Source: Aromatoleum diolicum (lineage in GTDB: Bacteria; Pseudomonadota; Gammaproteobacteria; Burkholderiales; Rhodocyclaceae). From it: a stretch of DNA of 51,105 bases. The DNA is taken from assembly GCF_012910955.1 (NCBI RefSeq), contig NZ_WTVQ01000035.1, positions 1 to 51,105 on the forward strand, in the 5' to 3' direction. This document shows positions 1 to 51,105 of this stretch, piece by piece. The notes under the pieces are model-generated. The model was not told the DNA's origin. It was given only the letters and a program-made list of their open reading frames with translations, and made no database searches. Position 1 is the stretch's first letter, and every line of letters begins with the position of its first letter. A program made the position numbers and the translations under genes.

Positions 1-128
1 ACTGCAATCTCGTCGAAGGGGTTCATCGACATCTTCACGTTCGCAATATCAACGCCCGTGCCGTCGCCCTTCACTCGCACCTTGACGTTGTAATCGACTA
101 CGCGTTTGACGGGTACCAGGATCTTCAT
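1..128 (-). CDS. etfB: Electron transfer flavoprotein beta subunit (N-terminal part)
   Basis: Only the first 42 or so codons lie in the window; the gene runs off the left edge. The start reads [17 protein letters not shown] and continues to a SMNPFDE segment, which is the typical N-terminus of EtfB. A good ribosome site (GGAGTGAAG) precedes the ATG. In the family, EtfB forms a heterodimer with EtfA, binds AMP, and carries electrons from acyl-CoA dehydrogenases to ETF:quinone oxidoreductase at the membrane. Four acyl-CoA dehydrogenases in this window would need such an acceptor, so the position fits. A predicted promoter at 211-240 carries an operator-like element shared with other genes here. 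EtfA is presumably just outside the window; that is inference. Confidence 0.9.
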
Positions 129-210
129 TGCTTCACTCCACGATTTGACTCTGCCCGATTTTCGGGGACAGTCAGTTGCAACGTAACTGCGCACATACGT
201 ATTTATACAT

Positions 211-240
211 ACCATACACTAGCGCACTATATAATTGCAA
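211..240 (-). promoter_or_regulatory. Predicted etfB promoter with TACACTAG-type operator
   Basis: Read on the minus strand, TTGCAA (235-240) and TATGGT (211-216) are 18 bases apart, a plausible sigma70 promoter about 75 bases before the etfB ATG. TACACTAGCGCA at 215-226 lies in the spacer and touches the -10 box. It matches 10 of 12 bases of the perfect palindrome at 3895-3906. A regulator bound there would block RNA polymerase. The likely binder is one of the two MarR proteins encoded at 302-835 and 16357-16911 (inference). Confidence 0.5.
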
Positions 241-301
241 GGGTTACGGATGGACATCGACCGTGCCGCGGCGAGCAGCCGCCCGCTACCGGATCGTGCG
301 A

Positions 302-835
302 TCAGGCCGTATCGGCGGTCGCCTGGTCCGCACCACCCGACGCCTCAAGGTATCGCATCAGGTTGCGTTTCATCGTTCCAAGCGTCGCCACTGTGGCGGT
401 CAAGTATTCGTCGGTCAGCCCGGAGAGGATCTGCTCATTGAGCTGGTGGTTCACCTTACGCATGGTCTCGATCAGCTCGTTACTCTTCGGACTCAGGAAG
501 ATGCGCTTGACGCGGCGGTCGTTGGGATCGGATTCCCGACGAACCAGCCCGCTCTTTTCGAGGCGGTCGATCAGCCCACCAATCGCCACCTTGCCGAGAT
601 CCAACTCCTCGGCAAGTTGCGATTGCGCCATGCCTTCCCCGCGCGACAGGTATGCGAGCACCCACCACTGCGAGCGAGTGACATTGAGCGGTTTGAGGCA
701 GCGATCGAAGGCGCTGCGACGCAGCCGCGAAACGTCGTGAATCAGGAATCCCAAGCGGAGTTCCCAGTCGGTATCGGCAGGAGGCATTGGCGTCGGGCCC
801 GCCACTTCCGTGACGAGCATCCTTACTGTAAACAT
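302..835 (-). CDS. MarR-family transcriptional regulator
   Basis: A 177-residue protein with the MarR winged-helix layout: helix alpha1 (LGFLIHDVSRLRR), a recognition region (QSQLAEELDLGKVAIGGLID), and the wing motif ESDPNDRRVKRIFLS, the family's D-x-R-x-x-R signature. MarR proteins bind palindromic operators as dimers and release them on binding a small ligand, often a phenolic compound or an acyl/aryl-CoA in catabolic clusters. It is a clear paralogue of the MarR protein at 16357-16911, with near-identical stretches such as LGFLIHDVSR and QWWVLA. It lies 20 bases after the SDR gene on the same strand. The start is uncertain: ATG at 835 is used, but ATGs at 820 and 787 are also possible and none has a strong ribosome site. 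Confidence 0.88.
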   Translation of the reverse strand: MFTVRMLVTEVAGPTPMPPADTDWELRLGFLIHDVSRLRRSAFDRCLKPLNVTRSQWWVLAYLSRGEGMAQSQLAEELDLGKVAIGGLIDRLEKSGLVRRESDPNDRRVKRIFLSPKSNELIETMRKVNHQLNEQILSGLTDEYLTATVATLGTMKRNLMRYLEASGGADQATADTA

Positions 836-842
836 GCGAATA

Positions 843-861
843 GTTTAGCCTGAATCTAAAC
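843..861. promoter_or_regulatory. Short inverted repeat before the MarR gene
   Basis: GTTTAG (843-848) and CTAAAC (856-861) form a perfect 6-base inverted repeat with a 7-base spacer. It overlaps the stop codon of the upstream SDR gene and lies directly in front of the MarR start. It could be an autoregulatory site or a weak RNA hairpin. It does not resemble the TACACTAG element. Confidence 0.25.
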
Positions 862-1770
862 CGGTTCCCACGTGAATACGTCGGCGGAACGGTCGAGCGG
901 ATAGAAATCGGCCTTGAACATCGGCAAAGCCGTTTCGAGGACACCTTCCGGCGTCCAGCCCTCACCACAATGCGCGGTGCGAATCGGGCGAGGCTGGCTG
1001 AAGAGATAGATCTCGTTGTTGCGCACGCCGAAGACCTGGCCGGTCACGTCCCGGGCAGCATCGGCGCAAAGTGCTACGACGAAGGGCGCGACCTTTTCCG
1101 GCACCAGTTTCTTCAAGGATTCGACCCGCTTTTGCTGCTCCGGCGTCTCGCTCGGGATCGAATCGATCATGCGAGTCCATGCAAACGGCGCAATCGCGTT
1201 CGAGCGCACGCCGAATTTCTGCATGTCCAACGCGATCGATTTCGACAGGCCGACAACGCCGAGCTTCGCCGCACTGTAGTTCGCCTGGCCGAAGTTGCCG
1301 ACGAGGCCGGACGTCGACGTCATGTGGATGTAGACGCCGCCATTCTGCTCCTTGAAGATCGGAGCCGCTGCCCTGCTGACGTTGAAGCTGCCCTTCAGGT
1401 GCACGGCGACGACGTCGTCGAATTCCTGCTCGGTCATGCGATGGAAGATCGTGTCGCGTAGGATGCCGGCGTTGTTGACCACGATGTCCAATCGGCCGAA
1501 CGCAGCGATCGCGTCGGCAACCATCGCCTGCGCTGCATTCCAGTCGGCGACCGATCCGCCGTTGACAATCGCGCGGCCGCCGAACGCTTCGATTGCCGCG
1601 ACGACTTCCTGGGCCGGCTGCTCGCCGTCGCTCCGGCCGTCGAGCGTCGCACCGAGGTCATTGACGACGATGCTTGCGCCGGCCCTCGCGAGTTCCAGCG
1701 CGATGCCACGACCGACCCCGCGACCGGCGCCAGTTACCAGCGCCACCTTGCCTTCCAATAGCTTGTTCAT
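856..1770 (-). CDS. Short-chain dehydrogenase, 17beta-HSD4/MFE-2 N-domain-like (3-hydroxyacyl-CoA dehydrogenase)
   Basis: A 304-residue classical SDR. The NAD(P)-binding glycine motif VTGAGRGVGRG is near residues 12-22, NNAG near 99, and the catalytic Tyr-x3-Lys is in NYSAAKLGVVGLSKS. The insert DLGATLDGRSDG after the second strand and the overall length of about 300 residues are typical of the (3R)-hydroxyacyl-CoA dehydrogenase domain of multifunctional enzyme type 2 and its stand-alone bacterial relatives. The likely reaction is NAD-dependent oxidation of a 3-hydroxyacyl-CoA in beta-oxidation of a branched or cyclic substrate. The gene follows the acetoacetyl-CoA synthetase gene by 21 bases and so is co-transcribed with it. 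The substrate cannot be read from sequence. Confidence 0.87.
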   Translation of the reverse strand: MNKLLEGKVALVTGAGRGVGRGIALELARAGASIVVNDLGATLDGRSDGEQPAQEVVAAIEAFGGRAIVNGGSVADWNAAQAMVADAIAAFGRLDIVVNNAGILRDTIFHRMTEQEFDDVVAVHLKGSFNVSRAAAPIFKEQNGGVYIHMTSTSGLVGNFGQANYSAAKLGVVGLSKSIALDMQKFGVRSNAIAPFAWTRMIDSIPSETPEQQKRVESLKKLVPEKVAPFVVALCADAARDVTGQVFGVRNNEIYLFSQPRPIRTAHCGEGWTPEGVLETALPMFKADFYPLDRSADVFTWEPV

Positions 1771-1791
1771 GAATCCACTCCTTTGGGTTTG

Positions 1792-3798
1792 TCACGCGTG
1801 TGTTTCTTGTCGGCCTGCAGCGGCTTCGCGCTGTCGCGCGAAATCCACGAACCAGTCCAGTGCCTCGGGATTGGCGCAGGCGTCCTTGTTCACCACTTCG
1901 GCGAGCGGTTTGCCGAGTAGCAGCTTCTTCACCGGCAGTTCCTGCTTCTTGCCGGTCAGGGTCCGGGGAATCTCGGCGATCTGGACGATCTCGTCAGGCA
2001 GGAAGCGTGGCGAGACGCCGTCACGGATGCGTCGGCGCAACTCCCCCACCAACGCGTCGTCGAGCTGTTGCCCAGACTGCAGGACGACGAACAGCGACAT
2101 GAAGCTCGCGCGCCCGAGGTACTCGATATCGACGACAAGGCTGTCGAGCACTTCCGGCGCGGCCTCGACCGCGCTGTACAATTCGCTCGTCCCCATCCGA
2201 TGCCCGTGGCGATTCAAGGTCGCATCACTGCGCCCGTAAATCACCGCGCCGCCGCCCGGCGTGATGCGCAACCAATCGCCGTGCCGCCAGATGCCCGGGA
2301 ACATGTCGAAATAGCTGTCGAGATAGCGGCGATTGCCGATGTCGTTCCAGAACCTCAGCGGCATCGACGGCATCGGCTGGACGACGACGAGTTCGCCTAC
2401 CGCGTCGATCACCGGCTGCCCGGCCTCATTCCACGCCTGCACGTCGACGCCGAGGCACACACCCTGCATTTCGCCCGGCACCGTCGGCAACTCCGGCGTA
2501 CCGCCAAGGAAGGCGCTCGCAATGTCGGTGCCGCCGGAAATGACGCCCCACCAGATGTTCTCGCGCACCTGCTCATAACTCCAGCGGTAGGCTTCAGGCG
2601 GCAACGGCGAACCAGTCGAGCCGAGCCCCTTCAGCTTCGACGTATCGATCACTTTGCGCGGCTCGACACCGGCCTTCATGCAGCCGGTGTAATAGGCCGC
2701 GCCGGCGCCGAGGAAAGTCGCGCCGACGTCGTCGACGAAGTGCCACAACGTGTCCGCGGCGGGAAAAGACGGATGGCCGTCGTAGAGGCAGATCGTCGTG
2801 CCAAGCAGCAGCGCTGAGATCTGCAGGTTCCACATGACCCAGCCGGAACTGCTGTACCAATGGAAGCGGTCACCGGTCTCGGCACTCGGGCCGAGGTCGA
2901 GATGGAAAGCGTGCAGCTTGAGCATTTCAAGCATCACGCCGCCGTGCCCATGAACGATCGGTTTCGGCAGCCCAGTCGTGCCGCTGCTATAGACGATCCA
3001 CAGCGGGTGGTCGAAAGGCACCCATTCGGGCGCGCGCGCGCCGGCAAAACCCACGCAGTCCGGCCACAGCGTGATCTGTCCGCGCCACTCGCCAAGATCA
3101 GGCAGTCCAGCCGGCGTGCCGCTCGCCTCCTCCAAATACGGCACAAGAACCAGCATCTCGACGCTCGGCAGCGTCGGTAACAGCGACGCGATCAGCTCGC
3201 GACGGTCGGCGAGCTTGCCGCCATAGACCGTACCGTCGCATGCGATCAGCACCTTCGGTTCGATCTGCTTGAAACGGTCGCGCACGGTCGCGATACCCAT
3301 GTCCGGCGCGCACTGGCTCCAGATCGCACCGAGTGAAGCACAACCGAGGAATGCGATCACCGCTTCGGGAATGTTCGGCAGATAGGCAGCGACACGGTCG
3401 CCGCGACGCACGCCCATCTCATGCAAGGCCGCTGCGACCGCCGCGACACGCTGCGCGAGCTCCGTCCAACCGATCTCGCGGCTGCGACCTTCGCCCTGCA
3501 GGCGCTCATTGCGGAAGATGATCGCCGGGACTTTGGCACGGTCGCCGGCCTCCACATGGCGCAACAAGTGCTGCACGTAATTGACCTGCGCACCGTCGAA
3601 CCACTGGGCGCCGGGCATCTTCAGGTCCTTCAGTGCCACCGCATACGGTGTCGGCGATTCGACTCCAAAGTATTCCCACATACCACTCCAGAACGCCGGC
3701 AAATCCCGCACCGACCATGCGCGCAATGCATGGTAGTCGGGAAGACTCACCGCGTATCGCGCTCCCATCCATTCACGCAGTTTCACTGTATTTGCCAC
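1792..3798 (-). CDS. Acetoacetyl-CoA synthetase-like acyl-CoA ligase
   Basis: A 668-residue member of the ANL adenylating superfamily. The P-loop motif is YSSGTTGLPKPIVHGHGG, the hinge/adenylation region is GIWRHGDWLRITPGGG, and the catalytic lysine is in PRTLTGKKQE near the C-terminus. Length, the N-terminal ACAS-type region (PAFWSGMWEYFG) and the FHWYSSSGWVMWN segment match acetoacetyl-CoA synthetases, which make acetoacetyl-CoA from acetoacetate, ATP and CoA. Related proteins in catabolic clusters activate other short beta-keto or branched acids, so the exact substrate is open. It is the first gene of a minus-strand operon with the SDR at 856-1770 and is divergent from the 4.0-12.0 kb operon. 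Confidence 0.83.
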   Translation of the reverse strand: MANTVKLREWMGARYAVSLPDYHALRAWSVRDLPAFWSGMWEYFGVESPTPYAVALKDLKMPGAQWFDGAQVNYVQHLLRHVEAGDRAKVPAIIFRNERLQGEGRSREIGWTELAQRVAAVAAALHEMGVRRGDRVAAYLPNIPEAVIAFLGCASLGAIWSQCAPDMGIATVRDRFKQIEPKVLIACDGTVYGGKLADRRELIASLLPTLPSVEMLVLVPYLEEASGTPAGLPDLGEWRGQITLWPDCVGFAGARAPEWVPFDHPLWIVYSSGTTGLPKPIVHGHGGVMLEMLKLHAFHLDLGPSAETGDRFHWYSSSGWVMWNLQISALLLGTTICLYDGHPSFPAADTLWHFVDDVGATFLGAGAAYYTGCMKAGVEPRKVIDTSKLKGLGSTGSPLPPEAYRWSYEQVRENIWWGVISGGTDIASAFLGGTPELPTVPGEMQGVCLGVDVQAWNEAGQPVIDAVGELVVVQPMPSMPLRFWNDIGNRRYLDSYFDMFPGIWRHGDWLRITPGGGAVIYGRSDATLNRHGHRMGTSELYSAVEAAPEVLDSLVVDIEYLGRASFMSLFVVLQSGQQLDDALVGELRRRIRDGVSPRFLPDEIVQIAEIPRTLTGKKQELPVKKLLLGKPLAEVVNKDACANPEALDWFVDFARQREAAAGRQETHA

Positions 3799-3880
3799 CG
3801 CAGTCTCCTCTCGTTCAAGGTCTGTGCCGCCCTGTGCGCCCCGCCATCAGCTCGACGTTCTGAAACGTCAACCGAGGGGC

Positions 3881-3910
3881 TTGCTTCGTCTTATTACACT
3901 AGTGTATTGT
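3881..3910 (+). promoter_or_regulatory. Predicted promoter of the 4-12 kb operon
   Basis: TTGCTT (3881-3886) and TATTGT (3905-3910) are 18 bases apart and lie about 120 bases before the first ATG at 4030. The perfect palindrome at 3895-3906 fills the end of the spacer. The 231-base divergent region 3799-4029 holds nothing else I can identify; a promoter for the acetoacetyl-CoA synthetase operon must also be here but is not obvious. Confidence 0.5.
3895..3906. promoter_or_regulatory. Perfect palindromic operator TACACTAGTGTA
   Basis: A 12-base perfect palindrome between the -35 and -10 boxes of the predicted plus-strand promoter, in the divergent gap between two catabolic operons. Related 10-of-12 versions occur at 215-226 and 16179-16190, and a looser one at 14386-14402. 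All four are upstream of acyl-CoA metabolism genes of this window. This suggests a common repressor, probably of the MarR family (inference). Confidence 0.6.
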
Positions 3911-4029
3911 GTGCCACATGACGGTAAGACGCAATACTTCTTGTCTGGACCGTTTGGGCACGAGAGTCGAAAGCGATCTCCCCTGATCGCGCTCGTTTTT
4001 TCAGGGAAACAACCAACACCGGTCTCCAT

Positions 4030-5472
4030 ATGAACAACTCTCAAATCATTCATGGCGTGCTGTCCACGAGTCGCTATCTGCCACGCTTGAGGCTCGAGCG
4101 CAGCAGCATCTTTGCTGAGCACCGGTGGATGGCGCAGGGACTGAAATCCCTCGCAAAGGGCCGCCGTACGGTTGCGAACTGGGACGAGGACAGCGTGACG
4201 ATGGCGGTCGAGGCCGCTCGCGCATTGCTCGCCAATTTTTCGGGCGCGAGGCCGGTCGAATTGACGCTCGCCTCGACGACGCTGCCGTTCGTCGAACGCA
4301 TCAATGCCGGCATCGTCGCCTCGGCACTCGGCTTCGGGAACGAACTGGCGGTGCGTGACGTGACGTCGAGCGCACGCGCCGCCTTCACGGAGGTCGTCAG
4401 CGCGCTGCGTCACGCCGTGCCCGAGCATCGCGTCATACTCGGCGCAGAGCGCCGCGTCGCCCGCCCGGCGAGTACACAGGAAATGATCTTCGGCGACGGC
4501 GCCGCGGGTGTGCTGATCGGTTTCGGTCCGGCGATCGCGACCTACGTCGCAAGCCATAGTGTGCAGGCGGACTTCGTCGACCACTTCCGCGAGAGCGGCT
4601 CGGACTATGACTATGGTTGGGAAGAGCGCTGGGTGCGCGACGAGGGCTACATGAAGATCGTCACCGGGGCGATCGCCAAGTGCCTTACGTCGGCAGGCCT
4701 CGCCGCGAGCGATGTCGCGCATTTCGCGATGCCGGCACCGCTATCGCGCGTCAATGAAGCGGTCGCGAAACGCGCCGGCATCCGTCCCGAGGCCGTCGTT
4801 CCGACCGACTTCGAGTCAGTCGGCGATCTCGGCAGCGCCCAGCCGCTCGCCATGGTCGATACGGCCTTGCGCACGGCGGCGCCCGGCGCACTCATCCTTG
4901 TCGTCGCATTCGGCAGTGGTTGCGACGCGCTGCTCCTGCGGCGCACCGAGGAGCCGATCAGCGAACGTGCGGCCGACGATGGCAGATCCGAAACGAGCTA
5001 TATGAAGTACCTGTCCTTTACCGGGCAGATCGCGCTCGAATGGGGTATGCGCGCGGAGATCGACAACAAGACCGCCTTGACCGCCGCCTGGCGCGAGGGA
5101 GCGAAAATCAGCCATTTCGAGGGTGGATGCTGTTCGGATTGCGGAACGGTCCAATTCCCGCGCTCGCGCGTCTGTGTGAATCCGGAATGCCGGGCCCAGG
5201 ATACCCAGGACGCGAAGAGCCTCGCCAACGTTCCGGCGCACGTGCTTTCCCACACCAGCGACTGGCTGGCCTACACGCCGTGTCCACCATTCCAGTTCGG
5301 CCACATCGATTTCGAAGGCGGCGGCCGGGTGCTGATGGAATTCGCCGACACCGATCCGGATGAACTGCAGGTGGGCCTGCCGCTGCGGATGGTGTTCCGC
5401 GTCAAGGATTTCGATTCGAAAAGAGGCTTCCGGCGCTATTTCTGGAAGGCCACGCCGGCTCGCGGACAGTAA
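4030..5472 (+). CDS. HMG-CoA-synthase/KAS III-like protein fused to a DUF35 (Zn-ribbon/OB) domain
   Basis: A 480-residue fusion. Residues about 1-310 have the thiolase fold of HMG-CoA synthase/KAS III (IFGDGAAGVLIG near 153; HFAMPAP near 231). Residues about 325-480 are a DUF35 domain with a zinc ribbon (Cys368, Cys371, Cys382, Cys387) followed by an OB fold. The nucleophilic Cys expected after Asp110 is absent: the segment reads VTSSARAAF. The first half is therefore probably not a Claisen-condensing enzyme. In archaea, DUF35 bridges acetoacetyl-CoA thiolase and HMG-CoA synthase, and BbsA, a Zn-ribbon/OB protein, partners the thiolase BbsB in toluene catabolism. Here the next gene, 12 bases on, is such a thiolase, so this is probably its non-catalytic partner subunit (inference). 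First gene of an eight-gene operon. Confidence 0.8.
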   Translation: MNNSQIIHGVLSTSRYLPRLRLERSSIFAEHRWMAQGLKSLAKGRRTVANWDEDSVTMAVEAARALLANFSGARPVELTLASTTLPFVERINAGIVASALGFGNELAVRDVTSSARAAFTEVVSALRHAVPEHRVILGAERRVARPASTQEMIFGDGAAGVLIGFGPAIATYVASHSVQADFVDHFRESGSDYDYGWEERWVRDEGYMKIVTGAIAKCLTSAGLAASDVAHFAMPAPLSRVNEAVAKRAGIRPEAVVPTDFESVGDLGSAQPLAMVDTALRTAAPGALILVVAFGSGCDALLLRRTEEPISERAADDGRSETSYMKYLSFTGQIALEWGMRAEIDNKTALTAAWREGAKISHFEGGCCSDCGTVQFPRSRVCVNPECRAQDTQDAKSLANVPAHVLSHTSDWLAYTPCPPFQFGHIDFEGGGRVLMEFADTDPDELQVGLPLRMVFRVKDFDSKRGFRRYFWKATPARGQ

Positions 5473-5484
5473 GGAGACAGCCAG

Positions 5485-6690
5485 ATGGCTACAGGTATTC
5501 GCGACAAGGTCGCAATTCTCGGAATGGGTTGCTCGCGCTTTGGCGAGCGCTGGGACTGCGGTCCGGAAGACTTGATGATCGAAGCGTTCAACGAGGCGGT
5601 CGCCGACGCAGGCATCGCCGCGTCGCAGATCGAAGCCGCGTGGTTCGGCGTGTGCCTCGAGGAAAACAACGTCGGCAAGACGGCGGTACCGCTGGCGCAG
5701 GCGCTACGCCTGCCGCGCATTGCTGCGACGCGCGTCGAGAACGCCTGCGCGACCGGCACCGAAGCACTGCGGGGCGCCGCGTACGCGGTCGCCTCTGGCG
5801 CCTACGATATCGTGCTCGCGCTCGGAGTCGAGAAGCTCAAGGACACGGGCTACGGCGGGCTGCCGGTGCGCACCCGCGGCGTCAACAACGACTTGTGGCT
5901 GCCGAACGCGACCGCGCCTGGCGCCTTTGCGCAACTGGCATCGGCCTACGCAGCGAAGCACCGCGTCGACATGGCCGACCTCAAGCGCGCGATGGCGCAT
6001 ATCTCGGTGAAAAGTCATGCCAATGGCGCGCTCAATCCGAAGGCGCATCTGCGCAACCGGATTACCGAAGAGGACGTGCTGAAGGCGATGATGATCGCCG
6101 AGCCACTCGGCCTGTACGATTGCTGCGGCGTCAGCGACGGCGCAGCGTGCGCGATCGTCACCACGCCGGAGATTGCGCGGAGCCTGCGCCGGGACGCCGA
6201 AACCGTGACGGTCAAGGCGCTCGAACTGTCCGTCAGCAATGGCGAGGAAGCCGGCTTCAGTAATTGGGATGGCGCACATATCGCGACGGCGCGGACCGCG
6301 GCGGCACGCGCTTACGCGAGTGCGCGCGTCAGCGCCCCGCGCTCGCAGATCCAGATGGCGGAAGTCCATGACTGCTTTTCGATCACCGAGGCTGTGCTGA
6401 TGGAGGATCTCGGCTTCAGTGAGAGCGGGCGGATGATCCACGACGTGCTCGACGGCGTGTTCGATCGCGACGGCACACTGCCGGTGCAGCCCGACGGCGG
6501 CCTGAAGTGCTTTGGCCATCCGATCGGCGCTTCCGGCCTGCGAATGATTTACGAGATCTACCAGCAGATCCACGGCCGCGCCGGGGAGCGGCAGTTGCCG
6601 CGCGTCGACCTCGGCCTGACCCAGAATCTCGGTGGCCATCCGCACCAGAACGTCTGCGCAATTTCCATCATCGGGCGACTCGGCGCCTGA
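5485..6690 (+). CDS. SCP-x/BbsB-type thiolase
   Basis: A 401-residue thiolase of the sterol-carrier-protein-x type. The nucleophile is Cys88 in ENACATGTEA; the HDCFSITE motif and KCFGHPIGASG supply the catalytic His residues, and QNLGGHPHQNV lies near the C-terminus. All catalytic positions look intact. Thiolases of this type cleave 3-oxoacyl-CoAs that are branched or carry bulky groups, as for sterol side chains or benzoylsuccinyl-CoA. The gene starts 12 bases after the DUF35 fusion and has a GGAGA ribosome site. The pairing mirrors known thiolase/DUF35 complexes. Expected role: CoA-dependent release of acetyl-, propionyl- or succinyl-CoA from the ring-derived chain (inference). Confidence 0.88.
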   Translation: MATGIRDKVAILGMGCSRFGERWDCGPEDLMIEAFNEAVADAGIAASQIEAAWFGVCLEENNVGKTAVPLAQALRLPRIAATRVENACATGTEALRGAAYAVASGAYDIVLALGVEKLKDTGYGGLPVRTRGVNNDLWLPNATAPGAFAQLASAYAAKHRVDMADLKRAMAHISVKSHANGALNPKAHLRNRITEEDVLKAMMIAEPLGLYDCCGVSDGAACAIVTTPEIARSLRRDAETVTVKALELSVSNGEEAGFSNWDGAHIATARTAAARAYASARVSAPRSQIQMAEVHDCFSITEAVLMEDLGFSESGRMIHDVLDGVFDRDGTLPVQPDGGLKCFGHPIGASGLRMIYEIYQQIHGRAGERQLPRVDLGLTQNLGGHPHQNVCAISIIGRLGA

Positions 6691-6741
6691 CATCACTTAT
6701 GCAGCACCATCAACAACCATAGCGACTCAAGGAGACATCGA

Positions 6742-7518
6742 ATGCGAGGACTCAGGGGCAAGACCGCCATCGTTACCGGGGCGGGCAGCGGCATCGGACG
6801 CGCAATCGCACTTCGGCTCGCCGAAGAAGGCGTGACAGTCGGCGTGTTCGACATCCGCGCCGAAGGCGCAGCGGAAACCGTCGCCGCGATCGAGAGCGCC
6901 GGCGGCAAGGGCCGCGCCGTCACCTGCGACATCACCGATTACGCGGGCGTCGTCGCGGCAGTGCAGTCCTTCGAGGCTGCGACCGGCACCGGCACCGGCA
7001 CTGACATCCTGGTGAACAACGCCGGCTGGGATACGCCCATGCCTTTCCTGAAGACCGACGAGGCATTCTGGAAGAAGGTCGTCGGCATCAACTGGTTCGG
7101 TCCGCTGCACATGACACACGCTGTCGCCCAAGGCATGGCAAACCGCAAGTGCGGCCGCATCATCAACATCGCCTCCGACGCGGGTCGCGTGGGTTCGACC
7201 GGCGAGGTCGTCTATTCCGGCTGCAAGGGCGCAACGATCGCGTTCAGCAAGGCCCTGGCACGCGAACTCGCGCGCAGCAATGTGCTGATCAACAACGTCT
7301 GCCCCGGCCCGACCGATACGCCCGCAATGGACGCCTTCGTCGGCACCGGCGAGCAAGGTCAGAAGATCCGCGACGGCATGGTGCGCAGCGTTCCCGTCGG
7401 CCGCATCGGCGTGCCTGACGACTACCCTGGCATGGTGGCATTCCTCGCCAGCGACGATGCCTCTTTCATCACCGGCCAGACCGTCAGTATCTCCGGCGGC
7501 CTCACGATGCACGGCTGA
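6742..7518 (+). CDS. badH: BadH-like 2-hydroxycyclohexanecarboxyl-CoA dehydrogenase (SDR)
   Basis: A 258-residue SDR with TGAGSGIG (residues 12-19), NNAGWD (92-97), Ser145, Tyr158 and Lys162. Several stretches recall BadH of Rhodopseudomonas palustris: NNAGWD, the [16 protein letters not shown] segment, VCPGPTDT, and the end [15 protein letters not shown]. BadH oxidises 2-hydroxycyclohexanecarboxyl-CoA to the 2-oxo compound. The next gene encodes a BadI-like ring hydrolase, which uses exactly that product and strongly supports the assignment. The ring may carry substituents in this organism. A short tandem ACCGGC repeat encodes a Thr-Gly run near residues 80-87. AAGGAG precedes the ATG. Confidence 0.85.
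6982..6999 (+). repeat. Three tandem ACCGGC hexamers inside the badH-like gene
   Basis: Three exact copies of ACCGGC in frame encode alternating Thr-Gly in a loop before the NNAG strand. This is a possible site of replication slippage; each unit changes the protein by two residues without a frameshift. Probably a neutral loop. Confidence 0.5.
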
Positions 7519-7569
7519 GCGCCCTGCACCGAAACCTTTTCAGCACATCACTCCACACGGGACTACCGC

Positions 7570-8367
7570 ATGAGCAACGAGTACAAAGACATCCTCTACG
7601 AAGTGGGCGAGAACGCCGTCCGCATCACCATCAACCGTCCGGAAGTCTTCAACGCCTTCCGCACGCAGACCGTCGAAGAACTGATTCACGCTTTCCGCCG
7701 TGCAGACGAGGAAAAATCGGTCAATACGGTCATCTTCGGTGGCGCCGGCGACAAGGCCTTCTGCACCGGCGGCGACCAGAAGGTGCATCTGTCCGAAGAC
7801 GGCCTCTATGGCCCGCGCGGCATGGTCGGTCTGCCGATCGAGGAACTGCAGTCCGCCATCCGTGACTGCCGTAAGGTCGTGATTGCCCGCGTGCAGGGCT
7901 TTGCCATCGGTGGCGGCAACGTGTTCGCAACGATCTGCGATCTGACCATCGCGTCGGAAAAGGCGCAGTTCGGCCAAGTCGGGCCGAAGGTCGGCTCGGT
8001 GGACCCCGGCTTCGGTACGGCCTACCTCTCGCGCATGGTCGGCGAAAAGAAGGCCCGCGAGATCTGGTTCCGCTGCCAGCGTTACAAGGCCCAGGAGGCG
8101 CTGGAAATGGGGCTGGTCAACAAGGTCGTGCCGCACGAAGAACTGGACGCGGAATGCGAAACCTGGGCGGCCGACATCAACCAGATGAGCCCGACTGCGA
8201 TCGCGATCGCCAAACGCTCGTTCAATGCCGACAGCGAGAACATCCGCGGCATCAGCTTCATGGGCGTAGCCGCTGTCAAGGGCTATTACCAGAGCGAGGA
8301 GTCGAAGGAAGGCGTGCGCGCGTTCAACGAGAAGCGCAAGCCGGACTTCAAGAAATTCGCCGGCTGA
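7570..8367 (+). CDS. badI: BadI-like 2-ketocyclohexanecarboxyl-CoA hydrolase
   Basis: A 265-residue crotonase-fold protein very close in pattern to BadI of R. palustris: AFCTGGDQ, GLPIEELQ-AIRD, IARVQGFAIGGGN, ATICDLTIASEKA, GQVGPKVGSVDPGFGTAYL, and the EKRKPDFKK end. BadI adds water to 2-ketocyclohexanecarboxyl-CoA and opens the ring to pimelyl-CoA by a retro-Dieckmann reaction, related to MenB chemistry. With the BadH-like gene 51 bases upstream this gives a two-step ring-opening module. The ring substrate here may be substituted, because the other operon members are branched-chain enzymes. Confidence in the family is high, in the exact substrate moderate. Confidence 0.9.
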   Translation: MSNEYKDILYEVGENAVRITINRPEVFNAFRTQTVEELIHAFRRADEEKSVNTVIFGGAGDKAFCTGGDQKVHLSEDGLYGPRGMVGLPIEELQSAIRDCRKVVIARVQGFAIGGGNVFATICDLTIASEKAQFGQVGPKVGSVDPGFGTAYLSRMVGEKKAREIWFRCQRYKAQEALEMGLVNKVVPHEELDAECETWAADINQMSPTAIAIAKRSFNADSENIRGISFMGVAAVKGYYQSEESKEGVRAFNEKRKPDFKKFAG

Positions 8368-8402
8368 TACCGCCCCACCAACCCCACCCGACGGAGCAGG
8401 AT

Positions 8403-9953
8403 GTGAGCGAATTGATCCGCACTGAACTGGCGAGCGACGGCGTGCTGACCGCCTTCATCGACATGCCGGACCGCAGCATGAACGTGTTCTCGGCCGACTT
8501 GATGGATGCGCTCGAGGCGCTGATCGACCGCGTCGACGATACACCCGCGATTGGCAGCGTCGTCGTTACCTCCGGCAAGCCGGCGTTTCTTGCCGGCGCC
8601 GATCTGGACATGATCCGCGGTTTCACCGATCGCGCCCGGACCGACACGGAAGAGCAGATGTTCACCCTGTGCGGCCGCCTCGGTCGCCTGTTCGTGCGGA
8701 TCGAAGCTTCGCCCCAACCGTGGGTGGCAGCGGTCAACGGGACGGCGCTCGGCGGCGGGCTGGAACTCGCGCTCGCCTGCCGCGCACGCCTCGTCAGCGA
8801 CGACCCACGCAGCCTGATCGGGCTGCCGGAGGTGCGCTGGGGTCTGCTGCCCGGCGCGGGCGGCACGCAGCGCCTGCCCCGAACCGTCGGTTTCAAGGCC
8901 GGCATGTCGTTGCTGCTGAGCGGCCGTCCGCTGAGTCCGGCGGATGCGACCGCCGCAGGCATCTTCGCCCGCGCCGTGCCAGCAGCCGACCTGATCGCAG
9001 AAGCCACGGCGCTGGCACGCAGTCTGCAAGGCAAGCCCTACGACGTACTCACGAAATTTCCGTATCACAACCAAGCCGGCATCCCGGAGCACTCTCCCGA
9101 CGCGGTCCGCGCGGTCGTGCGGGAGCACGGCGTCTCCGATGCCGACTTCGCAAACTACCCTGCCTACGGCGCGATCATCAACAGCGTGCTGCTCGGCACT
9201 GGCCAGCCGCTTGCCGAAGCCAGCGCGATCGAGATGCGCCAGTTCCTGCGCCTGATGTTCGATCCAGTGGCCGGCAACATGGTGCGCACGCTGTTTCTCA
9301 ACCGCCAGCGGGCCGACCGCGATCTTGCCCCACCGAAGGACCTGCGCATCGAAAGCGTCGGCTTCGGTGAATTGTCCGACTCCCTCTGGCGTGACGCGCT
9401 GGCGAAATCGCGGCTCGTACTGACGCCCGACGTTGCATTGCCCACGAATACGATCGAGCTCCTCGACACGCGTGGCCGCCGGCAGCGAATCGCGGTCCGC
9501 AGCCTCGCCGACACGGCAGTGACCGAAACTTTCACGACACCGACCGCGGTGCTGACTCCGCTTGGTCCCTACGGCCGGGTACTCGAACTGATCTGGGCCG
9601 ATAAAGAGGCCGCCGAAATCCTCGCCTGCCTCGCGGTTCGCCTTGGCGCCCTGCCCTATCGCACGAATGGAACAGTCAGCGTACTCGCGCGCCTGGCGCA
9701 TGCCGCTCCCCAAGCCCCGGCACGGCTCGACGCGCAGGCGCTCACAGCGCTGCAACTCGCGGCAGAGGGCCTCGTCCCCGACGTCGAAGTGCTGGACGTG
9801 GCTGCCTGCGCCGCAGGGGTAACGCCCACCTACAGCGGCGGACCACTCACGCACCTGTGGCAGCACCGCGAGCGGCTCGCGACGGCGGTTCCGCCGGCAC
9901 TCGCACGCGCATGGGCCGAACTCGAAGATCGGCTGAGGAGTGTCAACGCATGA
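8403..9953 (+). CDS. Enoyl-CoA hydratase fused to a degenerate 3-hydroxyacyl-CoA dehydrogenase domain
   Basis: A 516-residue protein starting at GTG 8403 after GGAGCAGG. Residues about 1-200 are a crotonase with both catalytic glutamates in place (GGGLELALAC and LPEVRWGLLPGAGGTQRL). A FadB/FadJ-like linker follows (QFLRLMFDPVAGN). The region that should be the NAD-binding Rossmann domain has IESVGFGELSDSLW instead of a GxGxxG motif, and is much shorter. The usual catalytic HFFNP motif is replaced by LTPLGPYG, although a trace of the fold remains (VLELIWADKEAAEIL). I read it as an active hydratase with a dead dehydrogenase domain, perhaps complemented by the BadH-like SDR. Its stop codon overlaps the next ATG (ATGA). 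Confidence 0.8.
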   Translation: MSELIRTELASDGVLTAFIDMPDRSMNVFSADLMDALEALIDRVDDTPAIGSVVVTSGKPAFLAGADLDMIRGFTDRARTDTEEQMFTLCGRLGRLFVRIEASPQPWVAAVNGTALGGGLELALACRARLVSDDPRSLIGLPEVRWGLLPGAGGTQRLPRTVGFKAGMSLLLSGRPLSPADATAAGIFARAVPAADLIAEATALARSLQGKPYDVLTKFPYHNQAGIPEHSPDAVRAVVREHGVSDADFANYPAYGAIINSVLLGTGQPLAEASAIEMRQFLRLMFDPVAGNMVRTLFLNRQRADRDLAPPKDLRIESVGFGELSDSLWRDALAKSRLVLTPDVALPTNTIELLDTRGRRQRIAVRSLADTAVTETFTTPTAVLTPLGPYGRVLELIWADKEAAEILACLAVRLGALPYRTNGTVSVLARLAHAAPQAPARLDAQALTALQLAAEGLVPDVEVLDVAACAAGVTPTYSGGPLTHLWQHRERLATAVPPALARAWAELEDRLRSVNA

Positions 9954-10396
9954 TCGACTTCCGGCACATCGGGTTCGCGACGCAGCCGTCGACGGTCGCC
10001 GTCGATCCGTGGCGCGTCCAACTTTTCTGCCAAGCGATCGGCGAGGCCGATCCGATCTACCGCGACGAAAGTGCGGCCCGCGACGCCGGCCATCCGGCCT
10101 GCTTGGTACCACCCACCTTCCTGCGCGCGATCGAGGCCGATCATTGCAGCGCCGCGGAAATCCTCGAGATCCTCGGTATTCCGGTCGCCTCCGTAATGCA
10201 TGCCGAGCAGAGCTTCGAGTATCACGCGCCGGTGCATGTCGGCGACCGGATCGAGGTCACGCGAACGCTGACCGACAGCTATGACAAGCGCGACGGCGCG
10301 CTCACCTTCATCGTTCTGGATTCGCACTTCCGACGCGAAGGGGAAACCGTGTGCGACAGCCGCCAGATCATCGTCGTCCGCAACCCGAAGGAATGA
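9950..10396 (+). CDS. MaoC-like dehydratase, N-terminal-type (FAS1-like, PF13452-type)
   Basis: A 148-residue hot-dog-fold protein that resembles the N-terminal half of two-domain MaoC dehydratases (DPIYRDESAARDAGHPACLVPPTFL; a late EYHAPVHVGDRIEV strand). Such halves usually lack the catalytic Asp/His pair and form heterodimers with a catalytic MaoC partner. The partner is the next gene, whose ATG overlaps this stop. Pairs of this type hydrate bulky enoyl-CoAs, for example in steroid side-chain catabolism (ChsH1/ChsH2-type complexes). The start ATG overlaps the stop of the preceding gene, so translation is probably coupled. Confidence 0.78.
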   Translation: MIDFRHIGFATQPSTVAVDPWRVQLFCQAIGEADPIYRDESAARDAGHPACLVPPTFLRAIEADHCSAAEILEILGIPVASVMHAEQSFEYHAPVHVGDRIEVTRTLTDSYDKRDGALTFIVLDSHFRREGETVCDSRQIIVVRNPKE

Positions 10397-10401
10397 CCAG
10401 C

Positions 10402-10809
10402 ATGAACGCACCCCGCCCCCCACGCATCGAACTCGAATGCGGACCGGTCAGCGCGCTGGACTTGGCGCTCTACGCCGCAGCGTCCGGCGACCACAACCCG
10501 CTTCACCTCGATGCCGACGTCGCGAAAGCCGCCGGCTTCGAGCGGCCAGTGGTACACGGCATGCTGACGATGGCCTTCTGCGGGCGCCTGCTGACGAGCC
10601 ACTTCGGTGTCGCGGCCCTGCGCTCGCTGTCGGTCCGCTTCCTCGGCGCCGCGGTGCGCGGGGATCGCATCGTGCTGAGCGGAACATTAACCAGCGTCGA
10701 CAAGGAAGGTATGGCCACCTACGAACTGGCGGGCCACAACGACGCCGGCAAAGAACTCGTCGCCGGCACAGCGCGGGTCTCCGCCCCAGCGCACAAGGCC
10801 GCACCATGA
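10402..10809 (+). CDS. MaoC-family (R)-specific enoyl-CoA hydratase
   Basis: A 135-residue single hot-dog domain with the hydratase-2 motif ASGDHNPLHLD...AGFERPVVHGMLT; the Asp and His of the motif are the catalytic pair. It probably forms a heteromeric hydratase with the preceding FAS1-like protein. Two starts are possible: ATG 10393, which overlaps the upstream stop, and ATG 10402, which is placed better relative to AAGGA; I chose the latter. Its stop overlaps the ATG of the CoA-transferase gene. Together with the crotonase upstream, the operon therefore encodes two different hydratase types, which may act at different chain lengths or stereochemistries. Confidence 0.82.
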   Translation: MNAPRPPRIELECGPVSALDLALYAAASGDHNPLHLDADVAKAAGFERPVVHGMLTMAFCGRLLTSHFGVAALRSLSVRFLGAAVRGDRIVLSGTLTSVDKEGMATYELAGHNDAGKELVAGTARVSAPAHKAAP

Positions 10810-12044
10810 AACGCCTTTCGGATGCGCTGCGACCGGGTGCCCGGGTTTTCGTCCCCGCGTTGACCGGGGAGTCTTCGCTGCTGCTCGCCGAACTTGCCAA
10901 CGACCCGGAGCGCGCACGCGATGTGCACTTCATCGGCGTGCAGTTTCCGGGAATCGGCACGGCCGACTACCTCGCCCTTCACCCGACCGTCCGGCAGACC
11001 GCGTTCTTCATGTCGCCGTCCGTGCGGCGTGGAATGATCGAGAACCGCGCCGACCTGCTCGGCCTCGACTATCCGGGCATCGTCCGTTACCTCGAAGGCA
11101 TGGAGCCAGTCGACCTTGCATACGTGCAGCTGAGCCCGCCCGACGCGCAGGGCCATTGCACTGCGGGCCTGTGCAGCGACTTTGTGCCCATTGTGTGGCA
11201 AAGGGCAAAGCGCCGCGTTGCGCACATCAATCCTGCGCTACCACGCACCCGCGGCTCCTTCACCGTGCACGTTTCCGAACTGCATGACACGATCGAAGCC
11301 GAAAGTGCGTTACTTGCGTTCGCGGAGGCTACGGCCTCCGATATCGAGGACCGCATCGGTCGGCATGTCGCGACGCTGATCCAGGACCATGACACGCTGC
11401 AATTCGGCATCGGTTCGGTACCGGTCGCGCTTGCATCCGCACTGACGGGTCATCGGCGGCTCAAGCTTCACACCGGCATGGTTTCGGAGGCCGTCCGCCG
11501 GCTCTGGGAGGCCGGCGCACTCGACCGCGACTCGCGGATCACAACCGGCGTCGCGCTCGGCTCCCCGGACTTCTATCGATTCGTCGCCGAGAACCAGCGG
11601 ATCTGGTTCACCGACGCTGGCCGTACTCACGATGTTGGCGCAATCGGCGCAATCCCGCGCTTCGTCGCCATTAACTCGGCAATTGAAGTGGACCTCTTCG
11701 GCCAGGTCAATTCCGAACGTGCGAACGGCAGTATCCAGGCCGGCGCCGGTGGCCTGCCCGCTTTCGCGCAGGGCGCGCTGCGCTCCCGCGGCGGAAGATC
11801 GCTGATCTGCATGGCGGCAACAGCGAAACGCGGTACGGTGTCGCGTATCGTGCCCGCACTCAACGATCAGGGGCTATGCACCCTGCCCCGTCACCTCGCC
11901 GACGTTGTCGTCACCGAACACGGCATCGCGGAGCTGCGCGGGCTGTCGCTTGACGCGCGCGCCCAGGCGCTGATCGCGATCGCGGCGCCGGAACACCGCG
12001 ACACGCTCGCAGATGCGTGGGACAGAATGCGGCGAAAGTTCTGA
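10806..12044 (+). CDS. Class I CoA-transferase / acyl-CoA hydrolase (4-hydroxybutyrate CoA-transferase-like)
   Basis: A 412-residue protein of the acetyl-CoA hydrolase/4-hydroxybutyrate CoA-transferase family. The catalytic glutamate lies in NSAIEVDLFGQVNSE, and GSIQAGAGGLPAFAQGA plus TEHGIAELRG near the end are family hallmarks. These enzymes move CoA between carboxylic acids through a covalent glutamyl-CoA intermediate. In this operon it could activate the starting acid or an intermediate, or recycle CoA from an end product. It is the last gene of the operon and is convergent with the crotonase gene: the two stop codons touch with no bases between them, so no separate terminator is visible. 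Confidence 0.83.
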   Translation: MKRLSDALRPGARVFVPALTGESSLLLAELANDPERARDVHFIGVQFPGIGTADYLALHPTVRQTAFFMSPSVRRGMIENRADLLGLDYPGIVRYLEGMEPVDLAYVQLSPPDAQGHCTAGLCSDFVPIVWQRAKRRVAHINPALPRTRGSFTVHVSELHDTIEAESALLAFAEATASDIEDRIGRHVATLIQDHDTLQFGIGSVPVALASALTGHRRLKLHTGMVSEAVRRLWEAGALDRDSRITTGVALGSPDFYRFVAENQRIWFTDAGRTHDVGAIGAIPRFVAINSAIEVDLFGQVNSERANGSIQAGAGGLPAFAQGALRSRGGRSLICMAATAKRGTVSRIVPALNDQGLCTLPRHLADVVVTEHGIAELRGLSLDARAQALIAIAAPEHRDTLADAWDRMRRKF

Positions 12045-12848
12045 TCAGCGCCCGATGAAGGTCGGAATGCGCTTTTCCGTGAATGCCCGAATCCCCTCGA
12101 GGGCATCGACTCCGCGTGCGACTTCAAGCAACAGATCACGCTCCGCGTCGAGGTGATCACTCAGGCTGCGCTCCGAAGCGCCGTCACACAAAGCCTTGAT
12201 TCTCCCGAGAGCCCCCGTTGCGGCCGCAGCAAAGCGCGCGGCGAGCGCAGTCGCAGCGGCCTCCAGCTGTTCATCGGGAAATAGCTGATCGACAATACCC
12301 AGTTCCAGACAGCGCTCGGCATCGAGCTGATCGTTCAACATGAACAACTGTTTCGCCTTCACAGGGCCGACGCGGCGCGCAAGAAGATACGACGCACCAA
12401 CGTCAGGAGTCAGTCCGATTGCCGAATAGCCGGTACGAAACTTCATGGACGCTGCTCCGAGGACAAAATCCCCGCACAGCGCCAACCCGATACCTGCACC
12501 ACCCACGGCGCCGTTAAGCGCCGTGATCACCGGCAGTGGTGCCTCGATCAGTCGCCGGATGGCTGGATGCAGGTTGGGGATGAGTTCCTCGATTCGGTCA
12601 TCAAGATGCGGAAGTGAATCGCACACCTCTGACAAGTCTCCGCCCGCGCAGAACCTGGGGCCACTGCCCGTGATCAACAATACCCGCGGTCCCTCCGCCA
12701 GCACTTCACCGGTCGCCTGCAAAAGCGCCCTGCTCATTGCCAGGGTGATGGCGTTGGCCTTGTCCGGGCGGTCGAGAACAATCCGGCCGATACCGTCCTT
12801 CACTCCCCACGTCAGCCCATCAAGACTCTTTAATTCCACCATCGCCAC
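12045..12848 (-). CDS. Enoyl-CoA hydratase/isomerase, PaaG-like
   Basis: A 267-residue crotonase. The oxyanion-hole segments are FCAGGDLSEV and NGAVGGAGIGLALCGD. The two hydratase glutamates are missing: the first position is in GAGIGLAL and the second is in IGLTPDVGASY, where an Asp stands as in PaaG-type isomerases. It therefore probably catalyses double-bond isomerisation or another non-hydratase crotonase reaction. GTG at 12848 or ATG at 12842 could be the start; the AGGGAG site fits the ATG better. It is the last gene of a minus-strand run (acyl-CoA dehydrogenase, small membrane protein, crotonase) with a 108-base gap before it. Confidence 0.82.
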   Translation of the reverse strand: MAMVELKSLDGLTWGVKDGIGRIVLDRPDKANAITLAMSRALLQATGEVLAEGPRVLLITGSGPRFCAGGDLSEVCDSLPHLDDRIEELIPNLHPAIRRLIEAPLPVITALNGAVGGAGIGLALCGDFVLGAASMKFRTGYSAIGLTPDVGASYLLARRVGPVKAKQLFMLNDQLDAERCLELGIVDQLFPDEQLEAAATALAARFAAAATGALGRIKALCDGASERSLSDHLDAERDLLLEVARGVDALEGIRAFTEKRIPTFIGR

Positions 12849-12956
12849 GAACTCCCTTTTTCATATGTCCTGTGACGACCGGCGCCAGCTCGTCAACTCC
12901 GGCGAGACAAGTCTCGGAATGAACTTGCGACTACGCGATACGCCCCCGGCAGCCGG

Positions 12957-13175
12957 CTAGTGGACCATCGAGAATACGATCGACACCAGTTCCACATAGC
13001 TCTTGCACAACAGGAAAACCAAGCCGCCGACGAGTGGCGCCGTCAGCAGGGCGGGCCATCCGATCATCGACCACAGCAAGAGGCCGATACCGACGCAAAC
13101 CAATGTGGCCAGCAGCGCCGCACCAACGGTTCCAAATCGCAGGATCAGTCGGATTGCGAAAAATCTGTCGCTCAT
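12957..13175 (-). CDS. Small two-helix membrane protein, unknown function
   Basis: A 72-residue protein with a short charged N-terminus (MSDRFFAIR) and two hydrophobic segments at about residues 13-33 and 38-58. It has a very strong ribosome site (AAGGAGG, 7 bases before the ATG) and begins 11 bases after the acyl-CoA dehydrogenase gene, so it is very probably real and co-translated. I do not recognise a family. A role in anchoring a dehydrogenase or ETF system to the membrane is possible but is only a guess from context. Confidence 0.6.
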   Translation of the reverse strand: MSDRFFAIRLILRFGTVGAALLATLVCVGIGLLLWSMIGWPALLTAPLVGGLVFLLCKSYVELVSIVFSMVH

Positions 13176-13186
13176 CGCGCGCCTCC

Positions 13187-14350
13187 TTACAGGTTGTTGC
13201 GCCGGAACTGGTCGAACAGGCTCCGGCCGATGATCACTTTCATGATCTCGATCGAACCACCAGCGATTTTCACGATGCGTGCGTCGGCATAGGCACGTGA
13301 AATCGGGTATTCCCACATGTATCCCCATCCGCCGAAGAGTTGCAGACATTCGTCCACGACCTTGCAGTGCATGTTCGACAGCCACATCTTCGCCATTGCC
13401 GCGTCGACGGCATCGAGCTCCCCCTTCATAAACAGTTCGATACACCGGTCGGTGAAGACACGGCCCAAAACCGCCTCTGTCTTGAGTTCAGCGAGCTTGA
13501 ACTGAGTGTTCTGGAAGTCGGCAATGGATTTTCCAAATGCTTTCCGATCCGCGGTGTACTCGACCGTATAGCCGATGACCTCCTCGGCCACGGCGGCCGA
13601 CCGGATTGCCTGCGCCAGGCGCTCCTGCGCAAGCTTGGTCATCATCAAGGCGAAACCCTGCCCCTCCTCCCCGAGCATGCTGCTCGCGGGGACAAGAAGA
13701 TCGTCGAAGAACAATTCTGAAGTGTCCTGAGCCTTCATCCCCAACTTGTCGAGGTTCTTGCCCCGCTTGAACCCCGGCAAACCGGTATCGACCAGGAATA
13801 GCGTGACGCCTTTGGCCCCGGCATCGCTGTTGGTCTTCGTCGCGAGTACCAGCACATCGCACATCTGGCCATTGGAGATGAAAACCTTTTGCCCATTGAT
13901 GACGAAGTCGTCACCGTCGCGCACGGCGCGCGTGCGGATATTCTTGAGGTCCGATCCCGCGTGGGGCTCAGTCATCCCCAGCGCCCCGATTGCCTCGCCC
14001 TTCACCATCTTGGGCAACCAGAAACGCTTCTGCTCCTCACTGCCGAACGATTTGACATAAGTGGCGACCAGATCGCAATGGATCAGGAAGCCTGGGCCGG
14101 TAAAACCACTCTTTGCCATTTCCTCGAAGACCACGACATCGAACAGATAGTCGAGCCCAAGCCCGCCGTACTCTTCGGGAATCGTGCAGCAGAGCAGCCC
14201 CGCTTCGCCAGCCTTGAGCCATAGCTCGCGGGGCACGATGCCATCCTGCTCCCATTGATAGTGGTACGGTGCGATCTCCCGTTCGATAAACTTTCGAACG
14301 GTTTGACGAAACATTTCGTGCTCTTCGTTGAATAACGTACGCGCAATCAT
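13187..14350 (-). CDS. Acyl-CoA dehydrogenase, long-chain/isovaleryl type
   Basis: About 387 residues with the three acyl-CoA dehydrogenase domains: N-terminal helices, the FAD-contact strand GALGMTEPHAGSDL, and NGQKVFISNG. The C-terminus has GGWGYMWEYPISRAYADARI and AGGSIEIMK in place of the YEGT-x-QIQR motif. As in LCAD and isovaleryl-CoA dehydrogenase, the catalytic Glu is then expected in the QERL motif (KLAQERLAQA), which is present. It removes hydrogen from C2-C3 of an acyl-CoA and passes electrons to ETF. A GTG at 14374 would extend the ORF, but the predicted promoter's start point is at about 14375, so I place the start at ATG 14350, preceded by a GGGG site. It resembles the dehydrogenase at 25097-26242. 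Confidence 0.9.
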   Translation of the reverse strand: MIARTLFNEEHEMFRQTVRKFIEREIAPYHYQWEQDGIVPRELWLKAGEAGLLCCTIPEEYGGLGLDYLFDVVVFEEMAKSGFTGPGFLIHCDLVATYVKSFGSEEQKRFWLPKMVKGEAIGALGMTEPHAGSDLKNIRTRAVRDGDDFVINGQKVFISNGQMCDVLVLATKTNSDAGAKGVTLFLVDTGLPGFKRGKNLDKLGMKAQDTSELFFDDLLVPASSMLGEEGQGFALMMTKLAQERLAQAIRSAAVAEEVIGYTVEYTADRKAFGKSIADFQNTQFKLAELKTEAVLGRVFTDRCIELFMKGELDAVDAAMAKMWLSNMHCKVVDECLQLFGGWGYMWEYPISRAYADARIVKIAGGSIEIMKVIIGRSLFDQFRRNNL

Positions 14351-14381
14351 GCCAGACCCCAAAAATTGACTCACAATCAGT

Positions 14382-14410
14382 ACGCTACACTACCATCTAG
14401 TAAATATCAA
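14382..14410 (-). promoter_or_regulatory. Predicted acyl-CoA dehydrogenase promoter with operator-like spacer
   Basis: On the minus strand TTGATA (14405-14410) and TAGCGT (14382-14387) are exactly 17 bases apart. TACACTACCATCTAGTA at 14386-14402 fills the spacer and is an imperfect version of the TACACTAGTGTA palindrome. The arrangement is the same as at 215-226 and 3895-3906. The expected transcription start, near 14375, supports translation from ATG 14350. Confidence 0.5.
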
Positions 14411-14744
14411 TACTATTATAAAGACAGCAATTTGGGCGGGGCTTGGTCGGACGCAGCACCCACCCCCGTATAACAGGGTGTCGCGCGAATGGGATCTGGA
14501 ATTTGACGCGCTTGCGCTCGATCACTGCAGACCACTATCTCGTTGGGGACGACATGAGATCAGCGATCCTGCTTGCCAGTCGCGCATTTGTGCCAGAGGG
14601 CATTGCCAAATTTGTTCGGACTTTGGCGCGCGCTAGTACGTATACTTACTTGAGTCAGCGTACGCTTTTGCGACAAACGGCGTCAGCCGAATGCGCCGCT
14701 GGCGTGTTTCGCGACGGCAGTGACAAAGCCACTCGTCCTCGACG
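14411..14744. other. Intergenic stretch without a recognisable gene
   Basis: About 330 bases between the acyl-CoA dehydrogenase promoter and the universal stress protein stop codon. A 101-codon plus-strand frame here has no ribosome site and no family resemblance. The AT-richer segment near 14635-14665 (GTACGTATAC and nearby GCGTACGC) is palindromic in parts and may be regulatory, but no promoter is clear. Confidence 0.4.
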
Positions 14745-15188
14745 CTAGCGATACACGAGCACCGGAAATTTCGAATGCGTCAGGACTTTCTGCGTCTGTG
14801 AACCGAGCACGACGCCCTTGATGCCGCGATGCCCATGCGAGGCCATGACGATCAGATCACAACTGCGGTTTTCGGCGGCTGCGATGATTGCCTCGTATGG
14901 ATGATCCGAGATGGCCGACAACACTTCGCTGTTGATGCCGGCACTATTTGCCACGATCTGCGCTCGCGTCAGAATGCTGCGCGCCTCCTCATCAGCTGCC
15001 TTCTCAAATATTTCCGGATCGGTGGAGCGCAGCAAGGCCGCATCACCGTAGACTGAAGCCTCCGCATCAGCCCGCACGAAGAAAAAGGTGATGTGCGCCT
15101 TGATTTCCCGCGCGAACACGACGGCCTTTTCGACCGCTTGCTGCGACAGCTCTGACCCATCGGTGGGAACTAGCAGATGACCAAACAC
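14745..15188 (-). CDS. Universal stress protein, UspA family
   Basis: A 147-residue Usp domain. The N-terminus (HLLVPTDGSELS) supplies the conserved Asp; the ATP-binding motif G-x2-G-x9-G-S/T is present as GHRGIKGVVLGSQT near residues 118-131. The end HSKFPVLVY is typical. Such ATP-binding Usp proteins act as homodimers in stress adaptation, and Usp genes are often found beside anaerobic or catabolic genes. It stands alone on the minus strand, 109 bases after the SDR at 15298-16095, and may be transcribed with it. Confidence 0.9.
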   Translation of the reverse strand: MFGHLLVPTDGSELSQQAVEKAVVFAREIKAHITFFFVRADAEASVYGDAALLRSTDPEIFEKAADEEARSILTRAQIVANSAGINSEVLSAISDHPYEAIIAAAENRSCDLIVMASHGHRGIKGVVLGSQTQKVLTHSKFPVLVYR

Positions 15189-15297
15189 GAATCATTCTCC
15201 TCAACAAGGAAGCTTGAATTGCAGGACCCGCCCGTCCAGCACGCGAACCAAATTGCTGTCGGCCGGAATCGGTGACGGGCGCGGCGGCGATTGACGA

Positions 15298-16095
15298 TCA
15301 GGCCGCAGAGATCCCGCCATTGACGCTGATCACCTGGCCGGTGATGCGCGCCCCCTGCGGACTTGCCAGGAACACGATCAGACTTGCGAGATCATCCGGC
15401 TGCACAACGCCGAGATGCGCCTGCGCTGCCGCGCGCTCGAAAATTTTCCAGCTGAAGGGGTCGGCACGGATGCGATCGTAGGTGAGCGTGCCTTCGATCA
15501 GGGATGGCGTGATAGCGTTCACGCGAATCCCCGTTCGCTTCGCCTCCATCGCGAGCCCCTTGGAGAACATGTTGATGCCGGCCATTGCGGCGCCAATGAC
15601 GGACTCGCCGGGCGTAGCCACCTTGCCGGCATCGGACGAGATGCTGATGATGACCCCGCCCCTTTTCTCGCGCATCCCCGGCATGACCGCCCGACTCATG
15701 ATCAGCGGCCCCATCAACTGCTGCGTCACGATCGAAGGAATGTCTTCGATCGGCGTTTCATGGAAAAGCATCGGGCCGAAAGGACCCACCGTAGCATTGA
15801 CCAGGACATCGACGCTTCCCAACTGCGCGGTCGCCTCGGCAACCGCCCTGACCGCCTCGTCGGCCCGATTCGCATCGGCCTGGATAAACACGACGCGCAC
15901 CCCCGGGTACCGCTCCGCGACCGCGCAGCGCGCCTTTTCGCCGCGTTCAGCGTTGCGTCCGACCAGCCCAATCCCTCTCACACCAGCCGCGGCAAACTGC
16001 TCGGCCGTGGCGAGCCCGACACCAGACGTTCCCCCGGCGATCAGGACACCACACTCATTCAGCGCCGGAACCCAGATATTCTGCGTATTAGTCAT
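15298..16095 (-). CDS. SDR-fold protein lacking the catalytic Tyr/Lys
   Basis: A 265-residue protein with an SDR Rossmann start (LIAGGTSGVGLATA, residues 18-31), a modified NNAG (NATVG, 100-104) and a normal C-terminal TGQVISVNGG. Aligned to classical SDRs, the catalytic Tyr-x3-Lys positions hold Ile167 and Met171 (SVIGAAMAGINMFSKG). The Ser near 152 survives. The protein can probably still bind a dinucleotide but should not act as a normal dehydrogenase. It could be a binding or regulatory subunit, like the non-catalytic SDR partner in BbsCD-type dehydrogenases, or may use another residue. The gap upstream carries a TACACAAGTATA operator-like site and the divergent MarR gene. Confidence 0.8.
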   Translation of the reverse strand: MTNTQNIWVPALNECGVLIAGGTSGVGLATAEQFAAAGVRGIGLVGRNAERGEKARCAVAERYPGVRVVFIQADANRADEAVRAVAEATAQLGSVDVLVNATVGPFGPMLFHETPIEDIPSIVTQQLMGPLIMSRAVMPGMREKRGGVIISISSDAGKVATPGESVIGAAMAGINMFSKGLAMEAKRTGIRVNAITPSLIEGTLTYDRIRADPFSWKIFERAAAQAHLGVVQPDDLASLIVFLASPQGARITGQVISVNGGISAA

Positions 16096-16178
16096 GACGA
16101 TACCTATAAAAATGTCCTGTAATTCACGCCGTGCCGACGCTTCACTCTGAAAGTCTCATCTGTCGGACCCTCAATTAC

Positions 16179-16190
16179 TACACAAGTATA
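16179..16190. promoter_or_regulatory. Operator-like element TACACAAGTATA
   Basis: Matches 10 of 12 bases of the perfect palindrome at 3895-3906. It lies in the 261-base divergent region between the SDR-fold gene and the MarR gene at 16357, a natural place for autoregulation. No confident -35/-10 pair could be assigned around it. The rest of the region is AT-rich, with nothing else recognisable. Confidence 0.45.
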
Positions 16191-16356
16191 TGGTATTGTT
16201 ACGTATCTGTTAGGTCAACCCCCACTTAGCGGTGCGCGGAACAATCTGTTACGCCATGGGCCCAAATCAGCATGTCTTATAGTGCTTTTTCGCACTGCGT
16301 CGACGGCGGATAATATTGATGTAGAATGATATGGATACGAATAGGTAGACACATCC

Positions 16357-16911
16357 ATGGATACGGACGTCACAAATAAAGCGGGAACAATGTCCGCTCG
16401 CGGCAAAGCCGGCAAACGCAGCAAGGGCCCGATGGCAGACGGCATGGGCGAAAGCGTTCGCCGGGATATCCGGCTCGGCTTCCTGATTCACGACGTATCA
16501 CGAATGCGCCGCAAGGCCTTCGATCAGATCATGAAACCCTTGGGGGTCACCCGGGCTCAGTGGTGGGTTCTCGCCCATCTGACGAGACAGGACGGGATGA
16601 TGCAGACGCAGCTGGCCGACATTCTGGACGTCGGCAAGGCCAGCCTGGGCACCCTGATCGAGCGCCTGGAAACGAGCGGTTGGGTGGAGCGGCGTGCAGA
16701 TCCGACTGACAAACGCGCAAAACGGATCTACCTCTCGCGTAACGTCCAGCCACTGCTCGAGAAAATGATTGCTTCCGAGCACACATTCAACGAGCAACTG
16801 CTGCAAGGCCTGACGGCCGAAGACAGGACGAATCTGGTTCGCCTTCTGTCTACCCTCAAGCAGTCGCTCGCGCAGATGGACCTTGGCGAGGCCTCGGGTG
16901 ACGAGGAGTGA
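16357..16911 (+). CDS. MarR-family transcriptional regulator
   Basis: A 184-residue paralogue of the MarR protein at 302-835. After a basic, low-complexity N-terminus (about 35 residues), LGFLIHDVSRMRRKAF begins the dimer helix. TQLADILDVGKASLGTLIERLE is the DNA-recognition region, and ADPTDKRAKRIYLS is the wing. Near-identity of the recognition helix regions (DLGKVAIGGLIDRLE versus DVGKASLGTLIERLE) suggests that both paralogues could bind the same or similar operators. Candidate sites are the TACACTAG-type elements listed here. The ligand is unknown; a CoA thioester is the usual expectation in such clusters. ATG 16357 is kept as the start; ATG 16390 is also possible. Confidence 0.88.
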   Translation: MDTDVTNKAGTMSARGKAGKRSKGPMADGMGESVRRDIRLGFLIHDVSRMRRKAFDQIMKPLGVTRAQWWVLAHLTRQDGMMQTQLADILDVGKASLGTLIERLETSGWVERRADPTDKRAKRIYLSRNVQPLLEKMIASEHTFNEQLLQGLTAEDRTNLVRLLSTLKQSLAQMDLGEASGDEE

Positions 16912-17026
16912 GGGCCTGAAGGACGCAGTCTGGCTTCATTGCGGCCTGGCAACCGGGCATGCGGACAACCCCGGTTAGGTGGGTGTTTCCGCACGTTTTC
17001 AGCATCCCGCAGCAAGGACTTTCAAT

Positions 17027-17683
17027 ATGGCTAGCCCCCCCGTCAGGACGCGCTCCCGACTGGCACCCGACGAACGGATTTCGGAGATCATGGCAGTAAC
17101 GCGCCAACTGCTCTCGGAAAAGGGCTATCAGAACGTCGTCACATCCGAAGTCGCCGAACGCTGCGGGATTTCCGAGGGAACGATCTATAAATACTTCGAC
17201 AGCAAGCGCGAGCTCCTCGCTCGCGTCGCGGAGGAATGGTTCGAGGAGATTCTCGGCGCCGACGAGAACCCGCCGCCGGGCGCCGGAGTACGCGAGCGCC
17301 TTCGCCAACTCGTGTGGAAAGGCCTGTCCATCATCCGGCAGGAACCGTCTCTAAGCCGCTTTGTGCTTATGGAACTGCGTTCTGACCCGACCTACCGCTC
17401 AATGCGCATCTACGAGTTGAATCGACGCTTCACCGCGAGGATTGGCGACCTGCTGCAGGAAGCGGTTTCCACAGGGCTTTTTCGCGCGGACGTGTCGGTG
17501 CGTTTGCTGCGCGACATGATCTTCGGCTGCATCGAACATCGGACTTGGGCGTACCTCCGCGGAGAAGGCGACTTCTCGGTCGACGAAGCCGCCGACGGCA
17601 TCACCAATGTGATCTATCGCGGCATGCTGATGCCGGGTGTGCAAGACGAGGGCGCGTCGCCACAGTCGAAGAAGAAGCGTTAA
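17027..17683 (+). CDS. TetR-family transcriptional regulator
   Basis: A 218-residue TetR protein. The N-terminal helix-turn-helix covers about residues 17-62: ERISEIMAVTRQLLSEKGYQNV, then EVAERCGISEGTIYKYFDSKRELL. The C-terminal all-helical domain binds an unknown ligand. ATG 17027 has AAGGA 9 bases upstream and is preferred over an upstream in-frame GTG at 16979. The gene is convergent with the 17.8-23.7 kb minus-strand operon, whose promoter carries two copies of a TetR-style inverted repeat (23765-23783 and 23792-23812). I infer that this protein represses that operon. It may also act at the AGACCGGTCT palindrome at 39470-39479, though the two sequences differ. Confidence 0.88.
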   Translation: MASPPVRTRSRLAPDERISEIMAVTRQLLSEKGYQNVVTSEVAERCGISEGTIYKYFDSKRELLARVAEEWFEEILGADENPPPGAGVRERLRQLVWKGLSIIRQEPSLSRFVLMELRSDPTYRSMRIYELNRRFTARIGDLLQEAVSTGLFRADVSVRLLRDMIFGCIEHRTWAYLRGEGDFSVDEAADGITNVIYRGMLMPGVQDEGASPQSKKKR

Positions 17684-17752
17684 ACCCTTGTCAGGCAGTC
17701 CGCTGCCCGCCACAGTTTATGGCGGAAGCCCCGTCACGAGCCTTCCGTCCGA

Positions 17753-18877
17753 TCAGTCCTGATAGACGTATTTGGCCACCAGAAGTCGCTGGATCTGGTT
17801 TGTTCCTTCCCAGATCTGCGTGACCTTGGCGTCGCGCATCATGCGCTCGACCGGGTAATCCTTCATGTAACCGTATCCGCCATGAAGCTGGATGGCATCG
17901 GTTGTCACCGACATGGCCGTATCGGTACAGAAGGTCTTCGCCATCGACGCAAAGCACCGCGCCCGATCGTCATTCGCGCCCGCAATGTCCACCGCGCGGT
18001 ACAGGATCGACCGTGCTGTCTCCACCGCGATGGCCATGTCGGCAACCATTCCTCGCATCATCTGGAAACGCGAAACCTTGCTCTTGAACTGGGTTCGTTC
18101 GGACGTGTAACGCACCGCCTCGTCCAGCGCCCCCTGTGCCAACCCGAGCGCCTGCGCCGACACCAGCGGGCGCGTGTAGGTGAGCGTCTGCATCATGTAC
18201 TCGTAGCCCTTGCCGGGGTCGCCGACGACGCGATCGTCCGGAATCAGGCAATCCTCGAGAAGGATGTCGGCGGTCGGGCTGCCGCGCATACCCATTTTTC
18301 GCTCGTGCCTGCCGATCGAGAATCCGGGGTCGTCACGATGCACCATGAAAACGCCGAATGCCTTTTCCGATATGCGCGCGAGAACAGCATACCAGTCGGA
18401 CCACCCGACATTGGAAATGAAGCGTTTCTGCCCGTTGAGCAGCCATCCGTCACTAACGCGCTCGGCACGCGTCTTCAATCCCGGCAGGTCCGAGCCGCCC
18501 CCCGGCTCGGTCAGGCAAAAACTCGCTCCACACTGACCCGCGGCGACAGAAGGCACGATTTTTTGCTTCAAGGCGTCGCTGCCAAACCAGACCAGCGGGG
18601 TCAGCGCCGCCCACGGAATAAAGAGCACCAGGGCAGACGAGCCGCAGACGCGTGCGATCTCTTCGATAGCAATGACTTGCGAGAGCAAGTCGCCACTTCC
18701 ACCCCCAAGCGCTTCCGGAAACGGCAACCCGTTCAGCTCGAGCGCCTTGTATGCGTCGATCGAAGCCATGGGAAACCGGGCCTCATCATCCACCATGGCA
18801 GCGTGAGGCTTGATCGCCTCCTCCGCCAGTCGCCGAACCTGTTCGCGGAATTCTTCGTGAATGCTGGTCATCGTCAT
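17753..18877 (-). CDS. Acyl-CoA dehydrogenase, short/medium-chain type
   Basis: A 374-residue acyl-CoA dehydrogenase with [15 protein letters not shown] (FAD/substrate contact), NGQKRFISN and the C-terminal [10 protein letters not shown], in which Glu357 is the catalytic base of short- and medium-chain enzymes. It differs from the other three dehydrogenases in this window, which have the LCAD/IVD-type base. It uses FAD and ETF. It is the last gene of the operon that begins with the dehydratase/reductase subunits, 44 bases after the racemase gene, so it probably handles a product or precursor of that enzyme. Confidence 0.9.
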
Positions 18878-18921
18878 GTCCTGTCAAAGATGCCTACCGT
18901 TGTAATCAAGCGGACAAGTCC

Positions 18922-20109
18922 TTACGCCTTGTTCAGTTTGATGACGCCGGACTCTCCCAATTTGCTGATCTGGTCTGACGAAAAGCCCCAGTCCGCCAGC
19001 GCCGGTTCCGTGTCCGCCCCCATGCGCGGAGGCGGACGGAGCAGTTCGGAACATGTGCGGCTGAATCGCGGTGCCGGCGCCGGATTGAGCACGCCGCCTA
19101 CCTCCACGAATGCCCTGCGCGCGACGTTATGCGGATGTGTCACACACTCGTCCATCGTGAGGACGGGGGCGAAACAGGTGTCGGTGCCTTCGAGAAGCGT
19201 GCACCACTCGTCGCGGGTTCGAGTCTTGAATATCTCGGCGAAGCGCGCATGCATGTGCTCCCAGCTCGCGCGGTCGTTCTGCTCTGGCAGGTCGGCCGCA
19301 TATCGGCCCTCTTCATCCGGCAGGTCGTCCGAATTCAATCCGACGTGTTCAAGCAGCTCTTCGTAGAACCTCGCCTCGACAGCCGCGATCGACACGTGAT
19401 GCCCATCCTTTGTCTCATAGACATTGTAGAAAGGCGCTCCGCCGTCGATGATGTTGCTCCCGCGCTCGCCAGGCCACGCGCCCATCTGCTTCAGCGCGTA
19501 CTGCATCGTCATCAGGCTGGAAACCCCGTCAACGATCGCGGCGTCGACCACCTGGCCCGAACCCGAGGTACGCGCCTCGATCACCGCGGCGAGGAGCCCC
19601 ATCGCGAGGTAAAGTGCCCCGCCACCGAAGTCGCCGACGAGGTTCAGCGGAATCGTCGGCGGCGCACCCTTCTGGCCGATGGCATCGAGTGCGCCGGTGA
19701 GCGCAATGAAGTTGAGATCGTGGCCCGCAGCCCGGTTCAGCGGTCCGTCCTGGCCCCATCCGGTCATGCGCCCGAAGACCAGTCGCGGATTGCCACGCAG
19801 GCAATCCTCCGGACCGAGCCCGAGCTTCTCCATCACACCGGGCCGGAAGCCTTCGATCAGCATGTCGGCGCCCGAGATCAATTGCCGGACGGTGGCGAGA
19901 CCTTGCGCGGATTTCAGGTCGATCGCGACCGAACGCTTGTTTCGGTTCAGAAGATCGAGCTTCGATGGAAAGTCGATGCCTCTGTCGGTCTCGACAAGGC
20001 GGTCGATACGCAGGACGTCGGCGCCCATGTCGGCCAGCAACATGCCGCAAAAGGGTCCCGGCCCGATTCCGGCCATTTCAATAACGCGTATTCCGTGTAG
20101 AGGTCCCAT
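18922..20109 (-). CDS. Alpha-methylacyl-CoA racemase (CaiB/BaiF class III fold)
   Basis: A 395-residue class III CoA-transferase-fold protein. It has the racemase catalytic set rather than the transferase Asp: His130 in GHDLNFIALTGAL, Asp160 in GDFGGGALYL and Glu245 in YETKDGHHVSIAAVEARFYE, close to His126/Asp156/Glu241 of mycobacterial MCR. Family enzymes interconvert (2R)- and (2S)-2-methylacyl-CoA so that stereospecific acyl-CoA dehydrogenases can act. Its presence argues that the substrate of this cluster carries a 2-methyl branch, at least at one stage, as expected for isoprenoid-like or methyl-substituted ring compounds. The next gene downstream is an acyl-CoA dehydrogenase. Confidence 0.85.
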   Translation of the reverse strand: MGPLHGIRVIEMAGIGPGPFCGMLLADMGADVLRIDRLVETDRGIDFPSKLDLLNRNKRSVAIDLKSAQGLATVRQLISGADMLIEGFRPGVMEKLGLGPEDCLRGNPRLVFGRMTGWGQDGPLNRAAGHDLNFIALTGALDAIGQKGAPPTIPLNLVGDFGGGALYLAMGLLAAVIEARTSGSGQVVDAAIVDGVSSLMTMQYALKQMGAWPGERGSNIIDGGAPFYNVYETKDGHHVSIAAVEARFYEELLEHVGLNSDDLPDEEGRYAADLPEQNDRASWEHMHARFAEIFKTRTRDEWCTLLEGTDTCFAPVLTMDECVTHPHNVARRAFVEVGGVLNPAPAPRFSRTCSELLRPPPRMGADTEPALADWGFSSDQISKLGESGVIKLNKA

Positions 20110-20135
20110 GGCAATCGCTCGCTTCGATAAGTTTC

Positions 20136-20159
20136 CTCGCCGGCCAATCGACCGGCGAG
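20136..20159 (-). other. GC-rich intra-operon hairpin
   Basis: CTCGCCGG (20136-20143) and CCGGCGAG (20152-20159) form a perfect 8-base stem with an 8-base loop, between the activator stop codon and the racemase start. There is no T-run, so it is more likely an mRNA processing or stabilising element that sets the ratio of upstream to downstream products than a full terminator. Confidence 0.4.
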
Positions 20160-20183
20160 CGGTTGTGAATATGACCCGCCTGG

Positions 20184-21092
20184 TCAGGCCTTGAAGGTGA
20201 CCGGAGTTTCCTTCTTGCCGCAGGCGGGCGTGCAGCGCTGCGGATCGGCAAGCAGTTGTTCGAGCTTTCCCTCGACCGCATCGTCGTCGTCGCGCTTGAC
20301 CTTGCTTGCGCTGCGCAGATCGTCCAGCGCGAACAACGCTGCGCCCAGCGCGCCCGCAATCTGCGCCCCGGTCGGGATGATGAGACGCGTTTCCAACGCC
20401 TTTCCGAGGAAATGCACGGCGGCGATGTTCTGTGCGACGCCCCCCGTCATCACGATGGGGTCGTGTTTTCCGACGCGCCCGACCAGGCCGACGGTGCGGC
20501 TTGCAATCGATTGATGGACGCCGGCGAGGATGACCTGCTTCGGCCGACCTTCGGCAAGCAACGAAATCACTTCGGTTTCAGCAAAGGTCGCACACATGCT
20601 CGTGATCGCAACCGTCTCCTCGGCCTTGAGCGCCTCGGCGCCCATATCATCAAGCTCGACATTGACGGCGCGCGCGAGCACTTCGAGAAATTTCCCGGTG
20701 CCGGCTGCACAGCGATCGTTCATCGCGAAACGTGCGACCAGACCGTTACGGTCAAGCGCGATCACCTTGCTGTCCTGCCCGCCGATGTCGATCACCAGCC
20801 TCGCCTCGGGAACAAGCGCTCGCGCGCCCCGCGCATGGCAGGTGATCTCGGTGATGGTTCGGTCGGCAATGTCGAGCATGCGGCGACCGTAACCGGTGCT
20901 GACGACCCTGACGACGGCCGACAGGTTGATGCCCGCCTGCTCGAACGCTCCCCGCAGAGCGGCCCTCACACCCTCATCGCTCACTGCTCCCTTTTGGGAG
21001 ACGCAAGAGGCGACGGTGTTTCCATCCTCATCGAGGATGACTACCTTGGCCGTCGTGGAGCCAAAGTCGATACCTAGCACATGGGACTTCAT
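20184..21092 (-). CDS. ATP-dependent activator of 2-hydroxyacyl-CoA dehydratase / aryl-CoA reductase (BadG/HgdC/BzdQ family)
   Basis: A 302-residue ASKHA-fold ATPase. GIDFGSTTAK (residues 7-16) and DIGGQDSKV (102-110) are the nucleotide-binding loops. Cys128 (NDRCAAGTG) and Cys167 (SMCATFAETEV) are the two family cysteines that, one pair per dimer, hold a [4Fe-4S] cluster. The family uses ATP hydrolysis to drive a low-potential electron into the dehydratase/reductase. A charged C-terminal tail of about 35 residues ends with two extra Cys (CTPACG). Only this one activator gene is present, so a homodimer is expected, whereas class I benzoyl-CoA reductase uses two different ones. ATG 21092 has GAGGAAAAG upstream. 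No ferredoxin gene is nearby. Confidence 0.88.
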   Translation of the reverse strand: MKSHVLGIDFGSTTAKVVILDEDGNTVASCVSQKGAVSDEGVRAALRGAFEQAGINLSAVVRVVSTGYGRRMLDIADRTITEITCHARGARALVPEARLVIDIGGQDSKVIALDRNGLVARFAMNDRCAAGTGKFLEVLARAVNVELDDMGAEALKAEETVAITSMCATFAETEVISLLAEGRPKQVILAGVHQSIASRTVGLVGRVGKHDPIVMTGGVAQNIAAVHFLGKALETRLIIPTGAQIAGALGAALFALDDLRSASKVKRDDDDAVEGKLEQLLADPQRCTPACGKKETPVTFKA

Positions 21093-21120
21093 GATCTTTT
21101 CCTCTGCAGGGGCATCCGGA

Positions 21121-22485
21121 TCAGCGCATCCGGGCGCGGCTGGCGTCGATCGCCTCCAGCATCGCTTCGACGCGGCTGCTGACGACCTCGTCCTTGTAGA
21201 AGGTCTCGTCAACCATGTCGCCCTCGAACATCGCGACCGGCAGGCCGAGGCGCTTGCCGACGGCGTCGGCGATCATGTACTGGGGGTAAGAGAAGGCCCG
21301 GCAGGTTCGCGCACCGTGCAGGATCAGACCGTCGATCTCGTAGTACTCGCAGTGCTCGATGATCTTCTCGATCACTTGCGGTGCCGAGATGCTAATGGGG
21401 CAGGTAATGTAGTTCTGCGCCATGCCGTCGAGCGGGTCGCGCAAGTCTATGACCTGTGGCTCCTGCCAGAAGCCCATGTGGGTGTAGCGACCGGCGACCA
21501 TGCAGGCGTCGTAGCCGGCAAACTTGTCGGACAGCCACCCGATCTTGTTCCAGTTCATGATGCCATCCCACCACAGGCGGTACTTCTCGACTGGTACCGA
21601 GCCGATGCCTTGGGCGATACGCGATTCGATCTCGGCCTTCTTCTGCTCGAAGTAGTGCACGATCTCCGGCCCGCCGGGCAGGAAGTTGACCGGCGCGATG
21701 CTGTTGGTCCACTCGAAGAAACTGGCCGGCGACGGCCGGGCCTTGCACAGGCGCATGGCCTCCAGGCGCAACTCGGCGGCCCGCTTGGTGTATTTCATGA
21801 TCTCGGACAGTCGGTCCCAATCGTAGGGCTTGCCGGTGATGCCCTCAATGAATCGCACGCAGTCCTGCAGCTGCTTCTTCAGGAACGCCACTTTTTCGCG
21901 GAACTCCGGCCCGCTCATGTACTTCGCCGAGGACTTGTTGCCCCACACCCAGTCCATCGAGATATTGAAGATCGGCACCTTCTTGCCGAAGGTGCGGTAC
22001 AGCTCGTTATCCCATTGCTGGCCGGTGCTGCAGAAGGGGTAGGCGCTGATGATCATGTCCGGCGCCGGAATGCGCGAGCCCAGTGTGCGTGCGTCGACGT
22101 TCAGCAGCGTCTGGGCCTCAACAGTGGAACTCTGATTCATCACACCGCAGCCAATGTGCGTGCGGGCATAGGAACAGAGCTCGCGGTCATAGCCGAGCGT
22201 TTCCATGTGGGCCTGCGGCGCGGCCGATTCCTTGCGCGCGGCCAGCAGGGCAGCAGCAGCCTCGCCGTGGCACCAGGCGATGTCAGCGGCCTGCAGGATG
22301 GGGTTGAGCTGGATGCCTTCGGTCCAGCACACCAGCCGGCCCTCCTCCTTGGCGCGGAAGAGGTCTTCCCAGTAGGCATTGACCATCTGGTTGTTCAGCT
22401 TGGTCGCCTGCAGGCGGTTTGCCTTCTTGGCGATGGGCGGCTCGGCGCCCAGTATTCTCTGTTCGGGGGTAATGATCGCGCTCAT
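21121..22485 (-). CDS. 2-hydroxyacyl-CoA dehydratase / benzoyl-CoA reductase-like subunit (BcrB/BzdO-like)
   Basis: A 454-residue HgdB/BcrB-family subunit. Cys104, Cys113 and Cys152 (YPFCSTGQQWD) are candidate Fe-S ligands. HGARTCRAFSYPQY and the C-terminal EGDMVDETFYKDE resemble BcrB/BzdO of benzoyl-CoA reductases; the length is also close to theirs (about 440-450). Such subunits bind the substrate and a [4Fe-4S] cluster and receive an electron from the activator. Members either dehydrate (R)-2-hydroxyacyl-CoA or reduce aromatic acyl-CoA. The sequence features lean to the reductase side but the operon lacks the second activator-like subunit. The exact reaction is therefore open. It is between its partner subunit and the activator in one operon. 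Confidence 0.85.
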   Translation of the reverse strand: MSAIITPEQRILGAEPPIAKKANRLQATKLNNQMVNAYWEDLFRAKEEGRLVCWTEGIQLNPILQAADIAWCHGEAAAALLAARKESAAPQAHMETLGYDRELCSYARTHIGCGVMNQSSTVEAQTLLNVDARTLGSRIPAPDMIISAYPFCSTGQQWDNELYRTFGKKVPIFNISMDWVWGNKSSAKYMSGPEFREKVAFLKKQLQDCVRFIEGITGKPYDWDRLSEIMKYTKRAAELRLEAMRLCKARPSPASFFEWTNSIAPVNFLPGGPEIVHYFEQKKAEIESRIAQGIGSVPVEKYRLWWDGIMNWNKIGWLSDKFAGYDACMVAGRYTHMGFWQEPQVIDLRDPLDGMAQNYITCPISISAPQVIEKIIEHCEYYEIDGLILHGARTCRAFSYPQYMIADAVGKRLGLPVAMFEGDMVDETFYKDEVVSSRVEAMLEAIDASRARMR

Positions 22486-22516
22486 GTCTATTTCTCCGGA
22501 TCTCGCTCGTTGGGGG

Positions 22517-23686
22517 TCAGGCTGCGACGGCTCTTGCAGCGCGCTGTACCTTGATCATCTCGACGAAGGACTCGACCTTCGTACGCACGTTTTCCATCGC
22601 GACGCCATCGTGCTCGGTCTCGATCATGAGGTGCGGCACGTCGTTGCGTTCGAAGGCTGCCTTGATGCGGGGATAGGCGAAGTAATGCGGTTCACAGAAC
22701 TTGACCAGCAGGACCACCAGCCCTTGCGCACCGCACCGATCCACGGCGCCAAGCAGCCATTCCTCCCAATCGACTTCCGGATCGATCCGGGTCGGACACG
22801 GGACGTTGTCGTTCTTGCGGATGTAGGCCGTCGCAAGGGCTACGATCGGGTCACCGATCCCCGCGTCGACGTCGGTGGAGACGTAGCGATAGCCGGTGTA
22901 GAGGTCATCGTCGACGATCGTCGCGCCACACTCCTCGATCAGATCGAGAATCTCGGGTCGCGGGGCGTGGCACAAGTGCCCCGACACGTAGATCGCCACC
23001 GTGTCCGAGCGGGGCGCCGTCGACGTCTTGAGGGAAGCGATCAACTCGCGCAGCAGCGCGTTGTGCGTCTCCTTATCCATCACCATGCTCGACTTGACGA
23101 TGTGCTGCATCTGCGACGCACGGAGCTGAATCTGACCCGTCCTGCGCATCTGGTACAGGTCACGGATCAGGCGACGGTTTTCGTTGAATACGCTGATGCT
23201 GTGGCGCAGCGCCTCCTCGGTCACGACGACGCCGAGCACCTCCTCGAGGTCGGCGACGAGCTCGCGCAAGGTCTTGACCGAGCTTTCGAGTGACCAGGGC
23301 TGGCGCAGGGAGGCGATCAACTGATGAAAATGGATCGTGGTCTCCGGCCGCGAAATCCGGATTACGTCGGCGGCACTCAGCAACTGAACGCAGTGGTCGG
23401 TAAACATGATCGCATCAAGAAAACCGAGCTGATCCTCAGTGACCTGGTCCACGATGCTGCGGGTGTAGCCGCAGAAGAACGGGTACATCGCGCCGCCACC
23501 GCTCGTGATCGCGTCGGGCATTTCTTGGACGATTACCGGCAAGGCGCCGGTGGCGTGGATGATCTCCGCCGGGAAATGCATCGGAAGAGTCCCCACCGCC
23601 TTGACGCCGCGCTCCTGCTTCCACGCCTTGACGTGTTCGTAAGGCCGTTGCGCCGCTTGCGCAAATTTATCCAGAACCGTGTTCAT
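22517..23686 (-). CDS. 2-hydroxyacyl-CoA dehydratase / benzoyl-CoA reductase-like subunit (BcrC/BzdN-like)
   Basis: A 389-residue partner subunit of the same family. The N-terminus has the family segment GTLPMHFPAEIIHATGALPV (residues 32-51); Cys72 (PFFCGYTRS) and Cys99 (TDHCVQL) are likely cluster ligands, and LLVKFCEPHYFAYPRIK near residue 325 is typical of the C-terminal lobe. Length matches BcrC/BzdN (about 380). It starts the operon: ATG 23686 follows AGGAGAAAAC, and a strong promoter with two operators lies upstream. With the next two genes it gives a complete minimal set (two structural subunits plus one activator) for radical-type dehydratase or reductase chemistry, which works only without oxygen; the cluster therefore probably serves anaerobic growth. 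Confidence 0.85.
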   Translation of the reverse strand: MNTVLDKFAQAAQRPYEHVKAWKQERGVKAVGTLPMHFPAEIIHATGALPVIVQEMPDAITSGGGAMYPFFCGYTRSIVDQVTEDQLGFLDAIMFTDHCVQLLSAADVIRISRPETTIHFHQLIASLRQPWSLESSVKTLRELVADLEEVLGVVVTEEALRHSISVFNENRRLIRDLYQMRRTGQIQLRASQMQHIVKSSMVMDKETHNALLRELIASLKTSTAPRSDTVAIYVSGHLCHAPRPEILDLIEECGATIVDDDLYTGYRYVSTDVDAGIGDPIVALATAYIRKNDNVPCPTRIDPEVDWEEWLLGAVDRCGAQGLVVLLVKFCEPHYFAYPRIKAAFERNDVPHLMIETEHDGVAMENVRTKVESFVEMIKVQRAARAVAA

Positions 23687-23764
23687 CAGTTTTCTCCTGC
23701 TCTCGACAGTCAAACGGGTACGCCCCCCACACCCCGGCGCAGCGTGTCTCGACATGCGGGGCGC

Positions 23765-23783
23765 TAGTGAGTTACGCTCATTA
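23765..23783. promoter_or_regulatory. Second TetR-style operator of the dehydratase operon
   Basis: TAGTGAG (23765-23771) and CTCATTA (23777-23783) form an inverted repeat with a 5-base spacer and one mismatch. It is the same pattern as the perfect copy at 23792-23812, with centres 28 bases apart. It covers the predicted transcription start of the minus-strand operon (near 23782). Confidence 0.65.
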
Positions 23784-23788
23784 ACTCC

Positions 23789-23817
23789 AGATTAGTGAGC
23801 ATCACTCACTAAGTCAA
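23789..23817 (-). promoter_or_regulatory. Promoter of the dehydratase/reductase operon
   Basis: On the minus strand TTGACT (23812-23817) and TAATCT (23789-23794) are 17 bases apart, a strong sigma70 promoter about 95 bases before the ATG at 23686. The spacer is almost entirely occupied by the perfect inverted repeat at 23792-23812, so a bound repressor would exclude RNA polymerase. Confidence 0.65.
23792..23812. promoter_or_regulatory. Perfect TetR-style operator TTAGTGAG-N5-CTCACTAA
   Basis: An 8-base perfect inverted repeat with a 5-base spacer (21 bases in all), lying between the -35 and -10 boxes. The size and symmetry are those of TetR-family operators. The nearest TetR gene is at 17027-17683, at the far end of the controlled operon. 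Confidence 0.7.
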
Positions 23818-23968
23818 CATGCCGGAATTAAAAATTTGTTCAGCGAAAGGTGTCAATATCTCGTAACCATACATATCAGACAATAAGATGTTTCCGGTTG
23901 CAGCGATCCGAACAGATGGCACGTCCGTGCTGCATGCGTCACCCGTAGTCAGTCTGGGCACAGATTGC

Positions 23969-23997
23969 TTGACATACATAGTATTCATGCTTACTGT
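23969..23997 (+). promoter_or_regulatory. Promoter of the enoyl-CoA reductase/acyl-CoA dehydrogenase operon
   Basis: TTGACA (23969-23974) and TACTGT (23992-23997), 17 bases apart, about 110 bases before the ATG at 24105. The spacer contains TACATAGTAT, faintly like the TACACTAG elements but one base short. The 23820-23960 stretch has no gene and nothing else clear. Confidence 0.55.
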
Positions 23998-24104
23998 TCG
24001 CTATAGAACAGCTTTTCGCTGCGGACAGCGCAGCAGCCCCGGCTACGCGCGACTCACTGCGAAACGACTGACTGCAACCACGAATCAGGCAAAAGGAGAA
24101 GGTG

Positions 24105-25004
24105 ATGGGATACAGGTCCGTGTTCCGTGAAGGCGTGTTCGACGGTCAGGTTGTAATCATCACAGGCGGAGGCAGCGGCATCGGACGCTGCACCGCTCAT
24201 GAGCTGAGTGCCCTGGGCGCGACGGTTGCGATCGTAGGTCGCGACCCGGAGAAACTCGCAAGCGTGAAGGGTGAGATCGAGGCGGAAGGCGGACGTGTGA
24301 GCACTCATGTCTGCGACATCCGCGAGGAATCGCAAGTCATCGAAACGATCGATGCGGTGCTGGCGACCCACGGCCGCATCGACGCGCTGGTGAACAACGC
24401 CGGCGGTCAATACCGAAAGGCCTTGAAGGAGATCAGTACAAAAGGCTTTGAGGCAGTGGTGCGCAATAACCTGACGGGGGGCTTCATCTTCATGCGGGAA
24501 ACCTACAACCGCTGGATGGAGAACCATGGCGGAGCCATCGTCAACATCATCGCCGACATGTGGAACGGCTGGCCGAACTACGCCCACTCCGGCGCAGCGC
24601 GGGCGGGGATGTGGAATCTGACTGAAAGTGCGGCGTCCGAATGGGCCCCTTCTGGTGTGCGCATCAATGCGGTGGCGGTCGGCGGCGTCGCAAGCAGCGG
24701 CTTCGATACCTACACGCCCGAAGCGCAAAAGGAAATCCTCAAATTTCCCACCAAGATCCCGATGCAACGCTACGGGACCGTTTCCGAGATCTCCGCCGCA
24801 ATTGTCTATCTGCTCTCCCCCGCTGCTGCATTCATTACCGGCAGTTGCATCCGTGTTGACGGCGGAGCACCAAACGCACGCGTCTGTTACAACGATTTCA
24901 CCCCCCACCACAAATCCAGGCCGTTCAACGGATTCCATCTCGACGCTGAACCGAAGCTGCTTGCCGACGGCCCGAAAACAGAGACGGACACCGACAGGCG
25001 CTAG
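24105..25004 (+). CDS. PECR-like trans-2-enoyl-CoA reductase / dienoyl-CoA reductase (SDR)
   Basis: A 299-residue SDR with ITGGGSGIGR (residues 19-28) and NNAGGQY near 97. The HSGAARAGMWNLTESAASEWA segment is characteristic of the peroxisomal trans-2-enoyl-CoA reductase / 2,4-dienoyl-CoA reductase branch, which departs from the classical Tyr-x3-Lys site. These enzymes reduce C=C bonds of enoyl- or dienoyl-CoAs with NADPH. Here it might remove a misplaced double bond left by partial ring reduction or branched-chain oxidation. ATG 24105 follows AAAAGGAG; a GTG three bases upstream is a weaker choice. It is divergent from the dehydratase operon and is followed, 92 bases on, by an acyl-CoA dehydrogenase gene. 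Confidence 0.85.
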   Translation: MGYRSVFREGVFDGQVVIITGGGSGIGRCTAHELSALGATVAIVGRDPEKLASVKGEIEAEGGRVSTHVCDIREESQVIETIDAVLATHGRIDALVNNAGGQYRKALKEISTKGFEAVVRNNLTGGFIFMRETYNRWMENHGGAIVNIIADMWNGWPNYAHSGAARAGMWNLTESAASEWAPSGVRINAVAVGGVASSGFDTYTPEAQKEILKFPTKIPMQRYGTVSEISAAIVYLLSPAAAFITGSCIRVDGGAPNARVCYNDFTPHHKSRPFNGFHLDAEPKLLADGPKTETDTDRR

Positions 25005-25096
25005 ATACAGCCTCACACGCACGGCCGCGGGCGCGCGTGCCCACGCCACAGGATTTGCAATGCCACCTCAAGAAACGAGACTGAAAGGAAGTGAAC

Positions 25097-26242
25097 ATGC
25101 TCGCTCAGCGCCCCATTTACGATCAGGAACACAATCTCTTTCGCGACACGGTTCGCCGTTTCGCCGCGGAGGAAATTGCGCCCCATTTCGCACGCTGGGA
25201 GGAGGCAGGCATCGTCGATCGTTCTTACTGGGCGAAAGGCGCCGAAACCGGACTCCTCTGCCCTCAGGTACCTGAAACCTATGGCGGACTCGGCGGTGAC
25301 TTCCGGTTCAATGCGGTGATCATCGAGGAGCTTTGGTACGCCGGCTTCGCGGGACCGGCTGCCGATTTTTCAGTGCATAACGACGTCTGTTGCGGCTATC
25401 TCATGTCCTACGGGACGGAGGAACAGAAGCAAAAGTGGCTACCGCGGATGATCTCCGGCGAGACCGTTTGCGCCATCGCGATGACCGAGCCGGGCACCGG
25501 CAGCGATCTGCAAGGCATTCGCACCCGGGCCGCGCGTGAGGGCGACGAATACGTCATTTCCGGACAGAAAACCTTCATTTCCAATGGCCAGATGTGTGAT
25601 CTGGTGATCGTCGTTACCCGTACGAACCGCGAAGGCGGGTCGCGCGGCATGAGCCTGATCCTCGTGGAAACGGACCGTCCCGGCTTCCGTCGCGGCCGCA
25701 ATCTTGACAAACTCGGGCACCTGTCAGCCGATACGTCGGAATTGTTTTTCGACGACGTCCGCGTCCCGGTCGAGAATCTGCTCGGTGCCGAAGGTGGGGC
25801 GATGGCTCAATTGATGACCGAGTTGCCGCAGGAACGCCTGACCATCGCGGTCCAGTCCATGGCGGCGGCGCAAAAGGCCTACGACATTACCGTGGATTAC
25901 GTCCGCCAGCGTACGGCCTTCGGCAAGGCAATCGCCGAAATGCAGAATACGCGGTTCAAGCTCGCCGACATCAAGGCGGAACTCGCTGTCGGCTGGGCTT
26001 TTATCGACCAGTGTCTGGCGAAGCACGTGAAGCACGAGCTGACGCAAGTTGATGCATCGATGGCGAAACTGTGGGCGACCGAGATGCAGGGGCGCATGGT
26101 TGATCAGTGCGTGCAGTTTTTTGGTGGATACGGCTTCATGCGCGAGTACGAGATCTGCCGGCTCTATGCCGACGCCCGGGTCATGCGGATTTACGGCGGG
26201 GCCTCTGAAATCATGCGTGAACTCATCTCGCGCAACCTGTAA
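25097..26242 (+). CDS. Acyl-CoA dehydrogenase, long-chain/isovaleryl type
   Basis: A 381-residue acyl-CoA dehydrogenase, with CAIAMTEPGTGSDLQG and SGQKTFISNG for FAD and substrate contact. The catalytic Glu is expected in LPQERLTIA, and the C-terminus has GGYGFMREYEICRLYADARV and YGGASEIMRELI. It is the closest relative in the window of the enzyme at 13187-14350. ATG 25097 sits 6 bases after AAGGAAG; an upstream in-frame GTG at 25091 is less likely. It follows the PECR-like gene and ends at a clear hairpin terminator, so these two genes form one unit. Substrate unknown. Confidence 0.9.
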   Translation: MLAQRPIYDQEHNLFRDTVRRFAAEEIAPHFARWEEAGIVDRSYWAKGAETGLLCPQVPETYGGLGGDFRFNAVIIEELWYAGFAGPAADFSVHNDVCCGYLMSYGTEEQKQKWLPRMISGETVCAIAMTEPGTGSDLQGIRTRAAREGDEYVISGQKTFISNGQMCDLVIVVTRTNREGGSRGMSLILVETDRPGFRRGRNLDKLGHLSADTSELFFDDVRVPVENLLGAEGGAMAQLMTELPQERLTIAVQSMAAAQKAYDITVDYVRQRTAFGKAIAEMQNTRFKLADIKAELAVGWAFIDQCLAKHVKHELTQVDASMAKLWATEMQGRMVDQCVQFFGGYGFMREYEICRLYADARVMRIYGGASEIMRELISRNL

Positions 26243-26245
26243 GCA

Positions 26246-26282
26246 AGGACAAGGAAGCCGTCCGACACCGCTTCCTTGTCCT
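26246..26282 (+). terminator. Strong hairpin after the acyl-CoA dehydrogenase gene
   Basis: AGGACAAGGAAGC (26246-26258) and GCTTCCTTGTCCT (26270-26282) form a perfect 13-base stem with an 11-base loop, starting 3 bases after the stop codon. There is no long T-run after it. It very likely ends the 24.1-26.2 kb transcript. The following 26283-26608 has no gene that I can support. Confidence 0.7.
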
Positions 26283-26608
26283 CAAGACCATTGTCGGATC
26301 GTTTCCGACGGCCGGAGCCATGACTCGTCCGCTCTTGACCGGCACCGACAGCCTTGTCGTCGGCGCCGATACCTTGTTACGCTGAACGACGATCCGTTGC
26401 CCGTACAAACAGTTAGCGCATCCTGGGCAGGCCGATTGCCTTGACCTGATCATGGCCGTGGCTGCGTGATCTGCGCAGGGCGATGAAAGCCCGCCCACGG
26501 TTTCGCCACATCCCCACCTCCCTGGGCAGCACTCACTCTGCAAAACAGACCTTCGACCCGCTGACCACACGCGGCGGAGTCCCCAAGACATGAAAGGCGG
26601 CATCGACA

Positions 26609-27187
26609 ATGACACTACCTGACGCACAACCCCGCACGCGCCTCCACACGCGAAAGTTTGTTTACCAGTGTTACCTCCGCGGTGACGGTTTATGGGATAT
26701 CGACGGCGAACTCAGCGACATCAAGGATTACCCCTATACGCTTCACTCCGGCGAGGTTCCGCCACACGAACCCGTGCACAACATGCATATACGCCTGACT
26801 GTAGATGATTCGCTGACGATCAAGGAAATCGTCGCCAGGACAGCACATGCTCCATTTCCGGACTGCATGCAGACCGCCGACCCGATGCAGGCGATGGTCG
26901 GCGTTACGATCGGGCCGGGCTGGCGCAAGGAAATCGAACAACGCATCGGCGGCGTGAAAGGATGCACTCATCTCCGCGACCTGCTGTCCAATGCGGCGAC
27001 CGCAGCATATCAGTCGGTTTCCGCACATGCGCTGCATGCGCGCCTCAATGACAGGAACTCGGCCACGACCCAAGGCGAGAGACCGCATTTTCTCGACAAG
27101 TGCATGGTGTGGGCACTCGATGGGCCGGTGGTTAAGGAATACGAGCCGCACTTCTACGTCTCGCCTTCGTCAGAGCAAAGAAAATAG
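26609..27187 (+). CDS. DUF2889 family protein
   Basis: A 192-residue protein matching the DUF2889 pattern: RLHTRKFVYQCYLRGDGLWDIDGEL at the N-terminus, where this family typically states R-x-C-x-RxDGLWDIEG, then GPGWRKEIEQRIGG-KGCTHLRDLL in the middle. No biochemical function is established that I know of. Members are common in aromatic and steroid catabolic clusters of proteobacteria and often lie beside acyl-CoA enzymes, as here. It is a soluble protein with no signal peptide or membrane segment. The ribosome site is weak. It is separated from the acyl-CoA dehydrogenase gene by a hairpin and about 330 bases. Confidence 0.82.
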   Translation: MTLPDAQPRTRLHTRKFVYQCYLRGDGLWDIDGELSDIKDYPYTLHSGEVPPHEPVHNMHIRLTVDDSLTIKEIVARTAHAPFPDCMQTADPMQAMVGVTIGPGWRKEIEQRIGGVKGCTHLRDLLSNAATAAYQSVSAHALHARLNDRNSATTQGERPHFLDKCMVWALDGPVVKEYEPHFYVSPSSEQRK

Positions 27188-27314
27188 CGCAGGCAGATGA
27201 CCGATCCAGCGCCCAGCAAACCTGCCCGCTTGTCTGAAGCGGCGGCGCGCATCGAATGGCTCCGATGCGCGTCCGGAGCCTCACCCGCGCTCGCACTTCA
27301 AGCCCATCGCTCCG

Positions 27315-29771
27315 TCATGCCGCCAGCCGTTCCGCCTCTCCCGCAAGAATCGGCGTCGCTACCGGCTTTGGTGAAAGCAGGAAGTACGACAGTGCGGGAA
27401 CCAGCACCAGTGCGCCAAACATGTTCACGATGAACATGAAAGTCAGCAGGATTCCCATGTCGGCCTGGAACTTGATCGGAGACCATGCCCAGGTTACGAC
27501 CCCTGCACCGAGCGTGACACCCACCAGCGCGACGATGCGGCCGGTGAATTGCAGCGTCTTCTTGTAGGCCATCGCGAGACTGAGCCCGCTGCGCTGATAC
27601 GCGAGCTGCGCGGAAAGCAGGTAAAGCGCGTAATCGACGCCGATCCCCACGCCCAATGCGATAACGGGCAAGGTCGCAACCTTGATGCCCATGCCCAGGA
27701 AGACCATCAGGGCCTCGCAAAGAATCGACGTGAGCACCAGCGGAACGACTGCGACCAGCACCGCACGCCAGCTGCGGAACGCGATGTAGCACAGGGCCAT
27801 GACCGCCACATAGACGTAGAGCAGCATCGTGCGGTTGGCCTCCCTGACGGTAATGTTGGTGGCGGCCTCGATGCCGGAATTTCCCGCCGCGAGCAGGAAC
27901 TGGCGTTCATCGACGCTGTGTTCGGCAGCAAATTCGCTCGCCGCCTGCACGACGCGCTCCAGCGTCTCGGCCCGATGGTCCGCCAGATAGGCAACCACCG
28001 GCACGATCGAGCATTCCTTGTTTGCCAGATCGGGATTGTTGATCAGGGACTGATTGCCAGCGAAATTGGCGGTCTCCTGATTGCGCGCGACGGTCAGCCA
28101 CTTGGAACTGCCGTCGTACAGGCCGGCGGTGACCACGCGCACGGAATCGGCCAGCGACACGGTGGTCTGCACGCCGGGAACCTGCCGCAGGTGCCAACCG
28201 AGACGATCGACTTCGGTCAGTGTCTTGTAATCCACACAGCCATTGGGCGGCGTTTTCAGGATCACGGCAAACTGGTCGCTGGATAGCGAGTAGTTGCCCG
28301 TGATGTAGGCATTGTCGCGGTTGTAGCGGGATTCGGGCCTGAGCTCGGGGGCCCCCGCGTCGAGATCGCCGATCTTCAGGTTCAGACTGACGACAAATCC
28401 GCCCACCGCAAGCACTGCGGCGACCAGGACCACCTTTGACGCCCAGCGCCGCTCCGTAAAGCGTTCGAGGAACAGCCAGAACTTGCCGAACCCCTTGCCG
28501 CGCAACTCCTCGCGCTCAAGGCGCAGGCTGCGCTCGGCCGCCGTGCTGCTGACGCCGACATAGGAGAGCAGCACCGGCAGCAGCACCAGGTTGGTCACGA
28601 TCAGGATCGCCACGCCGATGCTCGCCGTGATCGCCAGGTCCTTGATGACCGGAAAGTCGATCACCATCAGCACCGCAAACCCCACTGCGTCCGCCAACAG
28701 CGCCGTCAGGCCCGCCAGAAACAGCCGCCGGAACGTATATCGGGCGGCCACCAGCCGGTGTGTCCCCCGCCCCACGTCCTGCAGGATCCCGTTCATCTTC
28801 TGTGCGCCGTGGGATACGCCGATGGCGAACACGAGGAAGGGCACGAGTACCGAGAAAGGATCGATTTCGAAGCCGAGCGCCGACACCAGCCCGAGTTGCC
28901 ACAGCACGGCAATCAGCGAGCACACCACCACCACAAGCGTACTGCGCACACAACGCGTATAGGCAAAGATGATTGCCGTGGCAATCAGGGCCGAAGCAAC
29001 AAAATACGTCGCCATCTGGGCGAGGCCATCCATCAGATCCCCGACCAGTTTCGCAAATCCGATGATGTGGATCTTGAGCTTCGGACCATCCTTCGCATTT
29101 TCGTACTTCGCCCGAATGCTCTCTTCCAGCGTATGCGAAAAGCTGCGGTAATCGAGCCGCGCCATGGTTTGCGGATCGCGATCGAGCAGCGGGACGACGA
29201 TCATGCTCGATTTCTCATTATTCGCGACCAGATTCTGGGCGGTGCTCGAACGGGCGAGGTTCTGGCGCAGCTGCGCGATGCTCTGCGGCGATCCATCATA
29301 GTCGTCGGCCATCACCGGGTCGCCCTGAAACCCCTCCTCGGTGACTTCGACCCAGCGCACGGCCGGCGTCCACAGGGACTTCACGCCCGCCCGGTCCACA
29401 CCGGGAGTCAGAATCAGTTCGTCGCTGATCTCGCGCAGCGTCGCGAGGTACTGGGGATCGTAGATATCCCCCTCGGTGTTCTCCACCACCACGCGGATGG
29501 CGTTACCGAGACCGCGCAGGTCCGCCTGATTGGCCAAGTAGTTCTTAACGAACGGATGATTCTGCGGAATCATCTTCTCGAAGCTGGCATTCAGCACCAG
29601 TTGGGTAGCGAGAAAGTATCCCAGCACCGCCGTGGCGATCAGGCAAATCAGCATGACCGCCAAGCGGTTGTTGAAGAGGAGTCGTTCCAGCCAGCTCCCC
29701 GAGCTCGAATCAAAATCCTTCAAGCTCGGCACAACCGGCATTACGTCAGGGTTATTCGTTCCAACGGCCAT
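27315..29771 (-). CDS. RND/MMPL-superfamily transporter
   Basis: An 818-residue membrane protein of the MMPL/HAE3-like RND family. It has an N-terminal transmembrane helix (near residues 38-56), a large periplasmic loop, and a block of five or six helices (about 255-440) with GVSHGAQKMNG and DAVGFAVLM. A second soluble loop and a second helix block (about 640-805) follow, with GVGIGVDYALYLL. Such proton-driven permeases move hydrophobic substrates through the inner membrane or extract them from it. Together with the YCF48, DUF1329 and DUF1302 genes it forms a cassette often found in bacteria that degrade steroids, terpenes and long-chain compounds. Last gene of the four-gene minus-strand operon. 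Direction of transport is not known from sequence. Confidence 0.87.
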   Translation of the reverse strand: MAVGTNNPDVMPVVPSLKDFDSSSGSWLERLLFNNRLAVMLICLIATAVLGYFLATQLVLNASFEKMIPQNHPFVKNYLANQADLRGLGNAIRVVVENTEGDIYDPQYLATLREISDELILTPGVDRAGVKSLWTPAVRWVEVTEEGFQGDPVMADDYDGSPQSIAQLRQNLARSSTAQNLVANNEKSSMIVVPLLDRDPQTMARLDYRSFSHTLEESIRAKYENAKDGPKLKIHIIGFAKLVGDLMDGLAQMATYFVASALIATAIIFAYTRCVRSTLVVVVCSLIAVLWQLGLVSALGFEIDPFSVLVPFLVFAIGVSHGAQKMNGILQDVGRGTHRLVAARYTFRRLFLAGLTALLADAVGFAVLMVIDFPVIKDLAITASIGVAILIVTNLVLLPVLLSYVGVSSTAAERSLRLEREELRGKGFGKFWLFLERFTERRWASKVVLVAAVLAVGGFVVSLNLKIGDLDAGAPELRPESRYNRDNAYITGNYSLSSDQFAVILKTPPNGCVDYKTLTEVDRLGWHLRQVPGVQTTVSLADSVRVVTAGLYDGSSKWLTVARNQETANFAGNQSLINNPDLANKECSIVPVVAYLADHRAETLERVVQAASEFAAEHSVDERQFLLAAGNSGIEAATNITVREANRTMLLYVYVAVMALCYIAFRSWRAVLVAVVPLVLTSILCEALMVFLGMGIKVATLPVIALGVGIGVDYALYLLSAQLAYQRSGLSLAMAYKKTLQFTGRIVALVGVTLGAGVVTWAWSPIKFQADMGILLTFMFIVNMFGALVLVPALSYFLLSPKPVATPILAGEAERLAA

Positions 29772-29807
29772 GGCGGATTCTCTATCTCGTAATCGGGGGG
29801 GCAGCGC

Positions 29808-30878
29808 CTACTTCTTGAGCGGCTGAATGTTGACGCCGCGGGTTCCAACGAGCACCAATGCATGTGTACCGACCGGGGCCACGGCGCTGGCCGGCAGCGC
29901 CTGTGCCATTGGCGAGGGCGTAAAGGACCGACCGTTGTCGGCAGACATGAGCACGTCACCGCGCTGACTCACGAGAACGATGCGGCCGTCTTCGGTCAGC
30001 GTCGCCCCGGTGATCGTCACGTTCAAACCGGTCAACACCTTGTGCCACTGAGCACCGCCGTCCTCGCTCCGAAACACATTGCCGCGCAAGCCGAACACGA
30101 CAACCGACTGTTCGCGTCCGGTCAGCCCGAAGAAGGTTCCGGGGTAGTCGACCGACACCGAACGAAAACGCTGCGCTTCCTTGTCGAGCTTGAGCACCAT
30201 GCCGCGCTCGCCCACGAGGTAGAGCCCGTTGCCGGCACGCTGGATCGAGGAGAAATGAAGTTGCTCCGGATTTTCGGTGCGATCGAACCACGGGGTCCAG
30301 GTCTTGCCGCCGTCGCTCGTTTGGAAAATCAGGTTGAACACACCCACGGCGTATCCGTCAGTCTCACTGTCGAACCACACGGACAGGAAGGGCTTGTCGG
30401 CCCCCTCCTCGGCAATGCGCTGTGCCGCCGCCCGCAGTTCTTCCAGCTGCCTGGCATCGATACCCTTACCCTCGAACCTGGCGTAGTACTCTTGCATGAC
30501 TTGCCCGAGCGCTCGTCCGTCGAGTTGCTTGATCCAGCTTTTCCCGCCATCGGTTGTCGCCAGCACTACGCCGTCGTGTCCAACCGCCCAGCCTTTTTGC
30601 GACGTCGGAAAGTGCATCGCCGTCAGGTCAGAACTTACCGGCACCTCGGCCTGCGTCCACGTCTTGCCCGCATCATCAGAGTAAAGAATGTGGCCGCGCT
30701 GACCTGCGACGACCAGTCGCTCGCCCGCATAGGCCACCGCATTCAGCAAGCTTCGTGGGGCAAGCGCGCTTTTCGTTGCCGGCCGGTCCAGTGGATCCTG
30801 AAACGCCCATGATGAACACGCGACGGTCATCAATACGAGCACGCTCGACAGCGTCCGGATTCGCTCACGAAATTTCAT
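29808..30878 (-). CDS. YCF48/BNR-repeat periplasmic protein
   Basis: A 356-residue protein with a signal peptide (KFRERIRTLSSVLVLMTVACSSWA) and repeated beta-propeller blades of the type GQRGHILYSDDAGKTW, GHDGVVLATTDGGKSW, FQTSDGGKTW and RGNVFRSEDGGAQW. This is the YCF48/Asp-box (BNR) family, related to photosystem II assembly factor HCF136. In this cassette it is exported and probably supports assembly or linkage of the envelope complex with the RND protein. ATG 30878 is preceded by GGAGGACATGT; an earlier in-frame GTG at 30896 precedes the ribosome site and is rejected. The Asp-box pattern is clear; function is inference. Confidence 0.85.
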   Translation of the reverse strand: MKFRERIRTLSSVLVLMTVACSSWAFQDPLDRPATKSALAPRSLLNAVAYAGERLVVAGQRGHILYSDDAGKTWTQAEVPVSSDLTAMHFPTSQKGWAVGHDGVVLATTDGGKSWIKQLDGRALGQVMQEYYARFEGKGIDARQLEELRAAAQRIAEEGADKPFLSVWFDSETDGYAVGVFNLIFQTSDGGKTWTPWFDRTENPEQLHFSSIQRAGNGLYLVGERGMVLKLDKEAQRFRSVSVDYPGTFFGLTGREQSVVVFGLRGNVFRSEDGGAQWHKVLTGLNVTITGATLTEDGRIVLVSQRGDVLMSADNGRSFTPSPMAQALPASAVAPVGTHALVLVGTRGVNIQPLKK

Positions 30879-30970
30879 TACATGTCCTCCGAGCACCGAT
30901 ATCCTCGCCGCCCCGACTCATTCACGCCCCCGACGACAAGCTCGACGCCGCCGGGAGCCCTTTCAGAAAA

Positions 30971-32314
30971 TTAGCGGACTCCGCCACCAGCCAGAGCTTC
31001 CGGCGCCCATTCGCGGTCGGGAAGCGGTTGCACATGGCGCATGCCGCTGGTTTCGGCAGTGTAAAAATTCATCGCGTAGATACCTGAGATCAGGTCATAG
31101 AAACCGTGCATGTCCGCCGTCGGCGCGGGGATTTCATAGCTCGGTGTCATGTAGGCGAAGCCGGCGCGGTAAAGCTGACCGCGCAAGTCGTATTGATCGC
31201 TGGCGAGCGCCACCCACGAGTCCTCGTCGAGGTAGAGCACGCGCTTGCTGTAGATATGACGTTTACCTTCGGCGAGCGTCGCTTCGACGACCCATACCCG
31301 ATGCAGCTCCCAGCGAACCTCGTCGGGATTCAGGTGCATCGGCTTGAAGAGGTCGTCCGCCTTCGACTGGTAGGCCATCTTGTAGGTGTTGTAGGGAACG
31401 TACATTTCCTTCTTGCCCACGAGCTTGAAGTTGAAACGCTCCATCGAACCGAAGAACAGCCAGGTATCGTCATAAGTGGCGCTACCGCCCATAGAGGGGT
31501 TGGGCGTATCGAATGCGAGCGACGGCGCCAGCTTTGTGCGACGCTGCCCCGGCAGGTAGGCCCAAGCCCGGCGCCCCTTCTCCGCTGCATTAATGGCGTC
31601 ATGAATCATGATGACTTCGCCACTGCGCCGCACGGGCTCCTTGTATTCGCTCTTCACGCGCAGCAGCAGTTCGGACGGCTTGCCGTCCTCCCAGTAGGGG
31701 TAGTCGGCCGAATACGTCCCGCCGGATGTCAGCGTCGGTCGTCCGGACGAATCGACGTAAAGTCCCTTGTAGTCGTACACCAGGCTACGGCCGCCGAAGC
31801 GGGTGAGGTGGTTCCACATCGCCTCGAAACCGTCCTTCGGGATCGGGAACGGAATGCCGGCGTGGCAGCCCTCCAGCGACAAACCGCCATTTGTGGCCTT
31901 TGCCGTCGTCGCGCATTTCAAGGTGTTATCGGTGACGTACTTTGGAAAAGCCGCGGTACGATGGGTCGGATACACGTCGATGCGATACGACGGATACTTC
32001 TTCATCAACGCTTTGGTTCCATCCGTCAGCTTTTCGGCGTGCTGATCCATGTTCTTGGCGTCGATGGAAACGGTCGGCTTCTCATTCGCGAACGGATCGG
32101 GGCGTATGCCACTGCCCTTCTGGTAGCCCTGCGGAGCGCTCGTGAGCCCTCCCCCATACGCCGGAATCGTGCCACCCGCATTGCCGGCTTTTTCGGCCCC
32201 CACCAGCGTGAGCGTGCTGCCGAGCTTGGCCGCTTCGTCCGCAGTGACTGCCGCCGCCGCGACACCCACATATGTGGCTGCCGCGGCACCCATCAACAAG
32301 TATTTGATGTTCAT
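30971..32314 (-). CDS. DUF1329 family outer-membrane-associated protein (LolB/LppC-like fold)
   Basis: A 447-residue protein with a signal peptide cleaved after about residue 22 (MNIKYLLMGAAAATYVGVAAAA). Family markers are GTIPAYGGGL near the start, WNHLTRFGG, YLPGQRRTKLAPS and DEDSWVALASDQYD. DUF1329 proteins always travel with DUF1302 proteins; in terpene, steroid and hydrocarbon degraders they are thought to act in the periplasm or at the outer membrane in uptake of hydrophobic compounds. It starts 19 bases after the DUF1302 gene. GGAGACGACAG precedes the ATG. Confidence 0.87.
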   Translation of the reverse strand: MNIKYLLMGAAAATYVGVAAAAVTADEAAKLGSTLTLVGAEKAGNAGGTIPAYGGGLTSAPQGYQKGSGIRPDPFANEKPTVSIDAKNMDQHAEKLTDGTKALMKKYPSYRIDVYPTHRTAAFPKYVTDNTLKCATTAKATNGGLSLEGCHAGIPFPIPKDGFEAMWNHLTRFGGRSLVYDYKGLYVDSSGRPTLTSGGTYSADYPYWEDGKPSELLLRVKSEYKEPVRRSGEVIMIHDAINAAEKGRRAWAYLPGQRRTKLAPSLAFDTPNPSMGGSATYDDTWLFFGSMERFNFKLVGKKEMYVPYNTYKMAYQSKADDLFKPMHLNPDEVRWELHRVWVVEATLAEGKRHIYSKRVLYLDEDSWVALASDQYDLRGQLYRAGFAYMTPSYEIPAPTADMHGFYDLISGIYAMNFYTAETSGMRHVQPLPDREWAPEALAGGGVR

Positions 32315-32333
32315 CTGTCGTCTCCTGCGGAAA

Positions 32334-34076
32334 TCAGAATGTTGTCTTGAAGGTGAAACTCACCCAGCCACGATCTCGTAGCAGGGTGCTCAAGCCGTTG
32401 GCCGAGGTGACCTGGGTGGTGCCTGGAACGACGCCTGCCCCTTGTTTCACCTTGCCGAAATAGTCCACAAACTTCAGATCAAAGCGGTACTTGGAATAGA
32501 CGTCCGCACCGATCCCGATGCTGTAGTTGCCATTGCCTTCATTGCCGCCCAGCTGCGTAGGGGCATTGCCGCTCAACGTTCCGGAGACGGACATCGGCAG
32601 CGACAGGTCCACGCCGGGCAGCGCCTGGAGCCAGACCGGGGTGAAATTGAGCGCGAGCGCAAACATCTCCCGGGTTGCGCACTGATCCCACTTGTCGCGG
32701 AAGCGTGCCCCCAGCGCCGCTCGCCGACTTTCGTCGCACACGCCATAGCCTTCGCCGAAGAACATGTCGCGGTTGTCGGTGACCTTCTGCAGACGGGCAT
32801 AACTCAATTCCGCCGACCAGGTCGCGCTATCGAACAGTGCCGTGTCCGAGATCACGCCCAAAGCATTGACTACGGCATGCAGGGTCTCGCCACGCGCCTG
32901 GTAGGTATTGCCCTTCAGTGAGGGGGCGCCATTCGGAAACAGCACTGAAGCCAACGCGCCCGATGCCGTGGCGGAGCCGAGCGTCTGCGCAGTCAAGGGC
33001 ATATTCTTGCGATACGAGATCTCGGTACTGACGCTGATGCCCGCGATCTGCTTCGACAAGCTTATGCCGAACAGGTCGATATCCTCACCGAAATATTCGC
33101 GATACTGCGATCCCGTGACGAAGATCGACGGAATCTTGTCGGTGAAATTCCGGTAATAGAGACCCATGCTGCCATCGAGCCACTCGGGGCTCCAGCTTGC
33201 ACTGACACCCCAGTCACCCTGGCGCTTCGGCTTATTCACGCCCCCATTGATCAAGGCAGCGCTCGCACGGTCCGATCCGTACATCAGGAAATCGGCCGGT
33301 CCCAGATAGGTACCACCTTCAGGAATGCGGGTGGGATCCCAGTCGAGAAAATACTGACCGGCGACTGCCAGGTCGTCCGTGACCACCAGCTGCGCGGAAA
33401 TGTTGTTGAGCGGCAGGAACAACTCCTTCGCTTCCACACCCGGCGTCGCAAAGGCCTTGCGCAGATCGAGCGGCATCTGCGAATAGGAAACGCCGTGCAG
33501 CGCACCGCTCAGTCCCAGCGATTCACCCCAGAATACAGTGTGCTGGCCGGCCTTCAACGTAAGCGGCATGTCCCCGAGGTCGAAGCGCCCGAAAACGAAT
33601 GCGTCGAGGAATTCGCCCGACGGCCCGCGATAAAAGCGCTTGGTGAAACTGCTGTATTTATCGTCGACATAGCTTCCCGCGATTGATGACGGGAGATGCG
33701 AATTACGCTCGGACTCGCCGTTCTGATACGCGTTGTCGTACCAGCCTGCCGCGCTTACGCGGAAGCCGTATTTTTTCCGGTAGATGAAGTCGAACTCGGT
33801 CAGCAGGTCGACCCGGTTCGTGACGACATCACCTTGGTCGAACTTCGATTCCCCTTCGTCGAAGTTCGGATTGTTGGCGACATTTCCGGCCTTCTCGACA
33901 CGGACACCGAGGTTGTACCGCACGGTGTTGTCCCAGCGCATCTGGACGTCGGGATTGTCGGTCTTGATCTCGGCCGCCTCGACGGACCCGATCAGACTCA
34001 ACGCCGCAGCGATGGCAACCAACTTCGGCAACCCCTGCCCTGCGGTCCTTGTCTCCTTCCTTTGCTTTCCAGGCAT
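32334..34076 (-). CDS. DUF1302 family outer membrane beta-barrel protein
   Basis: A 580-residue exported protein: a charged start (MPGKQRKETRTAGQG), a hydrophobic segment, and cleavage near SVEAAEIK. Many alternating strands and a C-terminal phenylalanine (WVSFTFKTTF) are the marks of an outer membrane barrel. The DUF1302 features NTVRYNLG, GQHTVFWGESL and WDPTRIPEGGTYLGP are present. The likely role is passage of a hydrophobic substrate across the outer membrane, upstream of DUF1329, YCF48 and the RND transporter. ATG 34076 after AAGGGGTG is preferred to the upstream ATG at 34112. First gene of the operon, driven by the promoter at 34202-34230. Confidence 0.87.
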   Translation of the reverse strand: MPGKQRKETRTAGQGLPKLVAIAAALSLIGSVEAAEIKTDNPDVQMRWDNTVRYNLGVRVEKAGNVANNPNFDEGESKFDQGDVVTNRVDLLTEFDFIYRKKYGFRVSAAGWYDNAYQNGESERNSHLPSSIAGSYVDDKYSSFTKRFYRGPSGEFLDAFVFGRFDLGDMPLTLKAGQHTVFWGESLGLSGALHGVSYSQMPLDLRKAFATPGVEAKELFLPLNNISAQLVVTDDLAVAGQYFLDWDPTRIPEGGTYLGPADFLMYGSDRASAALINGGVNKPKRQGDWGVSASWSPEWLDGSMGLYYRNFTDKIPSIFVTGSQYREYFGEDIDLFGISLSKQIAGISVSTEISYRKNMPLTAQTLGSATASGALASVLFPNGAPSLKGNTYQARGETLHAVVNALGVISDTALFDSATWSAELSYARLQKVTDNRDMFFGEGYGVCDESRRAALGARFRDKWDQCATREMFALALNFTPVWLQALPGVDLSLPMSVSGTLSGNAPTQLGGNEGNGNYSIGIGADVYSKYRFDLKFVDYFGKVKQGAGVVPGTTQVTSANGLSTLLRDRGWVSFTFKTTF

Positions 34077-34201
34077 TTTTTTCACCCCTTCGGGCCATAT
34101 CGTGATTAACAAGCGCCTTCCTCAGCTGCCACTGCACGAAGACTCTGGCTTGCGCAGTTCGAAGATCATCGCATCGAGCGTGAAATCTCGTACGCAGCTC
34201 T

Positions 34202-34230
34202 ATCGTATTGATACATATCATCTGTGTCAA
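34202..34230 (-). promoter_or_regulatory. Promoter of the DUF1302 envelope operon
   Basis: On the minus strand TTGACA (34225-34230) and TACGAT (34202-34207) are exactly 17 bases apart, about 125 bases before the ATG. The -35 box and the start of the spacer (TTGACACAGAT..TATG) closely resemble the promoter at 39178-39206. Confidence 0.65.
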
Positions 34231-34246
34231 CACTAGAATAATAGTG
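34231..34246. promoter_or_regulatory. Inverted repeat upstream of the DUF1302 promoter
   Basis: CACTA (34231-34235) and TAGTG (34242-34246) with a 6-base spacer, touching the -35 box. The position suits an activator or a repressor. The half-site is CACTAG, as in the TACACTAGTGTA element, but the spacing is different. Confidence 0.4.
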
Positions 34247-34349
34247 CTCGCGAGCTTTCCGCACTCATGCGATGCGGGCACATCCCGCCATCAAGCAGGA
34301 GCGCCGGTCGCAAAAAGAAAGGAGATCAGGGACGAAGCCCAGAAGGGTG

Positions 34350-34374
34350 CGCGCACGCCGGGCTGGCGTGCGCG
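34350..34374 (-). terminator. GC-rich hairpin after the acyl-CoA ligase gene
   Basis: GCGCACGCC (34351-34359) and GGCGTGCGC (34365-34373), extended by one more pair, form a 10-base stem with a 5-base loop. It lies 60 bases after the ligase stop codon on the minus strand and before the DUF1302 promoter region, so it separates the two operons. A T-run is lacking. Confidence 0.55.
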
Positions 34375-34432
34375 TCTTGTTCGAAGCCAGCGAAGCTCAG
34401 GGGCCGCGCTGACGCAGAATGAAAATACGACT

Positions 34433-36418
34433 TCAGGCGATCGAGGCGGACGCCCCATTGATGATCTCGACCAACACTTCGAACTCGAATTGCTGGAACG
34501 CCTGACGCAAGCGCTCCGAGAGCACAGCTGGATCGCCCAAACGCAGCATGACCGTCAGAACGACCCGCGGACGACGACCACTTTCATCCACCCCCACGTC
34601 GATCGAGCCGCTCTCGCCCACGATGGCGGCAGCCGTGTTCCTCGATACGCGAATCATTGCATCGACGCGCAGCGCTGGCTTGGAGATTTTCCCCACCGCC
34701 GTCAACGGCATTTGATCGATGACGATGATCTCGACCGGCACCGCCGCCCGCTCCTGCACCCGCTCGCGACATAGCTGAAGCAGTTCATCGGCGGCTACGG
34801 AACAACCGGCCTTCGCCTGTACGTAGGCAATCGGCATTTCCCCCTTTGCCGCGTCAGGTCGCCCGATGGCCGCTGCGGTCTGAACACCGGGATGACACAC
34901 CAGGACCTCTTCGATGAGTCTCGGGTCGATGTTGTGACCGCCCCGAATAATGAGTTCCTTGGCACGCCCAAAGATCCATGCGAAACCCTGGGCGTCGAAT
35001 GCACCCAAATCGCCGGTATTTGCCCAACGTGTACCACCAGGCGCCCCCTTGACGAAGAATTCACCATCGACACTCGCGTCGACATAGCCAGGCGTGACGC
35101 CTGGCCCGGTGACGCACAAGACCCCGCGTTCGCCCGGCGCACACTCGCGCAAAAATGTGTTGCTCGCATCCACTTCGAAGGCCTTCACGGTGTGGTACGG
35201 CAGGCAGCTTCCGACCGAACCAACCAGCGGTTGCTGGCCGTCATTGCGATTCATCGTGACGACGCCGTGAATCTCCGACATGCCCCAGATCTCCCGCAGC
35301 CAGATTCCGAAGCGCTTATGGAAGGCGCGCATCAGTTCGAGCGGTACGGTGCTGGCGCCGCAATTGAACGTGACGATGGAGTGCCCCTCGGACGACACAT
35401 CAGGAACCGCCAGTAGGGCCGCAGCCGTCGTAGGCGTCGCGAGGACCGAAGTCATCCGGTAGTGCCGGGCGATGTCCCAGAAATTCCGGATCACCCCCTG
35501 ATTTCGGAACCCGTCCGTGGTCAGGGTCAGCAGGGTCTGCCCGTAAAGCATGGTGCGCAGCGCGATCACGTTCAGGCCGCCGACATGGAAGTTCGGCATC
35601 GCGTGGCCGACCACGCCATCGCGCTCCGGTCCTATCACCGAGCCAACCATCCATGCATTGAGCAACTGACCGCGATGTGTCATGCGCACCAGTTTCGGCG
35701 CGCCGGTCGTACCGCCGGTCGGCAGGTACATGACCTCCGCGTGAGGATCATCCGTCGGTTCGAACACAAAGCGGTCGGCAGGGTAGGATTCGAGCGCACG
35801 CATGAAGTCGCTGGCCTGGTCGTCCGATTCGACTATCAGCACACGCCGCAAGGTCGGCACCTGGGCACAGATGGCCTCGAGCTTGTCCCACACCCCCGAC
35901 CCGAATTTCGCGGTGCTGGTCACGAGCACCGTTGCCCGCGCCGCATTCATGATCGATACCACGACCCGCTCTTCCAGGTAGGGGTTGATCGGGCAGGCAA
36001 TTCCGGCTGTCTGCGCCGCCCAGGTCGCAATCAGCGCCTCGGGCACCATCGGCAGGATCAGCGCAACCGACGGCCGTTCGCTGCCGGAAACCGCACTGAA
36101 TAGGTTGGCCGCCTGCACGATCCGTTGCATCATCTCGGCATAGGTGATGATCCGCGGCGGAACCGCGAGATCCGCGGACAGGAGCTGTATCAGCGCGGGC
36201 TTCGCCGGTTCGAGCGCCGCCGCTGCGCTGATGCACTCATAAGTCGTCCGACCGGGCAGCAGGTCTTCCGGCTGCACCTGCTCGATCGCCCGCGTGTCAG
36301 CATCGCTCCTCAGGCAGGCTCGCGCAATGCGCCCAGCCTGCGGTTCACCACCCGGCAGCCACGGACCGCACTCACCTGCGGCAGCATCCCCGGCCGCCAT
36401 AACTTTGTCTTGTAGCAT
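34433..36418 (-). CDS. Acyl-CoA synthetase (AMP-forming)
   Basis: A 661-residue ANL ligase. LPTGGTTGAPKLVRMTH is the P-loop. The A8 hinge (TGDLGAFDAQGFAWIFGRAKELIIRGG) and the catalytic Lys (PLTAVGKISKP) are intact. It converts a carboxylic acid, ATP and CoA to the acyl-CoA, AMP and PPi. The motif set resembles medium/long-chain FadD-like ligases rather than benzoate-CoA ligases. About 65 residues after the usual end form an extra, strand-rich tail without a known motif. ATG 36418 lies close behind GGAGGAG; an upstream in-frame ATG at 36445 precedes the ribosome site and is rejected. Placed between the envelope operon and an acyl-CoA dehydrogenase gene, it is the best candidate for substrate activation. 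Confidence 0.87.
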   Translation of the reverse strand: MLQDKVMAAGDAAAGECGPWLPGGEPQAGRIARACLRSDADTRAIEQVQPEDLLPGRTTYECISAAAALEPAKPALIQLLSADLAVPPRIITYAEMMQRIVQAANLFSAVSGSERPSVALILPMVPEALIATWAAQTAGIACPINPYLEERVVVSIMNAARATVLVTSTAKFGSGVWDKLEAICAQVPTLRRVLIVESDDQASDFMRALESYPADRFVFEPTDDPHAEVMYLPTGGTTGAPKLVRMTHRGQLLNAWMVGSVIGPERDGVVGHAMPNFHVGGLNVIALRTMLYGQTLLTLTTDGFRNQGVIRNFWDIARHYRMTSVLATPTTAAALLAVPDVSSEGHSIVTFNCGASTVPLELMRAFHKRFGIWLREIWGMSEIHGVVTMNRNDGQQPLVGSVGSCLPYHTVKAFEVDASNTFLRECAPGERGVLCVTGPGVTPGYVDASVDGEFFVKGAPGGTRWANTGDLGAFDAQGFAWIFGRAKELIIRGGHNIDPRLIEEVLVCHPGVQTAAAIGRPDAAKGEMPIAYVQAKAGCSVAADELLQLCRERVQERAAVPVEIIVIDQMPLTAVGKISKPALRVDAMIRVSRNTAAAIVGESGSIDVGVDESGRRPRVVLTVMLRLGDPAVLSERLRQAFQQFEFEVLVEIINGASASIA

Positions 36419-36553
36419 ATCGTCTCCTCCAAATACCATTCGCAAAGCCCCCGGGTACGGACTGACCTCAAGCCACGATCCCGAATCAATCTCACCCCCG
36501 ACGGACGTCGCCCCTGCCCTGGGAAAAATCAGTCACCTGCCGGGGCCTTCGGC

Positions 36554-37720
36554 CTAATACGACGCCGGCAGTTCGAGCACCTTTTCCGCAATGAAGCACA
36601 TGATCAGTTGCTCGGTGATCGGCGCAATCCGCGTTACCGTGACTTCGCGCAGCAGGCGCTCGACGTGATACTCCTTCGCGTAGCCGAAGCCGCCATGCGT
36701 CATCAGCGACTGGAGACAAGCGTCGTAGCCGGCTCGCGCGCCAAGGAACTTCGCCGTATTGGCCTCCGCACCGCAGGTCTTCTTGTTGTCATATAGCCAC
36801 GCGGCTTTCATTGCCATCAGGTAGGCGGCCTCAAGGGCCATCCAGCGTTCGGCGAGCGGGTGCTGAATTCCCTGATTCTGCCCGATCGGTCGCCCGAAGA
36901 CGTGGCGCTCCTTCGCGTAACGCGTTCCCCGACGCAAGGCGTCCTGGCCGATCGCAATCGCCTCGACAGCGATGAGGATTCGCTCCGGATTCAGGCTGTG
37001 CAACAAGTAACTGAATCCTTTTCCTTCCTCACCGATGCGGTCCTCCTCCGGCACAAACAGGTCGTCGATGAAGATCGCGTTCGAATCGACCGCCTTGCGG
37101 CCCATTTTGGGAATCCGCTTGACTTCAATCTTGCCGCGATCCAGATCGGTATAAAAAACCGTGATGCCGTCGGTGGGGCGCTTGCAGTCCTCGAGGCGCG
37201 TGGTCCGCGTGAGCAGCATTATCTTATTCGCCACTTGCGCCGTCGACGTCCAGACTTTCTGGCCACGGACGATGTAACCGCCGGGCACCCGCTCGGCAAA
37301 GGTCTTGATCGCGGTGGTGTTCAAGCCTGCATCCGGCTCGGTAACACCGAAGCAGCACTGATCCTCGCCGCTGATCAGCCGCGGAATCCATCTAGCCTTC
37401 TGCTCCGACGAACCAAATACGACGATCGGGTGCGGGCCGAACAGATTGATGTGGACCGTCGAGGCCGCAGTCATGCCGCCACCGTGCGAGGCAACCTCGT
37501 GCATCATAATTGCTGCTTCGGTCACGCCCAGACCTGCCCCCCCATACTCCTGCGGCATCGTGATACCGAGCCATCCGGCATCTGCCATGGCAGTGTGAAA
37601 TTCGCGCGGAAACACACCGTCTTCGTCCCGCTGCAACCAATAGTCGTCGGTGAAATCCTTGACGACGGCGCCAACGCCTTCGCGAATCGCCTCGTGATCA
37701 GAATTGAAAGAGAAATCCAT
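36554..37720 (-). CDS. Acyl-CoA dehydrogenase
   Basis: A 388-residue acyl-CoA dehydrogenase starting MDFSFNSDHEAIREGV. FGVTEPDAGLNTTAIKT and RGQKVWTSTAQVANK are the FAD/substrate loops. The probable catalytic Glu is in LNPERILIA (LCAD/isovaleryl position). The C-terminus ends RIAPITEQLIMCFIAEKVLELP without the YEGT-x-QIQR motif. ATG 37720 is chosen because of AAGGA 9 bases upstream; much longer frames upstream are not coding. It lies downstream of the lyase gene (62 bases) and before the ligase gene, all on the minus strand, so the four genes MaoC, CitE-like lyase, dehydrogenase and ligase form one operon. Confidence 0.9.
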   Translation of the reverse strand: MDFSFNSDHEAIREGVGAVVKDFTDDYWLQRDEDGVFPREFHTAMADAGWLGITMPQEYGGAGLGVTEAAIMMHEVASHGGGMTAASTVHINLFGPHPIVVFGSSEQKARWIPRLISGEDQCCFGVTEPDAGLNTTAIKTFAERVPGGYIVRGQKVWTSTAQVANKIMLLTRTTRLEDCKRPTDGITVFYTDLDRGKIEVKRIPKMGRKAVDSNAIFIDDLFVPEEDRIGEEGKGFSYLLHSLNPERILIAVEAIAIGQDALRRGTRYAKERHVFGRPIGQNQGIQHPLAERWMALEAAYLMAMKAAWLYDNKKTCGAEANTAKFLGARAGYDACLQSLMTHGGFGYAKEYHVERLLREVTVTRIAPITEQLIMCFIAEKVLELPASY

Positions 37721-37781
37721 GGCAGTCATTCCTTGTATCGGCACGGCGCTGTCACATTCGGCTCGCGACGTGGGGGCATTG

Positions 37782-38660
37782 TCAGTAGGCGGATTCGCTT
37801 GCTGCGAGTGTCTTGAAGGCTTGTACGAGGTGAGGACGATCAAGCATCTTTCCATTGATCCCGACCGTGCCCGCGTCCGGCGCAGCAGCAAACGCGTCGA
37901 CCACTGCGCGCGCAAATGCGACATCCTCACTACTCGGCGTGTAGCACCGGTTGATGATTTCGATCTGGTCGGGATGAATGGCAATCCTTCCGACAAAGCC
38001 TCGTCGTCGCGAATCGATGCAGTCCCGCTCCAAGCCTTCGGTATCGCGATAATCGGTGTAGAGCGTGTCGACAGCCGCGACATCGGCCGAGGCTGCGGCC
38101 ACGAGACACAACGACCGCGCCATCAGGTACACATGCGAATAGCCTCCATCGCGTTCCCGATTCGTTGCCGCTCCGAGGGCCGTCGAGAGATCTTCCGCGC
38201 CCCAGGTCATTGCCACGAGCCGCGGTAGCTGCGTCGCGTAGCTATCGAGATTGAGCATTGCCCTGGCGGTCTCAGTGGCAACAACGAGAATTCGCACAGA
38301 CCCCAACTCCAGGCCGGCGCGGGTTTCGAGCGCATCGAGATAGGCGCCCAGGCGGATCACGTCGGCAACTCCGTCGGCCTTTGGCAGCACGATCCCGTCG
38401 AGCCCCGGGCTAACGACAGCCGCCAGATCCGGAAGGGCTTCAGGAGTACTTAAAGGGTTAATCCGTACGAACGCCTTCCAGCGGTGCTGGCCCTGCATTT
38501 TTTCGAGGTGTGAGGCCGCCAGTTGTCGCGCAAGCGGCTTGCGTGCAGCCGCCACTGCGTCCTCGAGGTCGAAAATCAACGCATCGGCATTCGAGTCACG
38601 CGTTTTTTCCAGCTTGCTTTCGCTGTCCGCCGGAACGAATAGCAAGGAGCGCAGTTTCAT
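37782..38660 (-). CDS. HpcH/HpaI aldolase, CitE-like (malyl-CoA/methylmalyl-CoA lyase type)
   Basis: A 292-residue TIM-barrel protein. RSLLFVPADSESKL begins it, DALIFDLEDAV supplies metal-binding residues, and WGAEDLSTALG and the Mg-binding Glu/Asp pair follow the CitE/malyl-CoA lyase pattern. Members cleave malyl-, 3-methylmalyl- or citramalyl-CoA to glyoxylate or pyruvate and an acyl-CoA. The preceding gene encodes a MaoC hydratase whose stop overlaps this ATG (ATGA), recalling the mesaconyl-CoA hydratase plus malyl-CoA lyase pairs. The two probably hydrate and then cleave an unsaturated CoA ester, giving a non-thiolytic exit from a methyl-branched chain (inference). Confidence 0.84.
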   Translation of the reverse strand: MKLRSLLFVPADSESKLEKTRDSNADALIFDLEDAVAAARKPLARQLAASHLEKMQGQHRWKAFVRINPLSTPEALPDLAAVVSPGLDGIVLPKADGVADVIRLGAYLDALETRAGLELGSVRILVVATETARAMLNLDSYATQLPRLVAMTWGAEDLSTALGAATNRERDGGYSHVYLMARSLCLVAAASADVAAVDTLYTDYRDTEGLERDCIDSRRRGFVGRIAIHPDQIEIINRCYTPSSEDVAFARAVVDAFAAAPDAGTVGINGKMLDRPHLVQAFKTLAASESAY

Positions 38661-39109
38661 GCGAGCCCCTTCTGCATCAGTGCCTGCCGCAAGCAACTCG
38701 TCACTTCTTCATTGCGCTGATTGAAGCCCTGATGCCTGAATGTGACGATGCCCTGGTTCGGTCGCGACTTGCTTTCTCGCCTTTCCACAACGGTCGTCAC
38801 CGAACGAATGGTGTCGCCAGCAAACACCGGTTTCGGAAACTTCACGTCGGTCATGCCGAGATTCGCGATTGTGGTCCCGAGAGTGGTGTCCTGCACGGTC
38901 AGACCGATCACCAGGCCGAGCGTGAAAATGCTGTTCATCAGCGGGCGGCCAAACTCGGTCTGTGCGCAGTAATCCGCATCGATATGAATCTGTGCAGGAT
39001 TGCAGGTGGCGCCGCAGAACCACATGTTATCGGCCTCGGTTACCGTCCTTCGAATCTCGTGCTCGAAAACCCGTCCCGGCTCGAGCTCACCAAAATATTT
39101 ACCAGCCAT
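38657..39109 (-). CDS. MaoC-family enoyl-CoA hydratase (mesaconyl-CoA hydratase-like)
   Basis: A 150-residue hot-dog protein: MAGKYFGELEPGRVFEHEIRRTVTEADN at the start, and HIDADYCAQTEFGRPLMNSIFTLGL as a modified hydratase-2 segment. In that segment the Asp is retained and His is replaced by Asn (GRPLMNSIF), a change seen in mesaconyl-CoA hydratase-like and other MaoC members. The start ATG 39109 has a GGGGGAG site; a longer upstream frame is rejected. The overlap with the CitE-like gene means coupled translation. The promoter at 39178-39206 fits as the head of the four-gene operon. Confidence 0.8.
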   Translation of the reverse strand: MAGKYFGELEPGRVFEHEIRRTVTEADNMWFCGATCNPAQIHIDADYCAQTEFGRPLMNSIFTLGLVIGLTVQDTTLGTTIANLGMTDVKFPKPVFAGDTIRSVTTVVERRESKSRPNQGIVTFRHQGFNQRNEEVTSCLRQALMQKGLA

Positions 39110-39177
39110 GACTCCCCCGCGATCGTTAAAGCTGCTGCAATGTGTTGTCGCACGATTGCACATCAGTACGTACCGTG

Positions 39178-39206
39178 ACGATACGCTGCCATACTATCTG
39201 CGTCAA
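39178..39206 (-). promoter_or_regulatory. Promoter of the MaoC-lyase-dehydrogenase-ligase operon
   Basis: On the minus strand TTGACG (39201-39206) and TATCGT (39178-39183) are 17 bases apart, about 70 bases before the ATG. Its -35 and spacer start (TTGACGCAGAT..TATG) match 16 of 20 bases of the DUF1302-operon promoter at 34202-34230, suggesting common control of substrate uptake and activation. Confidence 0.6.
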
Positions 39207-39431
39207 TAGTCACCGATGCGGGCTTGCCTCATAAGACTCAGGATAGTGAGCCCTCACCACGTCTCCGTCCTTCCTCAATGCGTGACACCCGCCGATGCGA
39301 CTGGAACGGGAGGTATTCTGCTTCCGCACATCGGAGGCCGCCTGCGCTTGCATCGCAGTAGTTGCCAGCGGACCGATCAATTCGGTGAGATACGTGCAGC
39401 CACTGACAAGCACGACAGCTGCTCGGTATTC

Positions 39432-39460
39432 TTGCATACCGTCCGCTTAGGTATTATATT
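39432..39460 (+). promoter_or_regulatory. Promoter of the thiolase gene
   Basis: TTGCAT (39432-39437) and TATATT (39455-39460), 17 bases apart, about 145 bases before the ATG at 39607. The operator-like palindrome 39470-39479 lies just after the predicted start point. The 39207-39430 stretch contains no supportable gene. Confidence 0.5.
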
Positions 39461-39469
39461 TAGTCAACC

Positions 39470-39479
39470 AGACCGGTCT
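39470..39479. promoter_or_regulatory. Palindrome AGACCGGTCT
   Basis: A perfect 10-base palindrome immediately downstream of the predicted thiolase transcription start. Sequences built on GACCGGTC are common as TetR-family operators, so this is a likely repressor site. It differs from the TTAGTGAG-type operators at 23765-23812, so a different regulator is expected. Confidence 0.5.
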
Positions 39480-39606
39480 TGCCGTTATCCGGAGGATTCG
39501 CGCACAGGATCGACGGCGGGCATGGATGTCGCTGGGAGCTCCCCACGCAACTTGTTGCTGGAGAGATTTTCAATACGGGCGAGACAGCCAGGAACAGGAC
39601 TTCGAA

Positions 39607-40794
39607 ATGTCACAACGAGAAGTAGTGATTGTGGGTGCAGCGCGGACAGCGATCGGGACCTTCGGGGGATCGCTCAAGGACGAGAAGTTGGGCCGCCTCG
39701 GAATGATCGCGGCCCGGGCCGCTTTGGAACGCTTCGGCGTCGCCCCGAACGAAATCGGCCACGTGGTGATGGGCAACGTAATCCCCACCGAGCCGAGCGA
39801 CGCCTACCTGTCTCGCGTCGTGTCGATGGATGCAGGCCTGCCAAAAGAGGTGCCCGCGTTCAACGTGAACCGGCTATGCGGCTCGGGCCTTCAGGCGATC
39901 ATCTCGGCGTCGCAGGCGATCATGCTCGGAGACACCGACATCGCCATCGGCGGCGGTGCTGAATCGATGAGCCGTGCCCCCTTCATCGCCCCCGCGATGC
40001 GTTGGGGAGCGCGCATGGGTGACACCCGATTCGAAGACTATATGCTGGGCATCCTGCACGACCCGTGGAAGAGAATCCATATGGGGATTACCGCGGAGAA
40101 TGTAGCGGCGCGCTATGGTATTACGCGTGCAATGCAGGACGAACTCGCACTGGAAAGCCAGCGTCGCGCCGCGAAGGCAATCGCCGCCGGCTATTTCAAG
40201 GAGCAGATTGCCCCCGTCGACATCACGACGCGGAAAGGCGTAACGCTGTTTGAAACGGACGAGCATGTGCGCGCCGATATGACCGCTGACGGGCTGGCAA
40301 AGATGAAGCCTGCCTTTGCCGAGGGAGGATCGGTCACAGCCGGAAACGCATCCGGGCTAAACGACGGCGCTGCCGCCGTGGTTCTCTCGGACGCCAACCG
40401 TGCCAAAGAACTCGGCCTGAAGCCGCTCGCACGTCTCGTCGGTTACGCCCACGCGGGGGTGGAACCGGAATACATGGGCATCGGCCCGGTACCGGCGACG
40501 CGCTTGGTGCTGAAGCGCACTGGCCTGAGGATTGAAGACCTCGATGTAATCGAATCCAATGAAGCCTTCGCTGCGCAGGCTTGCGCCGTGGCCCGGGAAC
40601 TTAATCTCGATCCGGCAAAGGTGAATCCGAATGGCTCCGGGATCTCGCTCGGTCACCCGGTCGGCGCAACCGGAGCGATCATCACGGTCAAGGCGCTTTA
40701 CGAGTTGCAGCGTATCAAGGGTCGCTATGCACTGGTTACGATGTGCATCGGCGGTGGCCAAGGCATCGCGGCGATCTTCGAACGGGTCGACTGA
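39607..40794 (+). CDS. Acetyl-CoA acetyltransferase (thiolase)
   Basis: A 395-residue degradative/biosynthetic type thiolase. The nucleophile is Cys91 ([11 protein letters not shown]), His is in [17 protein letters not shown], and the second Cys is in TMCIGGGQG. All key residues are in place. It cleaves 3-oxoacyl-CoA with CoA or condenses two acetyl-CoA. Unlike the SCP-x-type enzyme at 5485-6690, this is a generic thiolase for straight chains. ATG 39607 follows AGGACTTCG; the frame extends upstream but without a ribosome site. Followed 85 bases on by the transglutaminase-like gene. Confidence 0.93.
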
Positions 40795-40879
40795 TTGCAA
40801 CCACTTCCCTTCTTTGTATGGTTCGGGTGCGCCACCGCAGTCTCGCAGGCGAGCCCCATTGAAATGTAAAGGTGAAACC

Positions 40880-41548
40880 GTGATTTATCGTGAGTATCTG
40901 GAGCCGGGGCAGTTCGTCGAAAGCGACACGCCGGAAATCATTGCGTTCGCCCAACAGGCCGCCGGCCAGACGCAAGACAACATCAGCCGGGCAGTGTCGC
41001 TCTATGAAGCAGTAAGGGATCGCATCACGTACGATCCCTATGACAGGCTGGGCCATGCGGAGTCATGTTCGGCAAAGCGGGCGCTCATGCGCAATCGTGG
41101 TTATTGCATCCCCAAGGCCGCACTATTGGTTGCGTGTGCCCGCGCCCTTGGCATTCCGGGACGATTGGGGTTCGCAGACGTACGCAATCATCTCGCTTCG
41201 CCGCACCTGATCGAGGCCAACGAAGACGATGTGTTTCGCTGGCATGCCTACGCCGAACTGCATCTGGAAGGGAAATGGGTGAAGGCGACCCCCGCCTTCG
41301 ATATGTCGCTGTGTAACCGGGTCGGAATCGAGCCTCTGCAGTTCGATGGACGCAACGACTCGATCTTCCATCCCTACGACCGACGCAATCGCAAGCATAT
41401 GGAATATGTGCTTGATCGCGGCCATTTCGCCGATGTCCCGTTCGAGGCGATACTCGCCACTTGGCGAACTCATAGCCCCCGGCTGCTCGACGAAAGTTAT
41501 TACTGCAGGGCGAAATCGTTCATCGAAGAGGTTCGACTCCGGTCGTAA
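40880..41548 (+). CDS. Transglutaminase-like (cysteine protease fold) protein
   Basis: A 222-residue protein of the bacterial transglutaminase-like superfamily. The triad is Cys76 (RNRGYCIPKAALLVACARALG), His122 (WHAYAEL) and Asp141 (ATPAFD), all present. It has no signal peptide, so it probably acts in the cytoplasm. The biological reaction is unknown; family members act as proteases, peptidases or amidases. The start GTG 40880 lies behind AAAGGTG. Its position directly after a thiolase gene is notable; I cannot say whether the two work together. Confidence 0.78.
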   Translation: MIYREYLEPGQFVESDTPEIIAFAQQAAGQTQDNISRAVSLYEAVRDRITYDPYDRLGHAESCSAKRALMRNRGYCIPKAALLVACARALGIPGRLGFADVRNHLASPHLIEANEDDVFRWHAYAELHLEGKWVKATPAFDMSLCNRVGIEPLQFDGRNDSIFHPYDRRNRKHMEYVLDRGHFADVPFEAILATWRTHSPRLLDESYYCRAKSFIEEVRLRS

Positions 41549-41886
41549 GCGGCACCGACGCGCGACGAGTTGATCGAAGCAGGGTCATCGGCTCCGATAT
41601 GGCGGGAGTCGCACGCCAAGCTGCCACCGCGGGCAGGCTGACGTTGGGATTGTCTGCCAAATTCGGCAAGTGTTTCCCGCGTCATGTAACCGCGTTGCAG
41701 CGCCCGCTCGGCGGGGCCACGAGATTCAGGACGCCGTAATCTTCTGCCAAGGGCGGACGAGGCAAAGCTACAAGACAACGACCTACTGCCGCCCGTCTCC
41801 ATGCTGAAGCGCGAGATTGAGTCCTTTACGATCTGACCATTTGAGCCGACAATCTCGTCCGAGATGACCAGAAAAGGAGCCGCTGG
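41549..41886. other. Gap with possible gene remnant
   Basis: No intact gene in 338 bases. A plus-strand frame ending at a TGA near 41837 (reading DNDLLPPVSMLKREIES before the stop) looks like the end of a broken gene, but the family cannot be told. A minus-strand frame has coding-like stretches but no ribosome site. The region adjoins the toxin-antitoxin genes and could be a decayed insertion. Confidence 0.25.
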
Positions 41887-42114
41887 GTGAAGACCACCAC
41901 CGTCGCCGATGCCAAGTCGCATCTCTCCGCCCTGTTGACCGAAATCGAAGCCGGCGAGGAAGTCGTCATCACGCGGCGCGGCAAGCCGGTTGCCCGCCTC
42001 GTGCCGGAACCTCCCGTCCATGGTTTCGAGTGGTCCGACCTGCGCGACTGGGTTTCTGCCACCCCGGCCCCGGGACTGACCGTCGCCGAGATGCGCGAGC
42101 AAGATCTCCTGTGA
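41887..42114 (+). CDS. Phd/YefM-type antitoxin (type II toxin-antitoxin system)
   Basis: A 75-residue Phd/YefM antitoxin. The N-terminal DNA-binding part reads KTTTVADAKSHLSALLTEIEAGEEVVITRRGKPVARLVP, the classic PhdYeFM pattern. The C-terminal tail (TVAEMREQDLL) should wrap the toxin. Start is GTG 41887 after AAGGAG. The stop overlaps the start of the PIN-domain toxin gene, the usual order antitoxin-toxin. It is expected to neutralise the toxin and repress its own promoter; that promoter was not located with confidence. Confidence 0.9.
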   Translation: MKTTTVADAKSHLSALLTEIEAGEEVVITRRGKPVARLVPEPPVHGFEWSDLRDWVSATPAPGLTVAEMREQDLL

Positions 42115-42536
42115 TCTATCTCGACACGTCAGTGCTCGGTGCGGTGTTCTTTCGCGAGGCCGGAGCCGCTGACCTCGTGTCGCGGCTCGAAAGCCTGCGC
42201 AAGGAACGGCTGATGATCTCGGCGTGGACGCTCACCGAAATGGCCAGCGTGGGCGGAATCAAGCAACGGACGGGTGCCGTCGACGGCGCCATGCGCCAAG
42301 CGGCGCTCGCCAATTTCCAACGGTTTGCGTCGACTCATCTGGGCACCGTCGAAATCGAACCCGCCGATTTCCGCACCGCGGCGGTGCTCATCGAAACGCC
42401 GGCCACGCTACGCGCCGGCGATGCCTTGCACCTGGCAGTCGCCCGTCGTCTCCGGGCCAGTTTCGCGACGCTGGACACGAGACTACGCCAAGCAGCCGAC
42501 ACGCTCGGCTTGCTGTGCATTCCGCTGGAGGACTGA
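42111..42536 (+). CDS. vapC: VapC-type PIN-domain toxin
   Basis: A 141-residue PIN ribonuclease. IYLDTSVLGAVFF carries the first catalytic Asp, a Glu is in SAWTLTEMAS, and the later acidic residues are in RAGDALHLAVARR and FATLDTRLRQAA. VapC toxins cleave RNA, often tRNA, when the antitoxin is lost. The start GTG 42111 overlaps the antitoxin stop (GTGA), giving coupled translation. It may stabilise this region; the nearby remnant and the change in base composition suggest an acquired segment. Confidence 0.92.
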   Translation: MIYLDTSVLGAVFFREAGAADLVSRLESLRKERLMISAWTLTEMASVGGIKQRTGAVDGAMRQAALANFQRFASTHLGTVEIEPADFRTAAVLIETPATLRAGDALHLAVARRLRASFATLDTRLRQAADTLGLLCIPLED

Positions 42537-42651
42537 TTTTCGCGCCCTACACCGGTCACGTTCCGTCGGTCAGACTACGAATGGTGCGAAGGCCAGCACC
42601 CGCCGGCGGGATACCTTGTATCGAGACAGGCTCCAGGGGTTGAACGCGGCG

Positions 42652-45600
42652 CTACGACCCATCCGCCAGACGCTGCAGGGCTTGCTCCAGCTTGCCGAGG
42701 CGCCACTTGATGCCGGCCCGGCGCGCTTCGTCGGCCAGTGCCCGGAGCGTTTCGACCAGGGACGCATCGCGCACCCCCTCGCCGACGCGCGCCAGCGCCC
42801 GCGCCCGCCGAATCAGGAAATCGCTCCAGGGCATGGGCTCGACGCGTGTGTAATCCTCCAGTGCCCCGGCATAGCGCTCCACCACGGGCCAATCCCCCTG
42901 TTCGATCTCGATGTCGATCGCGTACTCGTAGAACAACAGGTGGCAGTGGCTGACGCAGCCGCCGGCCAGCAGCGCCTCACCCTCGTCCAGTGCGGCCTTT
43001 CGCTTGCCGGGATCGGACGTGACCGCCGCCAGGGCGGCGAGGATCGGTGGCCCGAAATAGGCGGTCGCGCCGGTTTCGACGCACAGGCCGTAGCTTCGAT
43101 CGAGGATGGGCTCGCCCTGGGCGGGGCCGTCCAGGTGCCATCGGGCGATCCCGACATACATGAGCATTTCCGCCTCGAAGCGCTGCGCCCCCAGCCGGCG
43201 GGTAATCTCCAGGGCGAGCTCGGCGTGCCGGGCGGCGCCCTGCCAATCGGTGGCATAAGCCAGACAGGCACACCACAGATTCTCCGCCAGCATCTGTGCG
43301 CGCAGGTCGCCGATCTGGGCCGCGAGTTCGGAGGCGAGCCGGGCATCCTCCAGCGCCTCCGCGAGCTCGTTGCGGTTGAGGCGGGTGGCCGCGCGCATGG
43401 CCAGGTTGACGGCCTCCACGTTGCGGATTCCGTGCTGCTGGCACAGCTCGATGCAGCGATCGAAATAGCGGTGCGCGGTCAGCATCTGCGCGCGCTGGTA
43501 GTAGGCGTCGCCGAGTCCGGACAGCGCGCGCGCCTCGAGCTGGGGCGAACCGGAACGCGCTGCGTAGGCGCGTGCCTGCTCGTGCTCGGCCAGACAGGCT
43601 GCGCGGTCACCCAGCGGAAAGTACAGGTTGCCGCGCAGCAGGTGGATCTCCGCCAGCTCGCCGGGGGACGGCGGATCCCCTGCGATGGCCAGTACCCGAG
43701 CCAGTGCGGACAAGGCCTCCCGATGCCGGTCGCAGATGCGCAAGGCCGCCGCCAGGCCCGTCAGTGCCTGCCGCTCGTGGGCGCCGGTCGAGGCCAGGGT
43801 CGCGGCGGCCCGGTAAGCTTCCACCGCCTCCTCCACCCGCCCGAGGTCGAGAAGGAGACGGCCCCGCAATGCTGTCGCCTCGAATCTCATCGCCGCGTCG
43901 CCGGCGAGCGCCAATGCGTGCTCGGCCAGGCGCAGCGCCCGCTCGTATTGATACTTCTGCGCCTGGGCGCGCGCCGCCTCCACGTAAGCCCGCGCAGCGC
44001 CCGGGTCCGCCGCCAGGTCGAGATGCTCGGCGTGCAAAGCCAGGTCATGGCCCTCATACCACTGCGCCGCCAGGGCATGCAGCTCGCGCTTCCTGGACTT
44101 CAGGAGCGAGGCATACACCCCTTCCCGCACCAGCGCATGGATGAACAGGAAACCCTCGCCTTCGGGGCGTATCAACACCTGCTCGGCCAGCCGCGCGCAG
44201 GCCTCGTCGGCCCCGCCCGCCAGGCATCGCAGCGCCGGCAGCGAGAACGCCTGGCCCAGGACCGAAGCGGCCTGCAGCGCCTCGCGGTCTGCGGGCGCCA
44301 GGCGGTCCATGCGCGCGAGCACGATGCTTTGCACCGATCCGGGCAGGGGCCCGTGACCGGCCTCTGCGTTTCGCAGCAACTGATCGAGAAACAGCGGATT
44401 GCCCTGCGACCGTTCGATGCAGGAGCGCACCAGCGCCGCGTCGGCGCACGGGTAATGGGCGGCCATCTCGCGCGCCTCGGCCTCGCTCAGGGGAGCCAGA
44501 TCGATGGCGGTGATGCTCGCGCCGCGCGCCGCGGCGCGCCACGCGGCATCGATCGGGTCGGCGTCTTCGCGCGTACTCATCATCAGGAGCAGCGGGCAGG
44601 CCCGCGCGCCGGCGGCAAGCGCGGCCAGCTGCGCCAGCGTCTCGCGCGTCGCCCAGTGGATGTCCTCCACCAGGATCAGGCGCGGCGCCTGTACGCTGGC
44701 CCATTGCACCAGGCTGCACAGCAGCGCCTGCGTCGCGCGCTGGCGTGCTTCGCGGTCCATGGCGTCGTAGAGCGCCCTGAGTTCGGCCGGCTGCGGCGCC
44801 CCCAGGGTCGGGTGGAGGACGATTTGCTGATGCCGTTCCAGCGCCGCGCCAGCGCCCGCCCGATCGATGGCCGCCTGCAAGGCGTTGGGGTCCGCCGAGG
44901 CGTCCAGGTCGAGCAGGCTTCGCAGCAACTGGACGATCAGATCCTCGTCGCCCTCCCCCGCCACATCCAGCACCCGTACGGTGTGGCAGCGCAGGCCCTG
45001 CGCGCGGGCCAGGCGAGCGCACTCCTGGAGCAAGCAGCTCTTGCCGATTCCCGCCTCGCCCCGGATCAGCACCACGTGGCCGCGGCGCGCAGACATGCAA
45101 GCCGCGGCGATGCCGGCGAGCTGGTGCAGCTCCGCCTGCCGTCCGACCAGCGGAAGGGCGGGTAATGGCTTCGGTCCGCCGCAGCGCCTGACGCGCCAGA
45201 CCCTGGCCGCACGCTGCCCAGCCTGGATCGGCACATCGGGCAGGGGCTCCGCATCGAGGCAGGCCGCCAGCGCATCGCGCACCCGCGCCGCCACCCAGAC
45301 CTCGCCGGGTGCGCTCGCTTCCACGATTCGCATGGCCAGGCGGAGCGGTTCGCCGGTCACGAAGAGCGCCCCATCCTGCCGCTCCGCCAGCACCAGGCCG
45401 CTGGCGATGCCGATCCGTGCCTGCGGCGGCGCCGCGCCGGCGCCGGCCAACCCGCCGACGGCTTGGGCGATGGCGAGGGCGGCGCGCACGCAGCGTTCGC
45501 CGTCGTTGCCGTGGGCGATCGGCGCACCGAACACCGCGACAAGCCGTCCGCCGATGTGGCTCGTCACGCTCCCGCCATACTGCTCCACGATGGCGTCGCT

Positions 45601-46524
45601 GCGACCGCGGTACCGCCCCAGAAGCTCGTGCGCTGACTCCGCCTCGTCGGCGCCCCCGGCTTCATCCACCCCGACGAGGTCGACCGCCATGACGACGGCT
45701 TCGCGCAACTGCGCGCCGGCGGCGCCCGGCGGCGCGGCGGGCGCCGCATCGTCCGGCACCGCGGGCACGACCGGGGCCGACTCCGGCGCGACCCCCGCGC
45801 GCCGCTGCTGCAGGATGTCGCGATGGACCCGCTCGGTCTCCGCCTCGGGCGAGACGCCCAGCTCGCGCTGCAGGATCTCCCGGCACAGTTGATACTGCTT
45901 GAGCGCCGCGGCCTGGCGGCCCTGCTTCAGGTAGAGCCCCATGAGCAAGCGATGGATTTGCTCGTGCAGCGGGTCGATGGCGATCAATCGGGTGGCTGCG
46001 GCGATCGCCCGCTCGATCTGGCCGCGTTCGGCGTGACCCTCGGCGAGCCGCGCCAGGGCGTCGACCGCGAGGTGGCGCAGATACTCCTGCTGTGCGCCGA
46101 GCCAGGCCTCGAAGCCGGGCGCAGCGACGCTGAAACCCTCCAGCAGATCCCCGCAATACAGCTCGACGGCCCGCCACAGCGACCCTTCGGTACCCTCGGC
46201 CACCAGCCGCTCGAACTCGACCGCGTCGACCGCCAGCGCTTCGGGCCGAGTCGTGATCGTCTGGGTGTCCGCCACGATGCAATCGTCCTCGCCCAGGGAC
46301 TTGCGGATCGCGGCCAGGGCCTGGCGCAGGCTGGTACGCGCCTGGGCGTCGCCGCAATCGGCCCACAGCAGCGCCGCGAGCTTGTCGCGGGCGTGCGGAC
46401 GCGACCCGCCCAGAGCCAGATAAGCCAGCAGCGCCTTCGCCTTCCTGGGCGGCAGGGACACAGGCGCGCCGCTACCGGACAGCAGCTCGAAACCGCCCAA
46501 CAGGTTGAGGCGCAAGGCAGCCAC
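42652..46524 (-). CDS. Giant regulator: winged-helix/BTAD, degenerate adenylate cyclase, AAA ATPase and TPR domains
   Basis: A 1290-residue protein. Residues about 1-90 are an OmpR/SARP-like winged helix (VSLPPRKAKALLAYLAL), 95-245 a BTAD, and 275-445 a class III nucleotide cyclase domain. Around 485-500 is a Walker A (RGEAGIGKSCLLQE), followed by an ATPase/STAND region with LILVEDIHWA as Walker B; TPR-like helices run from about 800 to the end. In the cyclase the first metal Asp survives (VDLVGVDEAG), but the expected second Asp of the GD motif is lost (HIGGRLVAVFG). The cyclase is probably inactive and acts as a sensor or structural unit. A strong GGAGGAG site indicates GTG 46524 as the start. 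It is divergent from the TPR gene by 163 bases and probably controls it. Confidence 0.85.
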   Translation of the reverse strand: MAALRLNLLGGFELLSGSGAPVSLPPRKAKALLAYLALGGSRPHARDKLAALLWADCGDAQARTSLRQALAAIRKSLGEDDCIVADTQTITTRPEALAVDAVEFERLVAEGTEGSLWRAVELYCGDLLEGFSVAAPGFEAWLGAQQEYLRHLAVDALARLAEGHAERGQIERAIAAATRLIAIDPLHEQIHRLLMGLYLKQGRQAAALKQYQLCREILQRELGVSPEAETERVHRDILQQRRAGVAPESAPVVPAVPDDAAPAAPPGAAGAQLREAVVMAVDLVGVDEAGGADEAESAHELLGRYRGRSDAIVEQYGGSVTSHIGGRLVAVFGAPIAHGNDGERCVRAALAIAQAVGGLAGAGAAPPQARIGIASGLVLAERQDGALFVTGEPLRLAMRIVEASAPGEVWVAARVRDALAACLDAEPLPDVPIQAGQRAARVWRVRRCGGPKPLPALPLVGRQAELHQLAGIAAACMSARRGHVVLIRGEAGIGKSCLLQECARLARAQGLRCHTVRVLDVAGEGDEDLIVQLLRSLLDLDASADPNALQAAIDRAGAGAALERHQQIVLHPTLGAPQPAELRALYDAMDREARQRATQALLCSLVQWASVQAPRLILVEDIHWATRETLAQLAALAAGARACPLLLMMSTREDADPIDAAWRAAARGASITAIDLAPLSEAEAREMAAHYPCADAALVRSCIERSQGNPLFLDQLLRNAEAGHGPLPGSVQSIVLARMDRLAPADREALQAASVLGQAFSLPALRCLAGGADEACARLAEQVLIRPEGEGFLFIHALVREGVYASLLKSRKRELHALAAQWYEGHDLALHAEHLDLAADPGAARAYVEAARAQAQKYQYERALRLAEHALALAGDAAMRFEATALRGRLLLDLGRVEEAVEAYRAAATLASTGAHERQALTGLAAALRICDRHREALSALARVLAIAGDPPSPGELAEIHLLRGNLYFPLGDRAACLAEHEQARAYAARSGSPQLEARALSGLGDAYYQRAQMLTAHRYFDRCIELCQQHGIRNVEAVNLAMRAATRLNRNELAEALEDARLASELAAQIGDLRAQMLAENLWCACLAYATDWQGAARHAELALEITRRLGAQRFEAEMLMYVGIARWHLDGPAQGEPILDRSYGLCVETGATAYFGPPILAALAAVTSDPGKRKAALDEGEALLAGGCVSHCHLLFYEYAIDIEIEQGDWPVVERYAGALEDYTRVEPMPWSDFLIRRARALARVGEGVRDASLVETLRALADEARRAGIKWRLGKLEQALQRLADGS

Positions 46525-46687
46525 AGGTCGGTCTCCTCCAGGAATGATGAATTTTAGCAAGGCTCCGCTTTCACGCGATTTTCACGCTGCGCCTGACGGG
46601 GCGACGACGGCCCCTTCCGACAATGGTCCCCAACCCGATTCCCGGGCCAATACGCAAGTACGCGATAGCAAGCGAAAGGAGTACATC

Positions 46688-48091
46688 ATGACCCTCTTGG
46701 ACCGTCGCGGAGTTTCCGTCTCCGCCACCAGCCATGCCGCACTGGAACGCCTGGAAACCGCCACCGATCTCTTTAATGGCTATTTCGGCGACCCCATTGC
46801 CGCCATCGACAAGGCCCTCGCGGAGGACCCGCAGTTCGTCATGGGGTATTGCTTCCGTGCCGGAGTGCTGGCCACCTGCACCGACAAGACCCTGGAAGCT
46901 GAGCTGCGCGGCAGCGTGGAAGCGGGAGAGGCCCTGTGGCGTCGCGCCAACGAGCGCGAACGCGGCCACATCGCCGCCGCGCGGGCCTGGCTGGACGGCG
47001 ACATCCCTGCCGCGGTCGAGCGCTGGAGCGCAGTCCTGCTCGAGGTGCCGCGCGACAGCCTGGCACTGCAGTTCGCCCACCTCGGCGACTTCTACCTGGG
47101 CCAGTCCTCGATGCTGCGCGACCGCGTGGCGCGGGTCCTGCCGGACTGGGACGAAGGCGTCGCCGGCTACGGCTACGTGCTGGGAATGCATGCCTTCGGC
47201 CTCGAGGAGACCGCGCTCTACGACCAGGCGGAGCACACGGCGCGGCGTGCGGTCGAGCTCAACCGGCGCGACCCGTGGGCGATCCACGCTGGCGCCCACG
47301 TCATGGAGATGCAGGGACGCCAGGCCGACGGAATCCGCTGGCTCACCGAGCGGCAGGACGACTGGGCCATCGACAACGCCTTCGCCTTCCACAACTGGTG
47401 GCATCTCGCCTTGTACCACCTCGACCTCGGAGACACCGGGCGGGTGCTGGAACTCTATGACCGCGCGATCCGGCCGCGGCCGTCGAACGTGGTGCTGGAG
47501 ATGATCGACGCCTCGGCGCTGCTGTGGCGACTTTACCTGCGCGGCGTGGACACCGGCACTCGCTGGCACGAGCTGGCGCAGGCCTGGGCGCCCACCGTCG
47601 AGCACGGCTACTACGCCTTCAACGACTTCCACGCAATGATGGCCTTCGTGGCCAGCGGCGACGAGCGCGCCGCGCAGACCCTGCTTGCGACCCTCGAACG
47701 CCGCGCCGCCGCTGGCGGCACCAACGGGATGATGAGCCGCGAGGTGGGCCTGCCGCTGTGCCGCGCCCTCGAAGCCTTCGGCCGCGGCGACCATGGCCGC
47801 GCGGTGGACCTGCTGCAATCGGTCCGCTGTGTCGCCCAGCGCTTCGGCGGCAGCCACGCCCAGCGCGACATCATCCACCTGACGCTGGTCGAGGCGGCGC
47901 TGCGTGCCGGCCAGGGACGGCTCGCCCGGTCACTCGTGGCCGAACGCAGCGCCCAGAAGCCGACGAGCCCCTTCAACCGCGCCCTGGCCATCCGTGCCGA
48001 GCGCGCCGCCGCGGCATCGCGTGAGGCAGGCGGTCACGGGCTGCGCGCGCCCGACGCTCGCCAGACGAAGGAAGCGGCCTTCCTTTCCTGA
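46688..48091 (+). CDS. TPR protein, TTC38-like
   Basis: A 467-residue, soluble, helix-rich protein. The pattern of long helical hairpins, GYCFRAGVLATC, GYGYVLGMHAFGLEE, DPWAIHAGAHVMEMQGR and FHNWWHLALYHLDLGD, fits the tetratricopeptide repeat protein 38 family, whose function is not established. AAAGGAG stands 7 bases before the ATG. It is divergent from the giant BTAD regulator and is followed 10 bases on by an alpha/beta hydrolase gene, so hydrolase and TPR protein form one unit likely under that regulator. Strongly GC-rich third positions, as in its neighbours. Confidence 0.82.
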   Translation: MTLLDRRGVSVSATSHAALERLETATDLFNGYFGDPIAAIDKALAEDPQFVMGYCFRAGVLATCTDKTLEAELRGSVEAGEALWRRANERERGHIAAARAWLDGDIPAAVERWSAVLLEVPRDSLALQFAHLGDFYLGQSSMLRDRVARVLPDWDEGVAGYGYVLGMHAFGLEETALYDQAEHTARRAVELNRRDPWAIHAGAHVMEMQGRQADGIRWLTERQDDWAIDNAFAFHNWWHLALYHLDLGDTGRVLELYDRAIRPRPSNVVLEMIDASALLWRLYLRGVDTGTRWHELAQAWAPTVEHGYYAFNDFHAMMAFVASGDERAAQTLLATLERRAAAGGTNGMMSREVGLPLCRALEAFGRGDHGRAVDLLQSVRCVAQRFGGSHAQRDIIHLTLVEAALRAGQGRLARSLVAERSAQKPTSPFNRALAIRAERAAAASREAGGHGLRAPDARQTKEAAFLS

Positions 48092-48101
48092 GGAAACAGC
48101 G

Positions 48102-49112
48102 ATGAAACCGACCATCCAATCCATCCGCCTTTCCAGCGGGATCGAGCTGCCCTATGCCGAGCGGGGAGATCCCGCGGGCGTGCCCATCGTGTTCCTGCAC
48201 GGGGTCACCGATTCCTGGCGCTCCTTCGAGGGCGTGCTGCCCCGTCTGCCGGAGTCCATCCACGCCTTTGCGCTGACCCAGCGGGGTCACGGCGATGCCG
48301 ACAAGCCGCCGACCGGCTACCGGACGCGGGACTTCGCCGGCGACGTGGCCGCGTTCCTGGACGCAGTCGAACTGGAGCAGGCCTTCCTCGTCGGGCATTC
48401 GATGGGTACCACCAACGCGCTGCGCTTCGCGATCGACCATCCGGAGCGAACCCTGGGCCTGGTGCTCGCCGGCGCCTTCGCCACCTACCGCGGCAACCCC
48501 GGCCTCGTCGAATTCTGCGAGAACGCGATCGCGCCGCTCGCCGACCCGGTCGATCCCGGGTTCGCCAGGGACTTCCAGCAGAGCACCCTCGCCCAGCCGA
48601 TACCGGGGGCATTCCTGGAGACCGCGGTGCGGGAAAGCCTCAAGGTCCCTGCTTACGTCTGGCGCGCGGCCTTCCAGGGCTTTCTCGAGGACGATTTCGT
48701 GAGCGCGCTCGGGCGCGTCAACGCGCCCACGCTGATCCTTTGGGGTGCGCTGGACAGCTTCTGTCCGCGCGCCGATCAGGATGTCCTGCTCGCGCAGATC
48801 CCCGACGCGTGCCTCGCGGTGTACGAGCACGCCGGGCACGCCCTGCATTGGGAGGAGCCGGAGCGCTTTGCAGCCGACGTCCTTACCTTCGTGGAGGACC
48901 GCGCCGCTCCTTCCAGTCCGGGAATCAGTTCGGCCAAACAGACTGAACGCGTTCAAAGGGATGCCGACGCGTCGAAGATCATGGCAACCGAAATCATCCC
49001 CGCCGCGACCGCAAACCCCTGCTGCAGTCTCGGCCCTGAGATCAAAGCGGCCACTCTCCGCCCGAGCACCATCCCCAATAGGGAGCCTGTAACAAAGGGC
49101 AGCGCCATATAG
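48102..49112 (+). CDS. Alpha/beta hydrolase with an apparently acquired C-terminal extension
   Basis: A 336-residue frame; residues 1 to about 268 are a typical alpha/beta hydrolase. The oxyanion segment is FLHGVTDSWRSF, the nucleophile Ser100 (VGHSMG), Asp218 (WGALDSF) and His246 (EHAGHALHW). A hydrolase of this kind normally ends near FVEDRA. The last 68 or so residues are non-family sequence, and the final 160 bases are the antisense of the 3' end of the convergent TauE/SafE gene. The native stop codon was probably lost at a recombination junction near 48905-48953. The catalytic domain should be intact; the tail may or may not be tolerated. Substrate unknown. Confidence 0.85.
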   Translation: MKPTIQSIRLSSGIELPYAERGDPAGVPIVFLHGVTDSWRSFEGVLPRLPESIHAFALTQRGHGDADKPPTGYRTRDFAGDVAAFLDAVELEQAFLVGHSMGTTNALRFAIDHPERTLGLVLAGAFATYRGNPGLVEFCENAIAPLADPVDPGFARDFQQSTLAQPIPGAFLETAVRESLKVPAYVWRAAFQGFLEDDFVSALGRVNAPTLILWGALDSFCPRADQDVLLAQIPDACLAVYEHAGHALHWEEPERFAADVLTFVEDRAAPSSPGISSAKQTERVQRDADASKIMATEIIPAATANPCCSLGPEIKAATLRPSTIPNREPVTKGSAI

Positions 49113-49783
49113 AATGGAATGTTTCGTCCCTGCAAAACGCAACTGACAAACGTAGTCGAACTGGTCAACGCTATCGCCATGAGCGACGTAGCCACAGCGG
49201 AGTGCATCGATAACGGTAGCGTGGCTCGCAGCGCTGGGACGATTACAAATCCACCGCCCACACCCAACAATCCGGAAAGGAAACCGGTGGCAGCTCCGAT
49301 CATAGCGATTGTCATCGCCACGGATCGAGACCAGATCAGGCGCCCGCTCAAAGGATTCACCTTGCCGACCTTGCCGGTCGAGGACGCGCCCTCGCCTGTC
49401 ACTGCGGAACGCACGACCGCGGTGTCCTCCTTTGAGACCGTCGCGGTGTAAAACATACGCACGGCGACAATGGCAAGTACGCACGCAAAGATCAGAACCA
49501 ATACTGATGGATGCAACCGATCTGCGACGCGAATCCCCAGCGACGCAAAAAGTATCCCCACAACAGCGATGAGCGTGGCGGCGCGATAGCGCACATAGCT
49601 GTGCTTCCATGCCAATCCAGTACCCAGCGCCGCCGAGACCGCCACCGCGAGGAGCGAAATCGTGGCGGCTTGTGTGATCGAAAAGTCGAGCCCGGCCATC
49701 AGCAACGGTACCGCAAAGATCGAGCCACCGGCCCCTGTCAGCCCGAGGACCAAACCCACTATCAGCCCAATCAGAATACTCAT
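48953..49783 (-). CDS. TauE/SafE-family sulfite/sulfonate-type permease
   Basis: A 276-residue membrane protein with eight or so hydrophobic helices and the two family half-motifs: GLTGAGGSIFAVPLL near residue 12 and GFLSGLLGVGGGFVIVPAL near the middle. TauE/SafE proteins export sulfite, sulfoacetate or related organosulfur anions. The rhodanese-domain gene immediately upstream supports a role in sulfur metabolism, a frequent pairing. ATG 49783 gives the usual N-terminus (MSILIGLIVG); upstream ATGs at 49831 and 49900 would add a tail, the latter overlapping the rhodanese gene. The 3' end overlaps the tail of the convergent hydrolase frame by about 160 bases. Confidence 0.85.
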   Translation of the reverse strand: MSILIGLIVGLVLGLTGAGGSIFAVPLLMAGLDFSITQAATISLLAVAVSAALGTGLAWKHSYVRYRAATLIAVVGILFASLGIRVADRLHPSVLVLIFACVLAIVAVRMFYTATVSKEDTAVVRSAVTGEGASSTGKVGKVNPLSGRLIWSRSVAMTIAMIGAATGFLSGLLGVGGGFVIVPALRATLPLSMHSAVATSLMAIALTSSTTFVSCVLQGRNIPFYMALPFVTGSLLGMVLGRRVAALISGPRLQQGFAVAAGMISVAMIFDASASL

Positions 49784-49863
49784 CTGTAGTCCAACCGACG
49801 TAAGTGCGAACGGCAATATTACCGTCGGCATGCAAGCCTGCCGCGGGAAATTCGCCACACGCC

Positions 49864-50277
49864 TTAGGATCCGCATTGCCGACAGGCGCTGGTTTCCCAC
49901 GGCAGTCCGTCAAAACGCCAGCCATTCACCCCGCCGCGTTGATGGTTTTCACCAAGATCACCCTCGAATCCGTGGAGGACCGTGAAAACTCGCGAAAAAC
50001 CCGCGGCCTCTAGCGCTTTACCCGCTTCTACCGCGCGCTCGCCAGTGCGGCAGATCACCCCCACGGGGCGGTCGAGGGCGTCGTCCGCGAGCATTCTTAC
50101 GGCGCCGACGAAATTCGGATTCACATCCCAACTTGGGCCATCGTTCCAGGAAACATGTCGAGTTCCCGAAGGATGTCCAACGAAGCGATACTCCATCTCG
50201 CTGCGACAGTCGATGAACAGCGCTCGCGGGTTGTCATTCAGAAACCGGACCGTTTCTTCCGGGGTAAGGTGCTCCAT
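49864..50277 (-). CDS. Rhodanese-like sulfurtransferase
   Basis: A 137-residue single rhodanese domain. FIDCRSEMEYRFVGHPSGTRHV is the N-terminal CH2A region, and the active-site loop with the catalytic Cys76 is CRTGERA. A second Cys pair (CRQC) at the extreme C-terminus is unusual. The enzyme transfers a sulfane sulfur to cyanide or another thiol acceptor through a persulfide. A GGAGG ribosome site precedes the ATG. It is followed by the TauE/SafE permease gene on the same strand. The two may be linked in sulfite or thiosulfate handling (inference). Confidence 0.9.
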   Translation of the reverse strand: MEHLTPEETVRFLNDNPRALFIDCRSEMEYRFVGHPSGTRHVSWNDGPSWDVNPNFVGAVRMLADDALDRPVGVICRTGERAVEAGKALEAAGFSRVFTVLHGFEGDLGENHQRGGVNGWRFDGLPWETSACRQCGS

Positions 50278-50696
50278 TGCTTGCCTCCCTTCATGCGCGT
50301 CGTCGACGAACGAAAAATCAACCGTGGGGCTACGATTGAAAGACGTCTAATCATGCAAGGCGCGAACCGCCTGGCTCTTGCCCTTTCGTGACGATTTCTT
50401 GACATCGTGAGACATCATGAATGGGCCGACCCGGCTTCCGCACGTACATGGTTCGCCACGACGCAATGCCTGCGACGAGAGCGCTGCGGGCGCGGCGCGG
50501 CGATCCCTTTCCCGATCGATTTTCGGACTGAGGATCATTACCAGGTGGCGGAATAAAAAAGGGTGTCCCAATCCATGAGGAGAGGAGGTTTGGAGTTCCG
50601 GAAACGACCGGGGGACACCCTGCGAAAACCCTTCTTTGGAAGCGCTTGCTCTATGGCCCCTCGTCGAGCCAATACCGTGCGCCGCGCGATACCGGC
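50278..50696. other. Intergenic stretch of about 420 bases
   Basis: No gene that I can support. It holds the hairpin with a T-run at 50555-50620 and otherwise unremarkable sequence. The frames present are antisense or out of frame to the YeiH-like gene. Confidence 0.4.
50555..50620 (-). terminator. Long-loop hairpin followed by a T-run, after the YeiH-like gene
   Basis: On the minus strand GGGTGTCCC (50612-50620) and GGGACACCC (50561-50569) form a perfect 9-base stem with a 42-base loop, followed directly by TTTTTTATT. It lies about 75 bases after the YeiH-like stop codon. The long loop is unusual; the arms could also be the ends of a small decayed mobile element. Confidence 0.5.
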
Positions 50697-51105
50697 TCAG
50701 CGCAGCATCAGGAGGCCGCCCAGGATCAGCGCCGCGAGGAAGACCGTATTGGCGGCCAGCATCGCCACCGGTCGCCAGCCCACCGCGGCGAGTTGCTGGA
50801 ACGAGGTCTTGACCCCGAGCGCAGCGATCGCCACGACGAGGCACCAGCGCGAGAGGCTGGAGGTGGCCTCGGTGACCGGCTTGGGGATGAGTCCCAGGCT
50901 GTTCACGACGACCAGCACCGCGAAGCCGACGAGGAAGCCCGGCAGCACCGGCGGCTTCTTGCCCGTAGCCGTGCCGTCGCGGAACAGCACCGACACCACC
51001 GCCACCACCGGCAACAGCATCGCGACGCGGAAGAGCTTGACGAAGGTCGCGCCGTCGCCCACTGCCGGCGAGATGATGTAGCCCGCCGCCACGACCTGCG
51101 CGACG
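50697..51105 (-). CDS. YeiH/UPF0324-family permease (C-terminal part)
   Basis: The last 136 or so residues of a membrane protein that continues past the right edge. The segment VGDGATFVKLFRVAMLLPVV is followed by GKKPPVLPGFLVGFAVLVVVNSLG and SLSRWCLVVAIAALGVKTSF, then two more helices and LGGLLMLR at the end. This matches the C-terminal half of YeiH/YadS-type UPF0324 transporters, proposed to export sulfate or related anions. Close to a TauE/SafE permease and a rhodanese, it fits a sulfur-handling neighbourhood. The start is outside the window. The stop at 50697-50699 is followed by a hairpin. Confidence 0.85.
   Translation of the reverse strand, partial: VAQVVAAGYIISPAVGDGATFVKLFRVAMLLPVVAVVSVLFRDGTATGKKPPVLPGFLVGFAVLVVVNSLGLIPKPVTEATSSLSRWCLVVAIAALGVKTSFQQLAAVGWRPVAMLAANTVFLAALILGGLLMLR

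Follow-up and report, generated by a model that had tools for sequence, protein, structure and literature searches.

A putative dehydratase-like radical acyl-CoA enzyme with a single activase among monoterpene-type catabolic genes of Aromatoleum diolicum

Among the described relatives of the enzyme considered here, (R)-2-hydroxyisocaproyl-CoA dehydratase (HadBC with its activase HadI; 3o3m, 4eht) combines two HGD-D subunits, a three-cysteine alpha site and a characteristic beta cysteine pattern with a single activase. The class I benzoyl-CoA reductases (Bcr, Bzd, Mbd) belong to the same fold family, have the alpha cysteine triad together with a glutamate, are found in ring-catabolic surroundings and use two different activator subunits, while the double-cubane cluster protein (6eno, 7yyl) has the same fold, an ATP-driven activator and six cluster cysteines. 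Published accounts of the family concern bacteria that are strictly or facultatively anaerobic (PMC11971306, PMC11574389). The surroundings of our locus resemble the cyclic-monoterpene (mrc/ctm/geo) island of Castellaniella defragrans 65Phen, whose Table 1 lists no gene of the 2-hydroxyacyl-CoA-dehydratase type and no activase, and includes MaoC-like dehydratases as well as several rows given as "hypothetical protein" (PMC4109377).

The window, by which we mean the whole 51,105-nucleotide stretch of A. diolicum DNA that was analysed, points to an iron-sulfur radical enzyme of this type, driven by ATP, in a bacterium of the denitrifier type, where its genes are set among others resembling those of plant terpene breakdown. 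As an earlier note on this DNA had claimed, two HGD-D subunits and one activase are encoded together on the minus strand: a HadC/BzdN-like beta subunit (22517-23686, 389 aa; HGD-D, 242 bits), expected to transfer electrons, a HadB/BzdO-like alpha subunit (21121-22485, 454 aa; HGD-D, 187 bits), expected to be catalytic, and an activase ATPase (20184-21092, 302 aa from ATG; BcrAD_BadFG, 204 bits), expected to form a homodimer. The Pfam cut-offs are 28.4 bits for HGD-D and 31.5 bits for BcrAD_BadFG. The beta subunit starts at an ATG preceded by GGAGA within a longer frame from 23755, and the listed activase frame opens at a TTG (21212), the ATG start giving the 302 aa. Gaps of 31 and 28 bases separate the genes, which lie in the order beta, alpha, activase; behind them come genes for an alpha-methylacyl-CoA racemase and for an acyl-CoA dehydrogenase. 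The alpha protein is 99.8% identical to that of A. toluolicum, and the two HGD-D subunits presumably form a heterodimer.

We tentatively assign these genes to a radical acyl-CoA dehydratase-like system representing a new clade within the BCR/HAD family, a reading whose chances we regard as nearly even. It is supported by the nearest solved sequences, since alpha scored highest against HadB (120 bits; MbdO 72, BzdO 62), beta against HadC (138 bits; BzdN 126, MbdN 122) and the activase against HadI (4eht, 225 bits; MbdQ 210, MbdP 138). Identity to HadBC is about 24-26% in fold alignments. Against the dehydratase reading, the clade does not fall within that of a characterised dehydratase, the HadB and HadC equivalog cut-offs were not reached (173/750 and 164/700 bits), and the top NCBIfam score of beta belongs to BcrC (174.5 bits) rather than HadC. 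The reductase equivalogs, represented among the matches by Bcr and Bzd models and by none for Mbd, were likewise far under their cut-offs (BcrB 131/487, BzdO 78/449, BcrC 175/421, BzdN 129/454 bits). The closeness to BcrB and BcrC motifs suggested in the earlier note thus holds at the family level only, as none of the Bcr, Bzd and Had equivalog models was matched at its cut-off. The fold ranking of the predicted structures left dehydratase and reductase unseparated, with a weak alpha model (pLDDT 59.6); for beta, BzdN (E 3.4e-23) ranked above HadC (1.0e-21), another point against a dehydratase.

The phylogeny that had been proposed for both subunits placed them in no characterised clade. The alpha relatives form a clade of their own (100/100) outside Bcr, Bzd, Mbd and HadB, and the beta relatives do the same (100/99) outside Bcr, Bzd, Mbd and HadC; the clade is new as set against these enzymes, the trees having been built without the named dehydratases HgdAB, FldBC and LcdAB. 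For both subunits it is deep, spanning Actinomycetota, Pseudomonadota and Bacillota. The neighbour of the alpha clade is, weakly (92/58), a group in which Bcr and Mbd stand with four unnamed HAD-like rows, and in the beta tree HadC itself joins Bcr and Mbd (96/80), both of which count against the dehydratase reading. The trees show no closer kinship of the enzyme with HadBC than with Bcr/Mbd.

In beta, the cysteine pattern xCCxCC, which is that of HadC, was found in 18 of the 20 clade rows, the other two being incomplete, whereas Bzd has all six cysteines and Mbd and Bcr show xCCxxC. Among the 26 other "HAD-like" beta rows just two share the pattern, one of them the sister L055, and this rarity counts against a dehydratase. 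With four of the six ligands, beta also differs from the double-cubane cluster protein. Six cysteines are no general mark of reductases, two or more being missing from the Mbd and Bcr rows. In the alignment, the alpha triad (Cys104, Cys152, Cys395) and Glu75 are present in 19/19 clade rows, which provides the three-cysteine [4Fe-4S] site of the dehydratases without discriminating, as the Bcr, Bzd and Mbd rows keep the triad too. Position 131 is Gly throughout these 19 rows, His in Bzd and Phe in Mbd and Bcr. The activase has Cys128 and Cys167, likely cluster ligands, in every one of its 19 clade rows.

The operon contains one activator-type gene, as previously noted. The source genome encodes seven; the other six are on other contigs, where they accompany two sets of bzd type and one that is double-cubane-like. 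In three relatives' genomes (G861, G862, G864; MAGs of unstated completeness) there is one PF01869 activator gene apiece, so that a second activator subunit encoded elsewhere, which the earlier note had named as a refuting case, is made unlikely. A single activase thus appears sufficient, presumably as a homodimer, and the two different activator subunits of class I benzoyl-CoA reductases were found neither in the operon nor in these three genomes. Membership of that class is ruled out by clade, activator count and beta ligands.

Its function is retained as a rival. An ATP-dependent reductase of aromatic or dienoic ring CoA esters with one homodimeric activator, acting for example on 4-isopropylbenzoyl-CoA from p-cymene ahead of Mrc/Bad-type ring opening, would account for the BadI/Mrc-type genes of the window, for the top BcrC score of beta, for the weak alpha-tree proximity to Bcr and Mbd, and for an activase whose similarity to MbdQ comes close to that to HadI; near the relatives of the Nevskia family, genes of AlkB type and genes for alcohol and aldehyde dehydrogenases would suit conversion of a methyl group to a carboxylate. 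Since neither subunit groups with Bcr, Bzd or Mbd or reaches a Bcr or Bzd equivalog cut-off, with one activator only, beta ligands unlike those of all three reductase types and Gly at position 131, we consider such a reductase unlikely, if a serious candidate. Of the two guesses made in the earlier note, the dehydratase type fits somewhat better and the aryl-CoA reductase less well, given a beta cysteine pattern like that of HadC and the separation of both subunits from Bcr, Bzd and Mbd. Our confidence in this preference is modest because of the trees.

The immediate neighbours depart from a classical dehydratase operon, which includes a CoA transferase and a 2-hydroxyacid dehydrogenase. Here a racemase occurs instead, which speaks against the dehydratase reading. 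The family III gene at 18922-20109 (minus) matched the racemase 8rmw with 386 bits and the best CoA transferase with 132, bearing out the racemase expected in this operon and ruling out a Had/Fld-type CoA transferase. As a core member the racemase is ruled out as well, a homolog being near 8 of 19 loci only, one of them at 35% identity. Domain searches identified acyl-CoA dehydrogenases at 17753-18877 (minus) and, divergently, at 25091-26242 (plus), and an acetyl-CoA hydrolase/transferase-family gene at 10281-12044. The latter, together with the fold family and the single activase, would suit a 2-hydroxyacyl-CoA dehydratase of the ordinary kind, acting on amino-acid or lactate-type acids and placed in the island fortuitously; we consider this very improbable, given the separate clade, the racemase and acyl-CoA dehydrogenase as scanned operon neighbours, and the recurrence of the core with catabolic genes across Actinomycetota, Pseudomonadota and Bacillota.

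An SDR dehydrogenase (15298-16095, minus; Pfam adh_short) belongs to the conserved core, and corresponds loosely to the BadH-like gene that had been suggested, scoring only 130/431 bits. The divergent SDR (24102-25004, plus), previously taken for an enoyl-CoA reductase, resembles 2,4-dienoyl-CoA reductase among others (PRK07677, 178/318 bits), with a general SDR model scoring higher (182.5 bits). A TetR-type regulator (16979-17683, plus) was recognised by eye and by likeness to a KH32C gene. A scan of frames of 50-260 codons for three Cys motifs gave two matches, neither ferredoxin-like, in agreement with the reported absence of a nearby ferredoxin gene.

Outside the operon, the window resembles the Castellaniella island in gene content. 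Counterparts of MrcD (6742-7518, plus; ring hydroxyacyl dehydrogenase type), MrcE/BadI (7570-8367, plus; ring-opening hydrolase), MrcF (8415-9953, plus; hydratase) and MrcG (9953-10396, plus; MaoC type) were recognised by comparison with KH32C genes, themselves putatively tied by gene order to the published Mrc accessions. The mrcDEF-type genes lie together (6742-9953) and are 69, 94 and 42% identical to their KH32C equivalents, the first of which is taken as the relative of published MrcD; the MrcF value covers 521 columns, and MrcG matches KH32C MaoC at 43% over 145 columns. The BadI-like character suggested earlier is seen in 406 bits to the BadI model, short of the equivalog cut-off of 467.6. 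Also shared with the island are an RND-type transporter, acetoacetyl-CoA synthetase, acyl-CoA dehydrogenases and a citrate-lyase-like gene. In the window, these correspond to MMPL, YCF48-like, DUF1329 and DUF1302 genes (27315-34112, minus), a likely hydrophobic-substrate transport set judging from the published RND set (PMC4109377), an acetoacetate-CoA ligase above its equivalog cut-off (1792-3798, minus; 739 vs 520.9 bits), and an acyl-CoA dehydrogenase, CitE-like CoA ester lyase and MaoC hydratase (36554-39163, minus; domains, and 89, 67 and 78% identity to pAZKH counterparts). An AMP-forming acyl-CoA ligase (34433-36445, minus; domain search) is the candidate substrate ligase. The two loci differ in that a 2-hydroxyacyl-CoA-dehydratase-type enzyme and an activase are named in the window only, and in the low identity of its MrcF and MrcG counterparts to KH32C. 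The combination that the earlier note did not recognise as a pathway is explained in part by this likeness to a known monoterpene island (PMC4109377).

The core of SDR, beta, alpha and activase is also present on plasmids of Rhodococcus and Sphingopyxis, and again in the family to which a Nevskia MAG belongs. SDR homologs lie near 16 of 19 relative loci and, like the Mrc counterparts and the single-activator genomes, support the dehydratase reading; KH32C TetR homologs are near 14 of the 19. Of the 18 relative loci besides KH32C, five have a homolog of the AMP-forming ligase nearby (60-67%), and two further ones have a homolog at 47% and 53%. A literature search, covering few subscription papers, found no published description of this module. 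In the proposed dehydratase-like mechanism, a low-potential carrier, itself encoded elsewhere, would supply an electron to the activase homodimer, which would spend ATP to hand it to beta, from whose cluster it would pass to the alpha [4Fe-4S] cluster (Cys104/152/395). The CoA ester, putatively of a terpenoid-type ring, would become a ketyl radical and lose a hydroxyl group, the electron being recycled, and the linked SDR would install the hydroxyl/keto function or convert one form into the other. To our knowledge, the published limonene route has no classical-type 2-hydroxyacyl-CoA, which counts against dehydration of this kind.

Alternatively, a radical enzyme with this fold might remove a gamma-hydroxyl vinylogously from a cyclic enoyl-CoA, or shift a double bond, serving oxygenated or differently unsaturated menthanes. 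The clade-specific Gly155 and Ser153 of alpha (19/19 rows), the frequent SDR partner and the limonene-island table, which names no such gene (PMC4109377), are consistent with this. Such a substrate lacks direct support, however, and the ketyl chemistry would be conjectural; we hold this outcome to be improbable.

In the Nevskia-MAG family an AlkB-type monooxygenase gene is near the core at all nine main-type loci, and alcohol and aldehyde dehydrogenase genes occur near relatives of this family; a frame near the AlkB-type gene (L095:11763-12662) had no Pfam or NCBIfam match. NarG and NrdD proved of little use as signs of anaerobic life in the relatives: they each scored above cut-off in one of 16 genomes (A. 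toluolicum and Desulfallas, respectively) and are absent from the source genome. It is conceivable, though rather doubtful, that the enzyme stands for a new ATP-dependent ketyl-radical clade with one homodimeric activator, acting on terpenoid-type ring CoA esters in aerobic bacteria after a first step by the neighbouring oxygen-dependent AlkB-type monooxygenase, with the core preceded by an oxygen-independent entry in denitrifiers such as Aromatoleum. A low-potential radical enzyme in an oxygenase-opened pathway would be new and surprising, if both serve one pathway. An often SDR-linked branch, in one family oxygenase-linked, would widen the range thought possible for low-potential radical chemistry, and oxygen protection of the clusters would become testable in easily grown strains. 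The enzyme could also supply a missing step in the degradation of alicyclic rings, whether terpenoid or other.

The three genes singled out in the earlier note are real and closely packed, all of them lying on the minus strand with gaps of 31 and 28 bases and a Shine-Dalgarno-like stretch upstream of each: beta, the electron-transfer-type HGD-D subunit (22517-23686), alpha, the catalytic-type HGD-D subunit (21121-22485), and the ATPase activator, or activase (20184-21092). The activase gene is followed by genes for an alpha-methylacyl-CoA racemase-like protein and an acyl-CoA dehydrogenase, beyond which a TetR-type frame (16979-17683, plus strand) and an SDR gene (15298-16095, minus strand) are found. 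The window is an entire contig (51,105 bases) of a 5.15-Mb genome close to that of Aromatoleum toluolicum, the alpha subunits of the two being 99.8% identical. Elsewhere in the window, a fusion of an HMG-CoA-synthase/KAS III-like domain with ChsH2-type zinc-ribbon and OB domains (4030-5472) adjoins an SCP2-type thiolase, and the pair could carry out a retro-aldol or thiolytic step on branched chains, while a big regulator-like protein with BTAD, AAA and TPR domains (42652-46560) is encoded on the far side of the cluster. At third codon positions, GC mostly lies at 0.79-0.92 for genes upstream of the island versus 0.71-0.83 for the listed island genes (A. toluolicum loci L116-L119 and window genes); since alpha reaches 0.87 and the right flank is low as well, a foreign origin of the island is only hinted at.

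When compared with the Bcr, Bzd and Had equivalog models, none of the three proteins reached a cut-off, the best score of alpha being to HadB (173 bits) and that of beta to BcrC (174.5 bits, HadC 164). Among solved chains, HadB (120 bits) preceded MbdO (72) and BzdO (62) for alpha, HadC (138) preceded BzdN (126) and MbdN (122) for beta, and HadI (225) preceded MbdQ (210), HgdC (196) and MbdP (138) for the activase. The phylogeny of both subunits proposed in the earlier note was carried out by maximum likelihood on 66 alpha and 64 beta rows, with HadBC as the sole named dehydratase, after omission of 23 loci (near-copies or repeats) and, in the beta tree, of one frame from contig C72 of the same genome. 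The window proteins and their relatives form a single clade (100/100 in the alpha tree, 100/99 in the beta tree), apart from Bcr, Bzd and Mbd, each of which has its own clade in both trees. The sister of the clade is locus L055 (in region L109 of genome G1231) from the class of Desulfallas (100/99 and 100/100), the beta subunit of which is 39% identical. That the module represents a distinct clade with one activator within a known enzyme family is well supported, and we regard an unrelated ordinary dehydratase as very improbable. In the alpha tree the clade joins Bcr, Mbd and four HAD-like rows, weakly (92/58), which, together with the BcrC score of beta, speaks for a ring reductase, a reading that we nevertheless consider unlikely. 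HadC itself groups with Bcr and Mbd in the beta tree (96/80). Neither tree places the clade nearer to HadBC than to Bcr/Mbd, and the deep branching order is unsure because several long branches (HadB, L055, a double-cubane protein) meet. Nor does fold comparison decide between dehydratase and reductase, the alpha model (pLDDT 59.6) putting HadB first and the beta model (79.2) putting BzdN above HadC.

The cluster ligands of BzdN and BzdO are given by Fuchs et al. 2025 (PMC11971306). Of the 20 clade beta rows, 18 read xCCxCC at the six BzdN positions (two are incomplete), as does HadC, versus six cysteines in Bzd (3/3) and the double-cubane protein and xCCxxC in Mbd (5/5) and Bcr (7/8, one incomplete). 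The 26 other beta rows, labelled HAD-like although their function is unproven, follow no single pattern (12 with six cysteines, 7 xCCxxC, 5 xCCCxC, 2 xCCxCC). In alpha, three cysteines and a glutamate are kept in all 19 clade rows and in the reductase rows too, and position 131 is Gly throughout the clade (19/19), His in Bzd, Phe in Mbd and Bcr, and Val or Leu in 27 of 30 HAD-like rows. According to a review (PMC11574389), dehydratases consist of an alpha-beta heterodimer and a homodimeric activase bridged through a pair of cysteines from each monomer; both members of the pair are present in 19/19 clade and 59/59 other activase rows (some of the latter being near-copies from the same clade) and hence discriminate nothing. 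A dehydratase-like module is moderately supported, and a dehydratase-like radical enzyme with a hydroxyacyl-CoA, ring-bearing or branched, as its substrate is given a chance just short of even; another radical outcome appears quite improbable.

The genome of A. diolicum harbours seven activator-type and eight HGD-D genes. Two of its further sets belong to the bzd type, with alpha subunits 84 and 70% identical to the BzdO chain and beta subunits 91 and 87% identical to the BzdN chain; the alpha of the first, the one of the two alphas that was scored, exceeds the BzdO equivalog cut-off. The third, on C72, includes a single frame (L016:8568-10712) in which an acyl-CoA dehydratase activase domain (225 bits) is fused to a double-cubane-like HGD-D domain, scoring 219 bits under a model cut-off of 350, and which adjoins a further activase and HGD-D gene. 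Azoarcus sp. KH32C and A. toluolicum may have the same fusion, to judge by the long open frames (778 and 693 aa, respectively) in which their activase matches lie. The set in the window is distinct from all three. Ten genomes or records were searched with PF01869 for a second activator gene elsewhere, which, if matching in expression and co-purifying, would according to the earlier note have spoken against a single activator. Exactly one such gene was found in each of G861 (Comamonadaceae), G862 (Sphingomonadaceae) and G864 (Nevskia), all MAGs of unstated completeness, and one on each of the Rhodococcus, Sphingopyxis and QY30 plasmids, for which the plasmid sequence alone was covered. Elsewhere, genome G860 has two genes over the cut-off (one weak), G863 six, G865 seven and the KH32C plasmid pAZKH three. 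The case that one activator would serve the module is strong but, given the unstated completeness, not final.

At the 19 loci of relatives that were compared (KH32C included, A. toluolicum excluded, and one locus being a contig of 5 kb), beta, alpha and activase always occur together (19/19), accompanied by SDR (16/19), TetR (14/19), AlkB-type (9/19) and racemase-like (8/19) genes. In the Nevskia-MAG family, the AlkB-type gene, whose product has alkane 1-monooxygenases as its nearest solved relatives (90 and 80 bits), lies on the activase strand in each main-type locus (nine: L048, L094-L101) and is absent from the second-type copy, L102. It directly follows the activase gene in L048, L095 and L100, an alcohol dehydrogenase or MarR-like gene intervening in the other six. 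Of 19 genomes or records searched, 10 match: eight of that family, G862, where gene and module are on different contigs, and the Sphingopyxis plasmid, where roughly 40 kb separate the two. No match came from the Aromatoleum-type genomes G000 (A. diolicum), G483 and G865, from G860, G861 and G863, or from the Rhodococcus, QY30 and pAZKH plasmids, so that the oxygenase link is limited to one family and possibly two sphingomonads. The carriers are presumably aerobes, judging from the oxygenase gene, and a module working with oxygen is speculative. NarG and NrdD, sought as marks of anaerobic life, each exceed the cut-off in 1 of 16 genomes (A. toluolicum and Desulfallas, respectively) and neither does so in A. 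diolicum, a result that speaks neither for nor against an aerobic life of the carriers. Tentatively, and with some doubt, the clade could comprise ketyl-radical enzymes acting on terpenoid-type ring CoA esters in aerobes, in a pathway opened by the AlkB-type monooxygenase; this reading is weakened by the lack of the gene near several carriers, and also by the BcrC score and the alpha-tree joining.

In Castellaniella defragrans, perillyl-CoA is ring-opened by mrc gene products, the closest matches of MrcE and MrcD being in KH32C (88 and 85%), as stated in PMC4109377. MrcE/MrcD-kind genes stand on pAZKH in the order expected from accession numbers and are probably those matched there. Window counterparts resemble those of KH32C (MrcD 69%, MrcE 94%, MrcF 42%, MrcG 43%, acyl-CoA dehydrogenases 86 and 89%, CoA ester lyase 67%, MaoC 78%, thiolase 75%, SDR 70%, acetoacetate-CoA ligase 40%), and the MMPL/YCF48/DUF1329/DUF1302 set is likewise present. 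Nevskia-family loci also encode proteins 70-84% identical to those of the downstream window genes: thiolase 70% (L094), acyl-CoA dehydrogenases 77-84% (L100, L104) and MaoC 73% (L104). Table 1 of PMC4109377, which lists the C. defragrans island, names no 2-hydroxyacyl-CoA-dehydratase-type gene or activase, although MaoC-like dehydratases and several 'hypothetical proteins' appear there. KH32C is moreover a named carrier of a bad-ali cluster for cyclohexanecarboxylate (PMC9795900), and two places on pAZKH resemble the BadI-type gene of the window, which would allow a broader alicyclic-acid role and counts against a terpene substrate. That the module is part of a terpene-type island is moderately supported, and it looks like an add-on for substrates outside the limonene route. 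A possible source of low-potential electrons is the 2-oxoacid:acceptor oxidoreductase whose alpha and beta genes (L116:7978-10891) lie on the module-bearing contig of A. toluolicum, tens of kb from the module and past the window. Also in A. toluolicum, L117:9050-13350 encodes a molybdopterin oxidoreductase-like protein, its FeS subunit and, after these, a membrane-protein-like frame; none of them reached an equivalog cut-off, and they are candidates for a respiratory complex or for one that activates hydrocarbons independently of oxygen.

An exact-short-peptide scan of genome contigs yielded seven loci, 50-100% identical. Sampling of whole genomes for close alpha relatives, at 48% identity or more, turned up A. 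diolicum itself as the only carrier among 300 genomes of its order and among 398 of its phylum. Of 199 family genomes, two carry one, A. diolicum and G483, and the family sample contains four more members of the genus that gave no match. The order of G862 gave 1 of 296 (G862 itself) and the class of Desulfallas 1 of 113 (the carrier itself), with distant matches of 26-33% in 26 further genomes; the family of the Nevskia MAG gave 9 of 58, the MAG counted, one genome adding a second copy at 48%. The QY30 plasmid additionally bears an extra beta gene and a partial extra alpha gene of the same clade (L052:3-1736). Eight plasmid records matched alpha, five of them closely: KH32C (99%, on pAZKH), QY30 (57%), Rhodococcus ruber (49%) and two Sphingopyxis (48%). 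The module is rare and scattered, as expected for a mobile catabolic trait.
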